Source of the DNA: Candidatus Gastranaerophilales bacterium | GTDB taxonomy: Bacteria; Cyanobacteriota; Vampirovibrionia; Gastranaerophilales; Gastranaerophilaceae | Length of the DNA: 64,000 nt | Direction of reading: 5' to 3' | NCBI GenBank assembly: GCA_944324845.1 | Contig: CALUXX010000003.1 | Coordinates: 62,001-126,000 of the forward strand | In this document: one piece after another, positions 1 through 64,000 of the stretch | Position numbering within the stretch: position 1 is the stretch's first letter | Layout of the letters: every line of letters starts with the position of its first letter | Position numbers and translations under genes: made by a program | Notes under the pieces: model-generated | What the model saw: the letters and a program-made list of their open reading frames with translations, nothing else | Told to the model about the DNA's origin: nothing | Databases searched by the model: none

Positions 1-169
1 GATTATTCGGTGCCGGTGCTTCTTCCTCGTTTCCTCGTTGAGAAAAATACTCGCCGCCTTGACCCATCTTTTCATCTGTTAACTTTGCTGCCGTTCCTGA
101 TATATCTCCGCTTTTGAAATTAAAAGCACCACCAATACCGAAGAACCCTGCGGATCTGTTATCGACCAT
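1..169 (-). CDS. Partial hypothetical protein (N-terminus only)
   Basis: An open frame on the minus strand starts with ATG at 169 and runs off the left edge, giving 56 codons. An AAGGG ribosome binding site lies about 9 nt upstream of the ATG. The visible N-terminus is Gly-rich (it begins MVDNRSAGFFGIGGAFNF) and becomes acidic (EEEAPAPNN) at the window edge. I recognise no domain and no signal peptide. It is divergent from the DUF2513-like gene at 415. It could be a structural or envelope protein, but nothing visible decides this. Confidence 0.5.
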   Translation of the reverse strand, partial: MVDNRSAGFFGIGGAFNFKSGDISGTAAKLTDEKMGQGGEYFSQRGNEEEAPAPNN

Positions 170-414
170 AGTTCTAACCCTTCACTGTTGGGGCATAGAA
201 CCCCAATCTCCGTGTTTATTACATCTTAAATATTATAAGATGTGTGACATCATTTTAACTCGTCTAAATGGATTATTTTGCTACTTGAGTCACAAAAATT
301 TTACAAAATTTAATATATTCTCCATTTATTATATATGAAATTTATCAATACTACACTTGCATAAAATATGTTGAAGTGTTATATTATAAGAAAGAGAGAA
401 GTAGTTTTTTTAAG
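170..414. promoter_or_regulatory. Divergent intergenic region
   Basis: This AT-rich gap separates the leftward partial gene from the rightward DUF2513-like gene. A 6-bp inverted repeat (TTGGGG at 188-193, CCCCAA at 201-206) would lie in the leader of the leftward gene. For the rightward gene, TTGCAT at 356-361 and TATATT at 380-385 (18-nt spacer) are a weak promoter candidate. I see no other structure. Confidence 0.3.
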
Positions 415-711
415 ATGAGATTAGATTCAGCATTTGTAAAAGAAATTTTGATAACTATGGTTAAGTATGATGATTACTTAATCAATTCTCATACGCTTAT
501 GTCACTACTCAATGTTAAAGGAAAAGAGATGGAACGTAAGTTTATGGGACATATCTTAATCTTAGGTGATGAGGGTTTAATCGAATCTATTTATTCAAAA
601 TTCCCGTTCGGATTTGTAAATTCTGTTGACGGAAACTACAGTATTGTTGATACAGGTTATAGATTGACGTCAAAAGGATTTAAAATGGTTGAAGTTTTGA
701 TGAGTTCTTAG
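415..711 (+). CDS. DUF2513-like small protein
   Basis: This 98-aa protein begins MRLDSAFVKEIL. The central segment GHILILGDEGLIES and the terminal YRLTSKGFKMVEVL match the layout of DUF2513: a helical N-terminus, an H-x-x-x-L-x-x-x-GLI core and a closing LT-x-x-G-x-x motif. These small proteins look like winged-helix domains and often occur in phage or accessory regions; no biochemical role is established that I know of. An in-frame GTG at 376 would add 13 residues, but the conserved part starts at the ATG at 415, with a purine-rich GAGAGAAG about 14 nt upstream. A short AT-rich terminator follows at 710-732. Confidence 0.6.
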   Translation: MRLDSAFVKEILITMVKYDDYLINSHTLMSLLNVKGKEMERKFMGHILILGDEGLIESIYSKFPFGFVNSVDGNYSIVDTGYRLTSKGFKMVEVLMSS

Positions 712-732
712 TTTTAGTGACAAAACTTTTTT
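710..732 (+). terminator. Weak intrinsic terminator after the DUF2513-like gene
   Basis: AGTTTT (710-715) pairs with AAAACT (722-727) across a 6-nt loop and is followed by a short T tract. The stem overlaps the stop codon and is AT-rich, so termination may be partial. Confidence 0.45.
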
Positions 733-746
733 ATGTTGACAAGATT

Positions 747-756
747 TTGCTATTAT
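747..756 (+). promoter_or_regulatory. Extended -10 promoter candidate for the leader ORF
   Basis: A TGCTATTAT extended -10 element ends at 756, about 40 nt before the ATG at 798. A TTGACA lies at 736-741 but is only 9 nt from this -10, so it is not a well-spaced -35. CATAAT at 762-767 is an alternative -10, 20 nt from TTGACA. Confidence 0.35.
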
Positions 757-797
757 AGTAGCATAATTTTGTAGTTAACAAAAAAGGATAATTTTTA

Positions 798-884
798 ATG
801 CAAAACGCTATAGCAATGATGATGCAAATGATGATGATGCAAAGCCTAGTTTTAGGTGGTCGTTGCTTTGAGCGAATGCAATAG
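798..884 (+). CDS. 28-aa Met-rich leader peptide or small protein
   Basis: The ORF encodes MQNAIAMMMQMMMMQSLVLG followed by GRCFERMQ. Nine of its 28 residues are Met, with runs of three and four consecutive ATG codons. An AAGGA ribosome binding site sits 9-10 nt upstream. The stop at 882-884 is 20 nt before a strong intrinsic terminator (904-932). The ORF segment AGGTGGTC (854-861) is exactly complementary to the left arm of that terminator, GACCACCT (907-914), so an alternative antiterminating hairpin is possible. This looks like a transcription-attenuation leader for the gene at 965. It could also be an independent small membrane-active peptide gene. Confidence 0.6.
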   Translation: MQNAIAMMMQMMMMQSLVLGGRCFERMQ

Positions 885-903
885 TTAATAAGCAAAAAGT
901 TCT

Positions 904-932
904 AAAGACCACCTGATTAGGTGGTCTTTTTT
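904..932 (+). terminator. Strong intrinsic terminator, possible attenuator
   Basis: AAGACCACCT (905-914) and AGGTGGTCTT (919-928) form a 10-bp stem with a 4-nt GATT loop and a following T tract. It lies between the 28-aa ORF and the gene at 965. Its left arm can pair instead with 854-861 inside the ORF. Confidence 0.85.
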
Positions 933-964
933 AGTACGATTTAAAATTTTGAAAAGGGAAAAAC

Positions 965-2332
965 ATGATACCAAGTTTAGTAAACACAAATATAAATAAC
1001 GAATATTTCAAACAAAGACAACAAAAACCCTCATTTGGCGCAGTAAACAGTGAATTTAGCAAAAGTACAAAATATTTAGATAAATTCTTAAAATCACAAG
1101 AAAATCTTTCACACACAAGATTTATACAAGGAACATTAACAAATTGGTTTCCAAAAGCCGTATTATCGAGAAGCTTTGTAGATTTTTCAGAATTTACTTT
1201 CCTTGAATTTATAGAATCAGGAATATTTTATTTTGCAGCACCATTTTTCGGGGAACATCTTTTCCGCAACAAATTATTCAAAGCTGTTCAACCTAAAAAA
1301 ATCAAAGACACAGTTGTAAAAAATCTTGCAAACAGTGTTGATGAAATAAAAAATTCCAATCTTGATAAAACATTAAAAAATAGAGCAATCGCAACAAAAG
1401 GCGGAATTTTATTAGGTTGTATGACAGTTCCTGCTCTTGAATACGGCTTAGGATTTGCGAAAAACTTATTCACTCTAAAAGTATTTAAAATAAGTGATTT
1501 TAACAACGTTGCAAACCTGAACAAAGAAAAAACAGTTGATCCTAAACAACAAAAAAGAGTTGAAACTCATTCTAAAAATGTTTTGGCAAAAATGGGAATA
1601 CTTTCTGCAACAAGTATTTTAAGCGGTCTTGCACTTGCTGCCTTTGGTCATAAATCAAAAGCCGCACTGAAATTTTCTGAAATTTTACTTGAACCGGGTG
1701 CCAATATCTCAAAAGCATTAAACGTTAAATCTAAAAAAGTTGATGAATTTTTAAAAGATTATCTTAAATTCGATTTCACAAACAACAACGGAAAATTTGC
1801 ACTAAGTAAAGGACTACTTGCCGCAACTTGTATAACAGGTTTGTTCGGCTACTCAAGTGCTGCAAAAGATAGAGGCAAACTCGACTTTTTAGAAGTTTGG
1901 ACAAGAGTTCCGCTTGTGGTTCTATATACCATATTCGGTTCGTCAATTCTTGATGCAGGATTTAAAAAATACCTTGCAAAAACAGGACAATTCCCTGATT
2001 TAATCAAGAAAAATACAGACGGCTCTATCGCAAACGTTCCATCTCGCAAAGATCTTCCAAAAATCGCAGAAAAACTTGCACTAAAAAATAACACAAATGT
2101 AAATGAAGAATTAAGCAAGCTTATTAAACAAAAATCCGTAATAACAGGTGTTCCGTTCCTATTCAGTCTTGTTGCAATGGGCTTTACCCTAAGCGCAATA
2201 TCAAGAATTTGGACAAGCTACAGATACCACCACCAAGCAAAATCTCAAACACCTCAAAACCAAGAACAAGTTAACAATACAAACTTCATTCCAAAAAGTT
2301 CTACTTTTCAAGGTTTAGGATTTAGCCAATAA
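965..2332 (+). CDS. Hypothetical multi-pass membrane protein
   Basis: This 455-aa protein has no domain I recognise. It has about six hydrophobic segments: roughly residues 85-103 (IESGIFYFAAPFF), 140-165, 215-235, 285-305, 315-335 and 400-420. They are separated by basic, Lys-rich loops, and the tail is polar and Gln/Asn-rich. There is no cleavable signal peptide; the N-terminus is polar and includes QKPSFGA near residue 20. AAAAGGG lies 6 nt before the ATG. The gene follows the Met-rich leader and attenuator-like terminator, so it may be expressed by readthrough or from an internal promoter. Its style resembles the hypothetical proteins at 17760 and 35566, which also combine hydrophobic segments with long charged regions, but I see no clear homology between them. 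Confidence 0.85.
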   Translation: MIPSLVNTNINNEYFKQRQQKPSFGAVNSEFSKSTKYLDKFLKSQENLSHTRFIQGTLTNWFPKAVLSRSFVDFSEFTFLEFIESGIFYFAAPFFGEHLFRNKLFKAVQPKKIKDTVVKNLANSVDEIKNSNLDKTLKNRAIATKGGILLGCMTVPALEYGLGFAKNLFTLKVFKISDFNNVANLNKEKTVDPKQQKRVETHSKNVLAKMGILSATSILSGLALAAFGHKSKAALKFSEILLEPGANISKALNVKSKKVDEFLKDYLKFDFTNNNGKFALSKGLLAATCITGLFGYSSAAKDRGKLDFLEVWTRVPLVVLYTIFGSSILDAGFKKYLAKTGQFPDLIKKNTDGSIANVPSRKDLPKIAEKLALKNNTNVNEELSKLIKQKSVITGVPFLFSLVAMGFTLSAISRIWTSYRYHHQAKSQTPQNQEQVNNTNFIPKSSTFQGLGFSQ

Positions 2333-2333
2333 T

Positions 2334-2957
2334 TTATAATTTGTTCAACTTAATAAACGTAGCAACTTTGCACGCAATAATCTTGTGAGAATCTTTGGAG
2401 TAATGTAAGCCGTCAAGTTCTGACGGTTTTACTGCTTCATTAAAATCTATGTAATAACACCCGTTTGCTTTTGCAACTTCTTTATAAATTCCAAAACTTT
2501 TCTCAATTTTTTCAACAGATTCTAAATTAAAATACATTGAAAATATTCCGTCCAAAATATTTGCCTTAATTTTGACAGGCGGAACAATAATAATCTTCGT
2601 TTTAGAATTTGCTTCCCTAATTGAATTTATCAAACCAAACAAACCTTCACGAACAACTTTTTCATCATAATCATAAAAAAATTGTGCATCATTTGTTCCA
2701 ACCGCAAGAATACAAATATCAATATCTCTATGATTTTGCAAATATATAGGAAGATACTCCAAAGCACAATGCTTAACACTTTCAGGATTTTTATAAAACC
2801 CTGTGCGATTGTTCATCCCCTCTTCCAAAATCTCATACTCGGCCCCGAGCAAATCCGCTAAAATTCCACTCCAGCGCTCGTTTTTAGAATACCGATTACA
2901 CTTTTGCGGAACAAATCCGTATGTATTTGAATCTCCAAAACATAATATCTTTTTCAT
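2334..2957 (-). CDS. SGNH/GDSL-family hydrolase
   Basis: This 207-aa protein has the SGNH blocks in order: block I GDSN with nucleophile Ser10, a GTND block at 87-90, and the C-terminal DGLHYS block with Asp182 and His185 as the other catalytic residues. The family hydrolyses esters such as acyl groups on lipids, sugars or peptidoglycan; the substrate here is unknown. No signal peptide is present, so it is probably cytosolic. An upstream in-frame codon at 2993 is rejected because TATAAT (minus strand, plus 2965-2970) lies 7 nt before the ATG at 2957, with TTGTTT as -35 after a 17-nt spacer. There is no Shine-Dalgarno site, so the mRNA is probably leaderless. It is divergent from ogt, with only 39 nt between start codons. 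Confidence 0.85.
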   Translation of the reverse strand: MKKILCFGDSNTYGFVPQKCNRYSKNERWSGILADLLGAEYEILEEGMNNRTGFYKNPESVKHCALEYLPIYLQNHRDIDICILAVGTNDAQFFYDYDEKVVREGLFGLINSIREANSKTKIIIVPPVKIKANILDGIFSMYFNLESVEKIEKSFGIYKEVAKANGCYYIDFNEAVKPSELDGLHYSKDSHKIIACKVATFIKLNKL

Positions 2958-2996
2958 CAAGTTAATTATATAATAGATTAAAAATATAAACAAACT
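2958..2996. promoter_or_regulatory. Overlapping back-to-back leaderless promoters
   Basis: The 39-nt gap contains two -10 boxes: TATAAT for the leftward gene (plus 2965-2970, 7 nt from its ATG) and TATAAA for ogt (2985-2990, 6 nt from its ATG). Each promoter's -35 region would overlap the other's -10 region, so polymerase binding should be mutually exclusive. Neither gene has a Shine-Dalgarno site. Confidence 0.6.
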
Positions 2997-3479
2997 ATGA
3001 AAAAATATTATTACAATTCACCAATAGGAACACTATACATAGCAGAAAAAAACGGCAAAATCTCAAACATATCCTTTGCCGACAATCTGAATTGCGAACT
3101 AGAAAAAACACCCCTAATAAATTCCGCAATCAAACAATTAGATGAATATTTTGCCCAAAAACGAAAAACCTTCGACCTGCCGCTTTGCATAGAAGGTACA
3201 GAATTTCAAAAATCAGTTTACAATGCACTATTAAAAATCGAATACGGCAAAACTGCCACCTACAGCGATATAGCAAACCTAATCTCCAACCCCAACGCAA
3301 CAAGAGCCGTAGGCAATGCCAACAACAAAAATAAAATTCTGATACTAATTCCCTGCCACAGAGTAATCGGCAAAAACAAAACCCTAACAGGCTATTCAGG
3401 CGGACTTGAGAAAAAACAATATCTCCTAAACCTCGAGGGGGTAAATATTATAAGTAATGACATTGTAAGTACATTGTAA
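2997..3479 (+). CDS. ogt: Methylated-DNA--protein-cysteine methyltransferase
   Basis: This 160-aa suicide enzyme removes O6-alkyl groups from guanine, transferring them to Cys120 in the PCHRVIG active-site motif. The YGKTATYSDIA segment before it and the RAVGNANNKN segment match the DNA-binding helix-turn-helix and Asn hinge of the Ogt/MGMT C-terminal domain. The N-terminal domain is short, as in single-function Ogt rather than Ada. TATAAA at 2985-2990 is 6 nt from the ATG with no Shine-Dalgarno site. The only gene sharing its promoter region is the SGNH hydrolase. Confidence 0.93.
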   Translation: MKKYYYNSPIGTLYIAEKNGKISNISFADNLNCELEKTPLINSAIKQLDEYFAQKRKTFDLPLCIEGTEFQKSVYNALLKIEYGKTATYSDIANLISNPNATRAVGNANNKNKILILIPCHRVIGKNKTLTGYSGGLEKKQYLLNLEGVNIISNDIVSTL

Positions 3480-3539
3480 GATATACAGCTGACATTTTAT
3501 TTTGTAAAATTAGAAAAAATAAATTTAAACAGGAATAAA

Positions 3540-3776
3540 ATGAAACGCAAAACAAAAATCAGCCAAGAAGAATTTCGAAAAAACATGACTTCTCACCTTT
3601 CAAGACTTGAAATTATCCAAGATAGTTTTTCAATATTTTGCGACTGTCTTGAACAGGAAATCTGCAACAACCCCTCGAAAGAAATGGGAAATCTTGGTGC
3701 AATACTCAAAGATTACATTGAGAAAACGAAAAAAGATTTTAGTAACTTTGCGCAAAAATTCAACGCATTGGATTGA
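3540..3776 (+). CDS. Small hypothetical protein, helical
   Basis: This 78-aa, charged, predicted all-helical protein starts at an ATG with AGGA 6 nt upstream. It has two Cys residues in CDCLEQEIC near the middle and no transmembrane segment. Its 3' end is 18 nt from the convergent end of priA. I do not recognise the family. A TAAAAT box near 3507 may be the -10. Two direct copies of ACATTGTAAG lie at about 3459-3480, at the end of ogt, with no evident role. Confidence 0.6.
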   Translation: MKRKTKISQEEFRKNMTSHLSRLEIIQDSFSIFCDCLEQEICNNPSKEMGNLGAILKDYIEKTKKDFSNFAQKFNALD

Positions 3777-3794
3777 ATTTTTACGCTATTCTAT

Positions 3795-6107
3795 CTACAA
3801 AATATCTAAAGGATCGACATCAATAGTCAACTTAATATCTTTAGGGATAGTAACCTTACCCAAAAATCCTGAAACGAACTGATGACCTTTTTCACCGAGT
3901 TTATTTTTTATCAAAATTTGAAAGCGATAACTTCCGTTAAGTTTTTCGATAACGCAAGGGGTAGGACCCAAAACATCAAGTCTTTCGCCAAATCCGAACT
4001 TTTCGACCATAGTGCACAATCTCAGAACAATTTCTTGAGCGGCTTTTTCTGCTCGAAAATTATTCGAACAGGTCAAAATTAGTCTGATAATTTGGCTAAA
4101 CGGAGGATAATCAAAATCTTCACGGGATTGAATTTCCTTTTTATAAAATTCAAAATAATTTTGTGATTTTGCGCTTTCCAAAGCGTAATAATCAGGGTTA
4201 TAAGTTTGGAAAAGAACCCGACCTTTAAATTCGCCTCTGCCTGCTCGACCTGCGACTTGGGTTAATAGTTGAAAACCTCTTTCTGAAGCTCTAAAATCAG
4301 GCAAATTAAAACTTGCATCAGCAGAAATTACCCCGACAAGAGTAACATTTGGGTTATCCAAACCTTTTGCAATCATTTGTGTACCGATTAAAATATCGAT
4401 TTCACCCCTTTGAAATCTGTCCAAAAGTCTTATATGTTCGCCTTTTCTAACCAAAACATCACTATCTATACGCTCAACATTATATTCAGGGTACAAATCT
4501 TTGATATATTGTTCAATTTTTTGAGTACCTGTTCCCGAATTTTTCAAGCCTTCAAAACCGCATTTTGGACAAACATCGGGAAAATATTCCACATGATTGC
4601 AATAGTGGCATTTAAGCATATTATCTTTAGCATGCCAGATCATAGGAACCGCGCAATTCGGACATTCAATAACATGCCCGCAGCCTTGGCATTGTGTAAA
4701 AGTCGAATATCCTCGGCGATTTATCAACAAAATTACTTGTTGTTTTTTATCAAGTGTTTCTTGTATTGCTGTTTGAAGCGGTTTTGAAATCAAACTTTTA
4801 TAAGCAGCACGTCCATATTCTTGCATATTTATTACAGAAACAGGTGCAACTTTTGCATTGTTATATCTTTGAAGCATTTCAAAAAGATTATTAGTATTAA
4901 CCGCTCTATAATAACTTGAAATATCAGGAGTTGCAGAACCCAAGATTAACGGACAAGAATTGAACTCGGAAAGTTTTCTTGCAACAAGTCTTGCATCATA
5001 TCGAGGTGCAGGAGAAGTTTGTTTATATGCGCCTTCGTGTTCTTCATCTATAATGATTAAACCGATATTTTGTATAGGTGCAAAAACAGCAGACCTTGCA
5101 CCTGCAAGAATTTTTATCTCATTTTTATACAATTTTTGCCAAACATCATAACGTTCACCCTCTGAAATACTACTGTGCCATATAGCAACGTCTTTTGTTC
5201 CGAATTTTTTTGCTAAACGTTTGGTTAACTGTGATGCCAGTGCAATTTCAGGCGCCAAAAACAGAACATTTTTTCCAGCTTTTATTGTGTCATCTATAAG
5301 TTTGAAATACACTTCCGTTTTTCCGCTTGCAGTAACACCATGAAGCAATATCTGCGGTGATTTTTCATCTTTTATTCGTTTCGAAATTCCTTCATATACT
5401 TTTTGCTGTGTCGGCGAAAGTTCAAAAAGTGCTTCCTTTTTATCAATATTCAATATATCAAGCGGATTTCTGTAAACTTGTTCATCAGTTATTTTTACAC
5501 ACCCTGCATCTGCTAATTTTTTAATGGTCGCGCGTGTCGTTTTTGCTCGTTTCTCAAATTCGATTAACGGCATTTTTCCCAACTCTTCCAACAACTTTAA
5601 GACCTCAATTTGACGTTTTGTCGCTCCGTCATATTTGATAAATTCTACCGCCTGCTCGATTTTTAATGACTTTTCTATTAGTTTTAAAGGGATTGCCGTG
5701 TTTAATACCGTCACCAAATCTACACAATAATAATTCGCTACCCATTCCAATAATTTTAAATACTCAACTGAAAACAATGGTGTGAAATCTAAAATCTTTG
5801 AAATTCGCTTTGCCTTTATCTCCGGCGGAAGATAATTCGAAAACCCTACGCAAAACGCATTTATTAAACCCTGACGTCCAAAAGGTACAAGTAATACCTG
5901 TCCAATTTTAATCTTGTCACTCATCTCTGGCGGAATTATATAACTAAATGTCTTTACCCCTAATCCCCTTATATTCACCAGACAAACCGCATATTTATCC
6001 TTTACAACATCGGAAGTTTCATTCACTTCTGATACCGTTTCTCTCTTTTTTAATTTTAATTTGCGTTCAGGAATTTCAAATAAGTTTGTCTGTATTTCGC
6101 CTGTCAT
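3795..6107 (-). CDS. priA: Primosomal protein N', replication restart helicase
   Basis: This 770-aa protein is the 3'-to-5' DNA helicase that recognises stalled forks and reloads the replisome. From the chosen start it has an N-terminal 3'-DNA-binding domain (about 38-140), a winged-helix region, Walker A GVTASGKT at 257-264, Walker B DEEH at 354-357 and SATP at 391-394. Eight zinc-binding Cys lie at 473, 476, 482, 485, 500, 503, 513 and 516, followed by the helicase C domain and the PriA C-terminal domain. The frame is open back to 6167, but that segment overlaps the terminator of the upstream gene. The ATG at 6107 has a GAGGG-containing leader and gives a normal N-terminus. Confidence 0.95.
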   Translation of the reverse strand: MTGEIQTNLFEIPERKLKLKKRETVSEVNETSDVVKDKYAVCLVNIRGLGVKTFSYIIPPEMSDKIKIGQVLLVPFGRQGLINAFCVGFSNYLPPEIKAKRISKILDFTPLFSVEYLKLLEWVANYYCVDLVTVLNTAIPLKLIEKSLKIEQAVEFIKYDGATKRQIEVLKLLEELGKMPLIEFEKRAKTTRATIKKLADAGCVKITDEQVYRNPLDILNIDKKEALFELSPTQQKVYEGISKRIKDEKSPQILLHGVTASGKTEVYFKLIDDTIKAGKNVLFLAPEIALASQLTKRLAKKFGTKDVAIWHSSISEGERYDVWQKLYKNEIKILAGARSAVFAPIQNIGLIIIDEEHEGAYKQTSPAPRYDARLVARKLSEFNSCPLILGSATPDISSYYRAVNTNNLFEMLQRYNNAKVAPVSVINMQEYGRAAYKSLISKPLQTAIQETLDKKQQVILLINRRGYSTFTQCQGCGHVIECPNCAVPMIWHAKDNMLKCHYCNHVEYFPDVCPKCGFEGLKNSGTGTQKIEQYIKDLYPEYNVERIDSDVLVRKGEHIRLLDRFQRGEIDILIGTQMIAKGLDNPNVTLVGVISADASFNLPDFRASERGFQLLTQVAGRAGRGEFKGRVLFQTYNPDYYALESAKSQNYFEFYKKEIQSREDFDYPPFSQIIRLILTCSNNFRAEKAAQEIVLRLCTMVEKFGFGERLDVLGPTPCVIEKLNGSYRFQILIKNKLGEKGHQFVSGFLGKVTIPKDIKLTIDVDPLDIL

Positions 6108-6136
6108 ACTTCTGCTCTGCCCTCTTATACATAAAG

Positions 6137-6174
6137 ATAAAAAAACAGTGCGCAGAACCCCACGCACTGTTTTT
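6137..6174 (-). terminator. Intrinsic terminator of the Cdv3-like gene
   Basis: On the minus strand an 11-bp stem (plus 6142-6152 with 6164-6174, arms AAAACAGTGCG and CGCACTGTTTT) is followed by a T tract. It separates the Cdv3-like gene from priA and implies that priA has its own promoter. Confidence 0.85.
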
Positions 6175-6196
6175 GTGCTAATTCTTCTTATTTATA

Positions 6197-6757
6197 TTAA
6201 CGTTGCGCTGTTGTAACATTACTGTATTTGCTTGCTGCATCGTTTCTTAATTGTTCCATATATAACTGACTGTTCTTAACTGATTGTTGTAATTGTACTA
6301 AATTACCTTCTAATGTAGTTAATACTCGTTCAGCATATAATTCTGCACCTTCTCGTATCTTGATTGCTTCTTCTGTCGCTTTTAATCTGATGTTTTCACT
6401 GTCTTGTACAGCTAAATGTTTCATCTTTTCGCAATCATCAACTACTTCGTTTTTAATACGTATGCCTTCACGTTCAATAGCCTTTATCTGATCTGATTCA
6501 GATAATTTTCTGTCTGCTTCGTTCTGAGCCTCTTGAACAATTCTTGTTGCTTGTTGTCTTGCTTCATTTATCAAGCGCTCTTTATCCCTTAGCAATACCC
6601 TTGCTTCTTGAACTTCAGGAGGTAAGGTTGAATATATTCTATCAATTAAATCTTCAATTTCTCTTTTGTTTACTACTGTATATTTTAATACGGAATAACC
6701 CTCGTCTAAGGCGATTTCCAACATCTTTAATAAATCGTAAACTCCGTTTTGTGGCAT
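6197..6757 (-). CDS. DivIVA-like coiled-coil protein resembling cyanobacterial Cdv3
   Basis: This 186-aa protein is almost entirely coiled coil after residue 40. The N-terminal part DLIDRIYSTLPPEVQEAR and the C-terminal GAELYAERVLTTLEGNL closely follow the cyanobacterial DivIVA-like/Cdv3 family, in which such proteins act in cell division or pole organisation. The central heptads (EARQQATRIVQEAQNEA) also resemble ATP synthase b-subunit stalks, so automatic annotation may call it AtpF-like; no membrane anchor is present. AAGGGAT lies 5 nt before the ATG. A TTGACA (plus 6820-6825) is 17 nt from CATATT, a plausible promoter. It lies between coaD and priA on the same strand. Confidence 0.7.
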   Translation of the reverse strand: MPQNGVYDLLKMLEIALDEGYSVLKYTVVNKREIEDLIDRIYSTLPPEVQEARVLLRDKERLINEARQQATRIVQEAQNEADRKLSESDQIKAIEREGIRIKNEVVDDCEKMKHLAVQDSENIRLKATEEAIKIREGAELYAERVLTTLEGNLVQLQQSVKNSQLYMEQLRNDAASKYSNVTTAQR

Positions 6758-6891
6758 GTTAATATCCCTTTATCCCTTTCGCATTTTACTATTTAAAATA
6801 TGCCATGATAGCATATAATTGTCAAATAATATTTTCCATTGGAATTACATAAATTAACATGTATATCCTGCTCGTTTACAATTCTTAATGT

Positions 6892-7368
6892 TTAGTCCCT
6901 CTTCTGAAGCAAATATTCATTCACCGCACTCGGTACAAATTTCGATACATCTCCGCCGTTTGACCATATTTCTTTTATTGTGCTTGATGATATAAAGTTG
7001 TATTCGGGTTTTGTCGTCAAAAATACCGTCTTTATATCAGAACATAATGCACTGTTTGCTTGGGATAATTGCATTTCATACTCAAAGTCAGATACCGCTC
7101 TCAATCCTCTTATCAAAATCTGCGCATTGTGCTTTTTCGCATATTCTATAGTTAATCCGCTAAATGAATCAACTTCTACATTTGATAAGTCCTGAACACT
7201 CTTTTTGATAAGTTCAACCCTCTGTTCTGTTGTTAAAAAGCCTTTTTTACTCGCGTTGTGAGCAACAGCTATTATTACCTTGTCAAAAATTTCCGAAGCA
7301 TTTCGCAATATGTCTAAATGCCCCATAGTTATTGGATCAAAACTTCCAGGATAAATTGCAATCTTCAT
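6892..7368 (-). CDS. coaD: Phosphopantetheine adenylyltransferase
   Basis: This 158-aa enzyme transfers AMP from ATP to 4'-phosphopantetheine to form dephospho-CoA, the penultimate step of CoA synthesis. It has the nucleotidyltransferase T-x-G-H motif (T14-M-G-H17), the LIRGLRAVSDFEYE substrate-binding segment (86-98) and the ISSST motif at 126-130. Length is normal for CoaD. AGAGGA precedes the ATG. A TATACT box lies about 30 nt upstream, so it can be transcribed separately from the XRE gene located 40 nt upstream. Confidence 0.95.
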   Translation of the reverse strand: MKIAIYPGSFDPITMGHLDILRNASEIFDKVIIAVAHNASKKGFLTTEQRVELIKKSVQDLSNVEVDSFSGLTIEYAKKHNAQILIRGLRAVSDFEYEMQLSQANSALCSDIKTVFLTTKPEYNFISSSTIKEIWSNGGDVSKFVPSAVNEYLLQKRD

Positions 7369-7408
7369 AAAAATCCTCTTTTTTTATTTTGAGTATAATT
7401 CAAGCATT

Positions 7409-7642
7409 CTATTTTTTCAATTCGTCCAAAGGTAACAATTTGTCTATCGGAATATCCAATGCCATCGCAATATTTGCCACTACTAAAATTGTCGGACAAA
7501 CTTTTTCGCTTTCAATACGATATAAATGCTGAGTTGAAATATTTGCCTTTTCTGCAAGAGCTTCTTGTGAAATCTTTCTTCTTGCTCGCTCTACTCGAAT
7601 ATTTTCTGCTAATAATTTTAGTGTTTCTTCTTTGGTTATCAT
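7409..7642 (-). CDS. XRE-family helix-turn-helix regulator
   Basis: This 77-aa, single-domain DNA-binding protein has the Cro/CI helix-turn-helix signature across residues 25-55 (ISQEALAEKANISTQHLYRI). It ends shortly after the fifth helix and has no sensor domain. It is divergent from the small HAD gene, and a 22-bp perfect palindrome lies in the shared control region, the likely operator. A TACAAT box is 9 nt from the ATG with no Shine-Dalgarno site, so the 5' leader is probably only a few nucleotides. Regulation of itself and of the HAD gene is inferred from position. Confidence 0.85.
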   Translation of the reverse strand: MITKEETLKLLAENIRVERARRKISQEALAEKANISTQHLYRIESEKVCPTILVVANIAMALDIPIDKLLPLDELKK

Positions 7643-7663
7643 ATTGAAAATATTGTATAATTA

Positions 7664-7691
7664 TTGACATTAAATTATTACTGCATATAGT
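7664..7691 (+). promoter_or_regulatory. Promoter of the small HAD gene
   Basis: TTGACA at 7664-7669 and TATAGT at 7686-7691 are separated by 16 nt. Transcription would start at about 7698, at the edge of the 22-bp palindrome. Confidence 0.7.
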
Positions 7692-7696
7692 TTTAT

Positions 7697-7718
7697 TTAT
7701 GAACATATATGTTCATAA
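7697..7718. promoter_or_regulatory. 22-bp perfect palindrome, probable operator
   Basis: The half-site TTATGAACATA is followed directly by its exact reverse complement. It covers the predicted transcription start of the HAD gene and lies 55 nt from the start of the divergent XRE regulator, a typical place for repressor binding. Confidence 0.65.
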
Positions 7719-7755
7719 TAAAATAGACATGTTTATAATTAAGGAGCATAATTTT

Positions 7756-8097
7756 ATGAAAAAAGACATCTGTATTGATTTTGATGGAGTGCTAAACACC
7801 TACACCCACTGGCAAGGCGAGGATTATCTTTTTGAAATGAAAGATGGTTGTGATGAATTTTTGAAAAAACTTTCTCAAACCTACAATATCACCATCTTAA
7901 CCACCAGAAAACCCCATCTTGTCACAAAATGGCTCGAAAAATACAATCTACAAACCTATATAAAACAAGTTACTAACCAAAAAATTCCTGCAATCGCTTA
8001 TGTTGATGATAGAGCAATCGCATTCAACGGCAACTATGACAAACTGTTTTCTGACATCATAAACTTTGTTCACTATAGCAAAATTCAACCAAAATAA
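7756..8097 (+). CDS. Small HAD-like phosphatase
   Basis: This 113-aa protein has HAD motif I DFDGVLNTY (Asp7/Asp9), motif II as ILTTRK, and a late YVDDRAIAF acidic motif. It is short and capless, like the small 5'-nucleotidase or polynucleotide phosphatase-type HAD proteins. The substrate is unknown. The frame is open to 7699, but AAGGAG lies 10 nt before the ATG at 7756, and the earlier ATG is inside the operator palindrome. The divergent XRE regulator probably controls it. Confidence 0.75.
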   Translation: MKKDICIDFDGVLNTYTHWQGEDYLFEMKDGCDEFLKKLSQTYNITILTTRKPHLVTKWLEKYNLQTYIKQVTNQKIPAIAYVDDRAIAFNGNYDKLFSDIINFVHYSKIQPK

Positions 8098-8393
8098 ATA
8101 TTTCAGCTTTTATACACTTATCTATGAATATTAACCTCTATTCGATACATCTGCCCCATTCCTTCTTCCTATATTCCTTAGGAAGAATATGAAGTTATGT
8201 AACAAAATAACCAATTTTGAGCAATTTTATATTCAAAATATATTTTATATATATACAAATGATATATAAATCTAATTTATATAAAAGACTACCTTCTACT
8301 TTCTACCTACTAATCTTTTACACGAGGAATTGTAACAAATTCCAAGGAAGCTTCATCTTGAAGCTTTTTTTTTGCGCGAAAATACTTTTCAGA
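8098..8393 (+). ncRNA. Non-coding gap ending in a rightward terminator; possible small RNA or long 3' UTR
   Basis: No supported ORF lies here. An 8-bp inverted repeat (TTCTTCCT 8163-8170, AGGAAGAA 8180-8187), a 6-bp hairpin (GGAATT 8326-8331, AATTCC 8338-8343) and a terminator (8346-8373) all read rightward. The only rightward gene ended 250 nt earlier, so the region is either a long structured 3' UTR of the HAD gene or a separate small RNA. No clear promoter is visible. Confidence 0.3.
8346..8373 (+). terminator. Intrinsic terminator, rightward
   Basis: AAGCTTC (8348-8354) pairs with GAAGCTT (8360-8366) and runs into nine consecutive T residues. The minus strand lacks a T tract, so it does not serve the SNF2 gene. 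Confidence 0.8.
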
Positions 8394-11387
8394 TTAAGCA
8401 GACAGAGTAAAGATTTCGTAAATTTCTTCGTCTGTAAGTTCTGTAATAATCTTTTCGCCTTCGTAAACAGCCAAATCGGCAAGTTCTTTTTTGGATTTAA
8501 GCATTTCGTCAATTTTTTCTTCGAAGGTACCTAGAGTTATCATTCTGTGAACCATTACATTCTTATCCTGACCGATACGGTATGTTCTGTCTGTTGCCTG
8601 ATCTTCAACAGCAGGGTTCCACCATAGGTCGTAGTGGATTACATTTGTTGCACTTGTCAGGTTCAGACCTGTACCACCTGCTTTTAGTGACAAAATCATA
8701 ACTTTGTGTTCTTCTTCTGTTTGGAATTTTTCGATTATATCTTCTCTTTGAGAAACTGTTAGGCTTCCGTGGAAGAACAGAGGTTCTGTATTACATTCTT
8801 GGGCGATTACTTTGCATAGGATATCACCCATTTCTTTGTATTGGGTAAATATCAAGGTCTTTTCGCCGTTATCGATTATGCTTTGAACAAGGTCGATACA
8901 TTTTTCCATTTTACCTGAAAGTTCTCTGCCCATTTCGCCTGATTTAAGGAATTGGTATGGGTGGTTACAGATTTGTTTTAGAGCGGTAATAAGTTTGAAG
9001 ATATTTCCGCGTCTGTTCACACCTGTAAATCCGCTAATTTTGGTCATCATTTCATTAAGAGTTTTTTCATACAATACAGCTTGAACTTTTGATAAGTAGC
9101 AGTATTCGTTGAGTACCATTTTTTCAGGCAGGTCGGAAATTACGTTTTTGTCTGTTTTCAAACGTCTTAGGACAAACGGGGATATAGACATTCGCAATTT
9201 GCCGGCTCTTGAATGTTCTTTAAACCTTTCTATCGGGATTGCATAACTTTTTTGGAATTCTCTAAGTGAACCGAGATAACCTTTATTGATAAAATCAAAA
9301 ATACTCCACAATTCTGTTAAACGGTTTTCTACCGGAGTACCTGTCATTGCAATTTTTACATCTGATTTAAGCATTTTGATTGCAAGAGTTTGTGCGGTAT
9401 CAGGGTTTTTGATATTTTGAGCTTCATCAACGATGATTACGCTCCACGCTTGTTTTTTAAGTTCTTCAACATCTATTCTCATTATTGCGTATGTTGTTAG
9501 AATTATGTCGTGGTTTGTATCAAGTTTTCTATCTGCTCCGTGGTATATTGTTGCATCAAGACTTGGGGCAAAAAGTTGAAGTTCTTTCATCCAGTTACCC
9601 ATTAGTGTCGTTGGACAGATTACTAATACAGGGTGTTTCAGTTTGTTTTCTTCTTTCATTTTTAATATCAAACTGATTACCTGAATTGTTTTACCTAACC
9701 CCATATCATCTGCCATACATGCGCCAAAACCTTTGACAACATTTGTCCACAACCAGCGCAAACCTACTTCTTGGTATGGTCTTAACTCTCCATTGAGCCT
9801 CTTTGGTATCGTCATTTCTACAGGTTTTGTAAAGTCTGATAATACCCTTGCAAATGCTGCATCATAATCAAAATCATATTGTTCAAATTGTCCTGACAAT
9901 GACGCGTGAATAAGTTCCATTCTGGACATTGATTTAAGATTTGATTTTGCAATTTGTTCAAATATCTTTTTGCCTTCTTCTTTATCAACCAATACATATT
10001 TATTTTTGTATTTGATAAGTCCGTTATTTTCTTCAATAAGTTTTTGGTATTCTTCCAATGAAATTTTTTCATTACCGATTGAGATTTCATAAGAGAATTC
10101 CAAAATATCATCAAGTGAAATTTTTGAAGCATTTGTTATATTATTCATCAAATCAGACAAATCGCCTGAACGAGATTCTTTAACTTTTGCGTTGATTGAA
10201 GCTCTCGGAACTACTATGTTTTGAAGTTCATCAGGCAAGATTACTTCTATCTGAGCCTTTTGAAGATAGTATGCTGTTTGTGTAATTATTTTATATACTT
10301 CGTTCAAGTTCAAATCAAGATAGAGTTTGTTTTCATCCTCAAAAAGTGTTTCTAATTCAGGCATATAACGAAGTGCATAATTTAATTGCTTTTCTACAAT
10401 TCTTGAGATGTCTGAAGCCTTTGCGCCAAAAACTTCTTCGTCTGTATAAAGTTTGTCAATTAATACGCTTTCATCAGTTTTTCTGTTTTTGATATAAACC
10501 TTTAATCTGAACAGGTCATCCTTTTCGTTTTCTATCTTGAAGAAAGGTATTACATCATATTTGCCCAAATATAATTCGTCAAACCATTGTGCAAAACTTT
10601 CGGCTAAATCTTTACCCTTCAAAACTGCCTTTTGCTCTAAGTCTTTCAACAAGTATTGACCTGATTTAACCTCACTAAATCTGTACATCTTTATTCCTAA
10701 AAATTTGTAGATTAAATAATTTAGGTATGTATAAATAAATTCATATACAAAATTTTTCGGAACTTCTCCGTCTATAAACAAATCAGGCGGCATACATTCT
10801 TCAAATTGGTTTATTATACGCGCCATTTTTTGGTTATTAATTATCGGCTCATATACAATTCTGAACATCTGGCCGTAACGTTTTACTGTCGGTATAAAGT
10901 ACAATTTTTCAATTAACTTCATTACAAAGTATGTTAATTTGTTCAAATAGATAAATGTCGGAGTTAAATCCGCTAAATCAACAATATTCCCAAATCCGCC
11001 AAAATAATCCATCACTAAATCCCAAGCCATAAAATATCCGACTTGATCTTTAAATACACTGGATTTGAAACGGAATAGAGAACCCTTTGATTTTAAATAA
11101 TATTGAAAATTGTTTGTCGGTGTCACAAAGAAAGATAATGGGTTCACTCTCGGTGAATTGGTCGGTTTGTTTATCAGATAGAAATTTGTGTTCCTTGTCG
11201 GAGCGTTTGGACTTAAAAATACTCCCGCAAATTCATCTTCTATTATTTGATAAATCATACTCAATGTGTATCTGAAATCCTTGTTCTTGAAATGCTCAGG
11301 ATTCTCACTTAAATTGAAAAATAATTCATCTACATTGTTCTTCTTAAACGAAAAGTCAATATTTAAATCTTCTATCTTATTACTCAT
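8394..11387 (-). CDS. SNF2-family DEAD/H helicase-like ATPase
   Basis: This 997-aa protein has a C-terminal SNF2 motor: Walker A DDMGLGKTIQ, Walker B DEAQ, the SNF2-specific LKQICNHP region, and motifs V/VI in GGTGLNLTSATNVIHYD and DQATDRTYRIGQ. The N-terminal 500 residues form a bacterial SNF2-associated region with no zinc-binding SWIM motif that I can see. Such proteins translocate on double-stranded DNA and remodel protein-DNA complexes; a role with RNA polymerase or repair is possible. GAGAAAG lies a few bases before the ATG. No methylase, nuclease or phospholipase partner is adjacent, so a defence-island role is not supported. Confidence 0.9.
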   Translation of the reverse strand: MSNKIEDLNIDFSFKKNNVDELFFNLSENPEHFKNKDFRYTLSMIYQIIEDEFAGVFLSPNAPTRNTNFYLINKPTNSPRVNPLSFFVTPTNNFQYYLKSKGSLFRFKSSVFKDQVGYFMAWDLVMDYFGGFGNIVDLADLTPTFIYLNKLTYFVMKLIEKLYFIPTVKRYGQMFRIVYEPIINNQKMARIINQFEECMPPDLFIDGEVPKNFVYEFIYTYLNYLIYKFLGIKMYRFSEVKSGQYLLKDLEQKAVLKGKDLAESFAQWFDELYLGKYDVIPFFKIENEKDDLFRLKVYIKNRKTDESVLIDKLYTDEEVFGAKASDISRIVEKQLNYALRYMPELETLFEDENKLYLDLNLNEVYKIITQTAYYLQKAQIEVILPDELQNIVVPRASINAKVKESRSGDLSDLMNNITNASKISLDDILEFSYEISIGNEKISLEEYQKLIEENNGLIKYKNKYVLVDKEEGKKIFEQIAKSNLKSMSRMELIHASLSGQFEQYDFDYDAAFARVLSDFTKPVEMTIPKRLNGELRPYQEVGLRWLWTNVVKGFGACMADDMGLGKTIQVISLILKMKEENKLKHPVLVICPTTLMGNWMKELQLFAPSLDATIYHGADRKLDTNHDIILTTYAIMRIDVEELKKQAWSVIIVDEAQNIKNPDTAQTLAIKMLKSDVKIAMTGTPVENRLTELWSIFDFINKGYLGSLREFQKSYAIPIERFKEHSRAGKLRMSISPFVLRRLKTDKNVISDLPEKMVLNEYCYLSKVQAVLYEKTLNEMMTKISGFTGVNRRGNIFKLITALKQICNHPYQFLKSGEMGRELSGKMEKCIDLVQSIIDNGEKTLIFTQYKEMGDILCKVIAQECNTEPLFFHGSLTVSQREDIIEKFQTEEEHKVMILSLKAGGTGLNLTSATNVIHYDLWWNPAVEDQATDRTYRIGQDKNVMVHRMITLGTFEEKIDEMLKSKKELADLAVYEGEKIITELTDEEIYEIFTLSA

Positions 11388-11420
11388 ATCTTTCTCTACT
11401 AAACAAATCTGCCTGTCGTT

Positions 11421-11453
11421 TTAAAAAGGTTAGGCTATAATAAGCCTAACCCG
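11421..11453 (-). terminator. Intrinsic terminator of gpmI
   Basis: On the minus strand GGTTAGGCT and AGCCTAACC (plus 11428-11436 and 11443-11451) form a 9-bp stem with a 6-nt loop, followed by T5. Confidence 0.85.
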
Positions 11454-11461
11454 CTTTTTAT

Positions 11462-12988
11462 TTATTTTATTAATGATTTTCCGGTCATTTCTGCCGGTTG
11501 TTTAATTCCAAGTAATTGCAATACGGTCGGTGCAACATCACATAGCGCGCCTGTTTGTCTTAATTCAATTTCAGGTGATGCGTTAATCAATACAAATGGA
11601 ACTTCATTTGTTGTATGTGCTGTTTGAGGTTTTCCGGTTTCTTCATCTACCATAACCTCTGAATTTCCGTGGTCTGCTGTTAGCAACATTGTTATTCCGT
11701 TTGCTTTGCAAGCATCTGCAATTTTTCCAACACATTCATCAACAACTTTGCAAGCTTTTGTTGCTGCTTCTATTACGCCTGTATGTCCTACCATATCAGG
11801 GTTTGCAAAGTTTACTAATATGAATTGGTATTTTGTATCTTCGATTGCTTTTAATACATTGTCGCAAACTTCGTAAGCACTCATTTCAGGCTGCATATCG
11901 TATGTCGCAACTTTTGGTGATGCTACTAAAATTCTTGTTTCGTGAGGCTGAGGTTCATCAATTCCACCATTAAAGAAGAATGTTACGTGTGCATATTTTT
12001 CTGTTTCTGCTGTTCTGAATTGATTTATTCCATTTGCCTCTAATACATCGCCTAATATGTTTACAAGTTTTTCTTTTGGAAATGCTACAGGGAATGTGAA
12101 TGTAGCTTCATAACTTGTCATTGTTGTATATAAGATGTTTTTAAGAACTTTCTTTCTGTTAAAGCCGTCAAAATCTTCAAAGTTGATTGCCTTTGTGATT
12201 TCTCTTGCTCTGTCTGGACGATAGTTGAAGAAAATTATTGAATCATTGTCGTGAATTCTTGTTTCTTCTCCGCCTATTACTGTAGGTAATACAAATTCAT
12301 CAGTTTCACCCTTTGCGTATGAATTTTCTACACCTTCTATCGCAGAATTTGCATGTTCACCTTCGCCTAACAATAATGCGTTATATCCTTTTTCAACTCT
12401 ATCCCAACGGTTATCTCTGTCCATTATGTAATAACGTCCGATAACTGTTGCAATCGGTGGAAGGTTATATTTTTTCAATTCATCTTCAACAACTTGCAAA
12501 TATTCACAAGCACTTGCAGGAGGCGTATCACGACCGTCTAAAAATGCGTGAACATATACCTTTGTTAAGCCATGATCTGCCGCCATCTTGATTAAAGCCA
12601 ACAAATGATCTAATGATGAATGAACTCCGCCGGTTGATACAAGTCCGTAAATATGCAATGAAGAATCATGTTTTTTAGCATGTTCTATTGCATTCAAAAA
12701 TCTTTCGTTTTTAAAGAAACTGCCATCTTTAATAGCATTGTTAATTTTTGACAAATCTTGATAAACAATTCTACCTGCACCCAAGTTCAAATGCCCAACT
12801 TCAGAATTTCCCATCTGACCTTCAGGTAATCCGACATTTTCTCCATCAGCTTTTATGTGTATAAATTTTTCTTCTTTTTCTAACTTAGGTACATTTACCG
12901 GATTTGCAAGTTTTGTTGCATCATATTTTGCTGAACCGGTTGAAATTCCCCATCCGTCCATTATACATAATAAAACTCGTTTACTCAT
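11462..12988 (-). CDS. gpmI: 2,3-bisphosphoglycerate-independent phosphoglycerate mutase
   Basis: This 508-aa enzyme interconverts 3- and 2-phosphoglycerate in glycolysis and gluconeogenesis. It is in the alkaline phosphatase superfamily: metal-binding Asp11 (IMDGWG), phosphorylated Ser62 in GNSEVGHLNLGAGR, the HAFLDGRDTPP substrate segment and the metal-binding TADHGNSE near the C-terminus. Length is typical. AAGGGA lies about 8 nt before the ATG. A histidine kinase gene lies 98 nt upstream on the same strand. With ppdK and pckA in this window it supports a full lower glycolytic and gluconeogenic path. Confidence 0.97.
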   Translation of the reverse strand: MSKRVLLCIMDGWGISTGSAKYDATKLANPVNVPKLEKEEKFIHIKADGENVGLPEGQMGNSEVGHLNLGAGRIVYQDLSKINNAIKDGSFFKNERFLNAIEHAKKHDSSLHIYGLVSTGGVHSSLDHLLALIKMAADHGLTKVYVHAFLDGRDTPPASACEYLQVVEDELKKYNLPPIATVIGRYYIMDRDNRWDRVEKGYNALLLGEGEHANSAIEGVENSYAKGETDEFVLPTVIGGEETRIHDNDSIIFFNYRPDRAREITKAINFEDFDGFNRKKVLKNILYTTMTSYEATFTFPVAFPKEKLVNILGDVLEANGINQFRTAETEKYAHVTFFFNGGIDEPQPHETRILVASPKVATYDMQPEMSAYEVCDNVLKAIEDTKYQFILVNFANPDMVGHTGVIEAATKACKVVDECVGKIADACKANGITMLLTADHGNSEVMVDEETGKPQTAHTTNEVPFVLINASPEIELRQTGALCDVAPTVLQLLGIKQPAEMTGKSLIK

Positions 12989-13086
12989 TTTTAATCCCTT
13001 CTTTCACTGTATGTTAGGAAAATTTTATCAAGAACACAAAAATTTTTCAACGGCAAAATTTATCCCCTTCTATTGTTGCCGATGAA

Positions 13087-14370
13087 TTAGTTAGGAATTT
13101 TTACGCAAAATTCTGTTCTTACATTTTCTTCACTGGTTACAATAATTTCTCCACCATGAGCAACTGCTATTTGCTGGGATAAATACAAGCCAAGTCCTGT
13201 TCCGACTTTGCGAAGTTTTTTAGCTGCTGAATAATATTTATTAAATATCATTTTTATTTCATCTTTAGAAATTCCTTGACCGTAATCAATTACAGAAATT
13301 GTTATGCCACCGTTATATGTACCTGTCTTAACCTCGATAGATTTTTTTGTATTGCTATGATCTATTGCATTTGAAATAAGGTTTTTTATAACTCTTCTCA
13401 ACTGAACAGCATCGGCATTTATTAGATTAACATTTTCTGATGGAATATAGTTCACATCTATTTTGTTATCTTTTGCGATTGGTTTCATTTCTTCAATAAT
13501 TTCTTCGATATACGGGTTTATTTCTATATCACTTTTTACTAACTTGATACCCTGCTCTCTTAATTTATAGGTTTCAAGCAAAATTTGCACCAACTCCAAT
13601 AAACTTTGATTAGAAGTTTTCATACTGTTTAAGGCAAACTTTTGTTTTTCAGAAATTTCACCAAACTTTTGAGCTAAAAATAAATCTATAATATTTGCCG
13701 CAGCGACAATCGGAACTTTTAAATCATGAGTTAAAGTTGCTACAAAGTCTTCTTTTAAAGTTTCTATTTCTTTTTCTGTCGTAATATCTTTAATTATTAA
13801 AACATATCTTTTTTTCTCAAGAGAAGTTAAAGGTTCAGAGTTAATTATAAAATTATTTGTAGGAGTATGTTTTATAAAAATTTCTGTATTTTTCAACTCG
13901 GAAACTTCAAAACTTTCTTCTCTGACAGGCTGAATAAATTCAAAAACATTTTTGCCCAAAATATCTTTTCCTTTTATTCCAAACCAATTTAATATTTTTG
14001 GGGTTGCTCGTAAAATTTCAAATTTTTCGTTAATAATTAAAATTCCATCTGACAACGAATTGATTACCGATTCCAAAAGTTTGTTCTGACGCATAAGTTC
14101 AGACTGGTATTCAATAATCATTTTTTCTCTATCGTTTAGAGTTTCAACCATCCTATTTATACTATCAGTTACATTTTGATATGTCGGATGTTCAACTTTC
14201 TCAATTTTTGTTGATAAATTTCCATATCTGATAGAATCAACTGTTGTCGTTACTTTGCCTAAGTAATCATTAATTTTAGACCATCTTTTATTCGATCTGC
14301 GGGTTATAAAAAACAAGCAAACAAATACAAGAATTACGCATATATTAACTAAGTAAAAATATGAAAACAT
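13087..14370 (-). CDS. Membrane histidine kinase with HAMP-like and PAS domains
   Basis: This 427-aa protein has one N-terminal membrane segment (about 5-23), a HAMP-like linker (24-80), a PAS domain (about 98-205), a HisKA domain with phosphoacceptor His215 in THDLKVP, and an HATPase domain with an N box (NLISNAIDHS), DYGQGIS and GTGLGLY. The architecture resembles PhoR/WalK-type sensors, but no periplasmic sensor loop exists, so the PAS domain is the likely input. No response regulator is adjacent. AGAGAG lies about 10 nt before the ATG. It is followed by gpmI. Confidence 0.92.
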   Translation of the reverse strand: MFSYFYLVNICVILVFVCLFFITRRSNKRWSKINDYLGKVTTTVDSIRYGNLSTKIEKVEHPTYQNVTDSINRMVETLNDREKMIIEYQSELMRQNKLLESVINSLSDGILIINEKFEILRATPKILNWFGIKGKDILGKNVFEFIQPVREESFEVSELKNTEIFIKHTPTNNFIINSEPLTSLEKKRYVLIIKDITTEKEIETLKEDFVATLTHDLKVPIVAAANIIDLFLAQKFGEISEKQKFALNSMKTSNQSLLELVQILLETYKLREQGIKLVKSDIEINPYIEEIIEEMKPIAKDNKIDVNYIPSENVNLINADAVQLRRVIKNLISNAIDHSNTKKSIEVKTGTYNGGITISVIDYGQGISKDEIKMIFNKYYSAAKKLRKVGTGLGLYLSQQIAVAHGGEIIVTSEENVRTEFCVKIPN

Positions 14371-14446
14371 TTATTTTTCTCTCTTTATGCTATAATTATA
14401 TCAAATAGTAAGATTTTTGTTAAGATACTTAGGATTTTATTTTAGT

Positions 14447-14929
14447 ATGTCAAAGATAAAGCTTCCAAATTCAATCAGAATGGTCATTACCGACTTTGAC
14501 GGTATTATGACTGATAATTGTGTTTATATTAACGAAGATTTCACAATGAGTCGAAAACTTAATTTTAAAGATATTATGGGACTTTCTCGTTTGAGAAAAA
14601 ACAACATAGAAGTTGCAATAATTTCAGGTGAAAAAAACTCTGCTATAGAAATTTTATCAAAGAAATTCAACATTACAGAAGTTCACCAAAATATAAGAAT
14701 AAAAATTAATGTGCTAAAATCTATAATTGAAAAGTATAATCTATCACAAGAAGAATACTTGTATATTGGTGATGACATTAACGATTTAGAATGTTTGGAA
14801 TATGCAAAATATAAAATCAGTGTACCGCATTCACCAAATGTCATCAAAGAGATTAAAGATATTCAAATAACTGAAAATACAGCAGGTGACGGAGCATTTA
14901 GAGAGGTTGCGGATTGTTTGATTGGTTAA
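14447..14929 (+). CDS. KdsC-like HAD phosphatase
   Basis: This 160-aa protein has HAD motif I DFDGIMTDN (Asp16/Asp18), a Ser in IISGE, and the late acidic motif YIGDDINDLE. Length and motif spacing match the KdsC / CMP-sugar-associated phosphatase family, whose best-known member makes KDO from KDO-8-phosphate for LPS. Substitution on other nonulosonate phosphates cannot be excluded. The ATG at 14447 is preferred over a TTG at 14417 because it begins the conserved part. It overlaps the next gene by 16 nt, so the two are probably co-translated. Confidence 0.8.
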   Translation: MSKIKLPNSIRMVITDFDGIMTDNCVYINEDFTMSRKLNFKDIMGLSRLRKNNIEVAIISGEKNSAIEILSKKFNITEVHQNIRIKINVLKSIIEKYNLSQEEYLYIGDDINDLECLEYAKYKISVPHSPNVIKEIKDIQITENTAGDGAFREVADCLIG

Positions 14930-16401
14930 AAAAAGTAACAAAAGAAGTTAAAGATTTAAATATATCTGTAAATTCATATCAAAAAGATACGGTAATCCAA
15001 TCATTACCTACGATTGCGTATGTTAACAGGGCAAAAAAAGCATTAGAACAAGGCAATCTTGCAGAAGCTGAAAACATCTTAAAAAAGGCCCTAGATATTT
15101 CTCAACAAGACCCTTTGGTTTACAGATATCTTGGGAAAATTAACGAAAAACAAGGTAAATTTTCACAAGCAGTTGATTACTATACAAAATCTGCAAAAAT
15201 AAATCCGCAAGACAAAGAGGTTTGGCTGCGTCTTGGAATGAGCCAATTAAATTCAAAACTTATAGAAGAATCCATCACTTCATTTGAAAAAGCAAACAAA
15301 GTCAGCCCGATGAATACTGATGTTTATACCGGCTGGGGAATGGCGTTGATGAGGTTAAAAAAATATAAACTTGCCAGAGATAAATTTTTAACCGCAGTTA
15401 AAATAAACAAATACAATTACACCGCAATACTACTATCAGCAGTTATGGAAGTAAGATTATGCGACTATGAATCAGCAGAAATGAAGCTTGCTTTTTTGAC
15501 AAAAGTTGCCCCGAACGAAAGCAGCACATACGAGTATGCAAATTTAAAACTTCTTAAAGCAAATTACAAAGAAGCAGAAATGTATGCAACAAAATCAATA
15601 AACATAAATCCACAAATGCTTCCATCCTATTTTATATTAGGAGAAATCTATTCAATAACGCACAATTTGGAAAAAACAGAAAAGACTTTCCGTATTGCGC
15701 TAAGTAACGATTTAGAAAATTCAACACTGCATTATGAATGGGGGAAAGCATACTTAAGATTTTATGACGATGACAAAGCTCAAGAACAATTTGAATTAGC
15801 ACTTCAAATGGAACCTGATTTTATAGAAGCAAAAGCAGGTTTAGCATTAACACAAGCATACAAACAAAATTTTGCAATTCTGGACGGGTTAAAAGAAAAA
15901 TATGGAGAAAATCTATATATTCAAGAAGCTCTTGGATTAGAAAAATATCATAACGGACAGTATGAAGATGCCGCAGAAATGTTTAAAAAAGTTATACGCA
16001 CAGATGACAAACAAACTTATAACTACCTAAACCTTGCAAAAACATACAGCAAATTAAACGATAAAGTAAAAACCAGAGAATATTTTGATAAATTCACATT
16101 ACATAATCCGCAATATTTAAAAGGATTAGTAGAATATTCAAAATGGTTAATAGAGATTTCAGATTTTGCAGATGCTCAAAGAAAACTTCGTAAAGCAGAA
16201 AAATTAGACAACAAAAACACCGAAATATTAAATATGATGTTTTATTGTTCATATAAACTTGTCAAAGATAACATTTGTGAATATAATGTAAAGGAAGCAA
16301 TATCAATTGCGGATAGAATAAAACCTTTCGAAGCTTTTAAATATCCAACAGAATACAACGAACTAAAAGTAATTTTAGAAAATTTACAAAAGGAAAAATA
16401 A
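14914..16401 (+). CDS. Tetratricopeptide-repeat protein
   Basis: This 495-aa protein consists of about ten 34-residue TPR units, for example [20 protein letters not shown] and [20 protein letters not shown]. It has no signal peptide or membrane segment and is likely a cytosolic protein-interaction scaffold. Translation appears to begin at TTG 14914 with AGAGG about 9 nt upstream, inside the end of the KdsC-like gene. The stop is one base before the TTG of lysC, so the three genes form a tight operon. The partner is unknown. Confidence 0.85.
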
Positions 16402-16402
16402 A

Positions 16403-17668
16403 TTGAAAAAGATAATAGTTCAAAAATTTGGCGGAACATCAGTTGCCGACACAGACAAAATAAAAAACGTAGCAAAAACAGTAATTAGAGAAAAAAACAA
16501 CGGGAATGATGTAGTAGTTGTAGTATCAGCAATGGGGCATACAACAGACCATTTGGTAAAAATGGCACACGATATCAACCCTAACCCTTCAAGCAGAGAA
16601 ATGGATATGCTTTTATCAACAGGAGAATGCGTATCAATAGCATTATTAACAATGGCAATACAAGCTCAAGGGTATAAAGCAGTAAGTTTTAACGCATCAC
16701 AAATCGGCATATTGACAGAGAATATACACTCAAAAGCCAGAATTGTAGATATTAAAACAGAAAAATTAAAAAAGAATTTAGAAGCAGGTAATATAATAGT
16801 TGTTGCAGGTTTCCAAGGTGTAACAGAAGATGGAGAAATCACAACATTAGGACGTGGCGGTTCAGACACATCAGCCGTTGCACTTGCGGCAGCATTAAAC
16901 GCAGAACGATGCGATATATATACAGATGTAGAAGGTGTTTACACAACAGACCCAAGAGTTGTTCCAAACGCATCAAGACTTGATATTGTATCTTATGAAG
17001 AAATGCTTGAATTGGCACATGCCGGCGCAAATGTTTTACACCCTAGAAGTGTTGAAACCGCAAAACAATATTCAGTACCGCTTCGAGTAAGAAGCAGTTT
17101 TAACTTAGACAACATGGGAACACTAATAATAGGAGTTGATGAAATGGAAATAAATAAACCGGTTACAGGAGTTGCCGCAGATTCTTCGCAAGTCAGAATT
17201 GTAGTATGTGAAGTTCCGGATACTCCTGGTGAGGCTGCAACATTATTCTCAAGCCTTGCAAAAGAAAATGTTTCAGTTGATATGATTATTCAATCATATG
17301 CGCGCAAAGCTTCACAAACAAATGACATCGCATTTACAATCAATAAAGAAGATTTACCAAAAGCTCTTGATGTATTAGAAGATGTTAAAGTAAGATTAAA
17401 TGCTGCTGATGTTAAAATTGATGAAAATATTTCAAAAGTTTCAATAATCGGTGCAGGTATGATTGATAGACCGGGTATTGCATCTACAATGTTCCAAACA
17501 CTTGCAGATTCAAACATCAATATTAAAATGATTTCTACAAGTGAAATCAAAATCAGTTGCTTAATAAACAAAGAAGATGCTTCAAAAGCTGTTAAAAAAT
17601 TACACGAAGTATTCAGCTTAGGTTGCGATGAAATTGCAGATGTAAAAGGTACTTTACCGGATGTTTAA
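16403..17668 (+). CDS. lysC: Aspartate kinase
   Basis: This 421-aa enzyme phosphorylates aspartate, the first step to lysine, diaminopimelate, threonine and methionine. It starts with TTG, preceded by AAAAGG. The kinase motif KFGGTS is at 8-13 and the [11 protein letters not shown] segment near 150-160. Two ACT domains occupy roughly 265-405, a monofunctional arrangement open to feedback inhibition by pathway amino acids. There is no fused homoserine dehydrogenase. A hairpin follows at 17671-17696. With dapL it supplies the meso-DAP branch. Confidence 0.97.
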
Positions 17669-17670
17669 AA

Positions 17671-17696
17671 TGTAGGGGAAATTAATTTTCCCCTAC
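17671..17696 (+). terminator. Terminator-like hairpin after lysC
   Basis: TGTAGGGGAAA and TTTCCCCTACA form an 11-bp stem with a short TTAA-type loop. The T-rich stretch begins only 10 nt later, so termination efficiency is uncertain. Confidence 0.6.
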
Positions 17697-17759
17697 AGGA
17701 CTAGCAATTTTTTTATTTTTTGCTTATTAATATAATGTGTATCTAAAAATGGGGAACTA

Positions 17760-19190
17760 ATGGTCAATATGTTGGATGAAGCGTTAATCTTGCAAAAAGG
17801 TTTGCAAACTAGAGGGAAGTATAACTTTACAGCATTCACATCACAAGGTGAAACGAATAAAGTTGACGAAAAACAAGTAGAACAAAATCAAAATAACTGG
17901 AAACAATCTATCCTACCTGTGTGTGTTATGGGGGGTGGAGCAGTTTTGATGTATTTAGGATTTAAAAGTCCTACAATAGCTGAACAAATTCAAAATTTAT
18001 ATCAAAAAAAAGTTACTAATATAACTCAATGCATAGCAAATTATAAAAACTATGCAGAAACATATCTTGATAAGGAATACAAAAAAATTATTCCATATCT
18101 GAAATCATTCAAAAAAGAGCACGCCTTTGAATCACTTGATTATACAGCAAGAATTCATGATGCCAAAAACGGTTCTGAAGTATTGGCAACTATAGACGAA
18201 GCATTTACAACAATGAATGGTATAAGAGCAAAAGATATTAAAGCCGGCGGAAACCAAATGGATGAATTTAAAACACACGTATATCAAATAAATCATCCTG
18301 CTTATGAAGATTTAACAAGAATAAGAAAAGGAATCTCCTTAAAATTCCTTGACGAATCACTTATGCCACGCTTTAGAAACAATGCACATAAAGAAACTAT
18401 TGTCGAATTAGAAGAAAAACTTGGCAAAATTAAAGTTCGAGCAGACCAAAAATTATTTGATGTCCAAAACATTACAACAGATGAACACATTAATTATGTA
18501 TCAAAAATTATGGCAAGATATATTCTAAATTCAAGAGAAAATCTTCAAAAATCTTCTAACGATATTATGGAATATTCCTATAATAGAATTGCTAATATTT
18601 ATAACTTGGATGGAGAATTTAAACCATTATTTAAAACAAACCGTTCATTACAAGGTTACAATCAACTAAAACAAGAAAATTTATCCCCTCAGAAACTATC
18701 TCAAAATGCATCCAATATAATAAACAATGAATATATACAAAATCTTCTTGAAAAATTAGATTTCAACAATATTGATGAAAAAACAACAAAAACACTTTTC
18801 GAAAGCATCCCAATAACTTTAGATACAAAACAAATGGATATGATTACTGATAGAATAAAACTTCAGCAAATAGTTAATAAAGCAGAAGGGAAACCAGAAG
18901 ATGCTGAACTACAAACACTATCAGCAAAACTTGAATATATTACCGATAAGTTAGAAACATACGGAAAAAAAGTTTTAATGGAAAGATGCGGTCAAGATTT
19001 TTCTAATCTTGATAGACAACAAACCCACGCAAAATTATATTATATACTCTTTGCCGCAAGAAGAATAGGAATGAAGGGTTTAAAAGATGTAGATAAGTTT
19101 ATGATTGAACAAAAACCTGAATACTTAGACTCAACATTCAAACAAAGTTTAAATGGAATTTTAAAACAGCCAGAACATTACTTTATGTAG
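17760..19190 (+). CDS. Hypothetical membrane-anchored helical protein
   Basis: This 476-aa protein has one hydrophobic segment at about residues 51-67 (PVCVMGGGAVLMYLGF). A long, charged, largely helical C-terminal region follows that would face one side of the membrane. I recognise no domain. The polar N-terminus contains NFTAFTSQGE. GGGGA lies 5 nt before the ATG, and a TATAAT at about 17731 with a T-rich upstream region could be its promoter, so it is probably monocistronic. It lies between lysC and ppdK with no functional link evident. Confidence 0.8.
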   Translation: MVNMLDEALILQKGLQTRGKYNFTAFTSQGETNKVDEKQVEQNQNNWKQSILPVCVMGGGAVLMYLGFKSPTIAEQIQNLYQKKVTNITQCIANYKNYAETYLDKEYKKIIPYLKSFKKEHAFESLDYTARIHDAKNGSEVLATIDEAFTTMNGIRAKDIKAGGNQMDEFKTHVYQINHPAYEDLTRIRKGISLKFLDESLMPRFRNNAHKETIVELEEKLGKIKVRADQKLFDVQNITTDEHINYVSKIMARYILNSRENLQKSSNDIMEYSYNRIANIYNLDGEFKPLFKTNRSLQGYNQLKQENLSPQKLSQNASNIINNEYIQNLLEKLDFNNIDEKTTKTLFESIPITLDTKQMDMITDRIKLQQIVNKAEGKPEDAELQTLSAKLEYITDKLETYGKKVLMERCGQDFSNLDRQQTHAKLYYILFAARRIGMKGLKDVDKFMIEQKPEYLDSTFKQSLNGILKQPEHYFM

Positions 19191-19225
19191 TGTAAAAAAC
19201 CATGTAAACATGTATAAAGACATCT

Positions 19226-19244
19226 ATCTCAAACACTTTGAGAT
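19226..19244 (+). other. Hairpin between a hypothetical gene and ppdK
   Basis: ATCTCAAA (19226-19233) and TTTGAGAT (19237-19244) form an 8-bp stem with a CAC loop. The following stretch (GGTTATGTTTATG) is only moderately T-rich, so it is either a weak terminator of the upstream gene or a leader structure. Confidence 0.4.
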
Positions 19245-19316
19245 GGTTATGTTTATGTTAAAATTTTAATACAAACTATCTGAGAGATATTTTTTTATTT
19301 AAAAGGAGAAAAGATT

Positions 19317-21965
19317 ATGACAGAAAAACGAGTGTGGCTTTTTAGAGAAGGTAACGCAACCATGCGTAATCTTCTTGGTGGTAAAGGTGCAAACTTGGCA
19401 GAAATGACAAACCTTGGTTTGCCTGTACCTCCGGGTTTAACTATTACAACAGAAACCTGCATGGACTATATCAATAATGGCAACAAAATGCCGGAAGGTT
19501 TAATGGATGAAGTTAAAGCAGCATTAAAAGATGTTGAAAAACAAAAAGGTCAGGTATTTGGCGATGCAGAAAATCCGCTTTTAGTATCAGTAAGATCAGG
19601 AGCCAGAGTATCAATGCCTGGTATGATGGAAACAATTCTAAATCTAGGCTTAAACGATCAAACAGTTGAAGCAATGATTAAATTAACAAAAAATCCTCGT
19701 TTCTGTTACGATTCATACAGAAGATTTTTGACAATGTTCGGATCTGTAGCTTGGGAAATGGACAGACAAAAATACTTTGAAGCAGAATTAGAAAAAGTTA
19801 AAGAACGTGAAGGCGTAAAACAAGATACTGAAATTTCAGCAGAAGGATTAAAATCACTTATTCCTGTATATAAAAAATTAATCAAAGAAGTAACAGGAAA
19901 AGAATTCCCGCAAGATCCATATGTTCAATTACAAGAAGCAATCGAAGCAGTATTCCGTTCTTGGAACATTCCACGTGCTGTTGCATACAGAAATATGAAC
20001 AAAATTGACCACAATTTTGGAACAGCAGTAAACGTTCAATCAATGGTATTTGGAAATATGGGTGATGATTGTGCAACAGGTGTATCATTCACTCGTAACC
20101 CTGCAACAGGCGAAAACAAATTCTACGGTGAATACCTAACAAATGCACAAGGTGAAGACGTTGTAGCAGGTATCAGAACACCAAAACCAATCGCAGAATT
20201 AGAAACAGAAATGCCTGAATTATATAAACAATATGTTGATATTGCAAAGAAATTGGAATTAGGCTACAAAGATGTTCAAGATATGGAATTTACTATTGAA
20301 CGCGGTAAATTATACATCCTTCAAACACGTAACGGAAAAAGAACAGCTGCAGCAGCCGTAAAAATAGCAGTTGATTTATGTGAAGAAGGTATCATCACTA
20401 AAGAAAGAGCAATTCAATTAGTAGATCCATATACAGTAAATCAAATACTTCTACCATGTTTTGATGCAAAAGCAATGTCAGAAGCACATAAAATTGCACA
20501 AGGTGTAAACGCATCACCTGGTGCTGCTGTTGGTAAAATTGTATTTGATACAGAAGAAGCAGCAACAAGAGGCGAAGCAGGCGAAAAAGTTATCTTGGTT
20601 CGTGTTGAAACTTGCCCTGATGATATTCACGGTATGGCAGTTTCTCAAGGTGTATTAACACTTAGAGGCGGTGCAACATCTCACGCAGCAGTAGTTGCTA
20701 AAGGTATGGGTAAACCTTGTGTTTCAGGTTGTGAAGATATGAAAATCGATCTTGCAAATGAAACATTAACAGGTTGTGACGGTACTGTTTACCACAAAGA
20801 CGATGTAATTTCTCTTGATGGTGGAAAAGGTATCGTTATGGAAGGTGCTGTTAAACTTGTTGAAGCAAAAATTGATGAAAATTGGAACAAATTCTTTAGC
20901 TGGGTTGACGAAATAAGAACTATGGAAGTTGAAGCTAACGCTGATACTCCAAAAGATATCGAAAATGCAATTAAATTCGGTGCTGAAGGTGTAGGATTAT
21001 GCAGAACAGAACATATGTTTATGGATCCTGACAGACTTCCTTGGGTTCAAAAAATGATTATTGCAGGAACTCCTGAAGCTAGAAAAGAAGCATTAGACAA
21101 ACTTCTTCCTATGCAATATTCAGATTTCTATGCAATGTTCAAAGCATTAGGCAGCGATCATCATATGACTATCAGATTATTAGATCCGCCTTTACACGAA
21201 TTCTTACCTGATAAAGAAACTTTAATTGCAGAAGTTGCAACTCTAAAAGCTCAAGGTAAAGATGCTTCTGAAAAAGAAAATCTACTTCATATCGTAGAAA
21301 GTTTATCAGAATCTAACCCAATGATGGGCTTGAGAGGTTGCCGTTTAGGTTTAACTTATCCTGAAATCAATGAAATGCAAGTTAGAGCAATTTTTGAAGC
21401 TTGCTGCGATTTGAAAAAAGAAGGTCACGATGTTAAACCTTGGGTTATGATACCTTTAATCGGACACGTTAACGAACTTAAGACTGCAAAAGAAATCTTA
21501 GTAAGAGTTGCTCAAGACGTTATGAAAGAAAAGAATGTTGAAGTTGAATACAAATTCGGTACTATGATTGAAATTCCACGTGCTGCATTAACTGCAGATG
21601 AAATTGCTGAATATGCAGAATTCTTCTCATTCGGAACTAACGACCTTACACAAATGACATTCGGATACTCAAGAGATGATGCTGAAGGTAAATTCTTAAA
21701 CAGATATGTTGAACAAAAAATCCTTCCGTCAAATCCATTCGAAACACTTGATACAAAAGGTGTTGGACAATTATTGGAAATGTCTATGGAAAAAGGTAAG
21801 GCTGTTAATCCAAATCTTGTTGGTGGTGTTTGTGGTGAACACGGTGGCGATCCTGATTCTGTTAAATTCTGCCATAAAATTGGCTTGAATTATGTATCTT
21901 GCTCTCCATTTAGAGTTCCTCAAGCAAAACTTGCAGCAGCTCAAGCAGTTGTTGAAATGAAATAA
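19317..21965 (+). CDS. ppdK: Pyruvate, phosphate dikinase
   Basis: This 882-aa enzyme interconverts pyruvate, ATP and Pi with PEP, AMP and PPi. It has the N-terminal ATP-grasp region (GGKGANLAEM near 20-30), the swivelling phosphohistidine domain with the catalytic His in GGATSHAAVVAKGMGKPCVSG, and the C-terminal PEP/pyruvate barrel with SFGTNDLTQMTFGYSRDD and CGEHGGDP. Length is typical. AAAGGAG lies about 8 nt before the ATG. Its codon choice is strongly biased to a few codons, like pckA, which suggests high expression. In fermenters it often runs toward pyruvate in PPi-dependent glycolysis. No regulatory PPDK kinase/phosphatase is visible nearby. Confidence 0.97.
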   Translation: MTEKRVWLFREGNATMRNLLGGKGANLAEMTNLGLPVPPGLTITTETCMDYINNGNKMPEGLMDEVKAALKDVEKQKGQVFGDAENPLLVSVRSGARVSMPGMMETILNLGLNDQTVEAMIKLTKNPRFCYDSYRRFLTMFGSVAWEMDRQKYFEAELEKVKEREGVKQDTEISAEGLKSLIPVYKKLIKEVTGKEFPQDPYVQLQEAIEAVFRSWNIPRAVAYRNMNKIDHNFGTAVNVQSMVFGNMGDDCATGVSFTRNPATGENKFYGEYLTNAQGEDVVAGIRTPKPIAELETEMPELYKQYVDIAKKLELGYKDVQDMEFTIERGKLYILQTRNGKRTAAAAVKIAVDLCEEGIITKERAIQLVDPYTVNQILLPCFDAKAMSEAHKIAQGVNASPGAAVGKIVFDTEEAATRGEAGEKVILVRVETCPDDIHGMAVSQGVLTLRGGATSHAAVVAKGMGKPCVSGCEDMKIDLANETLTGCDGTVYHKDDVISLDGGKGIVMEGAVKLVEAKIDENWNKFFSWVDEIRTMEVEANADTPKDIENAIKFGAEGVGLCRTEHMFMDPDRLPWVQKMIIAGTPEARKEALDKLLPMQYSDFYAMFKALGSDHHMTIRLLDPPLHEFLPDKETLIAEVATLKAQGKDASEKENLLHIVESLSESNPMMGLRGCRLGLTYPEINEMQVRAIFEACCDLKKEGHDVKPWVMIPLIGHVNELKTAKEILVRVAQDVMKEKNVEVEYKFGTMIEIPRAALTADEIAEYAEFFSFGTNDLTQMTFGYSRDDAEGKFLNRYVEQKILPSNPFETLDTKGVGQLLEMSMEKGKAVNPNLVGGVCGEHGGDPDSVKFCHKIGLNYVSCSPFRVPQAKLAAAQAVVEMK

Positions 21966-22001
21966 CTTATACTTATTTAAAGATAAGTAAACAATAAAGT
22001 T

Positions 22002-22040
22002 AAAACAGCAAACTCATAATTAAAAAGGGTTTGCTGTTTT
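22002..22040. terminator. Bidirectional intrinsic terminator, ppdK / autotransporter
   Basis: AAAACAGCAAAC (22002-22013) and GTTTGCTGTTTT (22029-22040) form a 12-bp stem. T-rich stretches follow on both strands, strongest on the plus strand. It lies between the convergent ppdK and autotransporter genes. Confidence 0.85.
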
Positions 22041-22090
22041 TGTTTTTATATGCAGAATTCAATCATTTAGGAGTAAATATTTCTAAACAA

Positions 22091-25000
22091 TTATAATCTC
22101 CAGTTCAAGCCACCTTGGCAAACAACACCGGCTCTACCCATGCTTCTGAAGGTTGCTTGAGCATACATATCTAATCTATCAGAGAATGATTTTGTCATAC
22201 CTAAAGCATATTGTACATAACCTTCTGATAGTCTTACATTATTCAAATCAACATTTCCAGCTCGTCCATCCAGACCGCCAAAGAAGTTCCAAGCGTATGA
22301 TACTTGTGCATATGCACTCCAGTTTTCTTTTTGATATATGAAGTTCACGTTAGGTGCAATATTTACACCATTCAAGAAGCCGGTCATCATGTGCATATTA
22401 CCATAATCACTGTGGAAGTTTTGTTTTCCAAACATATTATATGCCAATGTAATTGCCGGTTGAATCTTGAAGTTATGCGTAATTGGAATATCATAAGCTG
22501 TCTTACTTGCTAAACCTGCAAAGTATCCAAATGCGTTTTCTGAATGACCAGCAACATCCATATCATTACTATAGATACCTGCATTAATCAAGGCAGATTC
22601 AATAAACTTGCCTCTCATCCAACTAGACATGAAACCAATTTGTGCTCCGTTTTGATATGCACTAACTCCATTGAATGTCTGGTGTCCGCCAGTATATGCA
22701 ATGTAGCCTGTTGGTACCCAAGACCATCCACGTCTTAAGCGTTTAACTCCAAAGTCTGCACCAACAATCATACCCCAAGAATTGTTACGAACTTTGTCTA
22801 AACTGTTATTAAACTTAAATGTTTCAAAGTTACCAATTGCCTCTACCCAGACTTCACTTTCACGCATTGTTCTATCATAGCTTGCTGTACCTTCAATCAA
22901 TGCAGTTCTGTTTCTGAACATATCGCCATAACTTGGGCTATATCTTCTAATTTGTGCCTTATTGAACAATGAATCATTAACTGATAATTGGTTCAAATAT
23001 GCAGCAGCTGTTGTTACTTGACCTCTGAATACTTGTGGGTTAAATCTTGACAAGTCTAATGAGTAACTTCCATCATTTGCTGATGAAGCATTTAATTTAT
23101 AGTAACCAATCGGTGTAAAGATTTCTTTGTCGGTACTTGTAAATGTAATTTCATCACCAATCTTATCAGAATCAAATACCTTACCTAATCTTATATGCTT
23201 ACTTATAGGAGCATCTGAACCTAATATATCACCATTTAATTGGAAATCTGAAATGTTAATTACACCAGCTTCATCTTTCGTTGATACTGAAATTGTATTA
23301 GCAGTAAATGAATCTGATGTAGCTTTTCCATCAACTCTTGCATTGATATCGATTGCAAAATCAGCTTGTCCATCGCCATCTTTTCCATTATTTACTACCA
23401 AACTATCTATTGTATTCTTAGTACTTTCTCCGTTTATCATATTCATAAAACCAGATGTATTCAAACGGATTTTATCTGTAGTTTGTGTCATTCCTGCCAT
23501 TGATAAATAATTCAATTTAGATGTATCATCAATAGATAATGCACCACCTGTTACACCAGTACTCTTACCGCCAATGGTTAAGGTTGAATTGTTCTTAAGT
23601 GACATACTTCCTGATGCAATCTTACTACCTTCAGTTTCCATTACTAATGTTGAATCGTCTAGCTCAACATTACCACCTGTTTGAACATAATTACCTTCAG
23701 AATTTGTAATCTTTGTTAGGTCATCAGAAATATACAATGTACCACCTGCAACTTCTAAATTACCGGTAATAACATCATTATTTCCATCAAGACGTACAAC
23801 TGTGTCTTCACCTTCAATAGCAAGTGTCGCATTTTTCTCAACTGTTATTGTTGATGCTTTATCAATATCACCGCCTGTTACTGTGTAATCATTACCAGCT
23901 CGTAATGTAAAGTCACTTTCGGTCATCGTTAAATCAGATTTATTTTCTGCTGAATTGTTAATTTCTAAACTACTATTAGTTAGATTTAATCCACCACCAG
24001 AAATTACACTATCAGGAGTTGCTAATACTAATTTTGAATTTTCTAAGTTAACTTTTCCACCTGATTGATTATATTTAACTTTATCTGTTGTAGTTCTTTC
24101 AAAGTCTTTTAGTGTCATTTCACCATCTGATACATTGATACTACCTTCGATAACATCTTCTGTTCCTGATAATGAAACTTTTCCACCTGATTGGTTCAAT
24201 GTTGCATCTTCACCTAAACTGATATAAGCATCATATGTAATTTCACCATCTGATACATTTAAGCTACTTGAATCTTCTAATGAAATTTCTGCACCACCAG
24301 TAACTGTTCCACCTGATACATTTACAGAACTTGTATCTTTTGCAGTAATTTCTGCTCCTTCTGTAACTACAGCAGTTCCACCAATATCTATACTGCTATT
24401 ATTATCAATATTTACTACTGCATCACCTTTTATTGTACCTGCAGTCATTGCAAGTTCACTATCCGGAGTGTCGCCGCCAATATTTACAACACCACCTGAA
24501 ATAACGTCATTTTCGTTATTCATTGTGAAACCTTGACCTTTTACATATGTTTCGCCGCCTGTTTGTGTGAATACGCTTTCAGGGTGCTTTTTATCCATTG
24601 AATCAAGAACTAATGTTCCGTTTGATATCGTCAATGAACCCGCTAAATCATCAGTCTCACCATCTAATACTAATGAACCGCCTGATACTTCAATTCCACT
24701 TCCTTTTGATACATTTACTGATGCTTCTTTATCTACTTGACCTCTGCCAATTACTAATGTAGCCGGATCTGCAACTGTTCCGATATTTAATGTACCACCT
24801 GATACTCTATCTTTTTCGTTGTTCAATGTGAACTTAGTATCTAAAAGAGTTGTTGTTCCACCGGTTTGTTTGTAAACTGCTGATTCAGATTTTGAAATAT
24901 CCTTAATAGTTAAATTTCCACCTGCCATATTTAGGGTACCATTATAGGTATCATCACTATTCAAGGTCATTTCACCACCGTTTTGGTTTACAGTTCCTCT

Positions 25001-28000
25001 ATTACCTATATTTATTACGGCAGTTTCATCGACTACACCATTTTCTTCTACATTTAAAGTACCTGCATCATTTAAGTTTACTGTTGCTGCATCACTTATT
25101 GTACCATCTGTTAATACAACTGTACCTCTATCATTAACATTGATTGTGGCTTCATCAGTTATTGCTCCGCCATCTATTGTTAATGTACTGTAATCATCCA
25201 TATTTACAGTTGCACCTAATGCAATTTTTCCATCTGTAACATTCATTGTTGATTCATTGTTCATGTTTACAACTGCATTATCTGTTATAGAACTGCTGTT
25301 CATTTGGAAACTGCTTTGATCTTTTAAGGTTATTACTGAATTAGAATTAACTTCGCCATCTGTCATTTCCATCTTGGCGTCATCTCTTAAGTTTACTTGC
25401 GCACCTTCTGAGATTTCACCACTTGTCATTGTGAAACTACTATTATCCTCAAAGTTAAGAATTGATCCATTTGTTATATCACCATCTGACATATTCATCT
25501 GTGATTCATCACTGAAATCTAATACTGCCTTGTCTGTAATCTCACCGTCTTTCATGTTCATCTGTGATGAATCTTCAAATACCAGATGCGCCTCATTTGA
25601 AATTTCGCCATCGGTCATATTAAATTTAGATGTATCTTTTACTGTTACCGTTGCACCATCTGTAATCTGACCACCTGACATATTTATTGAACTGCTATTA
25701 TTTACTTTTACTTGAGTACTTGATGATATTGTACCTTCCGCAATATTGAATTCACTATTTGCAACCTCACCTCCAACATTTACAGTACCACCTGAAATCA
25801 TGTCATTTTCATTGTTGAACGTAAAACCGGTACCTGTAATATTGGTTGTTCCGTCTGTTTGTATATATGTGCCAAACTGTCCTTTGGTTACTGAATCTAA
25901 GTTTACTGTGCCTTTTGATAAGTTGATATTACCTTCAATTTTGTCTTTACTGTTTAATGAAAGTTTTCCGCCTGTTACGTTAATTGTACTATCCTTAACA
26001 ATGGTCGTATCTGTATCAGCCCCTACTGAACCTTTTGATATTGTTAATGTTGATGATTCATCCGCTGTTCCGACAGTTAAAGAACCACCGTTAATCTTAT
26101 CTTCTGTATTGTTCAAATCAAATGTTGAACCGGTAATTAAAGTATCGCCACCTGTTTGTACAAATTCTGAATTTTCTGATTTCTTAACACCATCCAATGA
26201 TAAACTACCACCAGACATATTATATGAACCATTGAATGTATCAGATTTATCAAGTTCTACAGAACCACCTGTTTGATTTACAACACCGTGTTCACTTAAG
26301 ATCATATTGGCATCAGAATCAAATGTACCGCCACTTATATTAAATCTTCCTTGATCATCAATATTAAGAGTTGCACCATCATTGAAAGTTCCATCTTCCA
26401 TATTGAATGTAGATCTATCTGTCAAATTAACACTTGCAGTACCGGTTACTGTGCCATTTTTCATATTCAAAACGCTGGTATCTGTTAGATTTACACTAGC
26501 ACCTGATTTTATAGCACCATTGTTCATATTCATCACTGCTTCATGTTCAAGGTTCACACTAGCATCATCTGAAACTGAACCGCCATTCATATTAAATATA
26601 CCTTCATTTGATATATTTAAGCCAGCTCCTGATGTTATTTTACCTTTATCCATGGTCATTGATGAATTTTCAGTAATATTAACTTGAGCTCCATCTTTTA
26701 TTGTACCATTTGACATTTCAAATGATGATGTATCTTCAAAATTCAACACCGCATCATCAGAAATTTCTCCACCAGACATTGTCATACTTGAACTATCTTC
26801 AAAGTTTACAACTGCCTTGTCTGTAATTTCACCATCAGTCATATTCAAGTTACTTGAATCTTCAATGTTTACTGTAGCTCCTGATGTTATTGAACCGCCT
26901 GATACATTTAATGTACTATCATTATCTACCCTTACATTTGCTGTTGATGAAATTGAACCTTCTGACAATGTTAAATCACTACCAGGTGTTGTTCCGCCAA
27001 CAATTACTTTTCCACCTGATATATTATCGTTTTCATTATTTAAATCAAAACCATTTCCTGTGATAAATGTTTCACCACCTGTTTGTGTAAACGTTCCAAA
27101 TTCACTTTTTTCTGCTGAATCCAGGTTTAATTTTCCTGATGATATATCTAAATTACCATCTATTGTATCTTCACTATCTAAAGTTAAATTACCACCTGTT
27201 AAACTTATTGTACTTCCTTGAACTATCGTAGTATCTACATCTTTTGATACTGTACCATTAGATATCTTCATATTGGAAATATCATTAACATCACCAACAG
27301 TTAATGAACCACCTAAAATCATATCTTTGGCATTATTCAAGTCAAAACCAATACCTGTAACTTTTGTATCGCCACCTGTTTGCTTTAATACACCTAAAGG
27401 ATCTTTATTCACGCCATTAAGAACTAAATTTCCTGATGATAAATTGATTGTTCCTTTGTATGTATCTGCAGAATTTAATGATAATTTACCACCTGTTTGG
27501 TTTATTGTTGCATGCTGATCTAATACAATGTTTGCATCTTCTGCAACTTCGCCGCCTTTTAAATTGAATGAACTTTGTGAATTTAGATTTAGGTTTGCAC
27601 CTTCAGCTATCATTCCATTATCCATATTAAATTCGGCTCTGTCTTCTAATGTAACAGTTGCGTTCTTTGTTATATTGCCGTTTTCCATATTCAAAACGCT
27701 GGTATCGCTAAGATTTACTTCTGCGCCACCTTTTATTGCTCCGTTTTCTATGTTCATTACGGCTTCATTATCTAAATTTATCTGTGCACCATCTGATATA
27801 ATGCCTTGACCAATGTCTATTGTACTTGAATTTGATGCATTAACTACAGCATCATTAGTAATCGTACCTTTATCCATTGTAAAGTGAGAATTATTATCCA
27901 AGTTTACAGTAGCACCATCGGTTATTATTCCTTCTGCCATTTCAAAGCTACTTGTATCTTTGAAATTCAATGTGGCTCCATCTGTAATGGTACCATTATT

Positions 28001-31000
28001 CATTATAATTGCACTGCCTTTATCCACAGTTACAACCGCTGATGAAGAAATTGTACCGCCATCAATTCCTAAAGAACTTCCAGCTACAGTACCGCCAACA
28101 TGAACTGTTCCGCCTGAAATTGTATCATTTGGATTGTTTAATGAGAAACCATTACCGGTTATTGATGTGTCACCACCGGTTTGTGTAAATGTACTGCCTT
28201 CATCTTTTGATATTGAATCTAATTCTAATTTTCCACTTGAGATATTTAAGTTCCCTCCAAGTGTATCAGTTTCTCCATCTAATGATAAATTACCACCATT
28301 TACAGTTACCGTACTGTCTTTTGATATAATTGTTGTTGCATCTTTGTCAATTGTACCTTTTGAAATTGACATATCTGCTTTATTTGTATCGGTTCCAACT
28401 ATGAAATATCCGTGACTGATATTATCATCTTCATTATTTAAATCAAAATCATCACCTGTTACTGTAATTGTACCGCCAGTTTGCTCTAATTTTGAATTTG
28501 AATTTTTGCCTATTGAATTTAATGTTAATGAGCCTGATGATACTGATATATCACCATTAATTGAACCTTCTTCATTAAAGGTTACGCTACCTCCATTAAC
28601 TTTTAATTTAGATAATTCATTCAAATTAACAATCGCATCTCCACCTATTGTTCCCTGTGATACGGTTAAGTCTGAAGATACTTTTCCATTACCAATATTT
28701 ACAGTTCCACCACTGATATTATCTTTAGCATTGTTTAAATCAAAGCCTTTTCCAACAATATTTGTGGTACCTTTCTTCTGGGTAAATACACCATTTTTCT
28801 CATCTACATTATCCAGTGTCAATTCTCCGCTGGTCATATTAATATCACCATCCCAAGAATCTTTACTATCAAATGTTAATGTTCCACCTGCTAGATTGAT
28901 TTGAGAATTTTCATTCAAATCAATACGAACATCACCTTCAACAGTACCTTCTGATATTGTGAAGTCTGACTCTTTTAATCCATCGCCAATTGTCAATGAG
29001 CCTTTTGAGATACTGTCTTGATAATTATTTAAATCAAATCCTGTTCCTGTTACTGTTGTTGAACCGCCTGTTTGAATAAATACACCTTGTGAATTTTTAT
29101 CTACATTATCAAGTGCTAATGTTCCGCCTGACATGTTAATATTACCATCAAGATTATCTGATTTATCTAATGAAACATTTCCGACTCCAGATATTCCTAA
29201 TGTTGCATTTGAATTAATATTAGTAGTTGCATTAGCAGCAATAGTACCGCCACCAACACTTACCACTGTTCCTACAGTACCATTACCGATATTTATAGTA
29301 CCACCGGTTATACTATCATATACATTATCAAGACCAAATGATGTACCTGTTATTGTTGTTACACCACCTGTTTGATTTAACACGCCGTCTTCACCTTTGG
29401 TAACTGATTTTAAATTCAATTCACCATCTGATAAATTAATTTCGCCATTATATTTATCATCACTACCAAGGCTTACTGTTCCACCTGAAATATTTAATTT
29501 ACTATTTGAATTGATATTTGTTACTGCAGATGACTGAATTACACCTTTTGATACACTTACTTCACTTGCAACTGTGCCATCACCTACATTAAATACACCG
29601 GCAGAAATACTATCTCCTGAATTATTTAAGTCAAAACCCATTCCTTTAATAGTTGCAGTACCACCTGATTGTGTAAATGTACCGCCTGGATCTTTACTTA
29701 AAGAATCAAGACTGAATGTTCCACCTTTTATATCAATATTTCCGTTTATAGTACTTGTCTTACCTAATGCAACTTTACCACTGCTATCAACTGTTAAGGT
29801 TGAATTTTGGTTAAGATTTACACTTGCATCTTCGGTTATAGTACCTTTTGAAACTGTTAAATTTGATTGGCTTCCACCATCTCCAATATTTAATGTGCCA
29901 CCGACAATTTGATCATCTTCATTATCAAGATTTAAGCCGGTTCCATTAATATTTGTTGTACCTTTTAACTGTGATAAAACACCATTTTTACTATTAATAT
30001 CGTTTAATGTTAATGTACCGCCATTAACTTCAACTCCACCATTCCAAGTGTCACCTGAATCTAAGGTTACATCACCATTACCCATTACTGTAATAAATGA
30101 ACTTGAATTCAATTTTACAGTCGCATCTTCTTCAATAGTACCTTCTGATACTTCTAAAATTGTAGAGTTTGAGCCTGAGCCTACGGTTAAGGTTCCGCCT
30201 GAAATCTTATCTCCTGCATTGTTTAATTCAAATTTTGAAGATGTAATATCTACATTACCACCTGTTTGATTTAATGTTCCTTGAGCGTTTTTATTTATAG
30301 CGTCAATACTTAAATAACCACCCTCAGTTACATTTACATCACCATACCAAGTGTCACCTGAATTTAAGTACATATTACCACCGGCTACATTAACTTGAGC
30401 ATTTTTATTAATGTTTACCTGTGCACCTTTTTGAATTGTACCTTGTGATAATGTCAAACTTGTATCTGAACCATTACCTATTTGTAATAAACCACCGTTT
30501 ATTAAATCTTCTGAATTATTTAAATCTAAACCTTCTCCTGATACTGTAACAGAACCACCTGTTTGGGTATATATACCATCTTCATTCTTTGATATACCAT
30601 CTAATTTGGCAGTACCATCAGAAACAGTTAAATTACCATTCCAAGTATCTGTTGAATCTAATACTAAATCTCCACCACTAACTTCTATCGTAGCATTTTT
30701 GGTTAAATCAACTTTTGCTCCACTTGCAATAGCACCTTCTGACATTGTTAATTTTGAAGATGATGTACCATTTCCAATAGTTACATTTCCACCTTCGATA
30801 TAGTCAAGTTTATTGTTTAAATCAAATGTTCTACCTGTAATAACAGTATCACCACCGTTTTGGTAGAATACTCCACTAGATGATTTTGTTGCATCTTCAA
30901 GACTTAAATCACCCTCGGAAATATTTACATTTCCATTCCAACTATCAGAAGAATCTAATGTTACATTTCCTCCTGTAATATTTAAGTTTGAATAATTATT

Positions 31001-32593
31001 GATATAAACATCTTCATTCTTTGTTATTGTACCATTGGATACTGTTAATGTTGATGATACTGAACCATCACCAATATTTAATGTTCCACCATCAAGTAAA
31101 TCTTCTGATGAATTCAAATCAAAAGAATTACCGGCAATATTAATTGTTCCGTCTGTTTGCTTTAATGCACCAGTTTTTTGAGTGTTCTTAATGCTTAATG
31201 TTCCACCCTGAACATTTACATTACCAGCCCAAGTATCAGTTGAATCAAGTGACATTGAACCACTTTTTATATCAACACTTGAACCCCCTGAAATATTTAC
31301 ATCAACTTCTGATGCGACAGAACCACCTTTTAATGTTAATTTTCCATTACCACTATCGCCACCAATATTCAAATTACCGTTTTTAATAGCATCATTGCTA
31401 TTGTTCAATACAAAACTGTCGCCGGTAATATTTGTTGTTCCTCCATTTTGAACAAAAGTTGATGACATAGATTTTTCGGCATTATTAAGATTCAATGTGC
31501 CATTTGCAACATCAAGATTACCATTAATAATATCTTTGTTATCAAGGCTTACATTTCCACCCTTAAGTTTTAATGAACTACCCTCACCAACATTAACATT
31601 TGCAGCTGAATCAATAGTACCTTCCGTTACCGCCAGTTCACCGGTTGTAGAACCATCACCAATATACAAGTCACCACCAGTAATACTGTCTTCTGAATTA
31701 TTTAAGTCAAAACCGGTACCGGTAATTATTGCATCGCCGCCTGTTTGCTTGTATGTTGCGTTGAAAGTTTTTGAAGCTGAATCTAATTTTAATTCTCCAC
31801 TAGATAATGTTACATCACCTCTATAGGTATCTCCGGCATCTAAAGTAACATTTCCACCCTTAACTTCCATTGAACTGTTTTCAAAAATATTTACAGTTGC
31901 ACCAGAACCAACATAACCATGGCTGACTCCCAATGAGCCACTGGTTGCATTTTGACCAATATTTACAGTACCACCAGTAATACTATCTCTATCACTTGCA
32001 AGATCCATGCCTGATCCAGTAACATTCATAGTACCGCCAGTTTGGATTATATGAGATGTCGTCGATGGGGATCTTGTAAATGAATCAAATTCAAGTAATC
32101 CATTAGATATATTTATTTCACCATTGATACTATCTCCGGTATCTATTAAAACTTCGCCTCCTGTAATTGCAAGAGTCGCATCTTGTACTATTGAAAGATT
32201 TACATCACGTCTGATAAAACTATTTTTCGCAATCGTCAATGTTCCGTCTTTATCAGCTGTGACATTACCGCTAGTAGCAATTAACAAACCATTCGTAAGA
32301 GAAGATGAGGTGTAATCGTGAACGGTTAAATCCCCACCATCATGAACGTATAATGTATTTTCACCACCACTATACCAATATGGTTCTGAATCGTGAATAT
32401 CATATATAATTCCGGTTGAACCATCTACACCATTAGCATACATTGTTGAGGTAACGTCTATTATTGTACCGTAGATAGATGGAGACGTAGGTGTGGTAGC
32501 GTCATCTTCGGCTGCCATAACTATATGTCCTGTACTACTTAATAACGTAGCACAAGCTGCAATAGTTAATAATCGTCTAAATTTCTTCTGCAT
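22091..32593 (-). CDS. Giant repeat-containing autotransporter adhesin
   Basis: This 3500-aa protein has a Sec signal peptide (basic MQKKFRR, hydrophobic core, cleavage likely after VMAA near residue 28). A very long Ser/Thr/Asn/Gly-rich passenger follows that is almost free of Cys, then a C-terminal barrel of about 280 residues (alternating hydrophobic strands such as WVEAIGNFETFKF and NFIYQKENWSAYAQVSYAW). The passenger has about 20 long units of roughly 100 aa with the signature GFDLNNxxDxISGG, and four blocks of about 19-aa units (ITDGATVNLxDxSxFNM). The pattern predicts a parallel beta-helix stalk, which would act as a surface adhesin. AAGGGAA precedes the ATG, and a TTGAAT-16-TATAAT promoter lies 46-74 nt upstream. 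The last residue is Leu rather than the usual Phe or Trp. Confidence 0.92.
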   Translation of the reverse strand: MQKKFRRLLTIAACATLLSSTGHIVMAAEDDATTPTSPSIYGTIIDVTSTMYANGVDGSTGIIYDIHDSEPYWYSGGENTLYVHDGGDLTVHDYTSSSLTNGLLIATSGNVTADKDGTLTIAKNSFIRRDVNLSIVQDATLAITGGEVLIDTGDSINGEINISNGLLEFDSFTRSPSTTSHIIQTGGTMNVTGSGMDLASDRDSITGGTVNIGQNATSGSLGVSHGYVGSGATVNIFENSSMEVKGGNVTLDAGDTYRGDVTLSSGELKLDSASKTFNATYKQTGGDAIITGTGFDLNNSEDSITGGDLYIGDGSTTGELAVTEGTIDSAANVNVGEGSSLKLKGGNVSLDNKDIINGNLDVANGTLNLNNAEKSMSSTFVQNGGTTNITGDSFVLNNSNDAIKNGNLNIGGDSGNGKLTLKGGSVASEVDVNISGGSSVDIKSGSMSLDSTDTWAGNVNVQGGTLSIKNTQKTGALKQTDGTINIAGNSFDLNSSEDLLDGGTLNIGDGSVSSTLTVSNGTITKNEDVYINNYSNLNITGGNVTLDSSDSWNGNVNISEGDLSLEDATKSSSGVFYQNGGDTVITGRTFDLNNKLDYIEGGNVTIGNGTSSSKLTMSEGAIASGAKVDLTKNATIEVSGGDLVLDSTDTWNGNLTVSDGTAKLDGISKNEDGIYTQTGGSVTVSGEGLDLNNSEDLINGGLLQIGNGSDTSLTLSQGTIQKGAQVNINKNAQVNVAGGNMYLNSGDTWYGDVNVTEGGYLSIDAINKNAQGTLNQTGGNVDITSSKFELNNAGDKISGGTLTVGSGSNSTILEVSEGTIEEDATVKLNSSSFITVMGNGDVTLDSGDTWNGGVEVNGGTLTLNDINSKNGVLSQLKGTTNINGTGLNLDNEDDQIVGGTLNIGDGGSQSNLTVSKGTITEDASVNLNQNSTLTVDSSGKVALGKTSTINGNIDIKGGTFSLDSLSKDPGGTFTQSGGTATIKGMGFDLNNSGDSISAGVFNVGDGTVASEVSVSKGVIQSSAVTNINSNSKLNISGGTVSLGSDDKYNGEINLSDGELNLKSVTKGEDGVLNQTGGVTTITGTSFGLDNVYDSITGGTINIGNGTVGTVVSVGGGTIAANATTNINSNATLGISGVGNVSLDKSDNLDGNINMSGGTLALDNVDKNSQGVFIQTGGSTTVTGTGFDLNNYQDSISKGSLTIGDGLKESDFTISEGTVEGDVRIDLNENSQINLAGGTLTFDSKDSWDGDINMTSGELTLDNVDEKNGVFTQKKGTTNIVGKGFDLNNAKDNISGGTVNIGNGKVSSDLTVSQGTIGGDAIVNLNELSKLKVNGGSVTFNEEGSINGDISVSSGSLTLNSIGKNSNSKLEQTGGTITVTGDDFDLNNEDDNISHGYFIVGTDTNKADMSISKGTIDKDATTIISKDSTVTVNGGNLSLDGETDTLGGNLNISSGKLELDSISKDEGSTFTQTGGDTSITGNGFSLNNPNDTISGGTVHVGGTVAGSSLGIDGGTISSSAVVTVDKGSAIIMNNGTITDGATLNFKDTSSFEMAEGIITDGATVNLDNNSHFTMDKGTITNDAVVNASNSSTIDIGQGIISDGAQINLDNEAVMNIENGAIKGGAEVNLSDTSVLNMENGNITKNATVTLEDRAEFNMDNGMIAEGANLNLNSQSSFNLKGGEVAEDANIVLDQHATINQTGGKLSLNSADTYKGTINLSSGNLVLNGVNKDPLGVLKQTGGDTKVTGIGFDLNNAKDMILGGSLTVGDVNDISNMKISNGTVSKDVDTTIVQGSTISLTGGNLTLDSEDTIDGNLDISSGKLNLDSAEKSEFGTFTQTGGETFITGNGFDLNNENDNISGGKVIVGGTTPGSDLTLSEGSISSTANVRVDNDSTLNVSGGSITSGATVNIEDSSNLNMTDGEITDKAVVNFEDSSSMTMSGGEISDDAVLNFEDTSSFEMSNGTIKDGAQVNITENSSMTMDKGKITSGAGLNISNEGIFNMNGGSVSDDASVNLEHEAVMNMNNGAIKSGASVNLTDTSVLNMKNGTVTGTASVNLTDRSTFNMEDGTFNDGATLNIDDQGRFNISGGTFDSDANMILSEHGVVNQTGGSVELDKSDTFNGSYNMSGGSLSLDGVKKSENSEFVQTGGDTLITGSTFDLNNTEDKINGGSLTVGTADESSTLTISKGSVGADTDTTIVKDSTINVTGGKLSLNSKDKIEGNINLSKGTVNLDSVTKGQFGTYIQTDGTTNITGTGFTFNNENDMISGGTVNVGGEVANSEFNIAEGTISSSTQVKVNNSSSINMSGGQITDGATVTVKDTSKFNMTDGEISNEAHLVFEDSSQMNMKDGEITDKAVLDFSDESQMNMSDGDITNGSILNFEDNSSFTMTSGEISEGAQVNLRDDAKMEMTDGEVNSNSVITLKDQSSFQMNSSSITDNAVVNMNNESTMNVTDGKIALGATVNMDDYSTLTIDGGAITDEATINVNDRGTVVLTDGTISDAATVNLNDAGTLNVEENGVVDETAVINIGNRGTVNQNGGEMTLNSDDTYNGTLNMAGGNLTIKDISKSESAVYKQTGGTTTLLDTKFTLNNEKDRVSGGTLNIGTVADPATLVIGRGQVDKEASVNVSKGSGIEVSGGSLVLDGETDDLAGSLTISNGTLVLDSMDKKHPESVFTQTGGETYVKGQGFTMNNENDVISGGVVNIGGDTPDSELAMTAGTIKGDAVVNIDNNSSIDIGGTAVVTEGAEITAKDTSSVNVSGGTVTGGAEISLEDSSSLNVSDGEITYDAYISLGEDATLNQSGGKVSLSGTEDVIEGSINVSDGEMTLKDFERTTTDKVKYNQSGGKVNLENSKLVLATPDSVISGGGLNLTNSSLEINNSAENKSDLTMTESDFTLRAGNDYTVTGGDIDKASTITVEKNATLAIEGEDTVVRLDGNNDVITGNLEVAGGTLYISDDLTKITNSEGNYVQTGGNVELDDSTLVMETEGSKIASGSMSLKNNSTLTIGGKSTGVTGGALSIDDTSKLNYLSMAGMTQTTDKIRLNTSGFMNMINGESTKNTIDSLVVNNGKDGDGQADFAIDINARVDGKATSDSFTANTISVSTKDEAGVINISDFQLNGDILGSDAPISKHIRLGKVFDSDKIGDEITFTSTDKEIFTPIGYYKLNASSANDGSYSLDLSRFNPQVFRGQVTTAAAYLNQLSVNDSLFNKAQIRRYSPSYGDMFRNRTALIEGTASYDRTMRESEVWVEAIGNFETFKFNNSLDKVRNNSWGMIVGADFGVKRLRRGWSWVPTGYIAYTGGHQTFNGVSAYQNGAQIGFMSSWMRGKFIESALINAGIYSNDMDVAGHSENAFGYFAGLASKTAYDIPITHNFKIQPAITLAYNMFGKQNFHSDYGNMHMMTGFLNGVNIAPNVNFIYQKENWSAYAQVSYAWNFFGGLDGRAGNVDLNNVRLSEGYVQYALGMTKSFSDRLDMYAQATFRSMGRAGVVCQGGLNWRL
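24180..28060 (-). repeat. Super-repeat: blocks of ~19-aa units alternating with pairs of long units
   Basis: Three blocks of about 10-12 short units (roughly 27500-28060, 26280-26960 and 24990-25730) and a fourth of about four units (24180-24460) each follow the second long unit of a pair. Every block begins with a long-unit tail such as GTISSSAVV. The first three end in an NQTGG or NQNGG boundary, the fourth in NQSGG. This order implies duplication of a whole [two long units plus short block] module. Confidence 0.8.
28080..32100 (-). repeat. Array of about 14 long (~100-aa, ~300-bp) beta-helix units
   Basis: Fourteen successive units share, in order, GGxLNIGDG, SxGTIxxxAxVN, GGxVTLDSxDTWNGN, SxGxLxLD, FxQTGGxTxITG and xFDLNNxxDxI. 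The copies are diverged at the DNA level, so the array is old and should be stable. Six more long units lie between the short-repeat blocks farther along the protein. Confidence 0.85.
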
Positions 32594-32639
32594 ATTCCCT
32601 TATTATTGTTCTATCTCTACGAATACATCTCCACTTGAC

Positions 32640-32667
32640 ATTATAATATGTATCCATGAACATTCAA
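32640..32667 (-). promoter_or_regulatory. Promoter of the autotransporter gene
   Basis: On the minus strand TTGAAT (plus 32662-32667) and TATAAT (plus 32640-32645) are 16 nt apart, giving a leader of about 40 nt. Confidence 0.65.
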
Positions 32668-32700
32668 GAAATTTGCAAAACTTTACATTATTAATGTATT

Positions 32701-33585
32701 TTAAACAATTAACTTATTTTTAAAATTTTCTTGTTGAACTATCCCTATTAATTTATTCAAAAATGCCTTATAGCGAGCTCTTACAGCTTCGCCTGAAAGA
32801 ACTATATCTGCTTGATTTTTACAAGGTCTTACATATATCTCTGCCTTTTTAGAAGCATTTTCATAAATTCCCTTAGCAGATTCTCCTAAATCTCTTTCTG
32901 CTGCGCGTACAAAAAATCTTTCTTTTTGCACTTCACTTCGTACATCTACATATATTCTGAAATCAAACGCATCTTTTATTTTTTCTGTTAATGTAAACAG
33001 TCCTTCTGAAATAATTATTCTGGATGAATGCGCCAATGTATGGTTATCATATCTTTTTGCAGTTCCAGACATATCATATTTTGGAAGATATACAGATTTT
33101 CCTGATAACAATTCTTTTATATGAAAACTCATTAATTCTAATTCTAATGCTTGAGGTATATCTAAATCATAATTCTTTGCAAATTCTGAGAAACTACCCG
33201 CTGCTTTTACCATTTCAGAGCGATCATAATAATAATCATCTGTGTTAACTCTTGTTATAGCATTTTCAATTTCAAATTCTGTTGCAAAAGACTTTATTGT
33301 ATCAATAATATCGAGAGTAATTGTTGACTTTCCGCTTGCTGTTTCGCCGGCTATACCTATTGAGGCGGGTCTTGTAATATTTCCGGATAAATATTTTGCT
33401 AATTTAGATATAATTCCTTGTTTATAACTTACTAATATTGATCCCGGGGAGTTTAATTCTTCTTCAAAAATAATCTTTAATTTCTTTTCAACTTCGTCAA
33501 CCCTATTATAAGGAGTAGAAACATACATTTTTTTTGGTCTTACTACTGTTTCTTCCTTTACCTTATGAAGTATATTTTCTGTCAT
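32701..33585 (-). CDS. Uridine kinase / phosphoribulokinase-family P-loop kinase
   Basis: This 294-aa protein has Walker A GETASGKST at 80-88, an Asp-rich NTDDYYYDRSEM segment after it and a lid-like RAAERD region. These match the PRK/uridine kinase superfamily. It has an unusual N-terminal extension of about 70 residues before the kinase fold. The substrate is probably a nucleoside or related sugar, but I cannot assign it. AAGGA lies 6 nt before the ATG and a TACAAT box lies upstream. It is upstream of the autotransporter on the same strand, but that gene has its own promoter. Confidence 0.8.
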   Translation of the reverse strand: MTENILHKVKEETVVRPKKMYVSTPYNRVDEVEKKLKIIFEEELNSPGSILVSYKQGIISKLAKYLSGNITRPASIGIAGETASGKSTITLDIIDTIKSFATEFEIENAITRVNTDDYYYDRSEMVKAAGSFSEFAKNYDLDIPQALELELMSFHIKELLSGKSVYLPKYDMSGTAKRYDNHTLAHSSRIIISEGLFTLTEKIKDAFDFRIYVDVRSEVQKERFFVRAAERDLGESAKGIYENASKKAEIYVRPCKNQADIVLSGEAVRARYKAFLNKLIGIVQQENFKNKLIV

Positions 33586-33760
33586 ACTGTCCTTCTCAAA
33601 ATTATTGTACTACACAGATAGTCTTTCCCATGACTATACCAGAATAAACTCAAAAAAAAAATATTTTTTGCCTAAATGTTAACTTTAGTAAAGCAATTTG
33701 ACAAACCCAAAATATTCAAATGATAATCTATTCCCTGTTTTTAGCTCTTTATTTTTATGA

Positions 33761-33766
33761 TATAAT
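33761..33766 (+). promoter_or_regulatory. -10 box of dapL
   Basis: A perfect TATAAT lies 38 nt before the dapL ATG, with a T-rich but poorly matching -35 region. Confidence 0.5.
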
Positions 33767-33804
33767 TTTTCCGTAAGGTTAGTTAAACAGGGAGTGTTTG
33801 ATTT

Positions 33805-34980
33805 ATGAATATTAATACTAATTACCAAAACATTTCAGACAGTTATTTATTTTCAACTATTGCAAAAAAGGTAAATGAATTTTCTAAAGCAAATCCTGAT
33901 AAAGAAATTATCAAATTAGGTATTGGAGATGTTACTCTTCCTCTTTGCAAAATCGTTGTAAAAGCGCTAAAAGATGCATCTGAAGAAATGGGAGTTAAGG
34001 AAACCTTTAGAGGTTACGGACCTGAACAAGGGTATGATTTTTTAAGAGAAAAGGTTCAAGCTTATTACAAAAATCATAATGTTAATCTTGACATTGACGA
34101 AATATTTATTTCTGACGGTGCTAAATCTGATTTAGGAAATATTCTTGATTTATTTTCTACAGAAAATACCGTACTTGTTCCAGACCCTGTTTATCCTGTT
34201 TATGTTGACACAAACACTATGGCTGGCAGAAAAATTGTTTACATTGATGCAAATGCACAAAACGAATTTTTACCGCTTCCTGATGAAAGCATAAAAGCTG
34301 ATATCATATATATTTGTTCTCCTAATAACCCGACTGGCGCGGTTTATAATAAAGAACAACTAAAAAAATGGGTTGATTATGCAATTAAAAATAATGCAGT
34401 AATCCTTTTTGATTCTGCTTACGAATGCTTTATAACAGATAAAGAATTACCTCATAGTATTTATGAAATTGAAGGTGCAAAAAATTGTGCTATTGAATTT
34501 TGTTCATTATCAAAAATGGCAGGATTTACAGGTACAAGATGCGGTTATACAATCGTTCCTAAAGATATTGAAAACGGATTACTTAATAAAATGTGGCTAA
34601 GACGTCAAACGACAAAATTCAATGGAGTTCCATACATTATTCAAAGAGGCGCGGAAGCTGTATTCACACTTGACGGACAAAAAGAAATTCAAGAAAACTT
34701 AAATTACTATAAAGAAAATGCCAAAATTATTTCAGATACCCTTAAAAAACATAACATTTGGCATATCGGCGGAAAACATTCACCATATATTTGGTTGAAA
34801 TGTCCTAACAATATGACATCTTGGGAATTTTTCGATTACTTATTGGAAAATGTTCAAATTGTCGGAACTCCAGGCTCAGGTTTTGGCAAAAACGGAGAAG
34901 GTTATTTCAGATTAACTTCTTTCGGAAGCAGAGAAAATACAATTAAAGCTTGCGAAAGATTAGATAAATTCTTAAAATAA
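33805..34980 (+). CDS. dapL: LL-diaminopimelate aminotransferase
   Basis: This 391-aa PLP enzyme converts tetrahydrodipicolinate directly to LL-diaminopimelate, bypassing the acylated DAP pathways. It has the fold type I signatures SPNNPTG (172-178), FDSAYECFI (202-210) and the PLP lysine Lys237 in SLSKMAGFTGTRCG. GTRCG and the N-terminal KLGIGDVTLP match DapL rather than general aspartate aminotransferases. DapL is known from plants, cyanobacteria, chlamydiae and some anaerobes, which fits the inferred lineage. GGGAG lies about 8 nt before the ATG. A strong inverted repeat terminates it. Confidence 0.93.
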   Translation: MNINTNYQNISDSYLFSTIAKKVNEFSKANPDKEIIKLGIGDVTLPLCKIVVKALKDASEEMGVKETFRGYGPEQGYDFLREKVQAYYKNHNVNLDIDEIFISDGAKSDLGNILDLFSTENTVLVPDPVYPVYVDTNTMAGRKIVYIDANAQNEFLPLPDESIKADIIYICSPNNPTGAVYNKEQLKKWVDYAIKNNAVILFDSAYECFITDKELPHSIYEIEGAKNCAIEFCSLSKMAGFTGTRCGYTIVPKDIENGLLNKMWLRRQTTKFNGVPYIIQRGAEAVFTLDGQKEIQENLNYYKENAKIISDTLKKHNIWHIGGKHSPYIWLKCPNNMTSWEFFDYLLENVQIVGTPGSGFGKNGEGYFRLTSFGSRENTIKACERLDKFLK

Positions 34981-35000
34981 TTTTGGACAAATTTTTACTA

Positions 35001-35034
35001 ATGGCGCGGCAATGAAAATTCATTGCCGCGCCAT
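35001..35034. terminator. Terminator between convergent dapL and hypothetical operon
   Basis: ATGGCGCGGCAATG and its reverse complement CATTGCCGCGCCAT form a 14-bp GC-rich stem. A short T stretch follows on the plus strand; the minus strand has a weaker one. Confidence 0.85.
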
Positions 35035-35047
35035 TTTATTCATTACT

Positions 35048-35548
35048 TTATTGCCTAAATCTATCCGAAAGATAACTTAATATTGCCCCGCCAATTTCTT
35101 CATTAGGATCAAAAGGTTGATTTGGGTTATTTGGTTTTAGGGAATTTTTAATCAGCATATTAACCAAAGGTCCAAACGCATCAGGAACTTGTATTTTCCT
35201 GTAAATTCCAGCCAAGAAAGTTTGAATATTTGGAGATTCTGTATTATTAAACCTTGCAAATATCGGATATAATTTCTCAATCCCTTTAACTCCTGAATCG
35301 TGAAGTCTATTCATAACATAAAGAGCTTCTGTCACTTGGGCTTCGTTATTGGAATGAATTAAAATATCAGAAAGATAAGGAAGTGCATTTTCTCTTTGAT
35401 TTACAAAATAATCAACTTCATTATTATCAAATGTACAATAATTTTTTCCATTAGAAGGTAATTGGCAAGATGCACAAATATATGGTTGATTTTGCCTTTG
35501 ATATTGGTATGAATTTTGATAATTTACTATCGGAATTTGTTGTATCAT
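35048..35548 (-). CDS. Hypothetical protein, helical-repeat-like
   Basis: This 166-aa protein has a Tyr/Gln/Asn-rich N-terminus, a CASCQLPSNGKNYC cysteine cluster near residues 25-38, and then amphipathic helices (ALPYLSDILIHSNNEAQVTEALYVM) like HEAT/ARM repeats. I do not recognise the family. GGAG precedes the ATG. It is the last gene of the three-gene operon that starts at 37759, 17 nt after the preceding gene, so it is expected to share the upstream riboswitch control. Confidence 0.75.
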   Translation of the reverse strand: MIQQIPIVNYQNSYQYQRQNQPYICASCQLPSNGKNYCTFDNNEVDYFVNQRENALPYLSDILIHSNNEAQVTEALYVMNRLHDSGVKGIEKLYPIFARFNNTESPNIQTFLAGIYRKIQVPDAFGPLVNMLIKNSLKPNNPNQPFDPNEEIGGAILSYLSDRFRQ

Positions 35549-35565
35549 TTTTTAACTCCATAAGT

Positions 35566-37062
35566 TTATGAATACACATAAGGTGGTCCGTTTTTAACTT
35601 CGAATAATATATTTTCTGCCATAGATTTTAACTCTTCTTTTGTGCGATTACCGCTATCTACTTGTTTGTAAAATTCATCAACAAGCGGAGAAATTGCAGC
35701 ATCTTTTTTGGATTTAAAATTACGCAATTCTGTTGAAACAAGTCGTTTTTGAAGTTCTAATTCGGTTTCTGCATTAATCTTTTTTACCTGAACTTCTTTT
35801 ATCGCATCACCTGCTAGTTTTCCGCCATAACTTATCGCACTTATTCCGGTTATTCCCAAAAATAATTGTTTGAATTGAGGATTTTCGGTATCTATTAACC
35901 AGTTATAGAAAAACGCCCGATAATCATCCACAAAAGAATTAAATGCAGGTCGAGGAGTTCCATCTCCGCCAATATTTGGATTTACTTGCGTTGTTGAGGC
36001 TTTCATTTTGGATAAAATCCTATTTAAAAATTCTGTTTTTTCTTCAGATTTATTCCACTTTAATTTATTTATTTGTGTTGATATAAATTCTTCTGCTTTA
36101 TCTGAGCCATCAAGCGACAGGAACATGTATTCAAGCGTATCTTTATCGGTATCTTTAGGATACTCCCCTGATGAGTCAACTATTGATGAAATTGTATCTT
36201 TTATTTTTTGCAAATTTTGCTGTAAATGAAGTTTGCCTTTGGTTAAATTTTTCAATGACAAATACCCAAGCCCCACAATAGATACAGCCGTTCCAACACC
36301 AAGCAAAACATTTCCTAAATTAAATGACTTTTTATTTTTGTTTGTATTTTTATCTGATGAAGTAAATGACATCAAATATTTTGACTTACCAAAATTAGGC
36401 AAAATTGGTTCTTCATCCGATACTAAATATTTTTCAAAATCATTTGCATACTTAGAAAGCATACTTCTTATAATTTGAATTTTTCCAGAAAAAGATTGTG
36501 TTTCTACATCAATTAAATTTTCTTGAAGATTTTTTTGAATATCAGCTTCTTTTCGTTTTACCCAAATATCTTTATAACCGTCAAAAAATGTTTTTCCCAT
36601 AAATGCCATTGCAGAAAGTGCCAAAACTCCACCTGCTGCAATAAATGTTTTTTTATTAGGACTTTGCACCATTTGATAAATTACTTGATATGTTTCTTTG
36701 CTAAGATTAACATTTCTGGTTAATGTAGGAAGCCACTTTTCTTTAGGCAAATCCTTAGCCGCTTTTGCACTTCTGCTAATCAATGCCGTAGCCATTGTAA
36801 TTACTGACATTACGCCAAGTGCGATAGCGCTTAACGGCAACAATTTTTTATCAATAATTCTGTTGTCTGAATACAAATTTTCAGGCATTTGTGTATTACT
36901 TGAGATTAAATAAGCATTTCGTGAACTTGATAAATTATTTATTCCAACATTATTATTAACCACAACACCTTCTTTTGTGCTGATTAAATTTTTCCTTTGA
37001 GAATTTGTTAAGTTCCTCTGCTGCCTTATATTTTCCGAATCATTCAACGGATTTATGTACAT
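35566..37062 (-). CDS. Hypothetical multi-pass membrane protein
   Basis: This protein of about 498 aa has hydrophobic segments near residues 78-96 (LSAIALGVMSVITMATALI), 140-160, 250-270 and 395-415, separated by long Lys-rich helical stretches. No known domain is visible. The frame also has an ATG at 37074, but AAAGG directly abuts that codon. At 37062 the same site is 12 nt away, so I prefer the latter. It overlaps the end of the preceding gene, which indicates translational coupling. Function is unknown; two neighbours with Cys motifs suggest a shared envelope-associated complex (inference). Confidence 0.78.
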   Translation of the reverse strand: MYINPLNDSENIRQQRNLTNSQRKNLISTKEGVVVNNNVGINNLSSSRNAYLISSNTQMPENLYSDNRIIDKKLLPLSAIALGVMSVITMATALISRSAKAAKDLPKEKWLPTLTRNVNLSKETYQVIYQMVQSPNKKTFIAAGGVLALSAMAFMGKTFFDGYKDIWVKRKEADIQKNLQENLIDVETQSFSGKIQIIRSMLSKYANDFEKYLVSDEEPILPNFGKSKYLMSFTSSDKNTNKNKKSFNLGNVLLGVGTAVSIVGLGYLSLKNLTKGKLHLQQNLQKIKDTISSIVDSSGEYPKDTDKDTLEYMFLSLDGSDKAEEFISTQINKLKWNKSEEKTEFLNRILSKMKASTTQVNPNIGGDGTPRPAFNSFVDDYRAFFYNWLIDTENPQFKQLFLGITGISAISYGGKLAGDAIKEVQVKKINAETELELQKRLVSTELRNFKSKKDAAISPLVDEFYKQVDSGNRTKEELKSMAENILFEVKNGPPYVYS

Positions 37063-37759
37063 CTTTTTCGTCATCCTTTTTTGTTTTGTGCGTTATATTT
37101 TTATATAATTTGTGAATGTATGTTTTAAGTTCAAATAAACGTTTTGCTTCTTCTGCTTTTTGTTCTTCATCTTCTGTTTCAAAAGTGCCAAATACAAAAA
37201 ATGAAAACTTTAATTTCTTTTTCAAATTTGAAACAAATTTTGAAAAATTTTCCTTTATCGCCGTATCCATTTCTCCATATATTGCAGCCAATTTATCGGA
37301 TATATCCGTAAATTTCTGTTTTATATTTTGGGTCAGATTTACAAAATTTGTCGGAAAATTTTGTAAAAATTGAAGAGGTTTGGCAACAAAATTTATAAGG
37401 ATAAAATTTGTTGGAAGTGCGATAATTTTAGGCATTTTATTATTTATAAACGCTGAAATATCCATCAATCTTTGATGAGTCGCTGTTATATTTTTTTGAA
37501 AATCAACAAGTGCTTGGATATGACTTTCTTGAGCTGCTTTCGCACTTTCTCGTGCCTGTTTTTGCGCTCTTAACATTGCTCCTATTGCAGCACACTGATT
37601 ATATGACATCTCACCAACATTTCGTGGAATATCCCTTTTACTTGTAGAATTACCACCTGCCATTCCACTACAAATAGGACAGGCGCCTAATGGCAAACCA
37701 TGTGGACATGTACCCGGCTTTGCAGCTTGTGTTCTTACAGGTGCTGATTTTATTGACAT
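37040..37759 (-). CDS. Hypothetical Cys-motif protein under riboswitch control
   Basis: This 239-aa protein has an N-terminal TCPHGLPLGACPICSGMAGG segment, a zinc-ribbon-like Cys/His cluster at about residues 17-34. A helical region (SYNQCAAIGAMLRAQKQARE), a hydrophobic stretch (IIALPTNFILINFVAKPL) and a charged coiled-coil tail follow. I do not recognise the family. The start codon is preceded by AGAGGA 7 nt upstream, and that SD lies inside the terminator hairpin of the upstream riboswitch. First gene of a three-gene operon. Confidence 0.78.
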   Translation of the reverse strand: MSIKSAPVRTQAAKPGTCPHGLPLGACPICSGMAGGNSTSKRDIPRNVGEMSYNQCAAIGAMLRAQKQARESAKAAQESHIQALVDFQKNITATHQRLMDISAFINNKMPKIIALPTNFILINFVAKPLQFLQNFPTNFVNLTQNIKQKFTDISDKLAAIYGEMDTAIKENFSKFVSNLKKKLKFSFFVFGTFETEDEEQKAEEAKRLFELKTYIHKLYKNITHKTKKDDEKDVHKSVE

Positions 37760-37784
37760 AAAAAAATCCTCTAACTTTAGAGGA
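37760..37784 (-). terminator. Expression-platform hairpin containing the Shine-Dalgarno site
   Basis: On the minus strand TCCTCTAA and TTAGAGGA form an 8-bp stem with a 2-nt loop, followed by T7 and then the ATG. The SD (AGAGGA) is the right arm, so the hairpin could both terminate transcription and hide the ribosome site. Confidence 0.7.
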
Positions 37785-37897
37785 CACTACAAAAATACCT
37801 GCTATATTCATATCGCACGTGAATATAGTTATTTTTGAGCATTCCGACTTTTACGGCTGCGGCTACAGTTGGAGATCTTCACTCCATTTCCTCTTAT
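37761..37897 (-). ncRNA. Probable cobalamin-type (cobalamin-II-like) riboswitch
   Basis: Read on the minus strand, the leader has the short-form cobalamin core in order: GAGGAAA; a P4-like stem TGGAG/CTCCA closing a TGAAGAT T-loop; an L5-like stretch GTAGCCGCAGCC; GTAA; and the B12-box-like AGTCGGAATGCTC, whose CTC can pair with the first GAG. Downstream, a 9-bp hairpin (CTATATTCA/TGAATATAG, plus 37802-37828) has loop bases TGCG complementary to CGCA in L5, as in the L5-L13 kissing loop. A final hairpin (plus 37767-37784) with a T7 tract precedes the ATG. The ligand is inferred from similarity to env8-type elements. Confidence 0.62.
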
Positions 37898-37901
37898 TTA
37901 G

Positions 37902-37930
37902 ATATTATTTTAAGCATAATATTATGTCAA
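37902..37930 (-). promoter_or_regulatory. Promoter of the riboswitch operon
   Basis: On the minus strand TTGACA (plus 37925-37930), a 17-nt spacer and TAATAT (plus 37902-37907) place the transcript start at about 37895, exactly at the edge of the aptamer. Confidence 0.75.
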
Positions 37931-37956
37931 CTTGACCTATTGTTTTATATTTTCGT

Positions 37957-39258
37957 TTATGTATTAAATTCTTTTACAAATTCATTTACCCATTTTATCA
38001 ACTGCGTAATTTCGTAAGGTTTTGGTAAATATAAATCCGCTCCAGTATTTAATACTAATTCCTTATCGTGAATTATAGAGGTTACTATTACTTTTGAATC
38101 TTTAAATTTTTCTTCTTGTTTTAATCTGTAACATAAATTCAAACCGTTTTTCTTTTCTAAATCTCCCGCATCAACTATAATAAGTGCAGGAACTTCTTCT
38201 TCATCAGGAATTTTATATTCATTAATTATTTCAGTTTGATAACCTTGAAGTTTTAATATGGTATTCAATAAAATACTTAAAGCTTCATCTGTTTCAAAAA
38301 TAACAATTCGGTTGTTATATTCAGATTCTAAAACAGAATCTTCGGCTGAAATTTTCGGACGCTCGATAAGATAATTTGAGCGATTTGGATTATCCGCAAG
38401 ATGATGAACATGCACTAATGAATTGAGAACTTGCGTTGTATCTTTGTATTTTGCAAATTCATTTGTTATAACCCCTATCGTTGAGTGAACAAAATTTGCA
38501 CGTCTTCCTGCATATTCATCCCCCTGCATTATCATATAGCCTCTATCCAAATCATGTTCTGCATAAAATTTGTTTGCCACTGAATCAAATGCAAATATTA
38601 AAAATCTCGCTAATCTCTCTGCTTTTATCGGATCTGTTATTACGAGAAATATATTCTCTGAAAGTTCACCAATATAATCGTTTTCATTCAACGAAGCCTG
38701 AATTATTGCAACGTAAGTTTGTAATAATTTGTCTGATGCAAGTTGTGTATATGCCTGTTTGTAACTTTCAAAATTTTCAATACTTATATACAAAACAGCC
38801 CAAGGTTTATCTTCCGACAATTTACGTTTTAACGCTCGTAAACTATAGTTTTTGTTCGGCAAAAACTGTTTTACGCTAAGATTAGATTCAAATTCTCTTC
38901 GTAAATGTGCAGTCATTCGAACTTTAAATTCTTCTGAATTAACAGGTTCTGATAAAAAATCATCAGCTCCGCTTTCCAAAACCTTTATCCTATCATTAAA
39001 ATCTGCCGATTTTGACATCGCAACAATTATCGGTCGCATATTATAAGTTAAGGCTCGAACTTGCTTGCAAAAATCAGATAAATCATCGTCAAAACTATCC
39101 GATATAATTATTAAATCGGGTTCCTTGTCCTGAATTAATTTTAAGGCCGTTATTAAATCCTTTGAAATTATTACCTTATTTGTCGGTGATTCCAAAAGTT
39201 TTTTATATTTCGTAGAAAGTTCCAACCTTGTATCAATTATTAATGTTACTGATTGCAT
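37957..39258 (-). CDS. Double-receiver response regulator with degenerate GGDEF-like domain
   Basis: This 433-aa protein has an N-terminal receiver (1-120, acceptor Asp54), a central domain (about 145-290) with the fold pattern of GGDEF but LSENIFLVI where GGDEF should be, and a C-terminal receiver (about 315-430). The first receiver has Glu in place of the conserved Lys (FLSEPV). The second keeps Asp in IIVDAG and Lys in LPKP. It is therefore probably a signalling hub and not a cyclase. It overlaps the end of the kinase gene at 39246 by 13 nt, so they are a cognate pair. No DNA-binding domain is present. Confidence 0.82.
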   Translation of the reverse strand: MQSVTLIIDTRLELSTKYKKLLESPTNKVIISKDLITALKLIQDKEPDLIIISDSFDDDLSDFCKQVRALTYNMRPIIVAMSKSADFNDRIKVLESGADDFLSEPVNSEEFKVRMTAHLRREFESNLSVKQFLPNKNYSLRALKRKLSEDKPWAVLYISIENFESYKQAYTQLASDKLLQTYVAIIQASLNENDYIGELSENIFLVITDPIKAERLARFLIFAFDSVANKFYAEHDLDRGYMIMQGDEYAGRRANFVHSTIGVITNEFAKYKDTTQVLNSLVHVHHLADNPNRSNYLIERPKISAEDSVLESEYNNRIVIFETDEALSILLNTILKLQGYQTEIINEYKIPDEEEVPALIIVDAGDLEKKNGLNLCYRLKQEEKFKDSKVIVTSIIHDKELVLNTGADLYLPKPYEITQLIKWVNEFVKEFNT

Positions 39259-39998
39259 TTCATCCTCGCTTGTTCTTCTATCATTACTATCGGGAATGAC
39301 ACCGTGAAAGTAATTTCACTTAATTCAGAATTTTCACCCCTAGGTAGGGATTCCACTGAAATACATCCGCCCATCTTTTCTACAAGACTTTTCGTGATGT
39401 ATAAGCCTAATCCGCTACCCTGAACTCTTCTTGTTAATGGATTGTCAATTCTCGCAAATTTTGTAAATATTTGCTCGTAATCATTCTTTTCAATTTTTAA
39501 TCCGGTATTTGTTATCTTTATAAATACATTATTATTCATTATACCGGTTGTAATAGTTGTTTTAAATTCACCATATGAATATTTCGCACTGTTTTCAATT
39601 AAATTAGTCATGATTTGCTCAAAACTGTCCTTATCAACAAATATCGCCGGCAAATCATCCCTATAATAAAATTCGAAAACCTGATTTGGATACTGGCTTT
39701 TTACAACTGAAATAACCTGCTGTATCGGAAGTTTGATATTTATCTCTTGCTTAACAAATTTTTGATTGGCAGATTTTAACCTCGTTACTGATAACATATT
39801 CTCAACTAGATTAATTAATCTGTTTGACTGCTCCTCGATAATCTTTAAAAAATGCTTCTTACTCTCATCATCTAATTTGTCCCAAGATGATAGCATTGTC
39901 TGCGAAAATCCGCGAATTGATGTCAAGGGCGTCCTTAATTCGTGACTTACGGTTGATATAAAATCTTCATATTTTTGTTCAATATTTCTTTCATCCAT
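39246..39998 (-). CDS. Minimal soluble histidine kinase
   Basis: This 250-aa protein consists of only HisKA (phosphoacceptor His19 in SHELRTPLTSIRG) and HATPase domains (NLIENSAKYS, TNTGLKI, GSGLGLYI). It has no membrane segment and no input domain, so it must receive its signal from a partner protein. TATAAT (plus 40005-40010) lies 6 nt before the ATG with no Shine-Dalgarno site, implying a leaderless mRNA. The 3' end overlaps the double-receiver gene. Confidence 0.9.
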   Translation of the reverse strand: MDERNIEQKYEDFISTVSHELRTPLTSIRGFSQTMLSSWDKLDDESKKHFLKIIEEQSNRLINLVENMLSVTRLKSANQKFVKQEINIKLPIQQVISVVKSQYPNQVFEFYYRDDLPAIFVDKDSFEQIMTNLIENSAKYSYGEFKTTITTGIMNNNVFIKITNTGLKIEKNDYEQIFTKFARIDNPLTRRVQGSGLGLYITKSLVEKMGGCISVESLPRGENSELSEITFTVSFPIVMIEEQARMKCNQ

Positions 39999-40033
39999 AT
40001 TTGTATTATAACAGATAGTTATTAAATAAATCT

Positions 40034-40072
40034 ATAAAAAATTTAGACGGCTCCATTTTTGAAACCGTCTAA
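40034..40072 (-). terminator. Terminator of the HEAT-repeat gene
   Basis: On the minus strand TTAGACGG and CCGTCTAA (plus 40065-40072 and 40043-40050) form an 8-bp stem with a following T-rich run. Confidence 0.75.
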
Positions 40073-40103
40073 TATATTATAATAAACAACCATTAGTTAT
40101 CTA

Positions 40104-40961
40104 TTAAAATGTGCCTGCAGGTTTTTTCTGAGGTGTTGCCCCAGGAATAGACTGCCAATTTGCTGCCATAATCTTTTTGAAAGATTTTAATGCAGTATCT
40201 TCTAGTTCGCCAAGTTCTTCAGCTTCCATAATTAGTTCTCTTAATGGCATCAATGCTCTTGGATCTCTAAGAACTCCTAATGCTGCTGCTGCACCGGCTC
40301 TAACTAATTCGTTTTCTGATGTGTTTTTCATAACGTCTATCAATGCAGGAACTGCTTTTGTATCATTTAATTTACCTAATGATGTTACTGCATAAATTCT
40401 TACGTTAACCCATTCATCATAAAGCATATTGATAATCTTATCTACAGCTTTTTTATTTCCGATTTCGCCTAATGCTCTTGTTGCATCACATCTAACGTTA
40501 ACTTTTTCGTGATCTAATGATGCAATTAAAGCGTCTGTAGCTACATCACCAATTTCGATTAAAGCATCTGTTGCTGTTATACAAACTTGAGGATTTTCAT
40601 CATTTAATGATTCAACAAGCGGTTCAACAACGATTTCTCCGCCTAAACGACCTAACGCACGAGCTGCACGTACACGTACATCAACGTTACGATCTTCTCG
40701 TAAAGATTCAATTAGGTGAATTGTTGCTGATGAATCCCCTAATTCGCCTAGCGCTCTTGCTGCATATAATCTTACCGATCCGTTTTTATCATGTTTTAAA
40801 ACGTCGATTAATGGCTCAACCGCTTTGGAATCACCCATTTCACCTAAGATACGTGCTGCGTTGTATCTAACTTTTTCTGAGTTGCTTGTTCTTAGGTCAC
40901 TAAGTAATTCATCAAATGTTTTCTTCACCTGTTTTTTCTTACTACTTACACTAATCGTCAT
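40104..40961 (-). CDS. HEAT-repeat (PBS-lyase-like) protein
   Basis: This 285-aa protein is built of about seven 31-residue HEAT/EZ-type repeats, for example VRYNAARILGEMGDSKAVEPL and VRLYAARALGELGDSSA. The repeat class includes phycobilin-lyase-like proteins common in cyanobacteria, but no phycobiliprotein genes exist here, so a general protein-interaction role is more likely. The protein is soluble, with a short Lys-rich N-terminus and a Pro/Gly tail. GGAGG lies about 6 nt before the ATG. It sits upstream of the kinase/receiver pair, with a terminator between them. Confidence 0.88.
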   Translation of the reverse strand: MTISVSSKKKQVKKTFDELLSDLRTSNSEKVRYNAARILGEMGDSKAVEPLIDVLKHDKNGSVRLYAARALGELGDSSATIHLIESLREDRNVDVRVRAARALGRLGGEIVVEPLVESLNDENPQVCITATDALIEIGDVATDALIASLDHEKVNVRCDATRALGEIGNKKAVDKIINMLYDEWVNVRIYAVTSLGKLNDTKAVPALIDVMKNTSENELVRAGAAAALGVLRDPRALMPLRELIMEAEELGELEDTALKSFKKIMAANWQSIPGATPQKKPAGTF

Positions 40962-41283
40962 TACTTTCCTCCGACATTACTACAATAATTCACACCTACT
41001 CTTATATAAAGATTTTCCCCGGGAAATTATTGCCATTTTCGTTTCTTTTTATTAATTTTTGTTTACAATTCATGATTTGGTTGTTTAGTTTTTAGTTGTA
41101 TCTGGTCAGATGATTAAGGGTAAATCTGACACTTATTTATTCTGTACTATTATTATAACATATTTTTTATTATTTTTAACCTAATAATGTTACTAATTAT
41201 AAGAATTATGTTATTTATTTTTTATAGAATGCTTGAAATTCAAATATAATCGAAAATTTTAGTTTACAATTCTTAAAATTTGA
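40962..41283 (-). promoter_or_regulatory. Long leader of the HEAT gene
   Basis: This 322-nt gap has no supported gene. On the minus strand a TATAAT (plus 41152-41157) would start a leader of about 185 nt that includes a 7-bp hairpin (GTCAGAT/ATCTGAC, plus 41105-41111 and 41124-41130). A closer TATATA near 41005 could give a short leader instead. A GTTTACAATTC sequence occurs twice (near 41060 and 41264). The rest is AT-rich with nothing evident. Confidence 0.35.
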
Positions 41284-42939
41284 CTACTCACACTTGATAG
41301 TAATAACAAACTCCGTACCCTTGCCAACTTCGCTATATACCTTGATTGTACCGCCGTGCTTATCTATTATCTTTTGGCTTATTGCAAGCCCCAATCCGGT
41401 ACCTACACCTACTCCCTTTGTCGTATATCCTGCCGTGAAAATTTTCTCTAAATCTTCTCTTGGTATGCCACGTCCATTATCTTTTATTTTTACTATCAAA
41501 TTACCTTCACGATACTCTGTCGTTATTGTTATTTTTCCTTCTGTTTCTATTGCCTGACAAGCATTTACCAATATATTGGTAAATACCTGATTTAACATAT
41601 TCGGATAACATTTTACCGGTGGAATATTTCCATATATTTTTTCTATTTCTATTTTATTTTTTGTTTCGTGACGAATTAAATCCAATGTTAAATCAATTTC
41701 TTTATTTATATCTGCTTTTTGTAATTCTGCCTCATCTAATCTTACAAATTTTTTCAAGGAAATTACGATGTTACTTATTCTCTGAATTGCTTCTTTATCT
41801 ATTGAATTTATATCCATAAGTGTTTGTCTTATGTTTTCATCTTCTATTTGAGGCAGCAATTTTAAAATCAAGGAATTGTTTGATTTTATCGATGCAACAG
41901 GGGTATTGATTTCGTGTGCTACTCCTGCTACCAACTGACCTAATGATGCCATTTTTTCAGCATTTATCAACTGTAATTGAGTTTCTTTTAATTCATTCAG
42001 TGCTTTTTTCAAATTCTTAACGTTTTTAACGTTCTTTTGATACAATTCTGCCCTTATTATCGCACTGCCTAATTGAGATGATACAGCGTCAAGAATTTCA
42101 ATTTCTTCGTTCAATTCTCGTTTTTGATAACTCAACAAAACCAAAACCCCTATCATCTTTTGGGTATAAAATACAGGAACTATAACACGTAAGACTGATT
42201 GTTTAAATGATTCAGCTTCAACGCATTCTAATAGTGAATAACTTACAGAAATTTTTCCTGATTTTAATTTATTCATTGCATAGTTATCAAAAGTAATATT
42301 TTGAGTTTTTAAAGTATTTTCACCATAAACTTCTTCTATCTTAAAACCGTTACCATCTGTTGACGCATAATAAACCCTAAAACACCCGAACATTATTGCC
42401 AATTCTTTTAAGGCAGAATTTAAAATTACAGAGATATCTACCGATTCTCTTATGATATTTGAAACCTTATTTATTAAAGCAATTTTTATCGCTTGAGATT
42501 GCGCTTTTTGCCTAATTTTCTGAAGTTCATCATTTTCTTCTGCAAGTTTATTTAATTTAATTTTAACCGCATCATTTTCTCGCTTATTACTTTCTAAAAG
42601 CACATCAGAACTAACATCTACCAAACGAATTATGGTATATTGACCACGCTTTAAGGTTGTCAAATCATAATATGAAATTCCACCGGAATCCGACAAATAT
42701 GAAACTCTTGCTGAAAAAGGTTCCTTTGATACTATCGCTTGAAAAATAGGAGAATATAAATCGACATTTTCACTATCTACAGGACACATATCAAAATTTA
42801 TCTGGTGGGCAAACTGCCTTATCCCGTAAAATGGCTTAAAAACACGACAAAATGCGCTGTTTTTAAATACAACCTCTTCATATTCCCTAACAACTATCAT
42901 TGGATCAAAAAATTGATTAAATAAATCAAACTTTTTCAT
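41284..42939 (-). CDS. PAS/GAF histidine kinase
   Basis: This 551-aa cytosolic kinase has an N-terminal PAS-like region (1-112), a coiled coil (115-150), a GAF domain (about 160-300), a second coiled coil, HisKA with His342 in GVAHEINTPVASI, and HATPase (NILVNACQAIE, DNGRGIP, GTGLGLAIS). The HEINTPVASI form is typical of bacterial kinases that sense through soluble domains. No response regulator is adjacent. TATAAT (plus 42946-42951) lies 6 nt before the ATG with no Shine-Dalgarno site, so it is probably leaderless. Confidence 0.92.
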   Translation of the reverse strand: MKKFDLFNQFFDPMIVVREYEEVVFKNSAFCRVFKPFYGIRQFAHQINFDMCPVDSENVDLYSPIFQAIVSKEPFSARVSYLSDSGGISYYDLTTLKRGQYTIIRLVDVSSDVLLESNKRENDAVKIKLNKLAEENDELQKIRQKAQSQAIKIALINKVSNIIRESVDISVILNSALKELAIMFGCFRVYYASTDGNGFKIEEVYGENTLKTQNITFDNYAMNKLKSGKISVSYSLLECVEAESFKQSVLRVIVPVFYTQKMIGVLVLLSYQKRELNEEIEILDAVSSQLGSAIIRAELYQKNVKNVKNLKKALNELKETQLQLINAEKMASLGQLVAGVAHEINTPVASIKSNNSLILKLLPQIEDENIRQTLMDINSIDKEAIQRISNIVISLKKFVRLDEAELQKADINKEIDLTLDLIRHETKNKIEIEKIYGNIPPVKCYPNMLNQVFTNILVNACQAIETEGKITITTEYREGNLIVKIKDNGRGIPREDLEKIFTAGYTTKGVGVGTGLGLAISQKIIDKHGGTIKVYSEVGKGTEFVITIKCE

Positions 42940-43095
42940 ATTAAAATTATATTCTAATATAAATGTTTATGCAATTTTGTTTAAAATCTTATTCTGACAA
43001 ATTTTATTTTTATCGCGGCTTTAAAATACTTAACATTATCCACAATAATAGAATTTATGCTAAAATGTAAACATCGCAAAATAGGGGAGAGTTTT

Positions 43096-43488
43096 ATGGA
43101 AAATATAAACAAATTTAAAGTATTCACAATAATAATTATTTGTACTTTTGTTTTTGCAGTTGCTGCGATTTATACAAACACAAAAGATGTTACAAGCGAC
43201 AAAGTTTCTGAACAACAAGAATATACACAAACTGAAGAAACTAACAGATATAACAGAACTTCTAATGATATTGAAACTGAAATAAGAAATATCAATCAAA
43301 GATTAGATGAACTAAGTTCAAGAGTAAATAACACCAGATCCCAAAGCTCACGTTCTGATGCCGGTAATTTAAAATGTAAAATAGCAGGAACTCTAAGCAA
43401 TAGAGGAATGGAAGAAATGAGTCCAAATGCTGCAGTTAATGATGCAAGAGTTAATGGAAACGATTTAGTAGTTCTTTGTTCTTTCTAA
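43096..43488 (+). CDS. Single-pass membrane protein of unknown function
   Basis: This 130-aa protein has an N-terminal membrane anchor (about residues 7-26, KVFTIIIICTFVFAVAAIYT), a Thr/Ser/Gln-rich linker, a short coiled coil (IETEIRNINQRLDELSSRV) and a C-terminal domain with two Cys (LKCKIAGTL, VVLCSF) that may form a disulfide outside the cytoplasm. GGGGAGAG lies a few bases before the ATG at 43096; an earlier in-frame codon at 43057 is not supported. The anchor resembles minor pilin-like or division-associated proteins, but no prepilin peptidase motif is seen. Confidence 0.7.
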   Translation: MENINKFKVFTIIIICTFVFAVAAIYTNTKDVTSDKVSEQQEYTQTEETNRYNRTSNDIETEIRNINQRLDELSSRVNNTRSQSSRSDAGNLKCKIAGTLSNRGMEEMSPNAAVNDARVNGNDLVVLCSF

Positions 43489-43510
43489 AAAAAAATTTTT
43501 AAATAATTAA

Positions 43511-43547
43511 AAAAATAGGACTTACAATAAATGCAAGTCCTATTTTT
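43511..43547. terminator. Bidirectional terminator
   Basis: AAAAATAGGACTT (43511-43523) and AAGTCCTATTTTT (43535-43547) form a 13-bp stem with T tracts on both strands, between two convergent genes. Confidence 0.9.
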
Positions 43548-43565
43548 TAATATCTTAATTCTGAA

Positions 43566-43742
43566 TTATTCTACTTCGATTGCTCCAACCGGGCAAGCAT
43601 CAGCAGCTTCTTTTACAGCATCAATGTTATCAGCTACTGCAGATTCATTAACTACTGCTTTGTCTTCGATTGAAAATACTGCATCACAAATTGATTCGCA
43701 TGCACCACAAGCAATACAACTGTCATTAACTTTAACTGTCAT
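43566..43742 (-). CDS. Small 4Fe-4S ferredoxin
   Basis: This 58-aa acidic protein carries CIACGACESIC (Cys9, 12, 15, 19) and a C-terminal Cys50-Pro, the ligand pattern of a single [4Fe-4S] ferredoxin fold. It would carry electrons at low potential, for example between pyruvate:ferredoxin oxidoreductase and an [FeFe] hydrogenase. AAGGAG lies 8 nt before the ATG. It is about 550 nt from hydF, with rpsO in between; a functional link to hydrogen metabolism is inference. Confidence 0.93.
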   Translation of the reverse strand: MTVKVNDSCIACGACESICDAVFSIEDKAVVNESAVADNIDAVKEAADACPVGAIEVE

Positions 43743-43955
43743 TTCTTATTCTCCTTATTTTACTGCGTGGAACTTAATCCACTTTATGATTATATAACAA
43801 AAATTCAAAAATTTCTACAAGCAATTTGTTTTATTTTCTTAAATAATTGTAGCAATCTGTATTTTATGTATTGATTTTTTTTCTTGAACATATTATCATC
43901 GTTTCTGTAGAGTGCTTACGCCAATAATCACTCAACAAGAAAAGGAAAAACTGAT

Positions 43956-44225
43956 ATGTCAATTAACTTAAAAAACAAACAAGAAATTGTTAAAGAATTC
44001 GGAAAGAACGAAAAAGACACTGGTTCTTCAGCTGTACAAGTTGCTATGATGACTCAAAAAATTGCTGAATTAACTGAACACTTGAAATCTAACAAAAAAG
44101 ATTTCGCTACAAAAAGAGGTCTTTTAATGATGGTAGGTAAGAGAAAAAGATTACTTGCTTACATCAAATCTCAAAATCTTGATGAATACAGAGAATTGAT
44201 TAAAAAGTTAGGTATCAGAGGTTAA
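43956..44225 (+). CDS. rpsO: 30S ribosomal protein S15
   Basis: This 89-aa primary 16S rRNA-binding protein has the S15 signatures GSSAVQVAMMTQKIAELTEHL and TKRGLLMMVGKRKRLLAYI, with full family length. AAAAGG lies about 8 nt before the ATG. It has its own strong terminator, and pnp, its usual neighbour in many bacteria, is absent. The long AT-rich leader (about 100 nt) could hold the autoregulatory S15-binding structure known in other bacteria, but I cannot identify one. Confidence 0.98.
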   Translation: MSINLKNKQEIVKEFGKNEKDTGSSAVQVAMMTQKIAELTEHLKSNKKDFATKRGLLMMVGKRKRLLAYIKSQNLDEYRELIKKLGIRG

Positions 44226-44240
44226 TCTGAGAAACTTTTA

Positions 44241-44269
44241 AAAGACCGACCATTTGGTCGGTCTTTTTT
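44241..44269 (+). terminator. Terminator of rpsO
   Basis: GACCGACC and GGTCGGTC (44244-44251, 44256-44263) form a GC-rich 8-bp stem with a 4-nt loop, an A run before and T6 after. Confidence 0.93.
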
Positions 44270-44298
44270 AGTAAGAATTTATTACAATAAGAGGTATT

Positions 44299-45498
44299 AT
44301 GAAAAGTTTAAAATCAATGCGATTACATATTGGGATTTTTGGAAAAATGAATTCCGGAAAATCTTCTTTCCTAAACAAAATTACAGGACAAGATGTATCT
44401 ATTGTTTCAAACATCAAAGGTACCACAACAGATGTTGTTGAAAAATCAATGGAGCTTTTGCCTATCGGACCCGTAAATTTTCTTGATACTGCAGGAATTG
44501 ATGATTCATCTAGTTTGGGTGAACAACGCATTGAAAAAACATTTAATATACTTAACCGTACTGATATTGCTATTTTAATATGCGATTACAACGGGATTGA
44601 AGATTTTGAAAAAAAACTTATTGAAAAATTTGAAACACTAAATATCCCATATTGCATCATTATTAATAAAAATGATATTCACAAAATTGACAATTCAAAA
44701 TTGGAAGAAATTAAAAATTATACAAATAATTTTCTTATAACATCTGTTTTACAAGACGAAAACCTAATCTTTGAATTAAAAAAACTTTTAGTAAAATTAT
44801 TACCGGATGATTTTGTTAATTCTCCAAGCATCATAAAAGATTTGGTTCCTGAAAAAAGTACCGTAATTTTAGTTATTCCGATTGATAAAGAAGCTCCAAA
44901 AGGAAGGATTATTCTTCCGCAAGTTCAAACAATAAGAGAACTTTTAGATAATAATTGCATTTGTATCTCAGTTAAGGAAAATGAATTAGAAAATGCACTT
45001 AACAATCTAAAAACGCCGCCTGCACTTGTCGTTACTGATTCTCAAGCCTTCAAAAAAGTTTCACAAATTGTACCAGATGAAATTTCCCTAACTTCTTTTT
45101 CAATACTTTTTGCAAGACTAAAAGGTGATTTAAACGCATTTTTAGATGGAGTTAAGGCAATCGACAACCTAAAAGATAATGACAAAGTTCTTATCCTCGA
45201 AAGCTGCACTCACCACCCGATTGAAGATGACATTGGCAGAGTAAAAATTCCAAATTTACTAAAACAAAAAACAGGTAAAAACTTAATTATCGATAATATT
45301 TCAGGACACGACTTTCCCGATATTAGTGAATACAAGCTTATTATCCATTGTGGAGCTTGCATGACCAACAGAAAAGAAGTTCTATCAAGAATTCTTCTTG
45401 CAAACAGAGCCAATATCGCTATTACAAATTACGGAATAGCAATTTCTTATTGCCTTGGGATTTTGGCAAGAGCAACAAAAATTTTCACAAACCAATAA
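44299..45498 (+). CDS. hydF: [FeFe]-hydrogenase H-cluster maturation GTPase
   Basis: This 399-aa protein is the scaffold that receives the 2Fe precursor made by HydE and HydG and passes it to apo-hydrogenase HydA. The GTPase domain has GKMNSGKS (15-22), GTTTD (41-45), DTAG (63-66) and NKND (123-126). The C-terminal FeS domain has the HydF-specific Cys303-Thr-His305 and Cys351-x-x-Cys354. AGAGG precedes the ATG. hydE, hydG and the hydrogenase are not in this window. Its presence implies hydrogen metabolism by an anaerobic fermenter. Confidence 0.96.
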   Translation: MKSLKSMRLHIGIFGKMNSGKSSFLNKITGQDVSIVSNIKGTTTDVVEKSMELLPIGPVNFLDTAGIDDSSSLGEQRIEKTFNILNRTDIAILICDYNGIEDFEKKLIEKFETLNIPYCIIINKNDIHKIDNSKLEEIKNYTNNFLITSVLQDENLIFELKKLLVKLLPDDFVNSPSIIKDLVPEKSTVILVIPIDKEAPKGRIILPQVQTIRELLDNNCICISVKENELENALNNLKTPPALVVTDSQAFKKVSQIVPDEISLTSFSILFARLKGDLNAFLDGVKAIDNLKDNDKVLILESCTHHPIEDDIGRVKIPNLLKQKTGKNLIIDNISGHDFPDISEYKLIIHCGACMTNRKEVLSRILLANRANIAITNYGIAISYCLGILARATKIFTNQ

Positions 45499-45500
45499 GA

Positions 45501-46322
45501 TTAAACACTTGAAACATCAGGTAAATCAATGCTTTTTAAACGTTGTTCAATTCTTCTATACCATTTTAAATGCTGTTTGAACAAAATTTTGTAATCATCA
45601 ACCTTACCTGTTGAAATATTCTTGAATTGTTCATCACAGGTTTCTGTTAGTTTTGCTTCAAGAAAAGTTGTGTAATTTCTTCTGTCAATATTTGGATCTG
45701 TTAATTCAATACGTTTACCAAAATCAACAACAACTTCAGGTCTATTATCTCTAAAGAAACAATAATCTATTGATAAAGGAATTAGATTAACTTTACCATA
45801 TCTTTTTACTGCGTTTTGAGCAATATACGATAACCCTGTTTGGAATTTAAACGGTCTGAAATGTGGTGGTCTTATAATTCCTTGAGGAAAAATACAAAGG
45901 ATATTCCTTAAATCACTTAAAACTTCAACAGAGTATTGTAATGCCTTCATTGCAGACTGTGCAGATTTTTTGTTAACAGAATACGCACCACCACGTCTTA
46001 ATAACGGAAATCTGTTTAATTCCTCAACCATCAAACGAATTTCTTTATGACATATACGGTGTGTAATATTATATAAAACAATACCATCCCACCAATTACA
46101 ATGCGGCGCAAATAAAATGGTAGGATATTTACTATCGCGCTCTGTATAGTTTTCTACCCCTGTATAACGAAAAGCGTAAAACCTGTTTTGTAACATATTA
46201 TAAAAACACAGACTTGCTATTGTTAACCAAAATCTGTTAGTTTTTGCCGGTTTAAACTTTTCCTCTTTATTCCTTAATTTTGTTGGTGGAATATCTGAAT
46301 ATAACTTTTCCTCAGTCGCCAT
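45501..46322 (-). CDS. PlsC-family glycerolipid acyltransferase
   Basis: This 273-aa protein has the acyltransferase motif His74-x4-Asp79 (PHCNWWDG) and the phosphate-binding FPQGIIRPP variant of FPEGTR. The family acylates lysophosphatidic acid or related lipids at the inner membrane. The Gln for Glu in FPQG and the extended N-terminus set it apart from standard PlsC, so a non-standard acceptor is possible. TAAAAT (plus 46329-46334) lies 6 nt before the ATG with no Shine-Dalgarno site, implying a leaderless mRNA. It converges on hydF with a 2-nt gap. Confidence 0.85.
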   Translation of the reverse strand: MATEEKLYSDIPPTKLRNKEEKFKPAKTNRFWLTIASLCFYNMLQNRFYAFRYTGVENYTERDSKYPTILFAPHCNWWDGIVLYNITHRICHKEIRLMVEELNRFPLLRRGGAYSVNKKSAQSAMKALQYSVEVLSDLRNILCIFPQGIIRPPHFRPFKFQTGLSYIAQNAVKRYGKVNLIPLSIDYCFFRDNRPEVVVDFGKRIELTDPNIDRRNYTTFLEAKLTETCDEQFKNISTGKVDDYKILFKQHLKWYRRIEQRLKSIDLPDVSSV

Positions 46323-46515
46323 GTATTAATTTTACCCCAGGATCAATAAATTTCAAACATTTAATATAATGTTAACTATTCTATAATAATATTTCAAATA
46401 GAAAATGCAAGTATCCTAAAAGGTAAATGCTAAAGCATTAATTTTTTGTAACAAAATAGCAAAATATTTCTAATCTTTGCTTTAATAAAAATGTGTGTAA
46501 AAGGAGGTATAAGTT

Positions 46516-46839
46516 ATGGCAGGAATCGGAAAATGCATGGGGATTATGTCCGGAATAGGACTTGTTGGAGGAGCTGCTACTTCATATTTCATGCAAAATA
46601 AAACAAATAAAGTCGCAATGGAAAAAGCAAAAGCTCATGCCCAAAACGGAAAAATTAAAATCGGCGGAATGACTCCCGATGGAAAACTCTGGGATGGAGA
46701 AATGACTTTGGATGAATTTAAAAAGAATTTGAACAAAAAAACTGCAATAACTTCAGGAATTTCAGGAGTTATATCTGCAGTTACAACTGCAATTGTCGCA
46801 GGATTAACTCTTCTTTTAGGAAGTAAAATCATTAAATAA
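46516..46839 (+). CDS. Small two-pass membrane protein
   Basis: This 107-aa protein has hydrophobic Gly-rich segments at the N-terminus (CMGIMSGIGLVGGAATSYF) and the C-terminus (GISGVISAVTTAIVAGLTLLL), joined by a charged loop containing WDGEMTLDEFKKNL. I do not recognise the family. GGAGG lies 8 nt before the ATG, one of the strongest ribosome sites in the window. A bidirectional terminator follows. Confidence 0.7.
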   Translation: MAGIGKCMGIMSGIGLVGGAATSYFMQNKTNKVAMEKAKAHAQNGKIKIGGMTPDGKLWDGEMTLDEFKKNLNKKTAITSGISGVISAVTTAIVAGLTLLLGSKIIK

Positions 46840-46865
46840 AAAATATAATAAAAACAAACAAAAAG

Positions 46866-46893
46866 ACCGCTGTAGAAATCTACAGCGGTTTTA
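46866..46893. terminator. Bidirectional terminator, small membrane gene / hpf
   Basis: ACCGCTGTAGA (46866-46876) and TCTACAGCGGT (46879-46889) form an 11-bp stem. The minus strand continues into T5 and T-rich sequence; the plus strand has TTTTAT. Confidence 0.85.
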
Positions 46894-46913
46894 TAATCGA
46901 TTTACAATAATAA

Positions 46914-47291
46914 TTAGTCTTCTATAGCCTTAATTATTTCAACTTCTTCTTTTTCTTCTTTTTGAACATCTGTACGAATAGATGCCTTATCAGAATAGAT
47001 GTTTTTATCCTTTTGTTTTGTAATCTGTCTTGCAAGTTTGTCTGCTAAAATATCAATACTTGCATACATAGATTCAGCAGCTTCTTCACAACGAATACTA
47101 CCGGTATTTGTCTTACAGATAACTTCTGCAATGTGCTTACCCTCTGCTGAAGGATTCTTAATCACTGACAATACAACATCAATTCCTTGAATTTGATCAT
47201 AATGTGTTGCAACTTTGCCGATTTTTTCCTTTACATAAGCCTTGATAGCATCTGTAATTTCGATGTTTCTACCGTTTACATGAATGTACAT
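46914..47291 (-). CDS. hpf: Ribosome hibernation-promoting factor
   Basis: This 125-aa HPF/RaiA-family protein has the N-terminal ribosome-binding fold (MYIHVNGRNIEITDAIKAYV, then KHIAEVICKT and MYASIDILADKL near 80-91). It ends with an acidic and basic tail (EEKEEVEIIKAIED). It lacks the dimerising C-terminal domain of long HPF, so it is the short type that inactivates 70S ribosomes or aids 100S formation. GGAGG precedes the ATG and a TATACT box lies about 35 nt upstream. Confidence 0.93.
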   Translation of the reverse strand: MYIHVNGRNIEITDAIKAYVKEKIGKVATHYDQIQGIDVVLSVIKNPSAEGKHIAEVICKTNTGSIRCEEAAESMYASIDILADKLARQITKQKDKNIYSDKASIRTDVQKEEKEEVEIIKAIED

Positions 47292-47362
47292 TTAAAAACC
47301 TCCAATTCAATACTGCTTTGTCAGTATAACATACTTTGAATAATTTTTAAAGGGTTTTTTGT

Positions 47363-47584
47363 CTATTCATCTGCTAAAAATTGTGGCAATTCAACATCAG
47401 GTGTTCCGATAACCCTTACCAATTCAAGAACTGAAGCCTTCATTTGGCACTTTTGAGATGACGCTGTGAAAAAATCTTTATAAAAACAACCTTCACAATT
47501 ACATCCACGCTTGTAACATTCTAATGCAGTTGTTGTCCATCTTCTCACTGCAACTGCTCTTCCCATATCCCTACTTCTAAACAA
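47363..47584 (-). CDS. Small Cys-rich protein
   Basis: This 73-aa protein has five Cys (23, 28, 30, 33, 46) in ALECYKRGCNCEGCFYKDFF and QKCQMKASVLELV. The spacing suggests a metal- or FeS-binding knuckle followed by a helix. Similar small proteins appear in Firmicutes and related anaerobes as unannotated conserved genes (from memory). The frame begins with TTG at 47584, with GGAG about 11 nt upstream; an internal ATG at 47566 is the alternative. A structured leader of about 110 nt precedes it. Confidence 0.65.
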   Translation of the reverse strand: MFRSRDMGRAVAVRRWTTTALECYKRGCNCEGCFYKDFFTASSQKCQMKASVLELVRVIGTPDVELPQFLADE

Positions 47585-47720
47585 TTTATATAATCTCCAC
47601 TCTTACAATATTAACTAGACAATATATATCTTTACATATATATTGCAAATCTCCCCTAAAGTCGTTGTATCAATGATTTCCGACTCCATAATTTCATTAT
47701 AGAAAATAAGGAAAATTTTT
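47585..47720 (-). promoter_or_regulatory. Promoter and structured leader of the Cys-rich gene
   Basis: On the minus strand TTGAAA, a 16-nt spacer and TATAAT (plus 47695-47700) make a good promoter. The leader contains AGTCG...CGACT and then a perfect 10-bp hairpin CAATATATAT/ATATATATTG (plus 47620-47645). No known riboswitch class fits. Confidence 0.5.
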
Positions 47721-48246
47721 CAAGAGCGGAACATGTACTTATTAAGAATTGTAACGTAGAGCCGTAACCCTTATAAAATAAGCGTTTTCAGAATGTCAAC
47801 TCCCCAATATCATGCTATGACATGTTTTACAGATACTTTCACCCTCTAAAACCATGAAGTGACATGGTTTTACATGGTTTAAATATTTATTAAGTATTGT
47901 AAATTATTTTCAAAATAAACCCATCAGGCATGCCCGACCGGACTATAAAATCGCTACTTGAAGCCTTTTGCAAGATTTTTTTATCTTTACCAGTAAATTT
48001 TGAAATTTGTATTAATTTCTCCGGAGATTTTTTTTAATACAACAATTAATTTGACTAAAGATAAATAGAAATTAATTTATAGAATAAATATATAAAAAAA
48101 TCACATCTATAATAAACGCACAAAATATAAAATAGCCCATTATGGAAAAACCTTATACCGACATATACAGGGAATTTTTGTTGCAATTAAAACGTGTTTG
48201 TAATAAATTGGGTGTGTATAGGTATCCAAAGAAGGAGGAATTATAC
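47721..48246 (+). promoter_or_regulatory. Long non-coding region upstream of pckA
   Basis: No supported gene is present. It holds a perfect 10-bp hairpin (TAAAACCATG 47847-47856, CATGGTTTTA 47863-47872), two related boxes TGACATGTTTTACA (47818-47831) and TGACATGGTTTTACA (47860-47874), and a 9-bp inverted repeat (48007-48015, 48034-48042) enclosing TCTCCGGAGA. A TATAAT at 48108-48113 would give a pckA leader of about 125 nt. The two related boxes could bind a regulator. Confidence 0.45.
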
Positions 48247-49845
48247 ATGGAAACTTATGGTATTGAAAAATTTGGTATTATTGGACCAAAAGCAGTTTAC
48301 CGCAACTTAACACCTGCTCAATTAACTGAAGCAGCATTACGTTTAGGTGAAGGTTCATTAAGCAACACTGGTGCTTTAGTTGTAACTACCGGAAAATATA
48401 CTGGTCGTTCTCCTAAAGATAAATTCATTGTTGATACAGAAACTATTCACAATGACATTGCTTGGGGTAAAGTAAACCGTCCGATAAGCAGAGAAGCATT
48501 TAACTCTATCAAGGGTAAAATTGCAGCTTACCTACAAAACAGAGAAATCTTCATTTTTGATGGTTTTGCAGGTGCAGACAAAACTTACACTCAAAAATTC
48601 AGAGTAATTAACGAAATGGCAAGCCAAAACTTGTTCATTCACCAATTATTAATCAGACCAACAGCTGAAGAATTATCAAGCTACGGTGAACCTGATTACA
48701 CAATTCTTTGTGCTCCTGGATTCAAATGTGATCCTGAAGTTGACGGAGTAAATTCTGAAGCTTGTATCGCAATCGATTACGAAGCACACGAAATCATTAT
48801 TTGTGGTTCACGATACTCAGGCGAAATCAAAAAATCTGTATTCGCTACTATGAACTATGTTATGACTAAGAAAAACGTTCTTCCAATGCACTGTTCAGCA
48901 AACATGGACCCTGCAACAGGAGAAACTGCAGTATTCTTTGGTCTTTCTGGAACAGGAAAAACTACATTATCAGCAGACCCTGCTCGTAAGTTAATCGGTG
49001 ACGATGAACACGGTTGGTCTCCTGACGGTGTATTCAACTTCGAAGGCGGATGCTATGCAAAATGTATTAACCTTTCTGAAGAAAATGAACCTGATATCTT
49101 CAACGCTATCAAATTTGGTTCATTAGTTGAAAACGTTGTTATGGATCCTGAAACTAGAGAATTTGATTTTAATGATGGTTCATTAACTGAAAATACTCGT
49201 GTTGGTTATCCTATCAACTACATTAACAATGCTCAAATCCCTTCAAAAGGTGGTATTCCTAAAGTTGTTATCTTCTTAACAGCTGATGCATTCGGTGTAT
49301 TACCTCCAATTTCAAGATTGGACAAAAACGCTGCTATGTACCACTTTGTAACAGGATTTACTTCTAAATTAGCTGGTACTGAACGTGGTATTACAGAACC
49401 TGTTCCTACATTCTCAACATTATTTGGCGAACCATTTATGCCAATGGATGCTTCTGTTTACGCAGAAATGTTAGGTGACAAACTTGATAAATACGGAACT
49501 AAGGTTTACTTAGTAAATACAGGATGGGCTGGCGGCTCAGCTTCTATGGGTGCTAAGAGAATGAAATTAGCTTACACTCGTGCTATGGTTTCTGCTGCAT
49601 TGAACGGTTCATTCGATTCTGTTGAATTCAAACACCACGATATATTCAACGTTGATTATCCTACTTCTTGCCCTAACGTTCCTTCTGAAATGTTGGATGC
49701 AAGAGGTATGTGGGCTGATAAAGCAGCTTATGATGCTAACGCAAACAAACTTGCTCAAATGTTTGCTGATAACTTCGCTGCTAAATATCCTAATATGCCT
49801 TCTGAAATCGTTAACGCAGGTCCTAAAGCTAAGGTTGCTGTGTAA
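48247..49845 (+). CDS. pckA: Phosphoenolpyruvate carboxykinase (ATP)
   Basis: This 532-aa enzyme interconverts oxaloacetate and ATP with PEP, CO2 and ADP. It has the kinase P-loop GLSGTGKTTLSADP, the metal-binding DDEHGW, the GGCYAKC segment and the ATP-specific C-terminal PTFSTLFGEPFMP, all typical of the ATP family. The frame is open 35 codons further upstream to 48142, but AAGGAGG lies about 9 nt before the ATG at 48247 and the conserved YGIEKFG start follows it. Codon bias is strong, as in ppdK. With ppdK and gpmI it allows gluconeogenesis or energy-conserving CO2 fixation. Confidence 0.96.
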   Translation: METYGIEKFGIIGPKAVYRNLTPAQLTEAALRLGEGSLSNTGALVVTTGKYTGRSPKDKFIVDTETIHNDIAWGKVNRPISREAFNSIKGKIAAYLQNREIFIFDGFAGADKTYTQKFRVINEMASQNLFIHQLLIRPTAEELSSYGEPDYTILCAPGFKCDPEVDGVNSEACIAIDYEAHEIIICGSRYSGEIKKSVFATMNYVMTKKNVLPMHCSANMDPATGETAVFFGLSGTGKTTLSADPARKLIGDDEHGWSPDGVFNFEGGCYAKCINLSEENEPDIFNAIKFGSLVENVVMDPETREFDFNDGSLTENTRVGYPINYINNAQIPSKGGIPKVVIFLTADAFGVLPPISRLDKNAAMYHFVTGFTSKLAGTERGITEPVPTFSTLFGEPFMPMDASVYAEMLGDKLDKYGTKVYLVNTGWAGGSASMGAKRMKLAYTRAMVSAALNGSFDSVEFKHHDIFNVDYPTSCPNVPSEMLDARGMWADKAAYDANANKLAQMFADNFAAKYPNMPSEIVNAGPKAKVAV

Positions 49846-49873
49846 TTTCATTAAGACATATTACAAACTTAGA

Positions 49874-49907
49874 AAACCTCGCTGTTATACAGCGGGGTTT
49901 TTCTTTT
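49874..49907 (+). terminator. Terminator of pckA
   Basis: AAACCTCGCTGT and ACAGCGGGGTTT form a 12-bp stem (one G-T pair) with a 3-nt loop and a following T tract. Confidence 0.93.
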
Positions 49908-49995
49908 GGGCTTTTATATACATACAAGAAATCCCTTAAAAAGAGGATTTGACTTTATTTAGGTTTAAATATAATATTTATTATACGGGAAGATT

Positions 49996-50085
49996 ATGAG
50001 AAATTTATTGATAATATTGGGAATACTTTTTTGTATCAATCTGTTATTGATAACAATTAGCAGAGTCTTTGCCGCTGGCATTTAG
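49996..50085 (+). CDS. 29-aa hydrophobic peptide
   Basis: This ORF encodes a peptide starting MRNLLIILGILFCINLLLI and ending SRVFAAGI, essentially one membrane helix with a possible signal-peptidase site (VFA-AG). A GGGAAG ribosome site lies 4-5 nt upstream. TTGACT at 49948-49953 and a TAATAT about 17 nt later give a good promoter. The stop codon directly precedes the ribosome site of the secreted-protein gene at 50105, so the two are co-transcribed. It could be a small membrane protein or a translation-coupling leader. Confidence 0.5.
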   Translation: MRNLLIILGILFCINLLLITISRVFAAGI

Positions 50086-50104
50086 AGTAAAGGAGTTTAT
50101 TATA

Positions 50105-50470
50105 ATGAAAAAATATTTGGCAGTATTACTATTAGGAATTACTTTGTCTACAGCAGCTTTTGCGGCAGAAAGGAATGCTGAATATAAAAAGAATTTTTAT
50201 GACAATCTACAAAGCGGAATGATTAGTTCTATAAAAGATAGCTTAATCAAACAAGGTATTCCTGCTGATACTGCTGAAAAATATACAACTGCTTTAAATG
50301 GTAGAATTGATAGACAAGTTTTAGAAAATTCCAGCTGGGCTTGTGTTTCTAAATATAGCGATGATCAACTAATCGCCGAAAAAGAAAAAATTGCTGATGA
50401 ATGCTTTGCCGGTTGGGTTAGAGATCTTATGAACAATAATGCTGATTTATTAAAAATGCTTCAGCAATAA
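50105..50470 (+). CDS. Small secreted protein
   Basis: This 121-aa protein has a Sec signal peptide (MKKYLAVLLLGITLSTAAFA, cleavage after AFA-A near residue 21). A helical, charged mature part of about 100 residues with two Cys (SSWACVSKYS, ADECFAGWV) may form a disulfide in the periplasm. I do not recognise the family. AAAGGAG lies about 9 nt before the ATG; the upstream in-frame start at 50069 overlaps the 29-aa ORF and is rejected. It is followed by deoB after 88 nt. Confidence 0.8.
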   Translation: MKKYLAVLLLGITLSTAAFAAERNAEYKKNFYDNLQSGMISSIKDSLIKQGIPADTAEKYTTALNGRIDRQVLENSSWACVSKYSDDQLIAEKEKIADECFAGWVRDLMNNNADLLKMLQQ

Positions 50471-50558
50471 ATGTTTTAAATTATAAGAAAATTTTATGAA
50501 TTACCATAAACAATTCTATTTGTCTTTGTGATAAAATTAGCAAAAAGGGGGTTTTTCT

Positions 50559-51737
50559 ATGGTAAGAGCTGTTATAATGGTTATTGATTCTATGGGAATA
50601 GGTGCAATGTCTGATTGCAAAGAGTTTAATGATATTCCTGAATGCAACACCTTAAAACACGTTTGCGAATTTAATAACGGATTAAATGTTCCAAACTTAG
50701 AAAAAATGGGACTTGGAAACATTCAAAACTTTATGGGTATAAAACCTGTAGAAAAACCTATTGCAACAGTTGCAACATTAGTGGAAAAATCTAAAGGAAA
50801 AGATACAACAACAGGACATTGGGAAATTGCAGGTATAACTTTAGACAGACCTTTTGCAACTTTTCCTAATGGATTTCCTGCTGAAATTATTGATGAATTT
50901 GTCGAAAAAACAAATTGCGGCGGAGTTTTAGCAAATTGTCCGGCTAGTGGTACTGCAATTATTGAAAAATTAAATGATGAACACCACGCAACAAAATTCC
51001 CTATTGTATATACTTCAGCAGACAGCGTTTTCCAAATTGCCGTTGATACTGATTTAATACCATTGGAAACTTTATATGAATGGTGCACTACTGCAAGAAA
51101 AATTTTAACAGATGGCGGCCACTATGTTTCAAGAGTAATCGCAAGACCTTATAAGATTATTGACGGAAAACCAACAAGAATTTCTAAAGATAGAAGAGAT
51201 TATTCGATTGAACCTGTTAAACCAACATTACTTAATAAGATTAAAGATGATGGCGGAAAAGTTATCGGTATTGGAAAAATTGAAGATATATTTTCTAAAT
51301 CAGGAATTACTCATGCAATTCACACAGGTTCCAACAAAGAAGGTTTGGAATTAACACTCAAAGCAATAAAAAGAGAATTGCCGCTTGAAGAAATTGCTTA
51401 TGATAAAAATAAAGAATATAATGATAAGGAAATCATCTTCACCAATCTTGTTGATACAGATATGCTTTTTGGTCACAGAAATGATCCAAAAGGTTATGGT
51501 TTAGCTATAGAAGAAATTGACAGATACCTTGGTGATATTTTAAATTCTCTTGAAGATGAGGATTTGTTATTTGTAACAGCTGACCATGGATGCGACCCTA
51601 CAGTTGAGGGCACTGATCATACAAGAGAAAAAGTGCCTGTTTTAATGTATTCTAAAAAACTCCCTTCTAATGGAAATTTAGGAGAAATGCTAGGTTTTGA
51701 TAATATTGCATCATTTATTTGTGATTGGATGTTCTAA
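50559..51737 (+). CDS. deoB: Phosphopentomutase
   Basis: This 392-aa enzyme interconverts (deoxy)ribose 1- and 5-phosphate in nucleoside salvage. It is an alkaline phosphatase superfamily member with metal Asp10 (VIDSMGIGA), the phosphorylated Thr region KGKDTTTGHWE, and TADHGCDPT near the C-terminus. Length is normal. A GGGGG ribosome site lies before the ATG. It overlaps the convergent gene at 51734 by 4 nt. No other deo or nucleoside phosphorylase gene is adjacent. Confidence 0.96.
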   Translation: MVRAVIMVIDSMGIGAMSDCKEFNDIPECNTLKHVCEFNNGLNVPNLEKMGLGNIQNFMGIKPVEKPIATVATLVEKSKGKDTTTGHWEIAGITLDRPFATFPNGFPAEIIDEFVEKTNCGGVLANCPASGTAIIEKLNDEHHATKFPIVYTSADSVFQIAVDTDLIPLETLYEWCTTARKILTDGGHYVSRVIARPYKIIDGKPTRISKDRRDYSIEPVKPTLLNKIKDDGGKVIGIGKIEDIFSKSGITHAIHTGSNKEGLELTLKAIKRELPLEEIAYDKNKEYNDKEIIFTNLVDTDMLFGHRNDPKGYGLAIEEIDRYLGDILNSLEDEDLLFVTADHGCDPTVEGTDHTREKVPVLMYSKKLPSNGNLGEMLGFDNIASFICDWMF

Positions 51738-52204
51738 GAAAGAATACTCATGCCTGAATGAGTAGCATCAAAATATAAACTCAATGCCATATCTACATCT
51801 GCTTGTGCTTGAGTATAGTTTTTGTATGCAGTTGATGCACCATCTCCGCTATTTGCTAATACCTGTTTTTTCTGATATCCGGATAAGGCATATCCATTGT
51901 TATTCTTTTGCGCTTGACTTAAATTGATAGAATATTGATTTGAATAACGGCTCCAAATGTTTTTTGCCTTGGAAGCTGCTGCAAGTGCATTCTTATATTC
52001 GATTTCTTTTCTTTTTATATGTTCTTGTTTTGATTTTGCAATAGGATTTGTAATTTCTTTTGAGTCATTTTCTGCGGTCATTATACTGTTCATCTTGGCA
52101 GAATACTTCTTATATCCGTCATCTCCGTATATTGCTCTTAGAGATTTCGCATAGTCAGAATTACTATTCTTGAAATAATTTTCCGTGACAATATTTATAC
52201 TCAT
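51734..52204 (-). CDS. Hypothetical soluble protein
   Basis: This 156-aa protein is Asn/Ser/Tyr/Lys-rich and helical, with no signal peptide, membrane segment or Cys. It contains two Tyr-rich repeats (YKKYSAKM, KAKNIWSRYSNQYSINLSQ). I do not recognise the family. AGGAAAG lies before the ATG. It belongs to the set of lineage-style hypothetical proteins in 51.7-54.1 kb. Confidence 0.7.
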   Translation of the reverse strand: MSINIVTENYFKNSNSDYAKSLRAIYGDDGYKKYSAKMNSIMTAENDSKEITNPIAKSKQEHIKRKEIEYKNALAAASKAKNIWSRYSNQYSINLSQAQKNNNGYALSGYQKKQVLANSGDGASTAYKNYTQAQADVDMALSLYFDATHSGMSILS

Positions 52205-52287
52205 ATCTTTCCTATTGATTCTTTTTCCTATATTTATATAAAGTATTTTTAGATAGGAAAATTTCTCTTTATTACAAAAAATTTACA

Positions 52288-52316
52288 AAAAAAATTCCTG
52301 CATATCTACAGGAATT
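52288..52316 (-). terminator. Terminator of the 461-aa protein gene
   Basis: On the minus strand AATTCCTG and CAGGAATT form an 8-bp stem with an 8-nt loop, followed by T8. Confidence 0.85.
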
Positions 52317-52401
52317 AAAATTTACACTACTTCCTAACCTTTTTAAAATTTTCTCACTTCGATATTTAAGGAATATATCAATTATTTGAATTTATATCAT
52401 T

Positions 52402-53787
52402 TTATTCTTTTGGTGTTTCAACATATTTCTTGCCTTCTTTTTCTGCAATTTTCTTGATGATATTGTCGTAATTTTCTGCCACGTCATTATCGAACCAGAA
52501 TGTTGATTTAACTTCGCGGTTGATTTTTGCAAAATCTTCACGGCATTCATCCATTATGCCTAATTCAAGAACTTTATCTCTTAAGGCATTCATTATTACC
52601 TTGCCGTATTTACGTTTATCAAAATATCCGGCTTCATCTACAAATCTTTCCATAAATGATTGTTTATGTTCTGTAGCATACAAATCTTGCCAAGCTAGCA
52701 TTACATCCATTACGTTATCTGAATTGATTTTGTTGCAAGCTTCTTCCAATTCACCATCGTCGAATAAATCAACTAATTTGCGACCTTCAACAGAATAACC
52801 TGAACCTGTTGGGGTTGCACTGTTTGGTGTGTTTTGCGCAGCTGGAGTATTTTGTGCAGCTGGCGTATTTTGCGCAGAAGGTGTATTTTGCGCAGCTGGT
52901 GTGTTTTGCGCAGCTGGAGTATTTTGTGCTGCTGGTGTATTTTGCGCAGCCGGTGTGCTTGTTGAACTTGCACTAATTTGATTTATTGCATTGATAATTT
53001 TGTTATAAGCTGTAGAAATCTTTGTAAGTTCATTATTAACCTGAGAAGGTTCTAAACCTTCCGGATTTTTTTGCAAGTTTTCTAATTTTGCTTTTAGCTG
53101 CTCTAATTCAGATTTTAATTGTGCTAAACGTTCTTTTGCAGGTGCAGTTAAATCAGTTCTGGATTCAATATTTGCAATCTTTTCAAAGGTCTTTTCCATA
53201 TTTTTTAAACATGCTTTTATGTTTTGACCAATTCTAATTTCGCCAACAATATTTTGAACTGATGCTTCAGCTTCTGCTGCAACTTTTGATAAATCACCTA
53301 CTGATAAATTACCATTTTTTGCATCTTCTTGAGCTTGAAGTAATTTTGCTTCTTCTTCATTCAATTTTGTTATATAGTCATTTAATTTTGCAGCTTCTTC
53401 TTCTGTTATTCCTTGTTTATATAATTGAGCATATAATTGTTGTCTTACTTGCTCAATTCCTGCAAGTGTTGAACCTACTCTTCTTTGAGTATTTTGTGCA
53501 GCCATTCTATTAGCAATATTTAACATATTGTCAAGAAATATATTACCGGTAGTTCCACCCGGAACACCTGGTACCGTACCTGGAGTTGTTACTCCCCAGT
53601 TATTATATATACTTTGTTGTTGGTTCAAAAGTGCTAATGCTTGAGCATTTAAATTCATTCCAACAGGACCACTTGTAATGTTATCAGGTAAAGTGAATAT
53701 TTGAATATCCCCTCCGAAATTAGTCATTCCGCAAGGTAATACATTCCAGTATGGTAAATTTGCGTATGATAAATAATTGTAACTCAT
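52402..53787 (-). CDS. Hypothetical protein with conserved N-terminal module, coiled coil and hexapeptide repeat
   Basis: This 461-aa protein has a distinct N-terminal module (residues 1-65: SYNYLSYANLPYWNVLPCG, then TNFGGDIQIFTLPDNITSGP and IYNNWG) also found in the neighbouring 75-aa protein. A Gly/Pro linker, a long helical and coiled-coil region (about 85-270), a run of seven TPAAQN-type hexapeptides (about 279-320) and an acidic helical C-terminal domain follow. There is no signal peptide or membrane helix. GGGG lies before the ATG. Function is unknown; a modular scaffold or surface protein exported by an unconventional route is possible. Confidence 0.8.
   Translation of the reverse strand: MSYNYLSYANLPYWNVLPCGMTNFGGDIQIFTLPDNITSGPVGMNLNAQALALLNQQQSIYNNWGVTTPGTVPGVPGGTTGNIFLDNMLNIANRMAAQNTQRRVGSTLAGIEQVRQQLYAQLYKQGITEEEAAKLNDYITKLNEEEAKLLQAQEDAKNGNLSVGDLSKVAAEAEASVQNIVGEIRIGQNIKACLKNMEKTFEKIANIESRTDLTAPAKERLAQLKSELEQLKAKLENLQKNPEGLEPSQVNNELTKISTAYNKIINAINQISASSTSTPAAQNTPAAQNTPAAQNTPAAQNTPSAQNTPAAQNTPAAQNTPNSATPTGSGYSVEGRKLVDLFDDGELEEACNKINSDNVMDVMLAWQDLYATEHKQSFMERFVDEAGYFDKRKYGKVIMNALRDKVLELGIMDECREDFAKINREVKSTFWFDNDVAENYDNIIKKIAEKEGKKYVETPKE
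52826..52951 (-). repeat. 18-bp tandem repeat encoding TPAAQN
   Basis: Seven near-identical 18-bp units encode TPAAQN, with one TPSAQN variant. The DNA units differ mainly at third positions, so slippage could still change the copy number in frame. Confidence 0.85.
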
Positions 53788-53828
53788 AATTTCCCCGTTT
53801 CCTTTTTCTTTACCTTAAAATTTTTTAG

Positions 53829-54056
53829 TTAACAGTAGTACCCAAATCCGAATCCCATTGGACCCCAGTTATTGTATATCGTTGTTTGCCTGTTTAGAAC
53901 TCCTAACGCAGGATAGTTTAAAAACATTCCAACAGGTCCGCTTGTTATATCATCAGGAAGTGTGAAAACTTGAGTATCACCACCAAAATTCGTGATGCCA
54001 CAAGGTAAGATGTTCCAATATGGCATATTCGCGTATGATAAGTAGTTGAAACTCAT
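53829..54056 (-). CDS. Stand-alone copy of the NYLSYAN module
   Basis: This 75-aa protein repeats the N-terminal module of its downstream neighbour (NYLSYANMPYWNILPCG, TNFGGDTQVFTLPDDITSG, IYNNWG) and ends in a Gly/Phe-rich tail with a terminal Cys. It is nearly co-directional (41 nt before the 461-aa gene), so both may be expressed together. AAAGGAA lies before the ATG at 54056; an upstream in-frame codon at 54116 lacks support. No function is known. It is a recent partial duplication or the ancestral single-module form. Confidence 0.75.
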   Translation of the reverse strand: MSFNYLSYANMPYWNILPCGITNFGGDTQVFTLPDDITSGPVGMFLNYPALGVLNRQTTIYNNWGPMGFGFGYYC

Positions 54057-54250
54057 TTCCTTTTCCCCAATTCCTTTATTTTCCCTGTGTATATATAAAC
54101 AATTTTTCACTTGCAAAATTGCCTATTTACATGAATATTGAGCACTTAATTTAACTCAAATACTTATAGCTAAAGGGTTTCAGAAATATTATTTTATGTT
54201 AACATTTCTTAACATTTTTGAATATGAATATATTGTGGTAAAATTCCGTT

Positions 54251-54655
54251 ATGGAAACTTTAGCTAAATTTATTCAAACAAAAAGAAAAGAACTTGATAT
54301 GACCCCTAAAGGACTTGCCATTGCTGCAAATATTTCCCTTGATATGGTGGAAGATATCGAAAGCGGAAAAGAATTATTTTTATCTGTTACCGTACGTCAA
54401 GCTCTGGCAAAAGTCTTAAAATGTGAACCGGATGAAATTAAACAATTAGAAAAAGATATTGCAAATGATATCATTTCACCTGAAATTATTGAAAGTTTAA
54501 AACAACTTATTCTAAATGGTGCAGGTGGATTGAAATGTCCAAAATGCGGAGCGCCTTTAGATACAAGAGTTGCTAAAATGTATGATCTGGAAGATAATCT
54601 TGTATTACATGCAAAAGCACATTGTACAAAATGCCCGTTTCAAATTCATTCATAA
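54251..54655 (+). CDS. XRE-type HTH protein with C-terminal zinc ribbon
   Basis: This 134-aa protein has an N-terminal helix-turn-helix domain (residues 5-60; DMTPKGLAIAANISLDMVED), a helical linker and a C-terminal zinc ribbon: Cys96, Cys99, Cys125, Cys128. The HTH is less canonical than that of the 7409 gene. The combination suggests a DNA- or RNA-binding regulator with a structural or redox-sensing metal site. TAAAAT (54239-54244) lies 6 nt before the ATG and no Shine-Dalgarno site exists, so the mRNA is probably leaderless. Confidence 0.8.
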   Translation: METLAKFIQTKRKELDMTPKGLAIAANISLDMVEDIESGKELFLSVTVRQALAKVLKCEPDEIKQLEKDIANDIISPEIIESLKQLILNGAGGLKCPKCGAPLDTRVAKMYDLEDNLVLHAKAHCTKCPFQIHS

Positions 54656-54665
54656 ATTTTTTAAT

Positions 54666-55031
54666 TTATTCCCAAGAAATATATTTTTCAAGATAGTTTA
54701 GCATACTTTCTAAACGTGATTTATCATAGGTGTACCACCAACCGATTAATGTTTCGAATGCTGTTGCTTGACGATATTCTTGTTGTATATTTTTTCTGCC
54801 GACAGGTATTGGAAGATTTCTTGCTCTTTTGGTAAGTTCAAGTTCTTCTTCAGTTAATTTTTCAGTCATATTATGCAAAAGTTCACACTGAAAATTTGTT
54901 TTCACTTTATCAGTTGTTGTTTGGTGTAATTTCTTAGCATTATTGGTTAGCCTAATTGTCTTATTTCTTATAAATAATTCCCAAACAGCATCACCCAAAT
55001 AGGCATAATTTCTTAAATTTAGTTCTTCCAT
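54666..55031 (-). CDS. mrnC: Mini-ribonuclease 3
   Basis: This 121-aa protein is a RNase III catalytic domain without a double-stranded-RNA-binding domain. It has the conserved YLGDAVWELF signature with Asp14, a KANFQ-like stretch (KTNFQCELL) and the second acidic motif EYRQATAFETLIGWWY. Mini-III matures 23S rRNA in Bacillus. TAGAAT (plus 55038-55043) lies 6 nt before the ATG with no Shine-Dalgarno site, so it is probably leaderless. It converges on the zinc-ribbon gene. Confidence 0.92.
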   Translation of the reverse strand: MEELNLRNYAYLGDAVWELFIRNKTIRLTNNAKKLHQTTTDKVKTNFQCELLHNMTEKLTEEELELTKRARNLPIPVGRKNIQQEYRQATAFETLIGWWYTYDKSRLESMLNYLEKYISWE

Positions 55032-55113
55032 ACCAAAATTCTACTATAAATATGTTCTTTGCAAAATTTTTTATGATAGTATAAATGTTAGATATTAAAT
55101 GAGGGTTTATTTG

Positions 55114-55689
55114 ATGAATAATAAAAAAATATTATCAGGATTTTGTGTATTTTTTATGTTAGTTTTATGTTCACCTGCGGTAAATTCTATTGAAGTTTAC
55201 AAAGCCTGCTGCAACAAATCAAATATTGAAGCGCCTCAAGATGCACTTTCTTATAAACAACATTTTATGAGATTACAAAAAAATAGAGCCCTCATATACA
55301 ATGCTCTTGATTTAACAGATGCTCAAATTAAAACAAAAGAAGAATGTAATGAAAAATATTCACCATTATATGAAACTAAATTTAATGAGTTAATAAAAGA
55401 AAGTTATACACTAAAAGCTCTAACTATCGCTAATGCTGATTCAGGAGAAATCAATCAACAAAAAAAATTAGTAAAAAATATCAAAAACGACATAGATAAA
55501 CTTTTCAAACAAGAAGATAAAACTTTCAAAAAATGCTTAACTCGTGAACAACGTTCAAAATATGCAATGATTAAAAAATTAGATAGAAGAGATTATAAAG
55601 CAGCACAACATCAGAAAGATTACTACAAATCAAACCCGCTTATGCGTCCGTTTGGAAACCCTAAACCTTGTGAAACTTCTATGCAATAA
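55114..55689 (+). CDS. Spy/CpxP-like periplasmic protein
   Basis: This 191-aa protein has an N-terminal signal peptide (MNNKKILSGFCVFFMLVLC, cleavage near the PAVNS region) and a helical mature part with two LTxxQ-type motifs (LDLTDAQIKTK, LTREQRSKYAMI). These mark the Spy/CpxP family of periplasmic chaperone-like stress proteins. Several Cys (KACCNKS, KKCLT) are present. GAGGG lies about 8 nt before the ATG at 55114; the earlier ATG at 55099 has no such site. A TATAAA box lies upstream. Confidence 0.75.
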   Translation: MNNKKILSGFCVFFMLVLCSPAVNSIEVYKACCNKSNIEAPQDALSYKQHFMRLQKNRALIYNALDLTDAQIKTKEECNEKYSPLYETKFNELIKESYTLKALTIANADSGEINQQKKLVKNIKNDIDKLFKQEDKTFKKCLTREQRSKYAMIKKLDRRDYKAAQHQKDYYKSNPLMRPFGNPKPCETSMQ

Positions 55690-55740
55690 ATTAAAGTAAA
55701 TAAAGGATGATTTTTCTACATATATCATTATAATTGTGGT

Positions 55741-56382
55741 ATGCGTAAGTTATATGTAATCTTTTTAACAGCTTTTATCATTCTTTCAAATTTATCCTTA
55801 AACAATGTTTTGGCTAAGGATAATGAAGATTTGAGCGGAAAAGGTTATGTCGGAACTTTGCCTGATTTGAGCAAAGTATATGAAAAAGAACAACCTAGAA
55901 AAATCTCTCCTGATTTCAGACCATCAAAAGATTTTAACTCTGCTAATGAATTGAAACCTGTTCCAAGAGATAATCCTGCGTTTGTTAATATAATTTTGAA
56001 AACAGACAAAACTTCTAAATATGTTAATGATTTAAACGAATTTATCCCAATGCTTGAAACACTTTCTGATATGATTGATGAAGGTGTTAATGTACAAGTT
56101 TTTAATGCTAAAGCATATTATTTTACGAAAAGTGCAGACTTTTTTAAAGATAAATATGCAAATAAACCCGAAAGTTATTTTATTTCATATAAAAAATTAC
56201 TCGAACTTAGCATGCACACAAAATCAATCGCACTTTTGCGAACAGAAGCAGCTAAATACAATCCTTACATGGCATACGGAGGTTCAGGATATTTGTATAA
56301 CCCTGATAGTTTGACTGAACAGTTAGGATATTTGAAAAAAGAAATTGATCAAACTATTTTGATATTAAAAGAAGCTAATTAA
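55741..56382 (+). CDS. Secreted hypothetical protein
   Basis: This 213-aa protein has a Sec signal peptide (MRKLYVIFLTAFIILSNLSL, cleavage after VLA near residue 25). A Pro-rich segment (about 35-80) and then a helical domain (KYVNDLNEFIPMLETLSDMI and later) follow. I do not recognise the family. TATAAT (55729-55734) lies exactly 6 nt before the ATG and there is no Shine-Dalgarno site, so the message should be leaderless. It follows the Spy-like gene by 51 nt. Confidence 0.8.
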   Translation: MRKLYVIFLTAFIILSNLSLNNVLAKDNEDLSGKGYVGTLPDLSKVYEKEQPRKISPDFRPSKDFNSANELKPVPRDNPAFVNIILKTDKTSKYVNDLNEFIPMLETLSDMIDEGVNVQVFNAKAYYFTKSADFFKDKYANKPESYFISYKKLLELSMHTKSIALLRTEAAKYNPYMAYGGSGYLYNPDSLTEQLGYLKKEIDQTILILKEAN

Positions 56383-56477
56383 ATCATTTCCTTTTCACTT
56401 AAAATCATTTTTAATATTTGATTAATATTTTTCTATTCTTGTTTGATAAAAACTTATGTTTCTATTAAAATCAGTTT

Positions 56478-57614
56478 ATGTTTAATAAGATTTTGTCAAA
56501 AGTAAAAGAGCAACTTTCTAAAGTAAAAATACTTGACAGATACATTTTAAAACAAGTAATTGAAATGTTTATAACAGGGGTTTTTGTCTTTACAACGATT
56601 ATTTTTGCGTCTGATACTTTTTTGACTTTGGTTAAACAAATTACAAAATTCGGCATACCGTTCAAAGTTGCGTTCTTAATGATTTTGCTCAACTTGCCAT
56701 CAGTTATTGTAATGACAATTCCTATGGGTGTTCTTTTATCTACAGTTATGACATTGAACAAATTAAGTCTGTCTTCTGAAATAACTGTTATGAGAGCTTG
56801 CGGAATAAGTTTGAACAGAATTGCAAAATCTATTTTTATTTTTGCAATAGTTATGGCACTATCAAGTTTTGTCATCAACGAAAAAATCGTACCAATTATG
56901 ACTCAACAGTCAACAAAATTAGCACTTTGGGCTATGGGACAAAAACACGTTCCTGAAGGTAAAGAAAATTTTGTATTCAAAGAACTTGGAGAAGGCGGAT
57001 TATTGAAAAGATTATTCTATTCAGGTTCTTGCAAAAACGGAATTCTATACAACGTAACAATATTAGACAATTCAAAACCGGGAACAATTCAAGTTCTGCA
57101 AGCAAGACAAGGCAAAACAACTCCTAACGGTTGGGTTCTGCAAAAAGCTGCCGCATATACCATTGCCAATGACGGACAAGTTTTGAATACTTCTTTGGTT
57201 GAAGATTCTGTTATTACTTTCAATATGGATATGTCTAAAGTTACAAACAAAAACTTTGCAAAAGAAAACAATTTTAAACAATTATTGAATTACATCAAAA
57301 ATTCAGATATTCCAGAAAAAGAAAAAATTCAATACAAAGTGGAACTTTACGACAAAATTGCTTTACCAATAACAACTATTGTATTTGTATTACTTGGCGT
57401 ACCATTAGCAATTACACCTCCAAGAGTACGTTATAACAGAGGATTTTTATTCAGTATTTTGATAATCTTCTTCTATTATCTTGTTAGAGCGTTATCTTTA
57501 TCAATGGGTGAACAAGGAACAATCAGTCCATTTATCGCAGCTTGGCTGCCTAATATTGTCTTGGCAATCTGCGGTGCTTATATGTATTACAGAAAAGTTT
57601 ACACTATCACATAA
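56478..57614 (+). CDS. LptF/LptG-family LPS export permease
   Basis: This 378-aa protein is a YjgP/YjgQ-family permease that, with LptB, extracts LPS from the inner membrane. It has the usual layout: helix pairs at about 20-45, 60-85 and 105-130, a central periplasmic beta-jellyroll region (about 140-280), and three C-terminal helices (about 300-375). Only one permease is present here, so it may work as a homodimer or have a partner elsewhere, as in some other bacteria. TTGATA (56443-56448), a 17-nt spacer and TAAAAT (56466-56471) lie 6 nt before the ATG: a well-formed leaderless promoter. Confidence 0.9.
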   Translation: MFNKILSKVKEQLSKVKILDRYILKQVIEMFITGVFVFTTIIFASDTFLTLVKQITKFGIPFKVAFLMILLNLPSVIVMTIPMGVLLSTVMTLNKLSLSSEITVMRACGISLNRIAKSIFIFAIVMALSSFVINEKIVPIMTQQSTKLALWAMGQKHVPEGKENFVFKELGEGGLLKRLFYSGSCKNGILYNVTILDNSKPGTIQVLQARQGKTTPNGWVLQKAAAYTIANDGQVLNTSLVEDSVITFNMDMSKVTNKNFAKENNFKQLLNYIKNSDIPEKEKIQYKVELYDKIALPITTIVFVLLGVPLAITPPRVRYNRGFLFSILIIFFYYLVRALSLSMGEQGTISPFIAAWLPNIVLAICGAYMYYRKVYTIT

Positions 57615-57676
57615 AATTTTGTAAAATCCTACTTTTAAATGTAATCAAATCTATTTTCTTGGTTTACAATATGGGT

Positions 57677-58393
57677 ATGGATAATAATGGGAATAATAGC
57701 AAAATAAACCAAAGTATTTTCAGCAGCCATTATAAGTTTTCTGAAGTTAATCCCTTTAGCGGAAATTTCACACCACAGGAAACTTCTAATCCATTTGAAC
57801 AAAAACCAACACCCCCGACTGAACCGACCGTTTCTAACCCTATAAAAAGATTAAACGGATATGATTCAGTAATATTAAACAACACAAGATTTGATGAACC
57901 GCAAGGTGAAGATGTTAGTATTGAATATCGGATTAAAGATAAAGAATCAACTTTAAGAGAATTGAACAATAAAATTAAAGCCGCAGACAACTACGGCACA
58001 TTGAATGAATCATTAAGTCTTAAAGCAAAACGCCAACGCATAATGCAAGAACTTGATTCTCTAAGAAAACAACAACTATATGGCGGACGAGTTCTTGGTG
58101 AAAACAAACAACCATATCATCAGGAATTTAGAGAAAAAATGCCTGTTATATATAAAGTTCAAGAATTTATATCAAGACAAATTATGGCAAAGATTTCTAA
58201 AAAAGTTAAATCTGTTGTAGATTTGTCAGATTCACTTGATAAACTTTCAGAAATAAGCAAAAGCGTTGATGAACTTATTGATATGAATGTTCCTTATGGC
58301 GAAAAAACACACAATTACGAAAAGTTAACAGAATACCTAAATCAAGCAAACCAAATACATTCTAAAATCACTAAATCTATGGGAAGACATTAG
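57677..58393 (+). CDS. Hypothetical soluble protein with helical C-terminus
   Basis: This 238-aa protein has a disordered, Asn/Ser/Pro-rich N-terminus with NPFEQKPTPPTEPT (about 40-53). Charged coiled-coil helices (KDKESTLRELNNKIKAAD, then SDSLDKLSEISKSVDEL) follow. It has no membrane segment and no known family. TACAAT (57665-57670) is followed directly by ATG GGT ATG; the second ATG, at 57677, has the 6-nt spacing seen at other leaderless genes and is my chosen start. It converges on the UvrD-like helicase gene. Confidence 0.72.
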   Translation: MDNNGNNSKINQSIFSSHYKFSEVNPFSGNFTPQETSNPFEQKPTPPTEPTVSNPIKRLNGYDSVILNNTRFDEPQGEDVSIEYRIKDKESTLRELNNKIKAADNYGTLNESLSLKAKRQRIMQELDSLRKQQLYGGRVLGENKQPYHQEFREKMPVIYKVQEFISRQIMAKISKKVKSVVDLSDSLDKLSEISKSVDELIDMNVPYGEKTHNYEKLTEYLNQANQIHSKITKSMGRH

Positions 58394-58410
58394 GATTCAT
58401 CAATTAGAAT

Positions 58411-61400
58411 TTATAAGATTTCCATATCGCAAAAGTCACTATATGGGCAATATTGGCAAGCGCTTGGATTGTATGTTGGTTCAAATTTGTACGATTTGAT
58501 ATCTAAAATTGCATCATTAAACTTCTGTTTAATTCTTTCACAATCTTCATCAACCAAATTCAAAGTAAAATTCTTTTCCGGTTCTTCAGGGTATATAAAA
58601 GTTGTTTCTTTAACTTTTTTACCGGTTTGTTTTTCAAAATAATACTTGTATAAACCGATTTGGTTGTAATAATCTTCGTGCTCTCCACCTTCACAAATTA
58701 TTTTTTCATTCTTAGCACTACCTGTTTTGTAATCATATATTGTATATGTTCCATCAGGATTTTTGTCTATTCTATCAATAATTCCTTTAAATTTCACACC
58801 ATCAATATCTAAATCAATATTTTTTTCTACGGCATAAAGCATTGAAACAGGAGTTGCACATATAAAAGTATAAAATTTATCAAGTGCATCTTCACCACGT
58901 TTTTCATAAATTTCTCGTTGTTGGAATGTTGACATAGGAAGATCTTGCAATTTATCTTTAAACGCTTTTATAAAATCTTCTTTTGAAGGGTAATTACCAT
59001 TCTTTTGAGCACACAAAACCGCAGTTTCACAAGCCTTATGAACCGAAATTCCGTAACTGAACGCATCAGGATTTCCGTCTTTTGCCCCAAAATTAAGAAT
59101 ATAATGATAAAAATACCAGCGAGGACATTTTAAATATGTATTTATAGAACTTGGAGAATAATGTTTTCCCTCAAGATACACATCAACCATTGAGCAAAAA
59201 TCTCTTTTATAATCATAATCACGTTTAATGATTGACTTGGCACGTTCTTGCCAAAACGAATTTATATCATATTCAAAAGGATTATCTTCACGCTCAAAAT
59301 CAATATCAGAATTAATAATTAGTGCAGATGGAACTTTTACATTTTTTCCATCTTTGTCAGGATATGAAAGCCTTAATGTATGTTTTGCTCTTGTCATTCC
59401 AACATATAGAACTTTTATTTGCTCTGATATTTTTTGCTCTTTTAATTCATCATCTGTTTTATATTGAGAAACATCCAGAGGAATAATAGATTTCATGGAC
59501 TTTCTACTGCTTTCCCATTTATCACGTACCAGAGTTGGCATATATACATATTCAAATTCTCGACCTTTTGCAGAATGATATGTTGATAATTGAACAGCAT
59601 TCATCGCAACAGGTGCTTTATCTGTCGTAATAGATATTTCATCTTGCAAGCACATATCTAAATATTCAACAAAATCTTCAAGACTTATCTTTTTATAAAG
59701 ATTTGAAAAATCTTCTGCTTGATCAACAAGTTTTTTCAATCCCGAAATGTTTTCTATTCTGTTTATTTCTGAATTTATATAATAGTCAAAAATTCCTGTT
59801 TTGGCACCTATTTCAAGAATAATATTGCGCAAGGTTTCATTTGTCTTATATTCAAATAAATACTCAAACGTTTTAATAAACTTTTCAACCTTATCAGGTT
59901 CCACAAATTCTATTGACTGAACAGATTTTACTAATTCAATAATTGACATATATTGAGATTTTTTATTATATAAAATTTCAAAATCTCTTGGGTGAAGATT
60001 AAACGGTTTTGCCAATGCCAATTTGAAAAATTTATCACTATGAAGTTCTGGATTAGTAAGCATTTGCATATAATAATACATAACAGTAAATGAATGAATT
60101 AGAAAAATATTTTTACCGTCTTTTAATTCAGCAGGAATATTTCTTTCTTTTAAAAGTTCAAAAAACGAGGTTAATTCATCATTACTCAGCGTTAAAATCG
60201 CAATTTCTGAAAGTTTCTTATTACCATTTTCATCTACAGGACAATCTTCAGAATTCACAAGATTAGCAATTTCATCAACAATTTCTTGATATTCTTGCAA
60301 AATATCTGCATATTTATAAAATCGTACTTTCTTATTCTTATCCGCCAAATCTTTATTTTTAGAAATAAGTTCCTTACTGATGTTGTAACTTTCAAATTCT
60401 GGATTAACTTCAAGTCTTTTTGCATCTTGCACAACAAACTTTCTTGAAGCGTCTAAAATTTGTTGAGTTGAGCGCATATTTTCTTCAAGACAAATAACCT
60501 TAGTTTCTGGGAAATTATCAAGGAATTTTTCGATAGTATCGAGTTTAGCCCCCTGAAAACCATAAATTATTTGATCATCGTCCCCAACAACAAAAACATT
60601 TTCACTTTCTATGGCTTTTGTAAGATGAAAAACAATATCATTTTGACTTTTATTTGTGTCTTGGTATTCATCAACAAGAATATATTTATATTGGTTTGCT
60701 ACCTTATGCAAAAATGACGGTTCGTCTTCAAATTTGTCAAGAACATAATTTATCATATCGTTAAAATCGACATAATGCTGTTCTTCCATCTTTGACTTAT
60801 AGAGTTCATAAAAATCCCAAAGTTCAGTCACCTTTGCAATCTTTTTTTCCATACTGTCTATTCCGTCAGGAATACGTTTTGGAATTTTTGCACCTTTTTC
60901 GGTCTTTTCTTTTAGTTCTTCTTGAAGTGATTTTAATTGAGGTTTCCAATCAGGATTTTTTTCAAGATTTTCAAAAAACTTAGATTTTGTTAATCTATTT
61001 GCCTTTATCGCATTAATCCCGTTTGATATCTCATTAATAAAATAATAAGGATCATTCCGTTTTGTTCTATATGCAACAGGCTTAATCTCATCAATACATT
61101 CTTTTAACAGATTAACCGACACAGCAGGAGGAATTACTCTATAATTTTCCGGTAACTCGAATTCCTCAGGATGAACGGTAATTATATCATTACAAAAAGA
61201 GTGATAAGTAAAAATATTTACTTCAATATTATTTTTGTTTAATTCCTTTGCGAGCCTTGTTCGCATTTCATTTGCCGCAGCATCAGAAAAAGTTAAACAC
61301 AAAATCGTTTCAGGCTTAATACCTTTTTCTATCATACTTTTAACACGCTGAATAAGTGTAAAAGTTTTCCCCGTACCAGGACCTGCCAGAACTAAATACT

Positions 61401-61452
61401 TACCATCAATATTATCAATACATTCCTGCTGTTTTTTATTAGGTCTAATCAT
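58411..61452 (-). CDS. UvrD/Rep-type helicase fused to a 4Fe-4S PD-(D/E)XK nuclease
   Basis: This 1013-aa protein has a superfamily 1A helicase: Walker A GPGTGKT (24-30), Walker B DEYQDTNKSQ, GDDDQIIYGFQGA and the late motif VGMTRAKHTL. A C-terminal nuclease follows with GIIDRID and IYDYKTG catalytic motifs. Cys in LKCPRW plus C-terminal CQYCPYSDFC form the iron staple known from AddB. It likely resects double-strand breaks as a single-chain AddAB or AdnAB relative. The ATG at 61452 is chosen; an in-frame TTG at 61491 is part of a TTGACA-17-TAAAAT promoter, leaving a leader of only a few bases. Confidence 0.92.
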   Translation of the reverse strand: MIRPNKKQQECIDNIDGKYLVLAGPGTGKTFTLIQRVKSMIEKGIKPETILCLTFSDAAANEMRTRLAKELNKNNIEVNIFTYHSFCNDIITVHPEEFELPENYRVIPPAVSVNLLKECIDEIKPVAYRTKRNDPYYFINEISNGINAIKANRLTKSKFFENLEKNPDWKPQLKSLQEELKEKTEKGAKIPKRIPDGIDSMEKKIAKVTELWDFYELYKSKMEEQHYVDFNDMINYVLDKFEDEPSFLHKVANQYKYILVDEYQDTNKSQNDIVFHLTKAIESENVFVVGDDDQIIYGFQGAKLDTIEKFLDNFPETKVICLEENMRSTQQILDASRKFVVQDAKRLEVNPEFESYNISKELISKNKDLADKNKKVRFYKYADILQEYQEIVDEIANLVNSEDCPVDENGNKKLSEIAILTLSNDELTSFFELLKERNIPAELKDGKNIFLIHSFTVMYYYMQMLTNPELHSDKFFKLALAKPFNLHPRDFEILYNKKSQYMSIIELVKSVQSIEFVEPDKVEKFIKTFEYLFEYKTNETLRNIILEIGAKTGIFDYYINSEINRIENISGLKKLVDQAEDFSNLYKKISLEDFVEYLDMCLQDEISITTDKAPVAMNAVQLSTYHSAKGREFEYVYMPTLVRDKWESSRKSMKSIIPLDVSQYKTDDELKEQKISEQIKVLYVGMTRAKHTLRLSYPDKDGKNVKVPSALIINSDIDFEREDNPFEYDINSFWQERAKSIIKRDYDYKRDFCSMVDVYLEGKHYSPSSINTYLKCPRWYFYHYILNFGAKDGNPDAFSYGISVHKACETAVLCAQKNGNYPSKEDFIKAFKDKLQDLPMSTFQQREIYEKRGEDALDKFYTFICATPVSMLYAVEKNIDLDIDGVKFKGIIDRIDKNPDGTYTIYDYKTGSAKNEKIICEGGEHEDYYNQIGLYKYYFEKQTGKKVKETTFIYPEEPEKNFTLNLVDEDCERIKQKFNDAILDIKSYKFEPTYNPSACQYCPYSDFCDMEIL

Positions 61453-61631
61453 AAGTTGATTTATTTTACAAAAAATTATAATTCGTGTCAATTAATAATT
61501 GAATCTTAAAATAGAACCTGAAAATTATTACGATATGTAACAAAATTTCAATTATTTTTGCCAAACAACTAAAGATTCTTAAAATACATGCCGTAACTTA
61601 TCTTGTAAGTAAACGAAAAGGAGCAACCGAA

Positions 61632-62045
61632 ATGTCAATCAAATTTAATGATTTAAATAACGGTTATAACAATTACAATCTGAGAATATTACAACAAGGT
61701 AAGGCAAAGGAAACTGAAAAACAGGTAGAAGAAGTAAAAGAAAACCCAACTAATTCAGTATTCAAAGGCTTAGAAAACGAAACAGATTTACTAACTCAAA
61801 ATGCACAATATGTATATGTTTCAAAATTAGGCAATTTCACACTTGAAAACAAAGAAATAGCTGATGAAACAAATGCAATTCTTGCAAGTTTGGGATATGA
61901 CTATAAAGTAACAGCAGCACAAGCAACAAGTGTTGCAAACGGAGTTCAAAAAATTGTACTTCCTGGCTTAAAATCAGTAGAAGACAATGCAGTTGCTGCA
62001 CGTATTCAAGATCCTAACGGACCATTTGCTGATTTATTCGCATAA
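61632..62045 (+). CDS. Hypothetical soluble protein
   Basis: This 137-aa protein has a Lys/Glu-rich coiled N-terminus and a compact C-terminal region with NETDLLTQNAQYVYVSKLG and DYKVTAAQATSVANGVQKIV. It has no signal peptide or membrane segment. The FKGLENE segment near residue 44 is of a type common in small hypothetical proteins of this lineage (impression, not tested). AAAAGGAG lies 7 nt before the ATG. It has its own terminator and no functional clue. Confidence 0.78.
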   Translation: MSIKFNDLNNGYNNYNLRILQQGKAKETEKQVEEVKENPTNSVFKGLENETDLLTQNAQYVYVSKLGNFTLENKEIADETNAILASLGYDYKVTAAQATSVANGVQKIVLPGLKSVEDNAVAARIQDPNGPFADLFA

Positions 62046-62077
62046 CCCCCAATATTTTTTAATATATATATATAAGG

Positions 62078-62104
62078 GACTGATTATATAAAATCAGTCT
62101 TTTG
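62078..62104 (+). terminator. Terminator of the 137-aa gene
   Basis: GACTGATT and AATCAGTC (62078-62085, 62092-62099) form an 8-bp stem with a 6-nt loop, followed by TTTTG and more T residues. Confidence 0.8.
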
Positions 62105-62175
62105 TTTTGTATAGACATTTATAATATAAAAATATGAAATTCAGCCAATTAATTTAACACATTTTCTATTAGTGT

Positions 62176-62187
62176 TACAATGTCATT
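62176..62187 (+). promoter_or_regulatory. Leaderless -10 box of dnaG
   Basis: TACAAT at 62176-62181 is separated by 6 nt from the ATG, and no Shine-Dalgarno site is present. Confidence 0.55.
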
Positions 62188-64000
62188 ATGGCTACTTCAT
62201 GGGATGAATTAATACAACAGATAAAAGAACGGCTGGATATAGTAGATGTTATATCAAAAGAAGTTGTGTTGAAAAAACGCGGCAATACATATTGGGGTTT
62301 ATGTCCGTTTCATAAAGACAAAAATCCGTCTTTTTGCGTAACACCTGCTATGGGAATATATAAATGTTTCAGCTGTGGAGAATCCGGCGATGCTTTAAAA
62401 TTCATTATGAAAACCCGCAATATTGAATTTAAAGACCTGGTTTATGAATTAGCAGATCAATTTGATTTGGAAGTTCCACACTCCTACAGAAAAAATGACG
62501 GAACATCAATAAAAGAATTAAAAGAACAAATGCTTGGTGCAACTATGGTTGCAGCTGAAATCTATCACGATTTACTTTTGAGAAACAAAGATTCAGGTAC
62601 TGATTTTGCACTCAAATACCTTAATAACAGAGGAATTTCAACAGATATAATAAAAAAATTCCATCTTGGTATGGCTCCTAAAAAATATACCTTTTTATAT
62701 GATGAACTAAAAAAAGATTTTTCTATTGAAGTTCTTGAAAAAGCAGGATTAATCATCAAAAAAGAAAATGGCTATATCGACAGATTTTTAGACAGATTAA
62801 TCATTCCAATTCAAAACGAAAACGGAGATTATGTAGCATTTGGAGCAAGAACTTTTGAAAAAGACAGACAACCAAAATATCTAAATTCATCAGACTCACT
62901 TATATATAATAAAAGTAAACTTTTATACGGATTATACACAGCAAAAGACGCAATAAAAGCAAATGATTCAGTTGTATTGATGGAAGGATATTTTGATGTT
63001 ATATCATCCCAAGCTCACGGTATAGAAAATTGTGTAGCATCTTGCGGAACTTCACTTACAACAGATCACGTTAAATTACTTTCAAGATACACAAAATCAA
63101 GAAGAATTTATCTTTCATTTGACACCGATGCAGCAGGGCAAAAAGCAACCGCTCGTGGCGCCGAAATAATAAAAGATGTATTTGCAGGTCTGGGTAATAT
63201 CAAGCAATTTGATGAAAGTTTTGTATCATCAAATGAAGATAAATATGCCTGCGAAATAAGAGTAATCGCCCCACCGGAAGGCAAAGATCCCGATGAATTT
63301 ATACGTTCAGTAGGCGCAGATGCTTATAGAATGTATATGGAAAATGCACCATTATTCATAGATTTTAGATTAAATAATATATTGAAAGAAAAAGATAAAT
63401 ACAAAACACCTCAAGAAAAAGCCCAATATATTAAACAAATAATACCAATATTGGCAGAGATAAAAAACAAAATTATACGCTCAGAATACATAGACTCAGT
63501 AGCCCAAACGCTGGGAATAGATGGTAATGCAATCAAATCAGAAATGACACTTTTTGAGCGTGCAAATTACACTGCACCAGAAAGAATTATTAAGAATGTA
63601 ACAAAAAGTAAATCTGTATTAACAAAAGCGCAAAAAATTTTGTTGAGCGTTTTTTTTGTAGCTGATAATCCTAAAACATTTACTCAAATCAACGAAATAA
63701 TAAGTGGAATAACATTTGAAGATGAATTATTAACAAATGTAAAATCTACAATTGACAAATTGATACAAACCGTAAATAATGTGAAGGAATTAATTGAACA
63801 TTTATATACTGAATACGTTGAAAACAGTGAAGCACAAGCACTTATCTCAGAATTAATAACAACAGCGGAAGTATATAAAGGTTTATCAGAAGAAGATTTT
63901 GAAAGTGTGATAAATGAAACCATAGCCAAAATAAATCGTTGTGAACACATCAAAGAATCAGAACAAATAAGAAAAATGTACATAGGGGTAAGTGATGATG
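62188..64000 (+). CDS. dnaG: DNA primase (3' end beyond window)
   Basis: The first 604 codons are visible with no stop. The protein makes RNA primers for replication. It has the CHC2 zinc finger (Cys39, His42, Cys60, Cys63), the primase core with FLDRLIIPIQNENGDYVAFGAR, and the Toprim acidic motifs VVLMEGYFDVIS and IYLSFDTDAAGQ. The start of the DnaB-interacting C-terminal region follows. The family is about 600-650 aa long, so little is missing. The gene uses the leaderless arrangement at its start. rpoD often follows dnaG, but the next gene is outside the window. Confidence 0.96.
   Translation, partial: MATSWDELIQQIKERLDIVDVISKEVVLKKRGNTYWGLCPFHKDKNPSFCVTPAMGIYKCFSCGESGDALKFIMKTRNIEFKDLVYELADQFDLEVPHSYRKNDGTSIKELKEQMLGATMVAAEIYHDLLLRNKDSGTDFALKYLNNRGISTDIIKKFHLGMAPKKYTFLYDELKKDFSIEVLEKAGLIIKKENGYIDRFLDRLIIPIQNENGDYVAFGARTFEKDRQPKYLNSSDSLIYNKSKLLYGLYTAKDAIKANDSVVLMEGYFDVISSQAHGIENCVASCGTSLTTDHVKLLSRYTKSRRIYLSFDTDAAGQKATARGAEIIKDVFAGLGNIKQFDESFVSSNEDKYACEIRVIAPPEGKDPDEFIRSVGADAYRMYMENAPLFIDFRLNNILKEKDKYKTPQEKAQYIKQIIPILAEIKNKIIRSEYIDSVAQTLGIDGNAIKSEMTLFERANYTAPERIIKNVTKSKSVLTKAQKILLSVFFVADNPKTFTQINEIISGITFEDELLTNVKSTIDKLIQTVNNVKELIEHLYTEYVENSEAQALISELITTAEVYKGLSEEDFESVINETIAKINRCEHIKESEQIRKMYIGVSDD

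Follow-up and report, generated by a model that had tools for sequence, protein, structure and literature searches.

Among the closest described systems, the env8 hydroxocobalamin riboswitch (PDB 4FRN) shares the short class-II core with the leader described here. Genetic evidence exists for a bulged kissing loop in another corrinoid switch, and in the Priestia megaterium metE corrinoid riboswitch the kissing loop stabilizes P13, with ligand leading to a terminator and the ligand-free state to an antiterminator (PMC10653944). The standard targets of cobalamin riboswitches are B12 transport and isozymes of B12 enzymes (PMC3766115). In the literature that we searched, no paper dealt with the riboswitches of the Gastranaerophilales-type group and nothing was reported on the group's B12 needs.

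We analyzed a 64,000-nucleotide window of the genome of a Gastranaerophilales gut bacterium, a member of a cyanobacteria-related group (hereafter the source genome; coordinates are positions in this window), in which a leader lies on the minus strand between a response-regulator gene (37957–39258) and gA (37040–37759). A cmscan search against Rfam matched this leader to RF01689 (AdoCbl-II) at 37905–37829 (minus strand) with a score of 48.1 bits (E = 1.5e-8), above the gathering score of 36.5 bits, and the match spans all 81 model positions. RF01689 occurs in a single copy in the source genome, and RF00174 has no match there. The locus is a real RF01689 member with a variant expression platform, and the identity of the leader RNA is secure; the Infernal comparison with the Rfam cobalamin models thus bears out the class-II cobalamin riboswitch that the original prediction had proposed.

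The promoter scan places a TTGACA −35 box at 37930–37925 and, after 17 nucleotides, a TAATAT −10 box at 37907–37902 (minus strand), a combination among the top-scoring of 18 promoter-like matches. The −10 box ends at 37902, 10 nt 5′ of GGAAA, and most related leaders carry the same promoter, with its spacing kept, about 10 nt 5′ of GGAAA. Judged from promoter spacing, the transcript should start at approximately 37896–37894, at P3, in agreement with the start at the aptamer edge that had been predicted. P1, the outer closing helix of the RF01689 model, was rejected for the source leader: the region shows mismatches relative to the Rfam outer helix, and P1 would be absent from the RNA because the −10 box takes its 5′ strand and the start is expected at P3. 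Leaders of nrdDG retain P1, as do some of the distant gA leaders.

Downstream of the aptamer, leader comparison and folding define the P13 hairpin (37828–37802, minus strand; 9 bp), whose loop is CGUGCGAUA, with CG(U)GCGAUA at 37819–37811. The linker UAUUUUUGUAGUG (37797–37785) is followed by an intrinsic terminator at 37784–37760, found by terminator scan, which consists of UCCUCUAA-AG-UUAGAGGA, an 8-bp stem (37784–37767), and then T7; it is the only minus-strand terminator-like site between 34900 and 38000. As had been predicted, the ribosome site lies inside the terminator, whose right arm UUAGAGGA contains the Shine-Dalgarno (SD) sequence AGAGGA (37772–37767), 7 nt 5′ of the ATG at 37759. 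A separate cluster, distinct from the riboswitch transcript, lies upstream on the same strand (37957–42939) and encodes a GGDEF-like response regulator, histidine kinases, and a HEAT-repeat protein.

The claim that the loop of a downstream hairpin is complementary to L5 was examined in a comparison set of 70 non-redundant leaders. In the source leader, GCCG of L5 (37863–37860, minus strand) pairs with CG(U)GC of L13, the next flanking position being a mismatch. Across the set the two loops change jointly: CUGCCG occurs with CG(U)GCAG, CAGCCG with CG(N)GCUG, UUGCCG with CG(N)GCAA, GUGCCG with CG(A)GCAU, and CUGGCG with CGC(N)CAG. The first flanking L5–L13 pair is Watson–Crick in 44 of 62 leaders compared with 25.4±3.5 after shuffling (0/20000), a signal that is weaker when each loop type is counted once (665/20000), and one L5–L13 pair is divided between AU (21) and UA (19) in the leader alignment. 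On alignment A2, 95.8% of the cells of the named structure are paired, and 11 pairs show double changes versus 4.9 after shuffling (0/500). P5 and P6 are invariant; the covariation comes from P3, P4, the kissing loop, and the terminator. The homologues therefore support both the P3–P6 core and the L5–L13 kissing loop of the RF01689 class, and the covariation expected of related leaders is present. Variation is also seen at L5 itself, where 5 of 80 gA loci have GCGCA and the others CCGCA, and several gA-operon aptamers (L076, L077, L083, L086, L140, L095, and L097) contain extra hairpins within the P6 loop.

With the outer helix lost from the leader and NrdJ absent from the source genome, the aptamer might be read as a degenerate relic without ligand response. 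We regard this as very improbable, given a score far over the gathering cut-off, a core in which many positions are unchanged across the 70 leaders, and a fixed promoter distance.

In the family, which comprises Gastranaerophilales-type gut bacteria, 174 of 191 genomes and 39 of 41 genera carry RF01689. Family copies outside the gA leaders precede nrdD-nrdG, encoding the class III ribonucleotide reductase, or btuB-btuC-btuD-btuF, L169, L171, L172, and L173 being further copies before one or the other; these neighbors are named from sequence. Because nrdDG and btuBCDF both lie under RF01689 in this clade, the aptamer class very likely senses cobalamin here, and the source leader presumably binds it. 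In another genus, RF01689 precedes a 94-aa orphan protein (L123, leader 4657–4734), a possible further cobalamin target.

Predicted folding of the source leader follows the order of transcription. Up to approximately nt 106 the predicted fold is the aptamer; at nt 126, once the linker and the terminator left arm have been transcribed, an antiterminator fold is favored (−32.3 versus −22.4 kcal/mol for the aptamer-constrained fold, energies that include neither kissing loop nor ligand); and with the terminator right arm transcribed, the terminator fold is best. In the antiterminator fold, AGAGGA (37894–37889), which forms the 5′ strand of P3 by MFE folding, pairs with UCCUCU (37784–37779), while an extended P13 takes the 3′ strand of P3 (CUC, 37839–37837), which together with the next bases can pair instead with the linker at 37797–37785. 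The predicted folds thus provide the mutually exclusive terminator and antiterminator of a transcription-terminating OFF riboswitch.

Among the 70 leaders, the pre-terminator MFE structure contains the antiterminator in all 70, the extension helix in 61, and P3 in none, and the full-length MFE structure contains the terminator in 46 and keeps the antiterminator in 22. The figure of 70/70 is not independent evidence, since most leaders share AGAGGA/UCCUCU, and the need to keep the SD would by itself preserve much of this pairing. Pairing between the aptamer 3′ strand and the linker is leader-specific, with a mean of −7.0 kcal/mol for a leader's own linker versus −4.5±0.2 kcal/mol for permuted ones (0/5000, 70 leaders), identifying the linker as a competitor for that strand. 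The evidence for 5′ strand pairing is thinner, the strand being mostly invariant; the informative cases are L024 (AUAAGGA, UCCUUA) and L119 (AAGGAA, UUCCUU), where changes in the aptamer strand are accompanied by changes in both the SD arm and the left arm.

Building on the elements demonstrated by computation (the aptamer, the kissing-loop covariation, the competing pairings, and the conserved operon), we propose that a minimal class-II switch lacking P1 and transcribed from P3 turns gA-gB-gC off in response to ligand. Without ligand, the linker would capture the 3′ strand of P3, and the freed 5′ strand AGAGGA would pair with the terminator left arm UCCUCU; with the antiterminator paired, no terminator would form, the SD would be free, and gA-gB-gC would be expressed. 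On cobalamin binding, the aptamer would be locked by P3 and the L5–L13 kissing loop, which would prevent the antiterminator, whereupon the terminator would form, stopping transcription and burying the ribosome site in the hairpin. We consider a class-II cobalamin OFF switch with an antiterminator drawn from the aptamer 5′ strand probable, and ligand-free ON and ligand-bound OFF would be its natural reading. The original prediction had suggested one structure acting on both transcription and translation; the predicted antiterminator fits this, with the ligand response and the OFF sign inferred. What our model adds is a putative antiterminator supplied by the 5′ strand of the aptamer itself, which spells out how transcription would be controlled. 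The leader would then be a compact switch whose aptamer carries a copy of the ribosome site that doubles as antiterminator, and one competition governs transcription and translation.

Control might also be exerted at translation only, with the kissing loop and hairpin hiding the SD and the T-tract being incidental. The SD lies directly within or after the P13 region in the nrdDG and btuB leaders of the family, and env8 acts on translation (PMC10653944, PMC10907184). However, most gA leaders keep a T-tract immediately 3′ of the stem, antiterminator and terminator are mutually exclusive in folding, and in at least one leader (L163, from another family) the terminator stands apart from the SD. 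A translation-only switch is hence unlikely, and we favor the terminator–antiterminator mechanism. Some deep-branching gA leaders (L003, L126, L128, and L130) keep the aptamer with a seemingly different platform that lacks the terminator–SD hairpin.

The operon genes are co-directional on the minus strand: gA is followed after a 35-nt overlap by gB (35566–37074) and then, after a 17-nt gap, by gC (35048–35548). The 239-aa gA product is zinc-ribbon-like, with a CPHGLPxGACPIC motif, a GEMSWNECAAIG motif, a helical remainder, and no transmembrane (TM) helix; C18, H20, C27, C30, and C56 are invariant. The gB product (502 aa) has four predicted TM helices, seen as four hydrophobic peaks, in two homologous halves (hhalign E = 3e-6); it has no convincing Pfam match, and its predicted structure (pLDDT 62) gave no meaningful fold match. 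The gC product (166 aa) is an ARM/HEAT-like helical repeat without TM helices, with ARM/HEAT-like matches only (E ∼0.1). Searches of all three against Pfam, NCBIfam, and PDB profiles returned only chance-level or coiled-coil matches, with no ATPase or TonB-receptor domain in profile searches and no homology to the FecCD permease, EcfT, or their partners in Pfam or PDB.

A gA profile scan of 84,980 genomes found 282 relatives, of which the best 80 were kept; their records are mostly named Gastranaerophilales, Melainabacteria, or unclassified bacteria. Among these best 80 of 282, the aptamer lies directly 5′ of gA in 80/80 loci, gB is next in 80/80, and gC follows in 78/80, the two exceptions being contig ends. 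In one genome from another family of the order, gABC likewise occurs with a terminator and a divergent aptamer resembling class II, and all gB matches in a class-wide sample fall within this order. Co-occurrence of RF01689 and gA gives a Fisher p of ∼2e-12, a significance inflated by the shared ancestry of the genomes. Genera g25 and g30 (six genomes; L122 and L164–L168) have gA-gC-gC′ and no gB. The gABC operon is thus uncharacterized and conserved across almost the whole family together with its RF01689 switch, as a cobalamin-linked operon had been envisaged. The cobalamin link of the proposed "envelope system" stands; its envelope part is conjectural, as four TM helices are predicted in gB but none in gA or gC, and gB is missing from two genera. 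Elsewhere in the window, a gene on the minus strand (22091–32593) encodes a 3500-aa protein with many short repeats and a C-terminal region resembling an autotransporter outer-membrane barrel.

We surveyed B12 genes in 80 family genomes, with absences resting on draft genomes and profile cut-offs; the importer survey covered FecCD, EcfT, and the TonB plug. NrdJ exceeds the cutoff in 56/80 genomes and the MetH core is present in at least one, whereas CobS, EcfT, and the MetH activation domain are found in 0/80, a FecCD (BtuC-type) permease in 9/80, and a TonB plug in 10/80. B12 synthesis is apparently lacking in the family. In the source genome, profile searches gave no NrdJ, FecCD, or EcfT match, and a TIGR03960 B12-binding radical SAM protein was the sole B12 protein detected. 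gA is present in 54 of the 56 NrdJ genomes, the other two being 72% and 89% complete, and genomes without gA mostly lack NrdJ. A strict gA–NrdJ link was rejected, as gA is still present in 16 of the 24 genomes that have no above-cutoff NrdJ match. Four gA-less genomes were examined: three carry the riboswitch in front of nrdDG and one in front of btuBCDF. In genus g26, neither gA nor the switch occurs in the seven genomes listed, and NrdJ is absent from the two g26 genomes surveyed. The g25 and g30 genomes surveyed have NrdJ and lack BtuC.

Most family members thus have a B12-dependent enzyme, CobS is found in 0/80 and the tested importers are rare, yet a B12-switched operon is kept. For the operon as a whole we infer a function tentatively: the pattern of gA, NrdJ, and importers fits a role in B12 acquisition, and cobalamin acquisition or handling is our leading guess, weighed against which are the gB-less operons of g25 and g30 and a source genome without NrdJ. 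The same gB-less operons weaken the idea that gB is simply a permease. It is possible, though doubtful, that gABC, with gA and gC as invariant core, is an acquisition system unrelated to Btu, ECF, and BtuM in an order mostly without TonB receptors and B12 synthesis. A second reading, ranked behind acquisition and competing with that role but not with the regulatory mechanism, is that gABC spares or replaces a B12-dependent function under cobalamin shortage, in the way that nrdDG backs up NrdJ. Isozymes of B12 enzymes make up a standard class of regulon (PMC3766115), nrdDG carries the same RF01689 switch, gA and gC lack TM helices, and gB is absent from some genera; against this, gA, gB, and gC match no enzyme fold or family, and gA occurs in NrdJ-bearing and NrdJ-less genomes alike. 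Such a sparing role appears rather unlikely, and with acquisition as the leading guess gA, gB, and gC become three genes to test for B12 acquisition or management in the group.

Compared with known systems, gABC shares with BtuBCDF, ECF-CbrT, and BtuM the expected regulation by a B12 riboswitch, which the family's btuBCDF indeed carries, but no detectable sequence family. The source leader has the core of RF01689 AdoCbl-II, including T-loop P4, P5, P6, P3, and the kissing-loop geometry; the model has a weakly conserved P1, which the source leader lacks because its transcript starts at P3. The L5–L13 kissing loop serves as output signal in env8 (PMC10653944, PMC10907184) and would do so in the source leader, but env8 hides its ribosome site at P13 and acts on translation, whereas in the source leader P13 is followed by a separate SD-bearing terminator. 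The logic of kissing loop, terminator, and antiterminator proposed here is that of P. megaterium metE, in which the antiterminator is the 3′ side of P13, in contrast to the aptamer 5′ strand that would serve in the source leader. As other models also use aptamer bases (PMC10653944), the putative source antiterminator would be a variation on a known principle.
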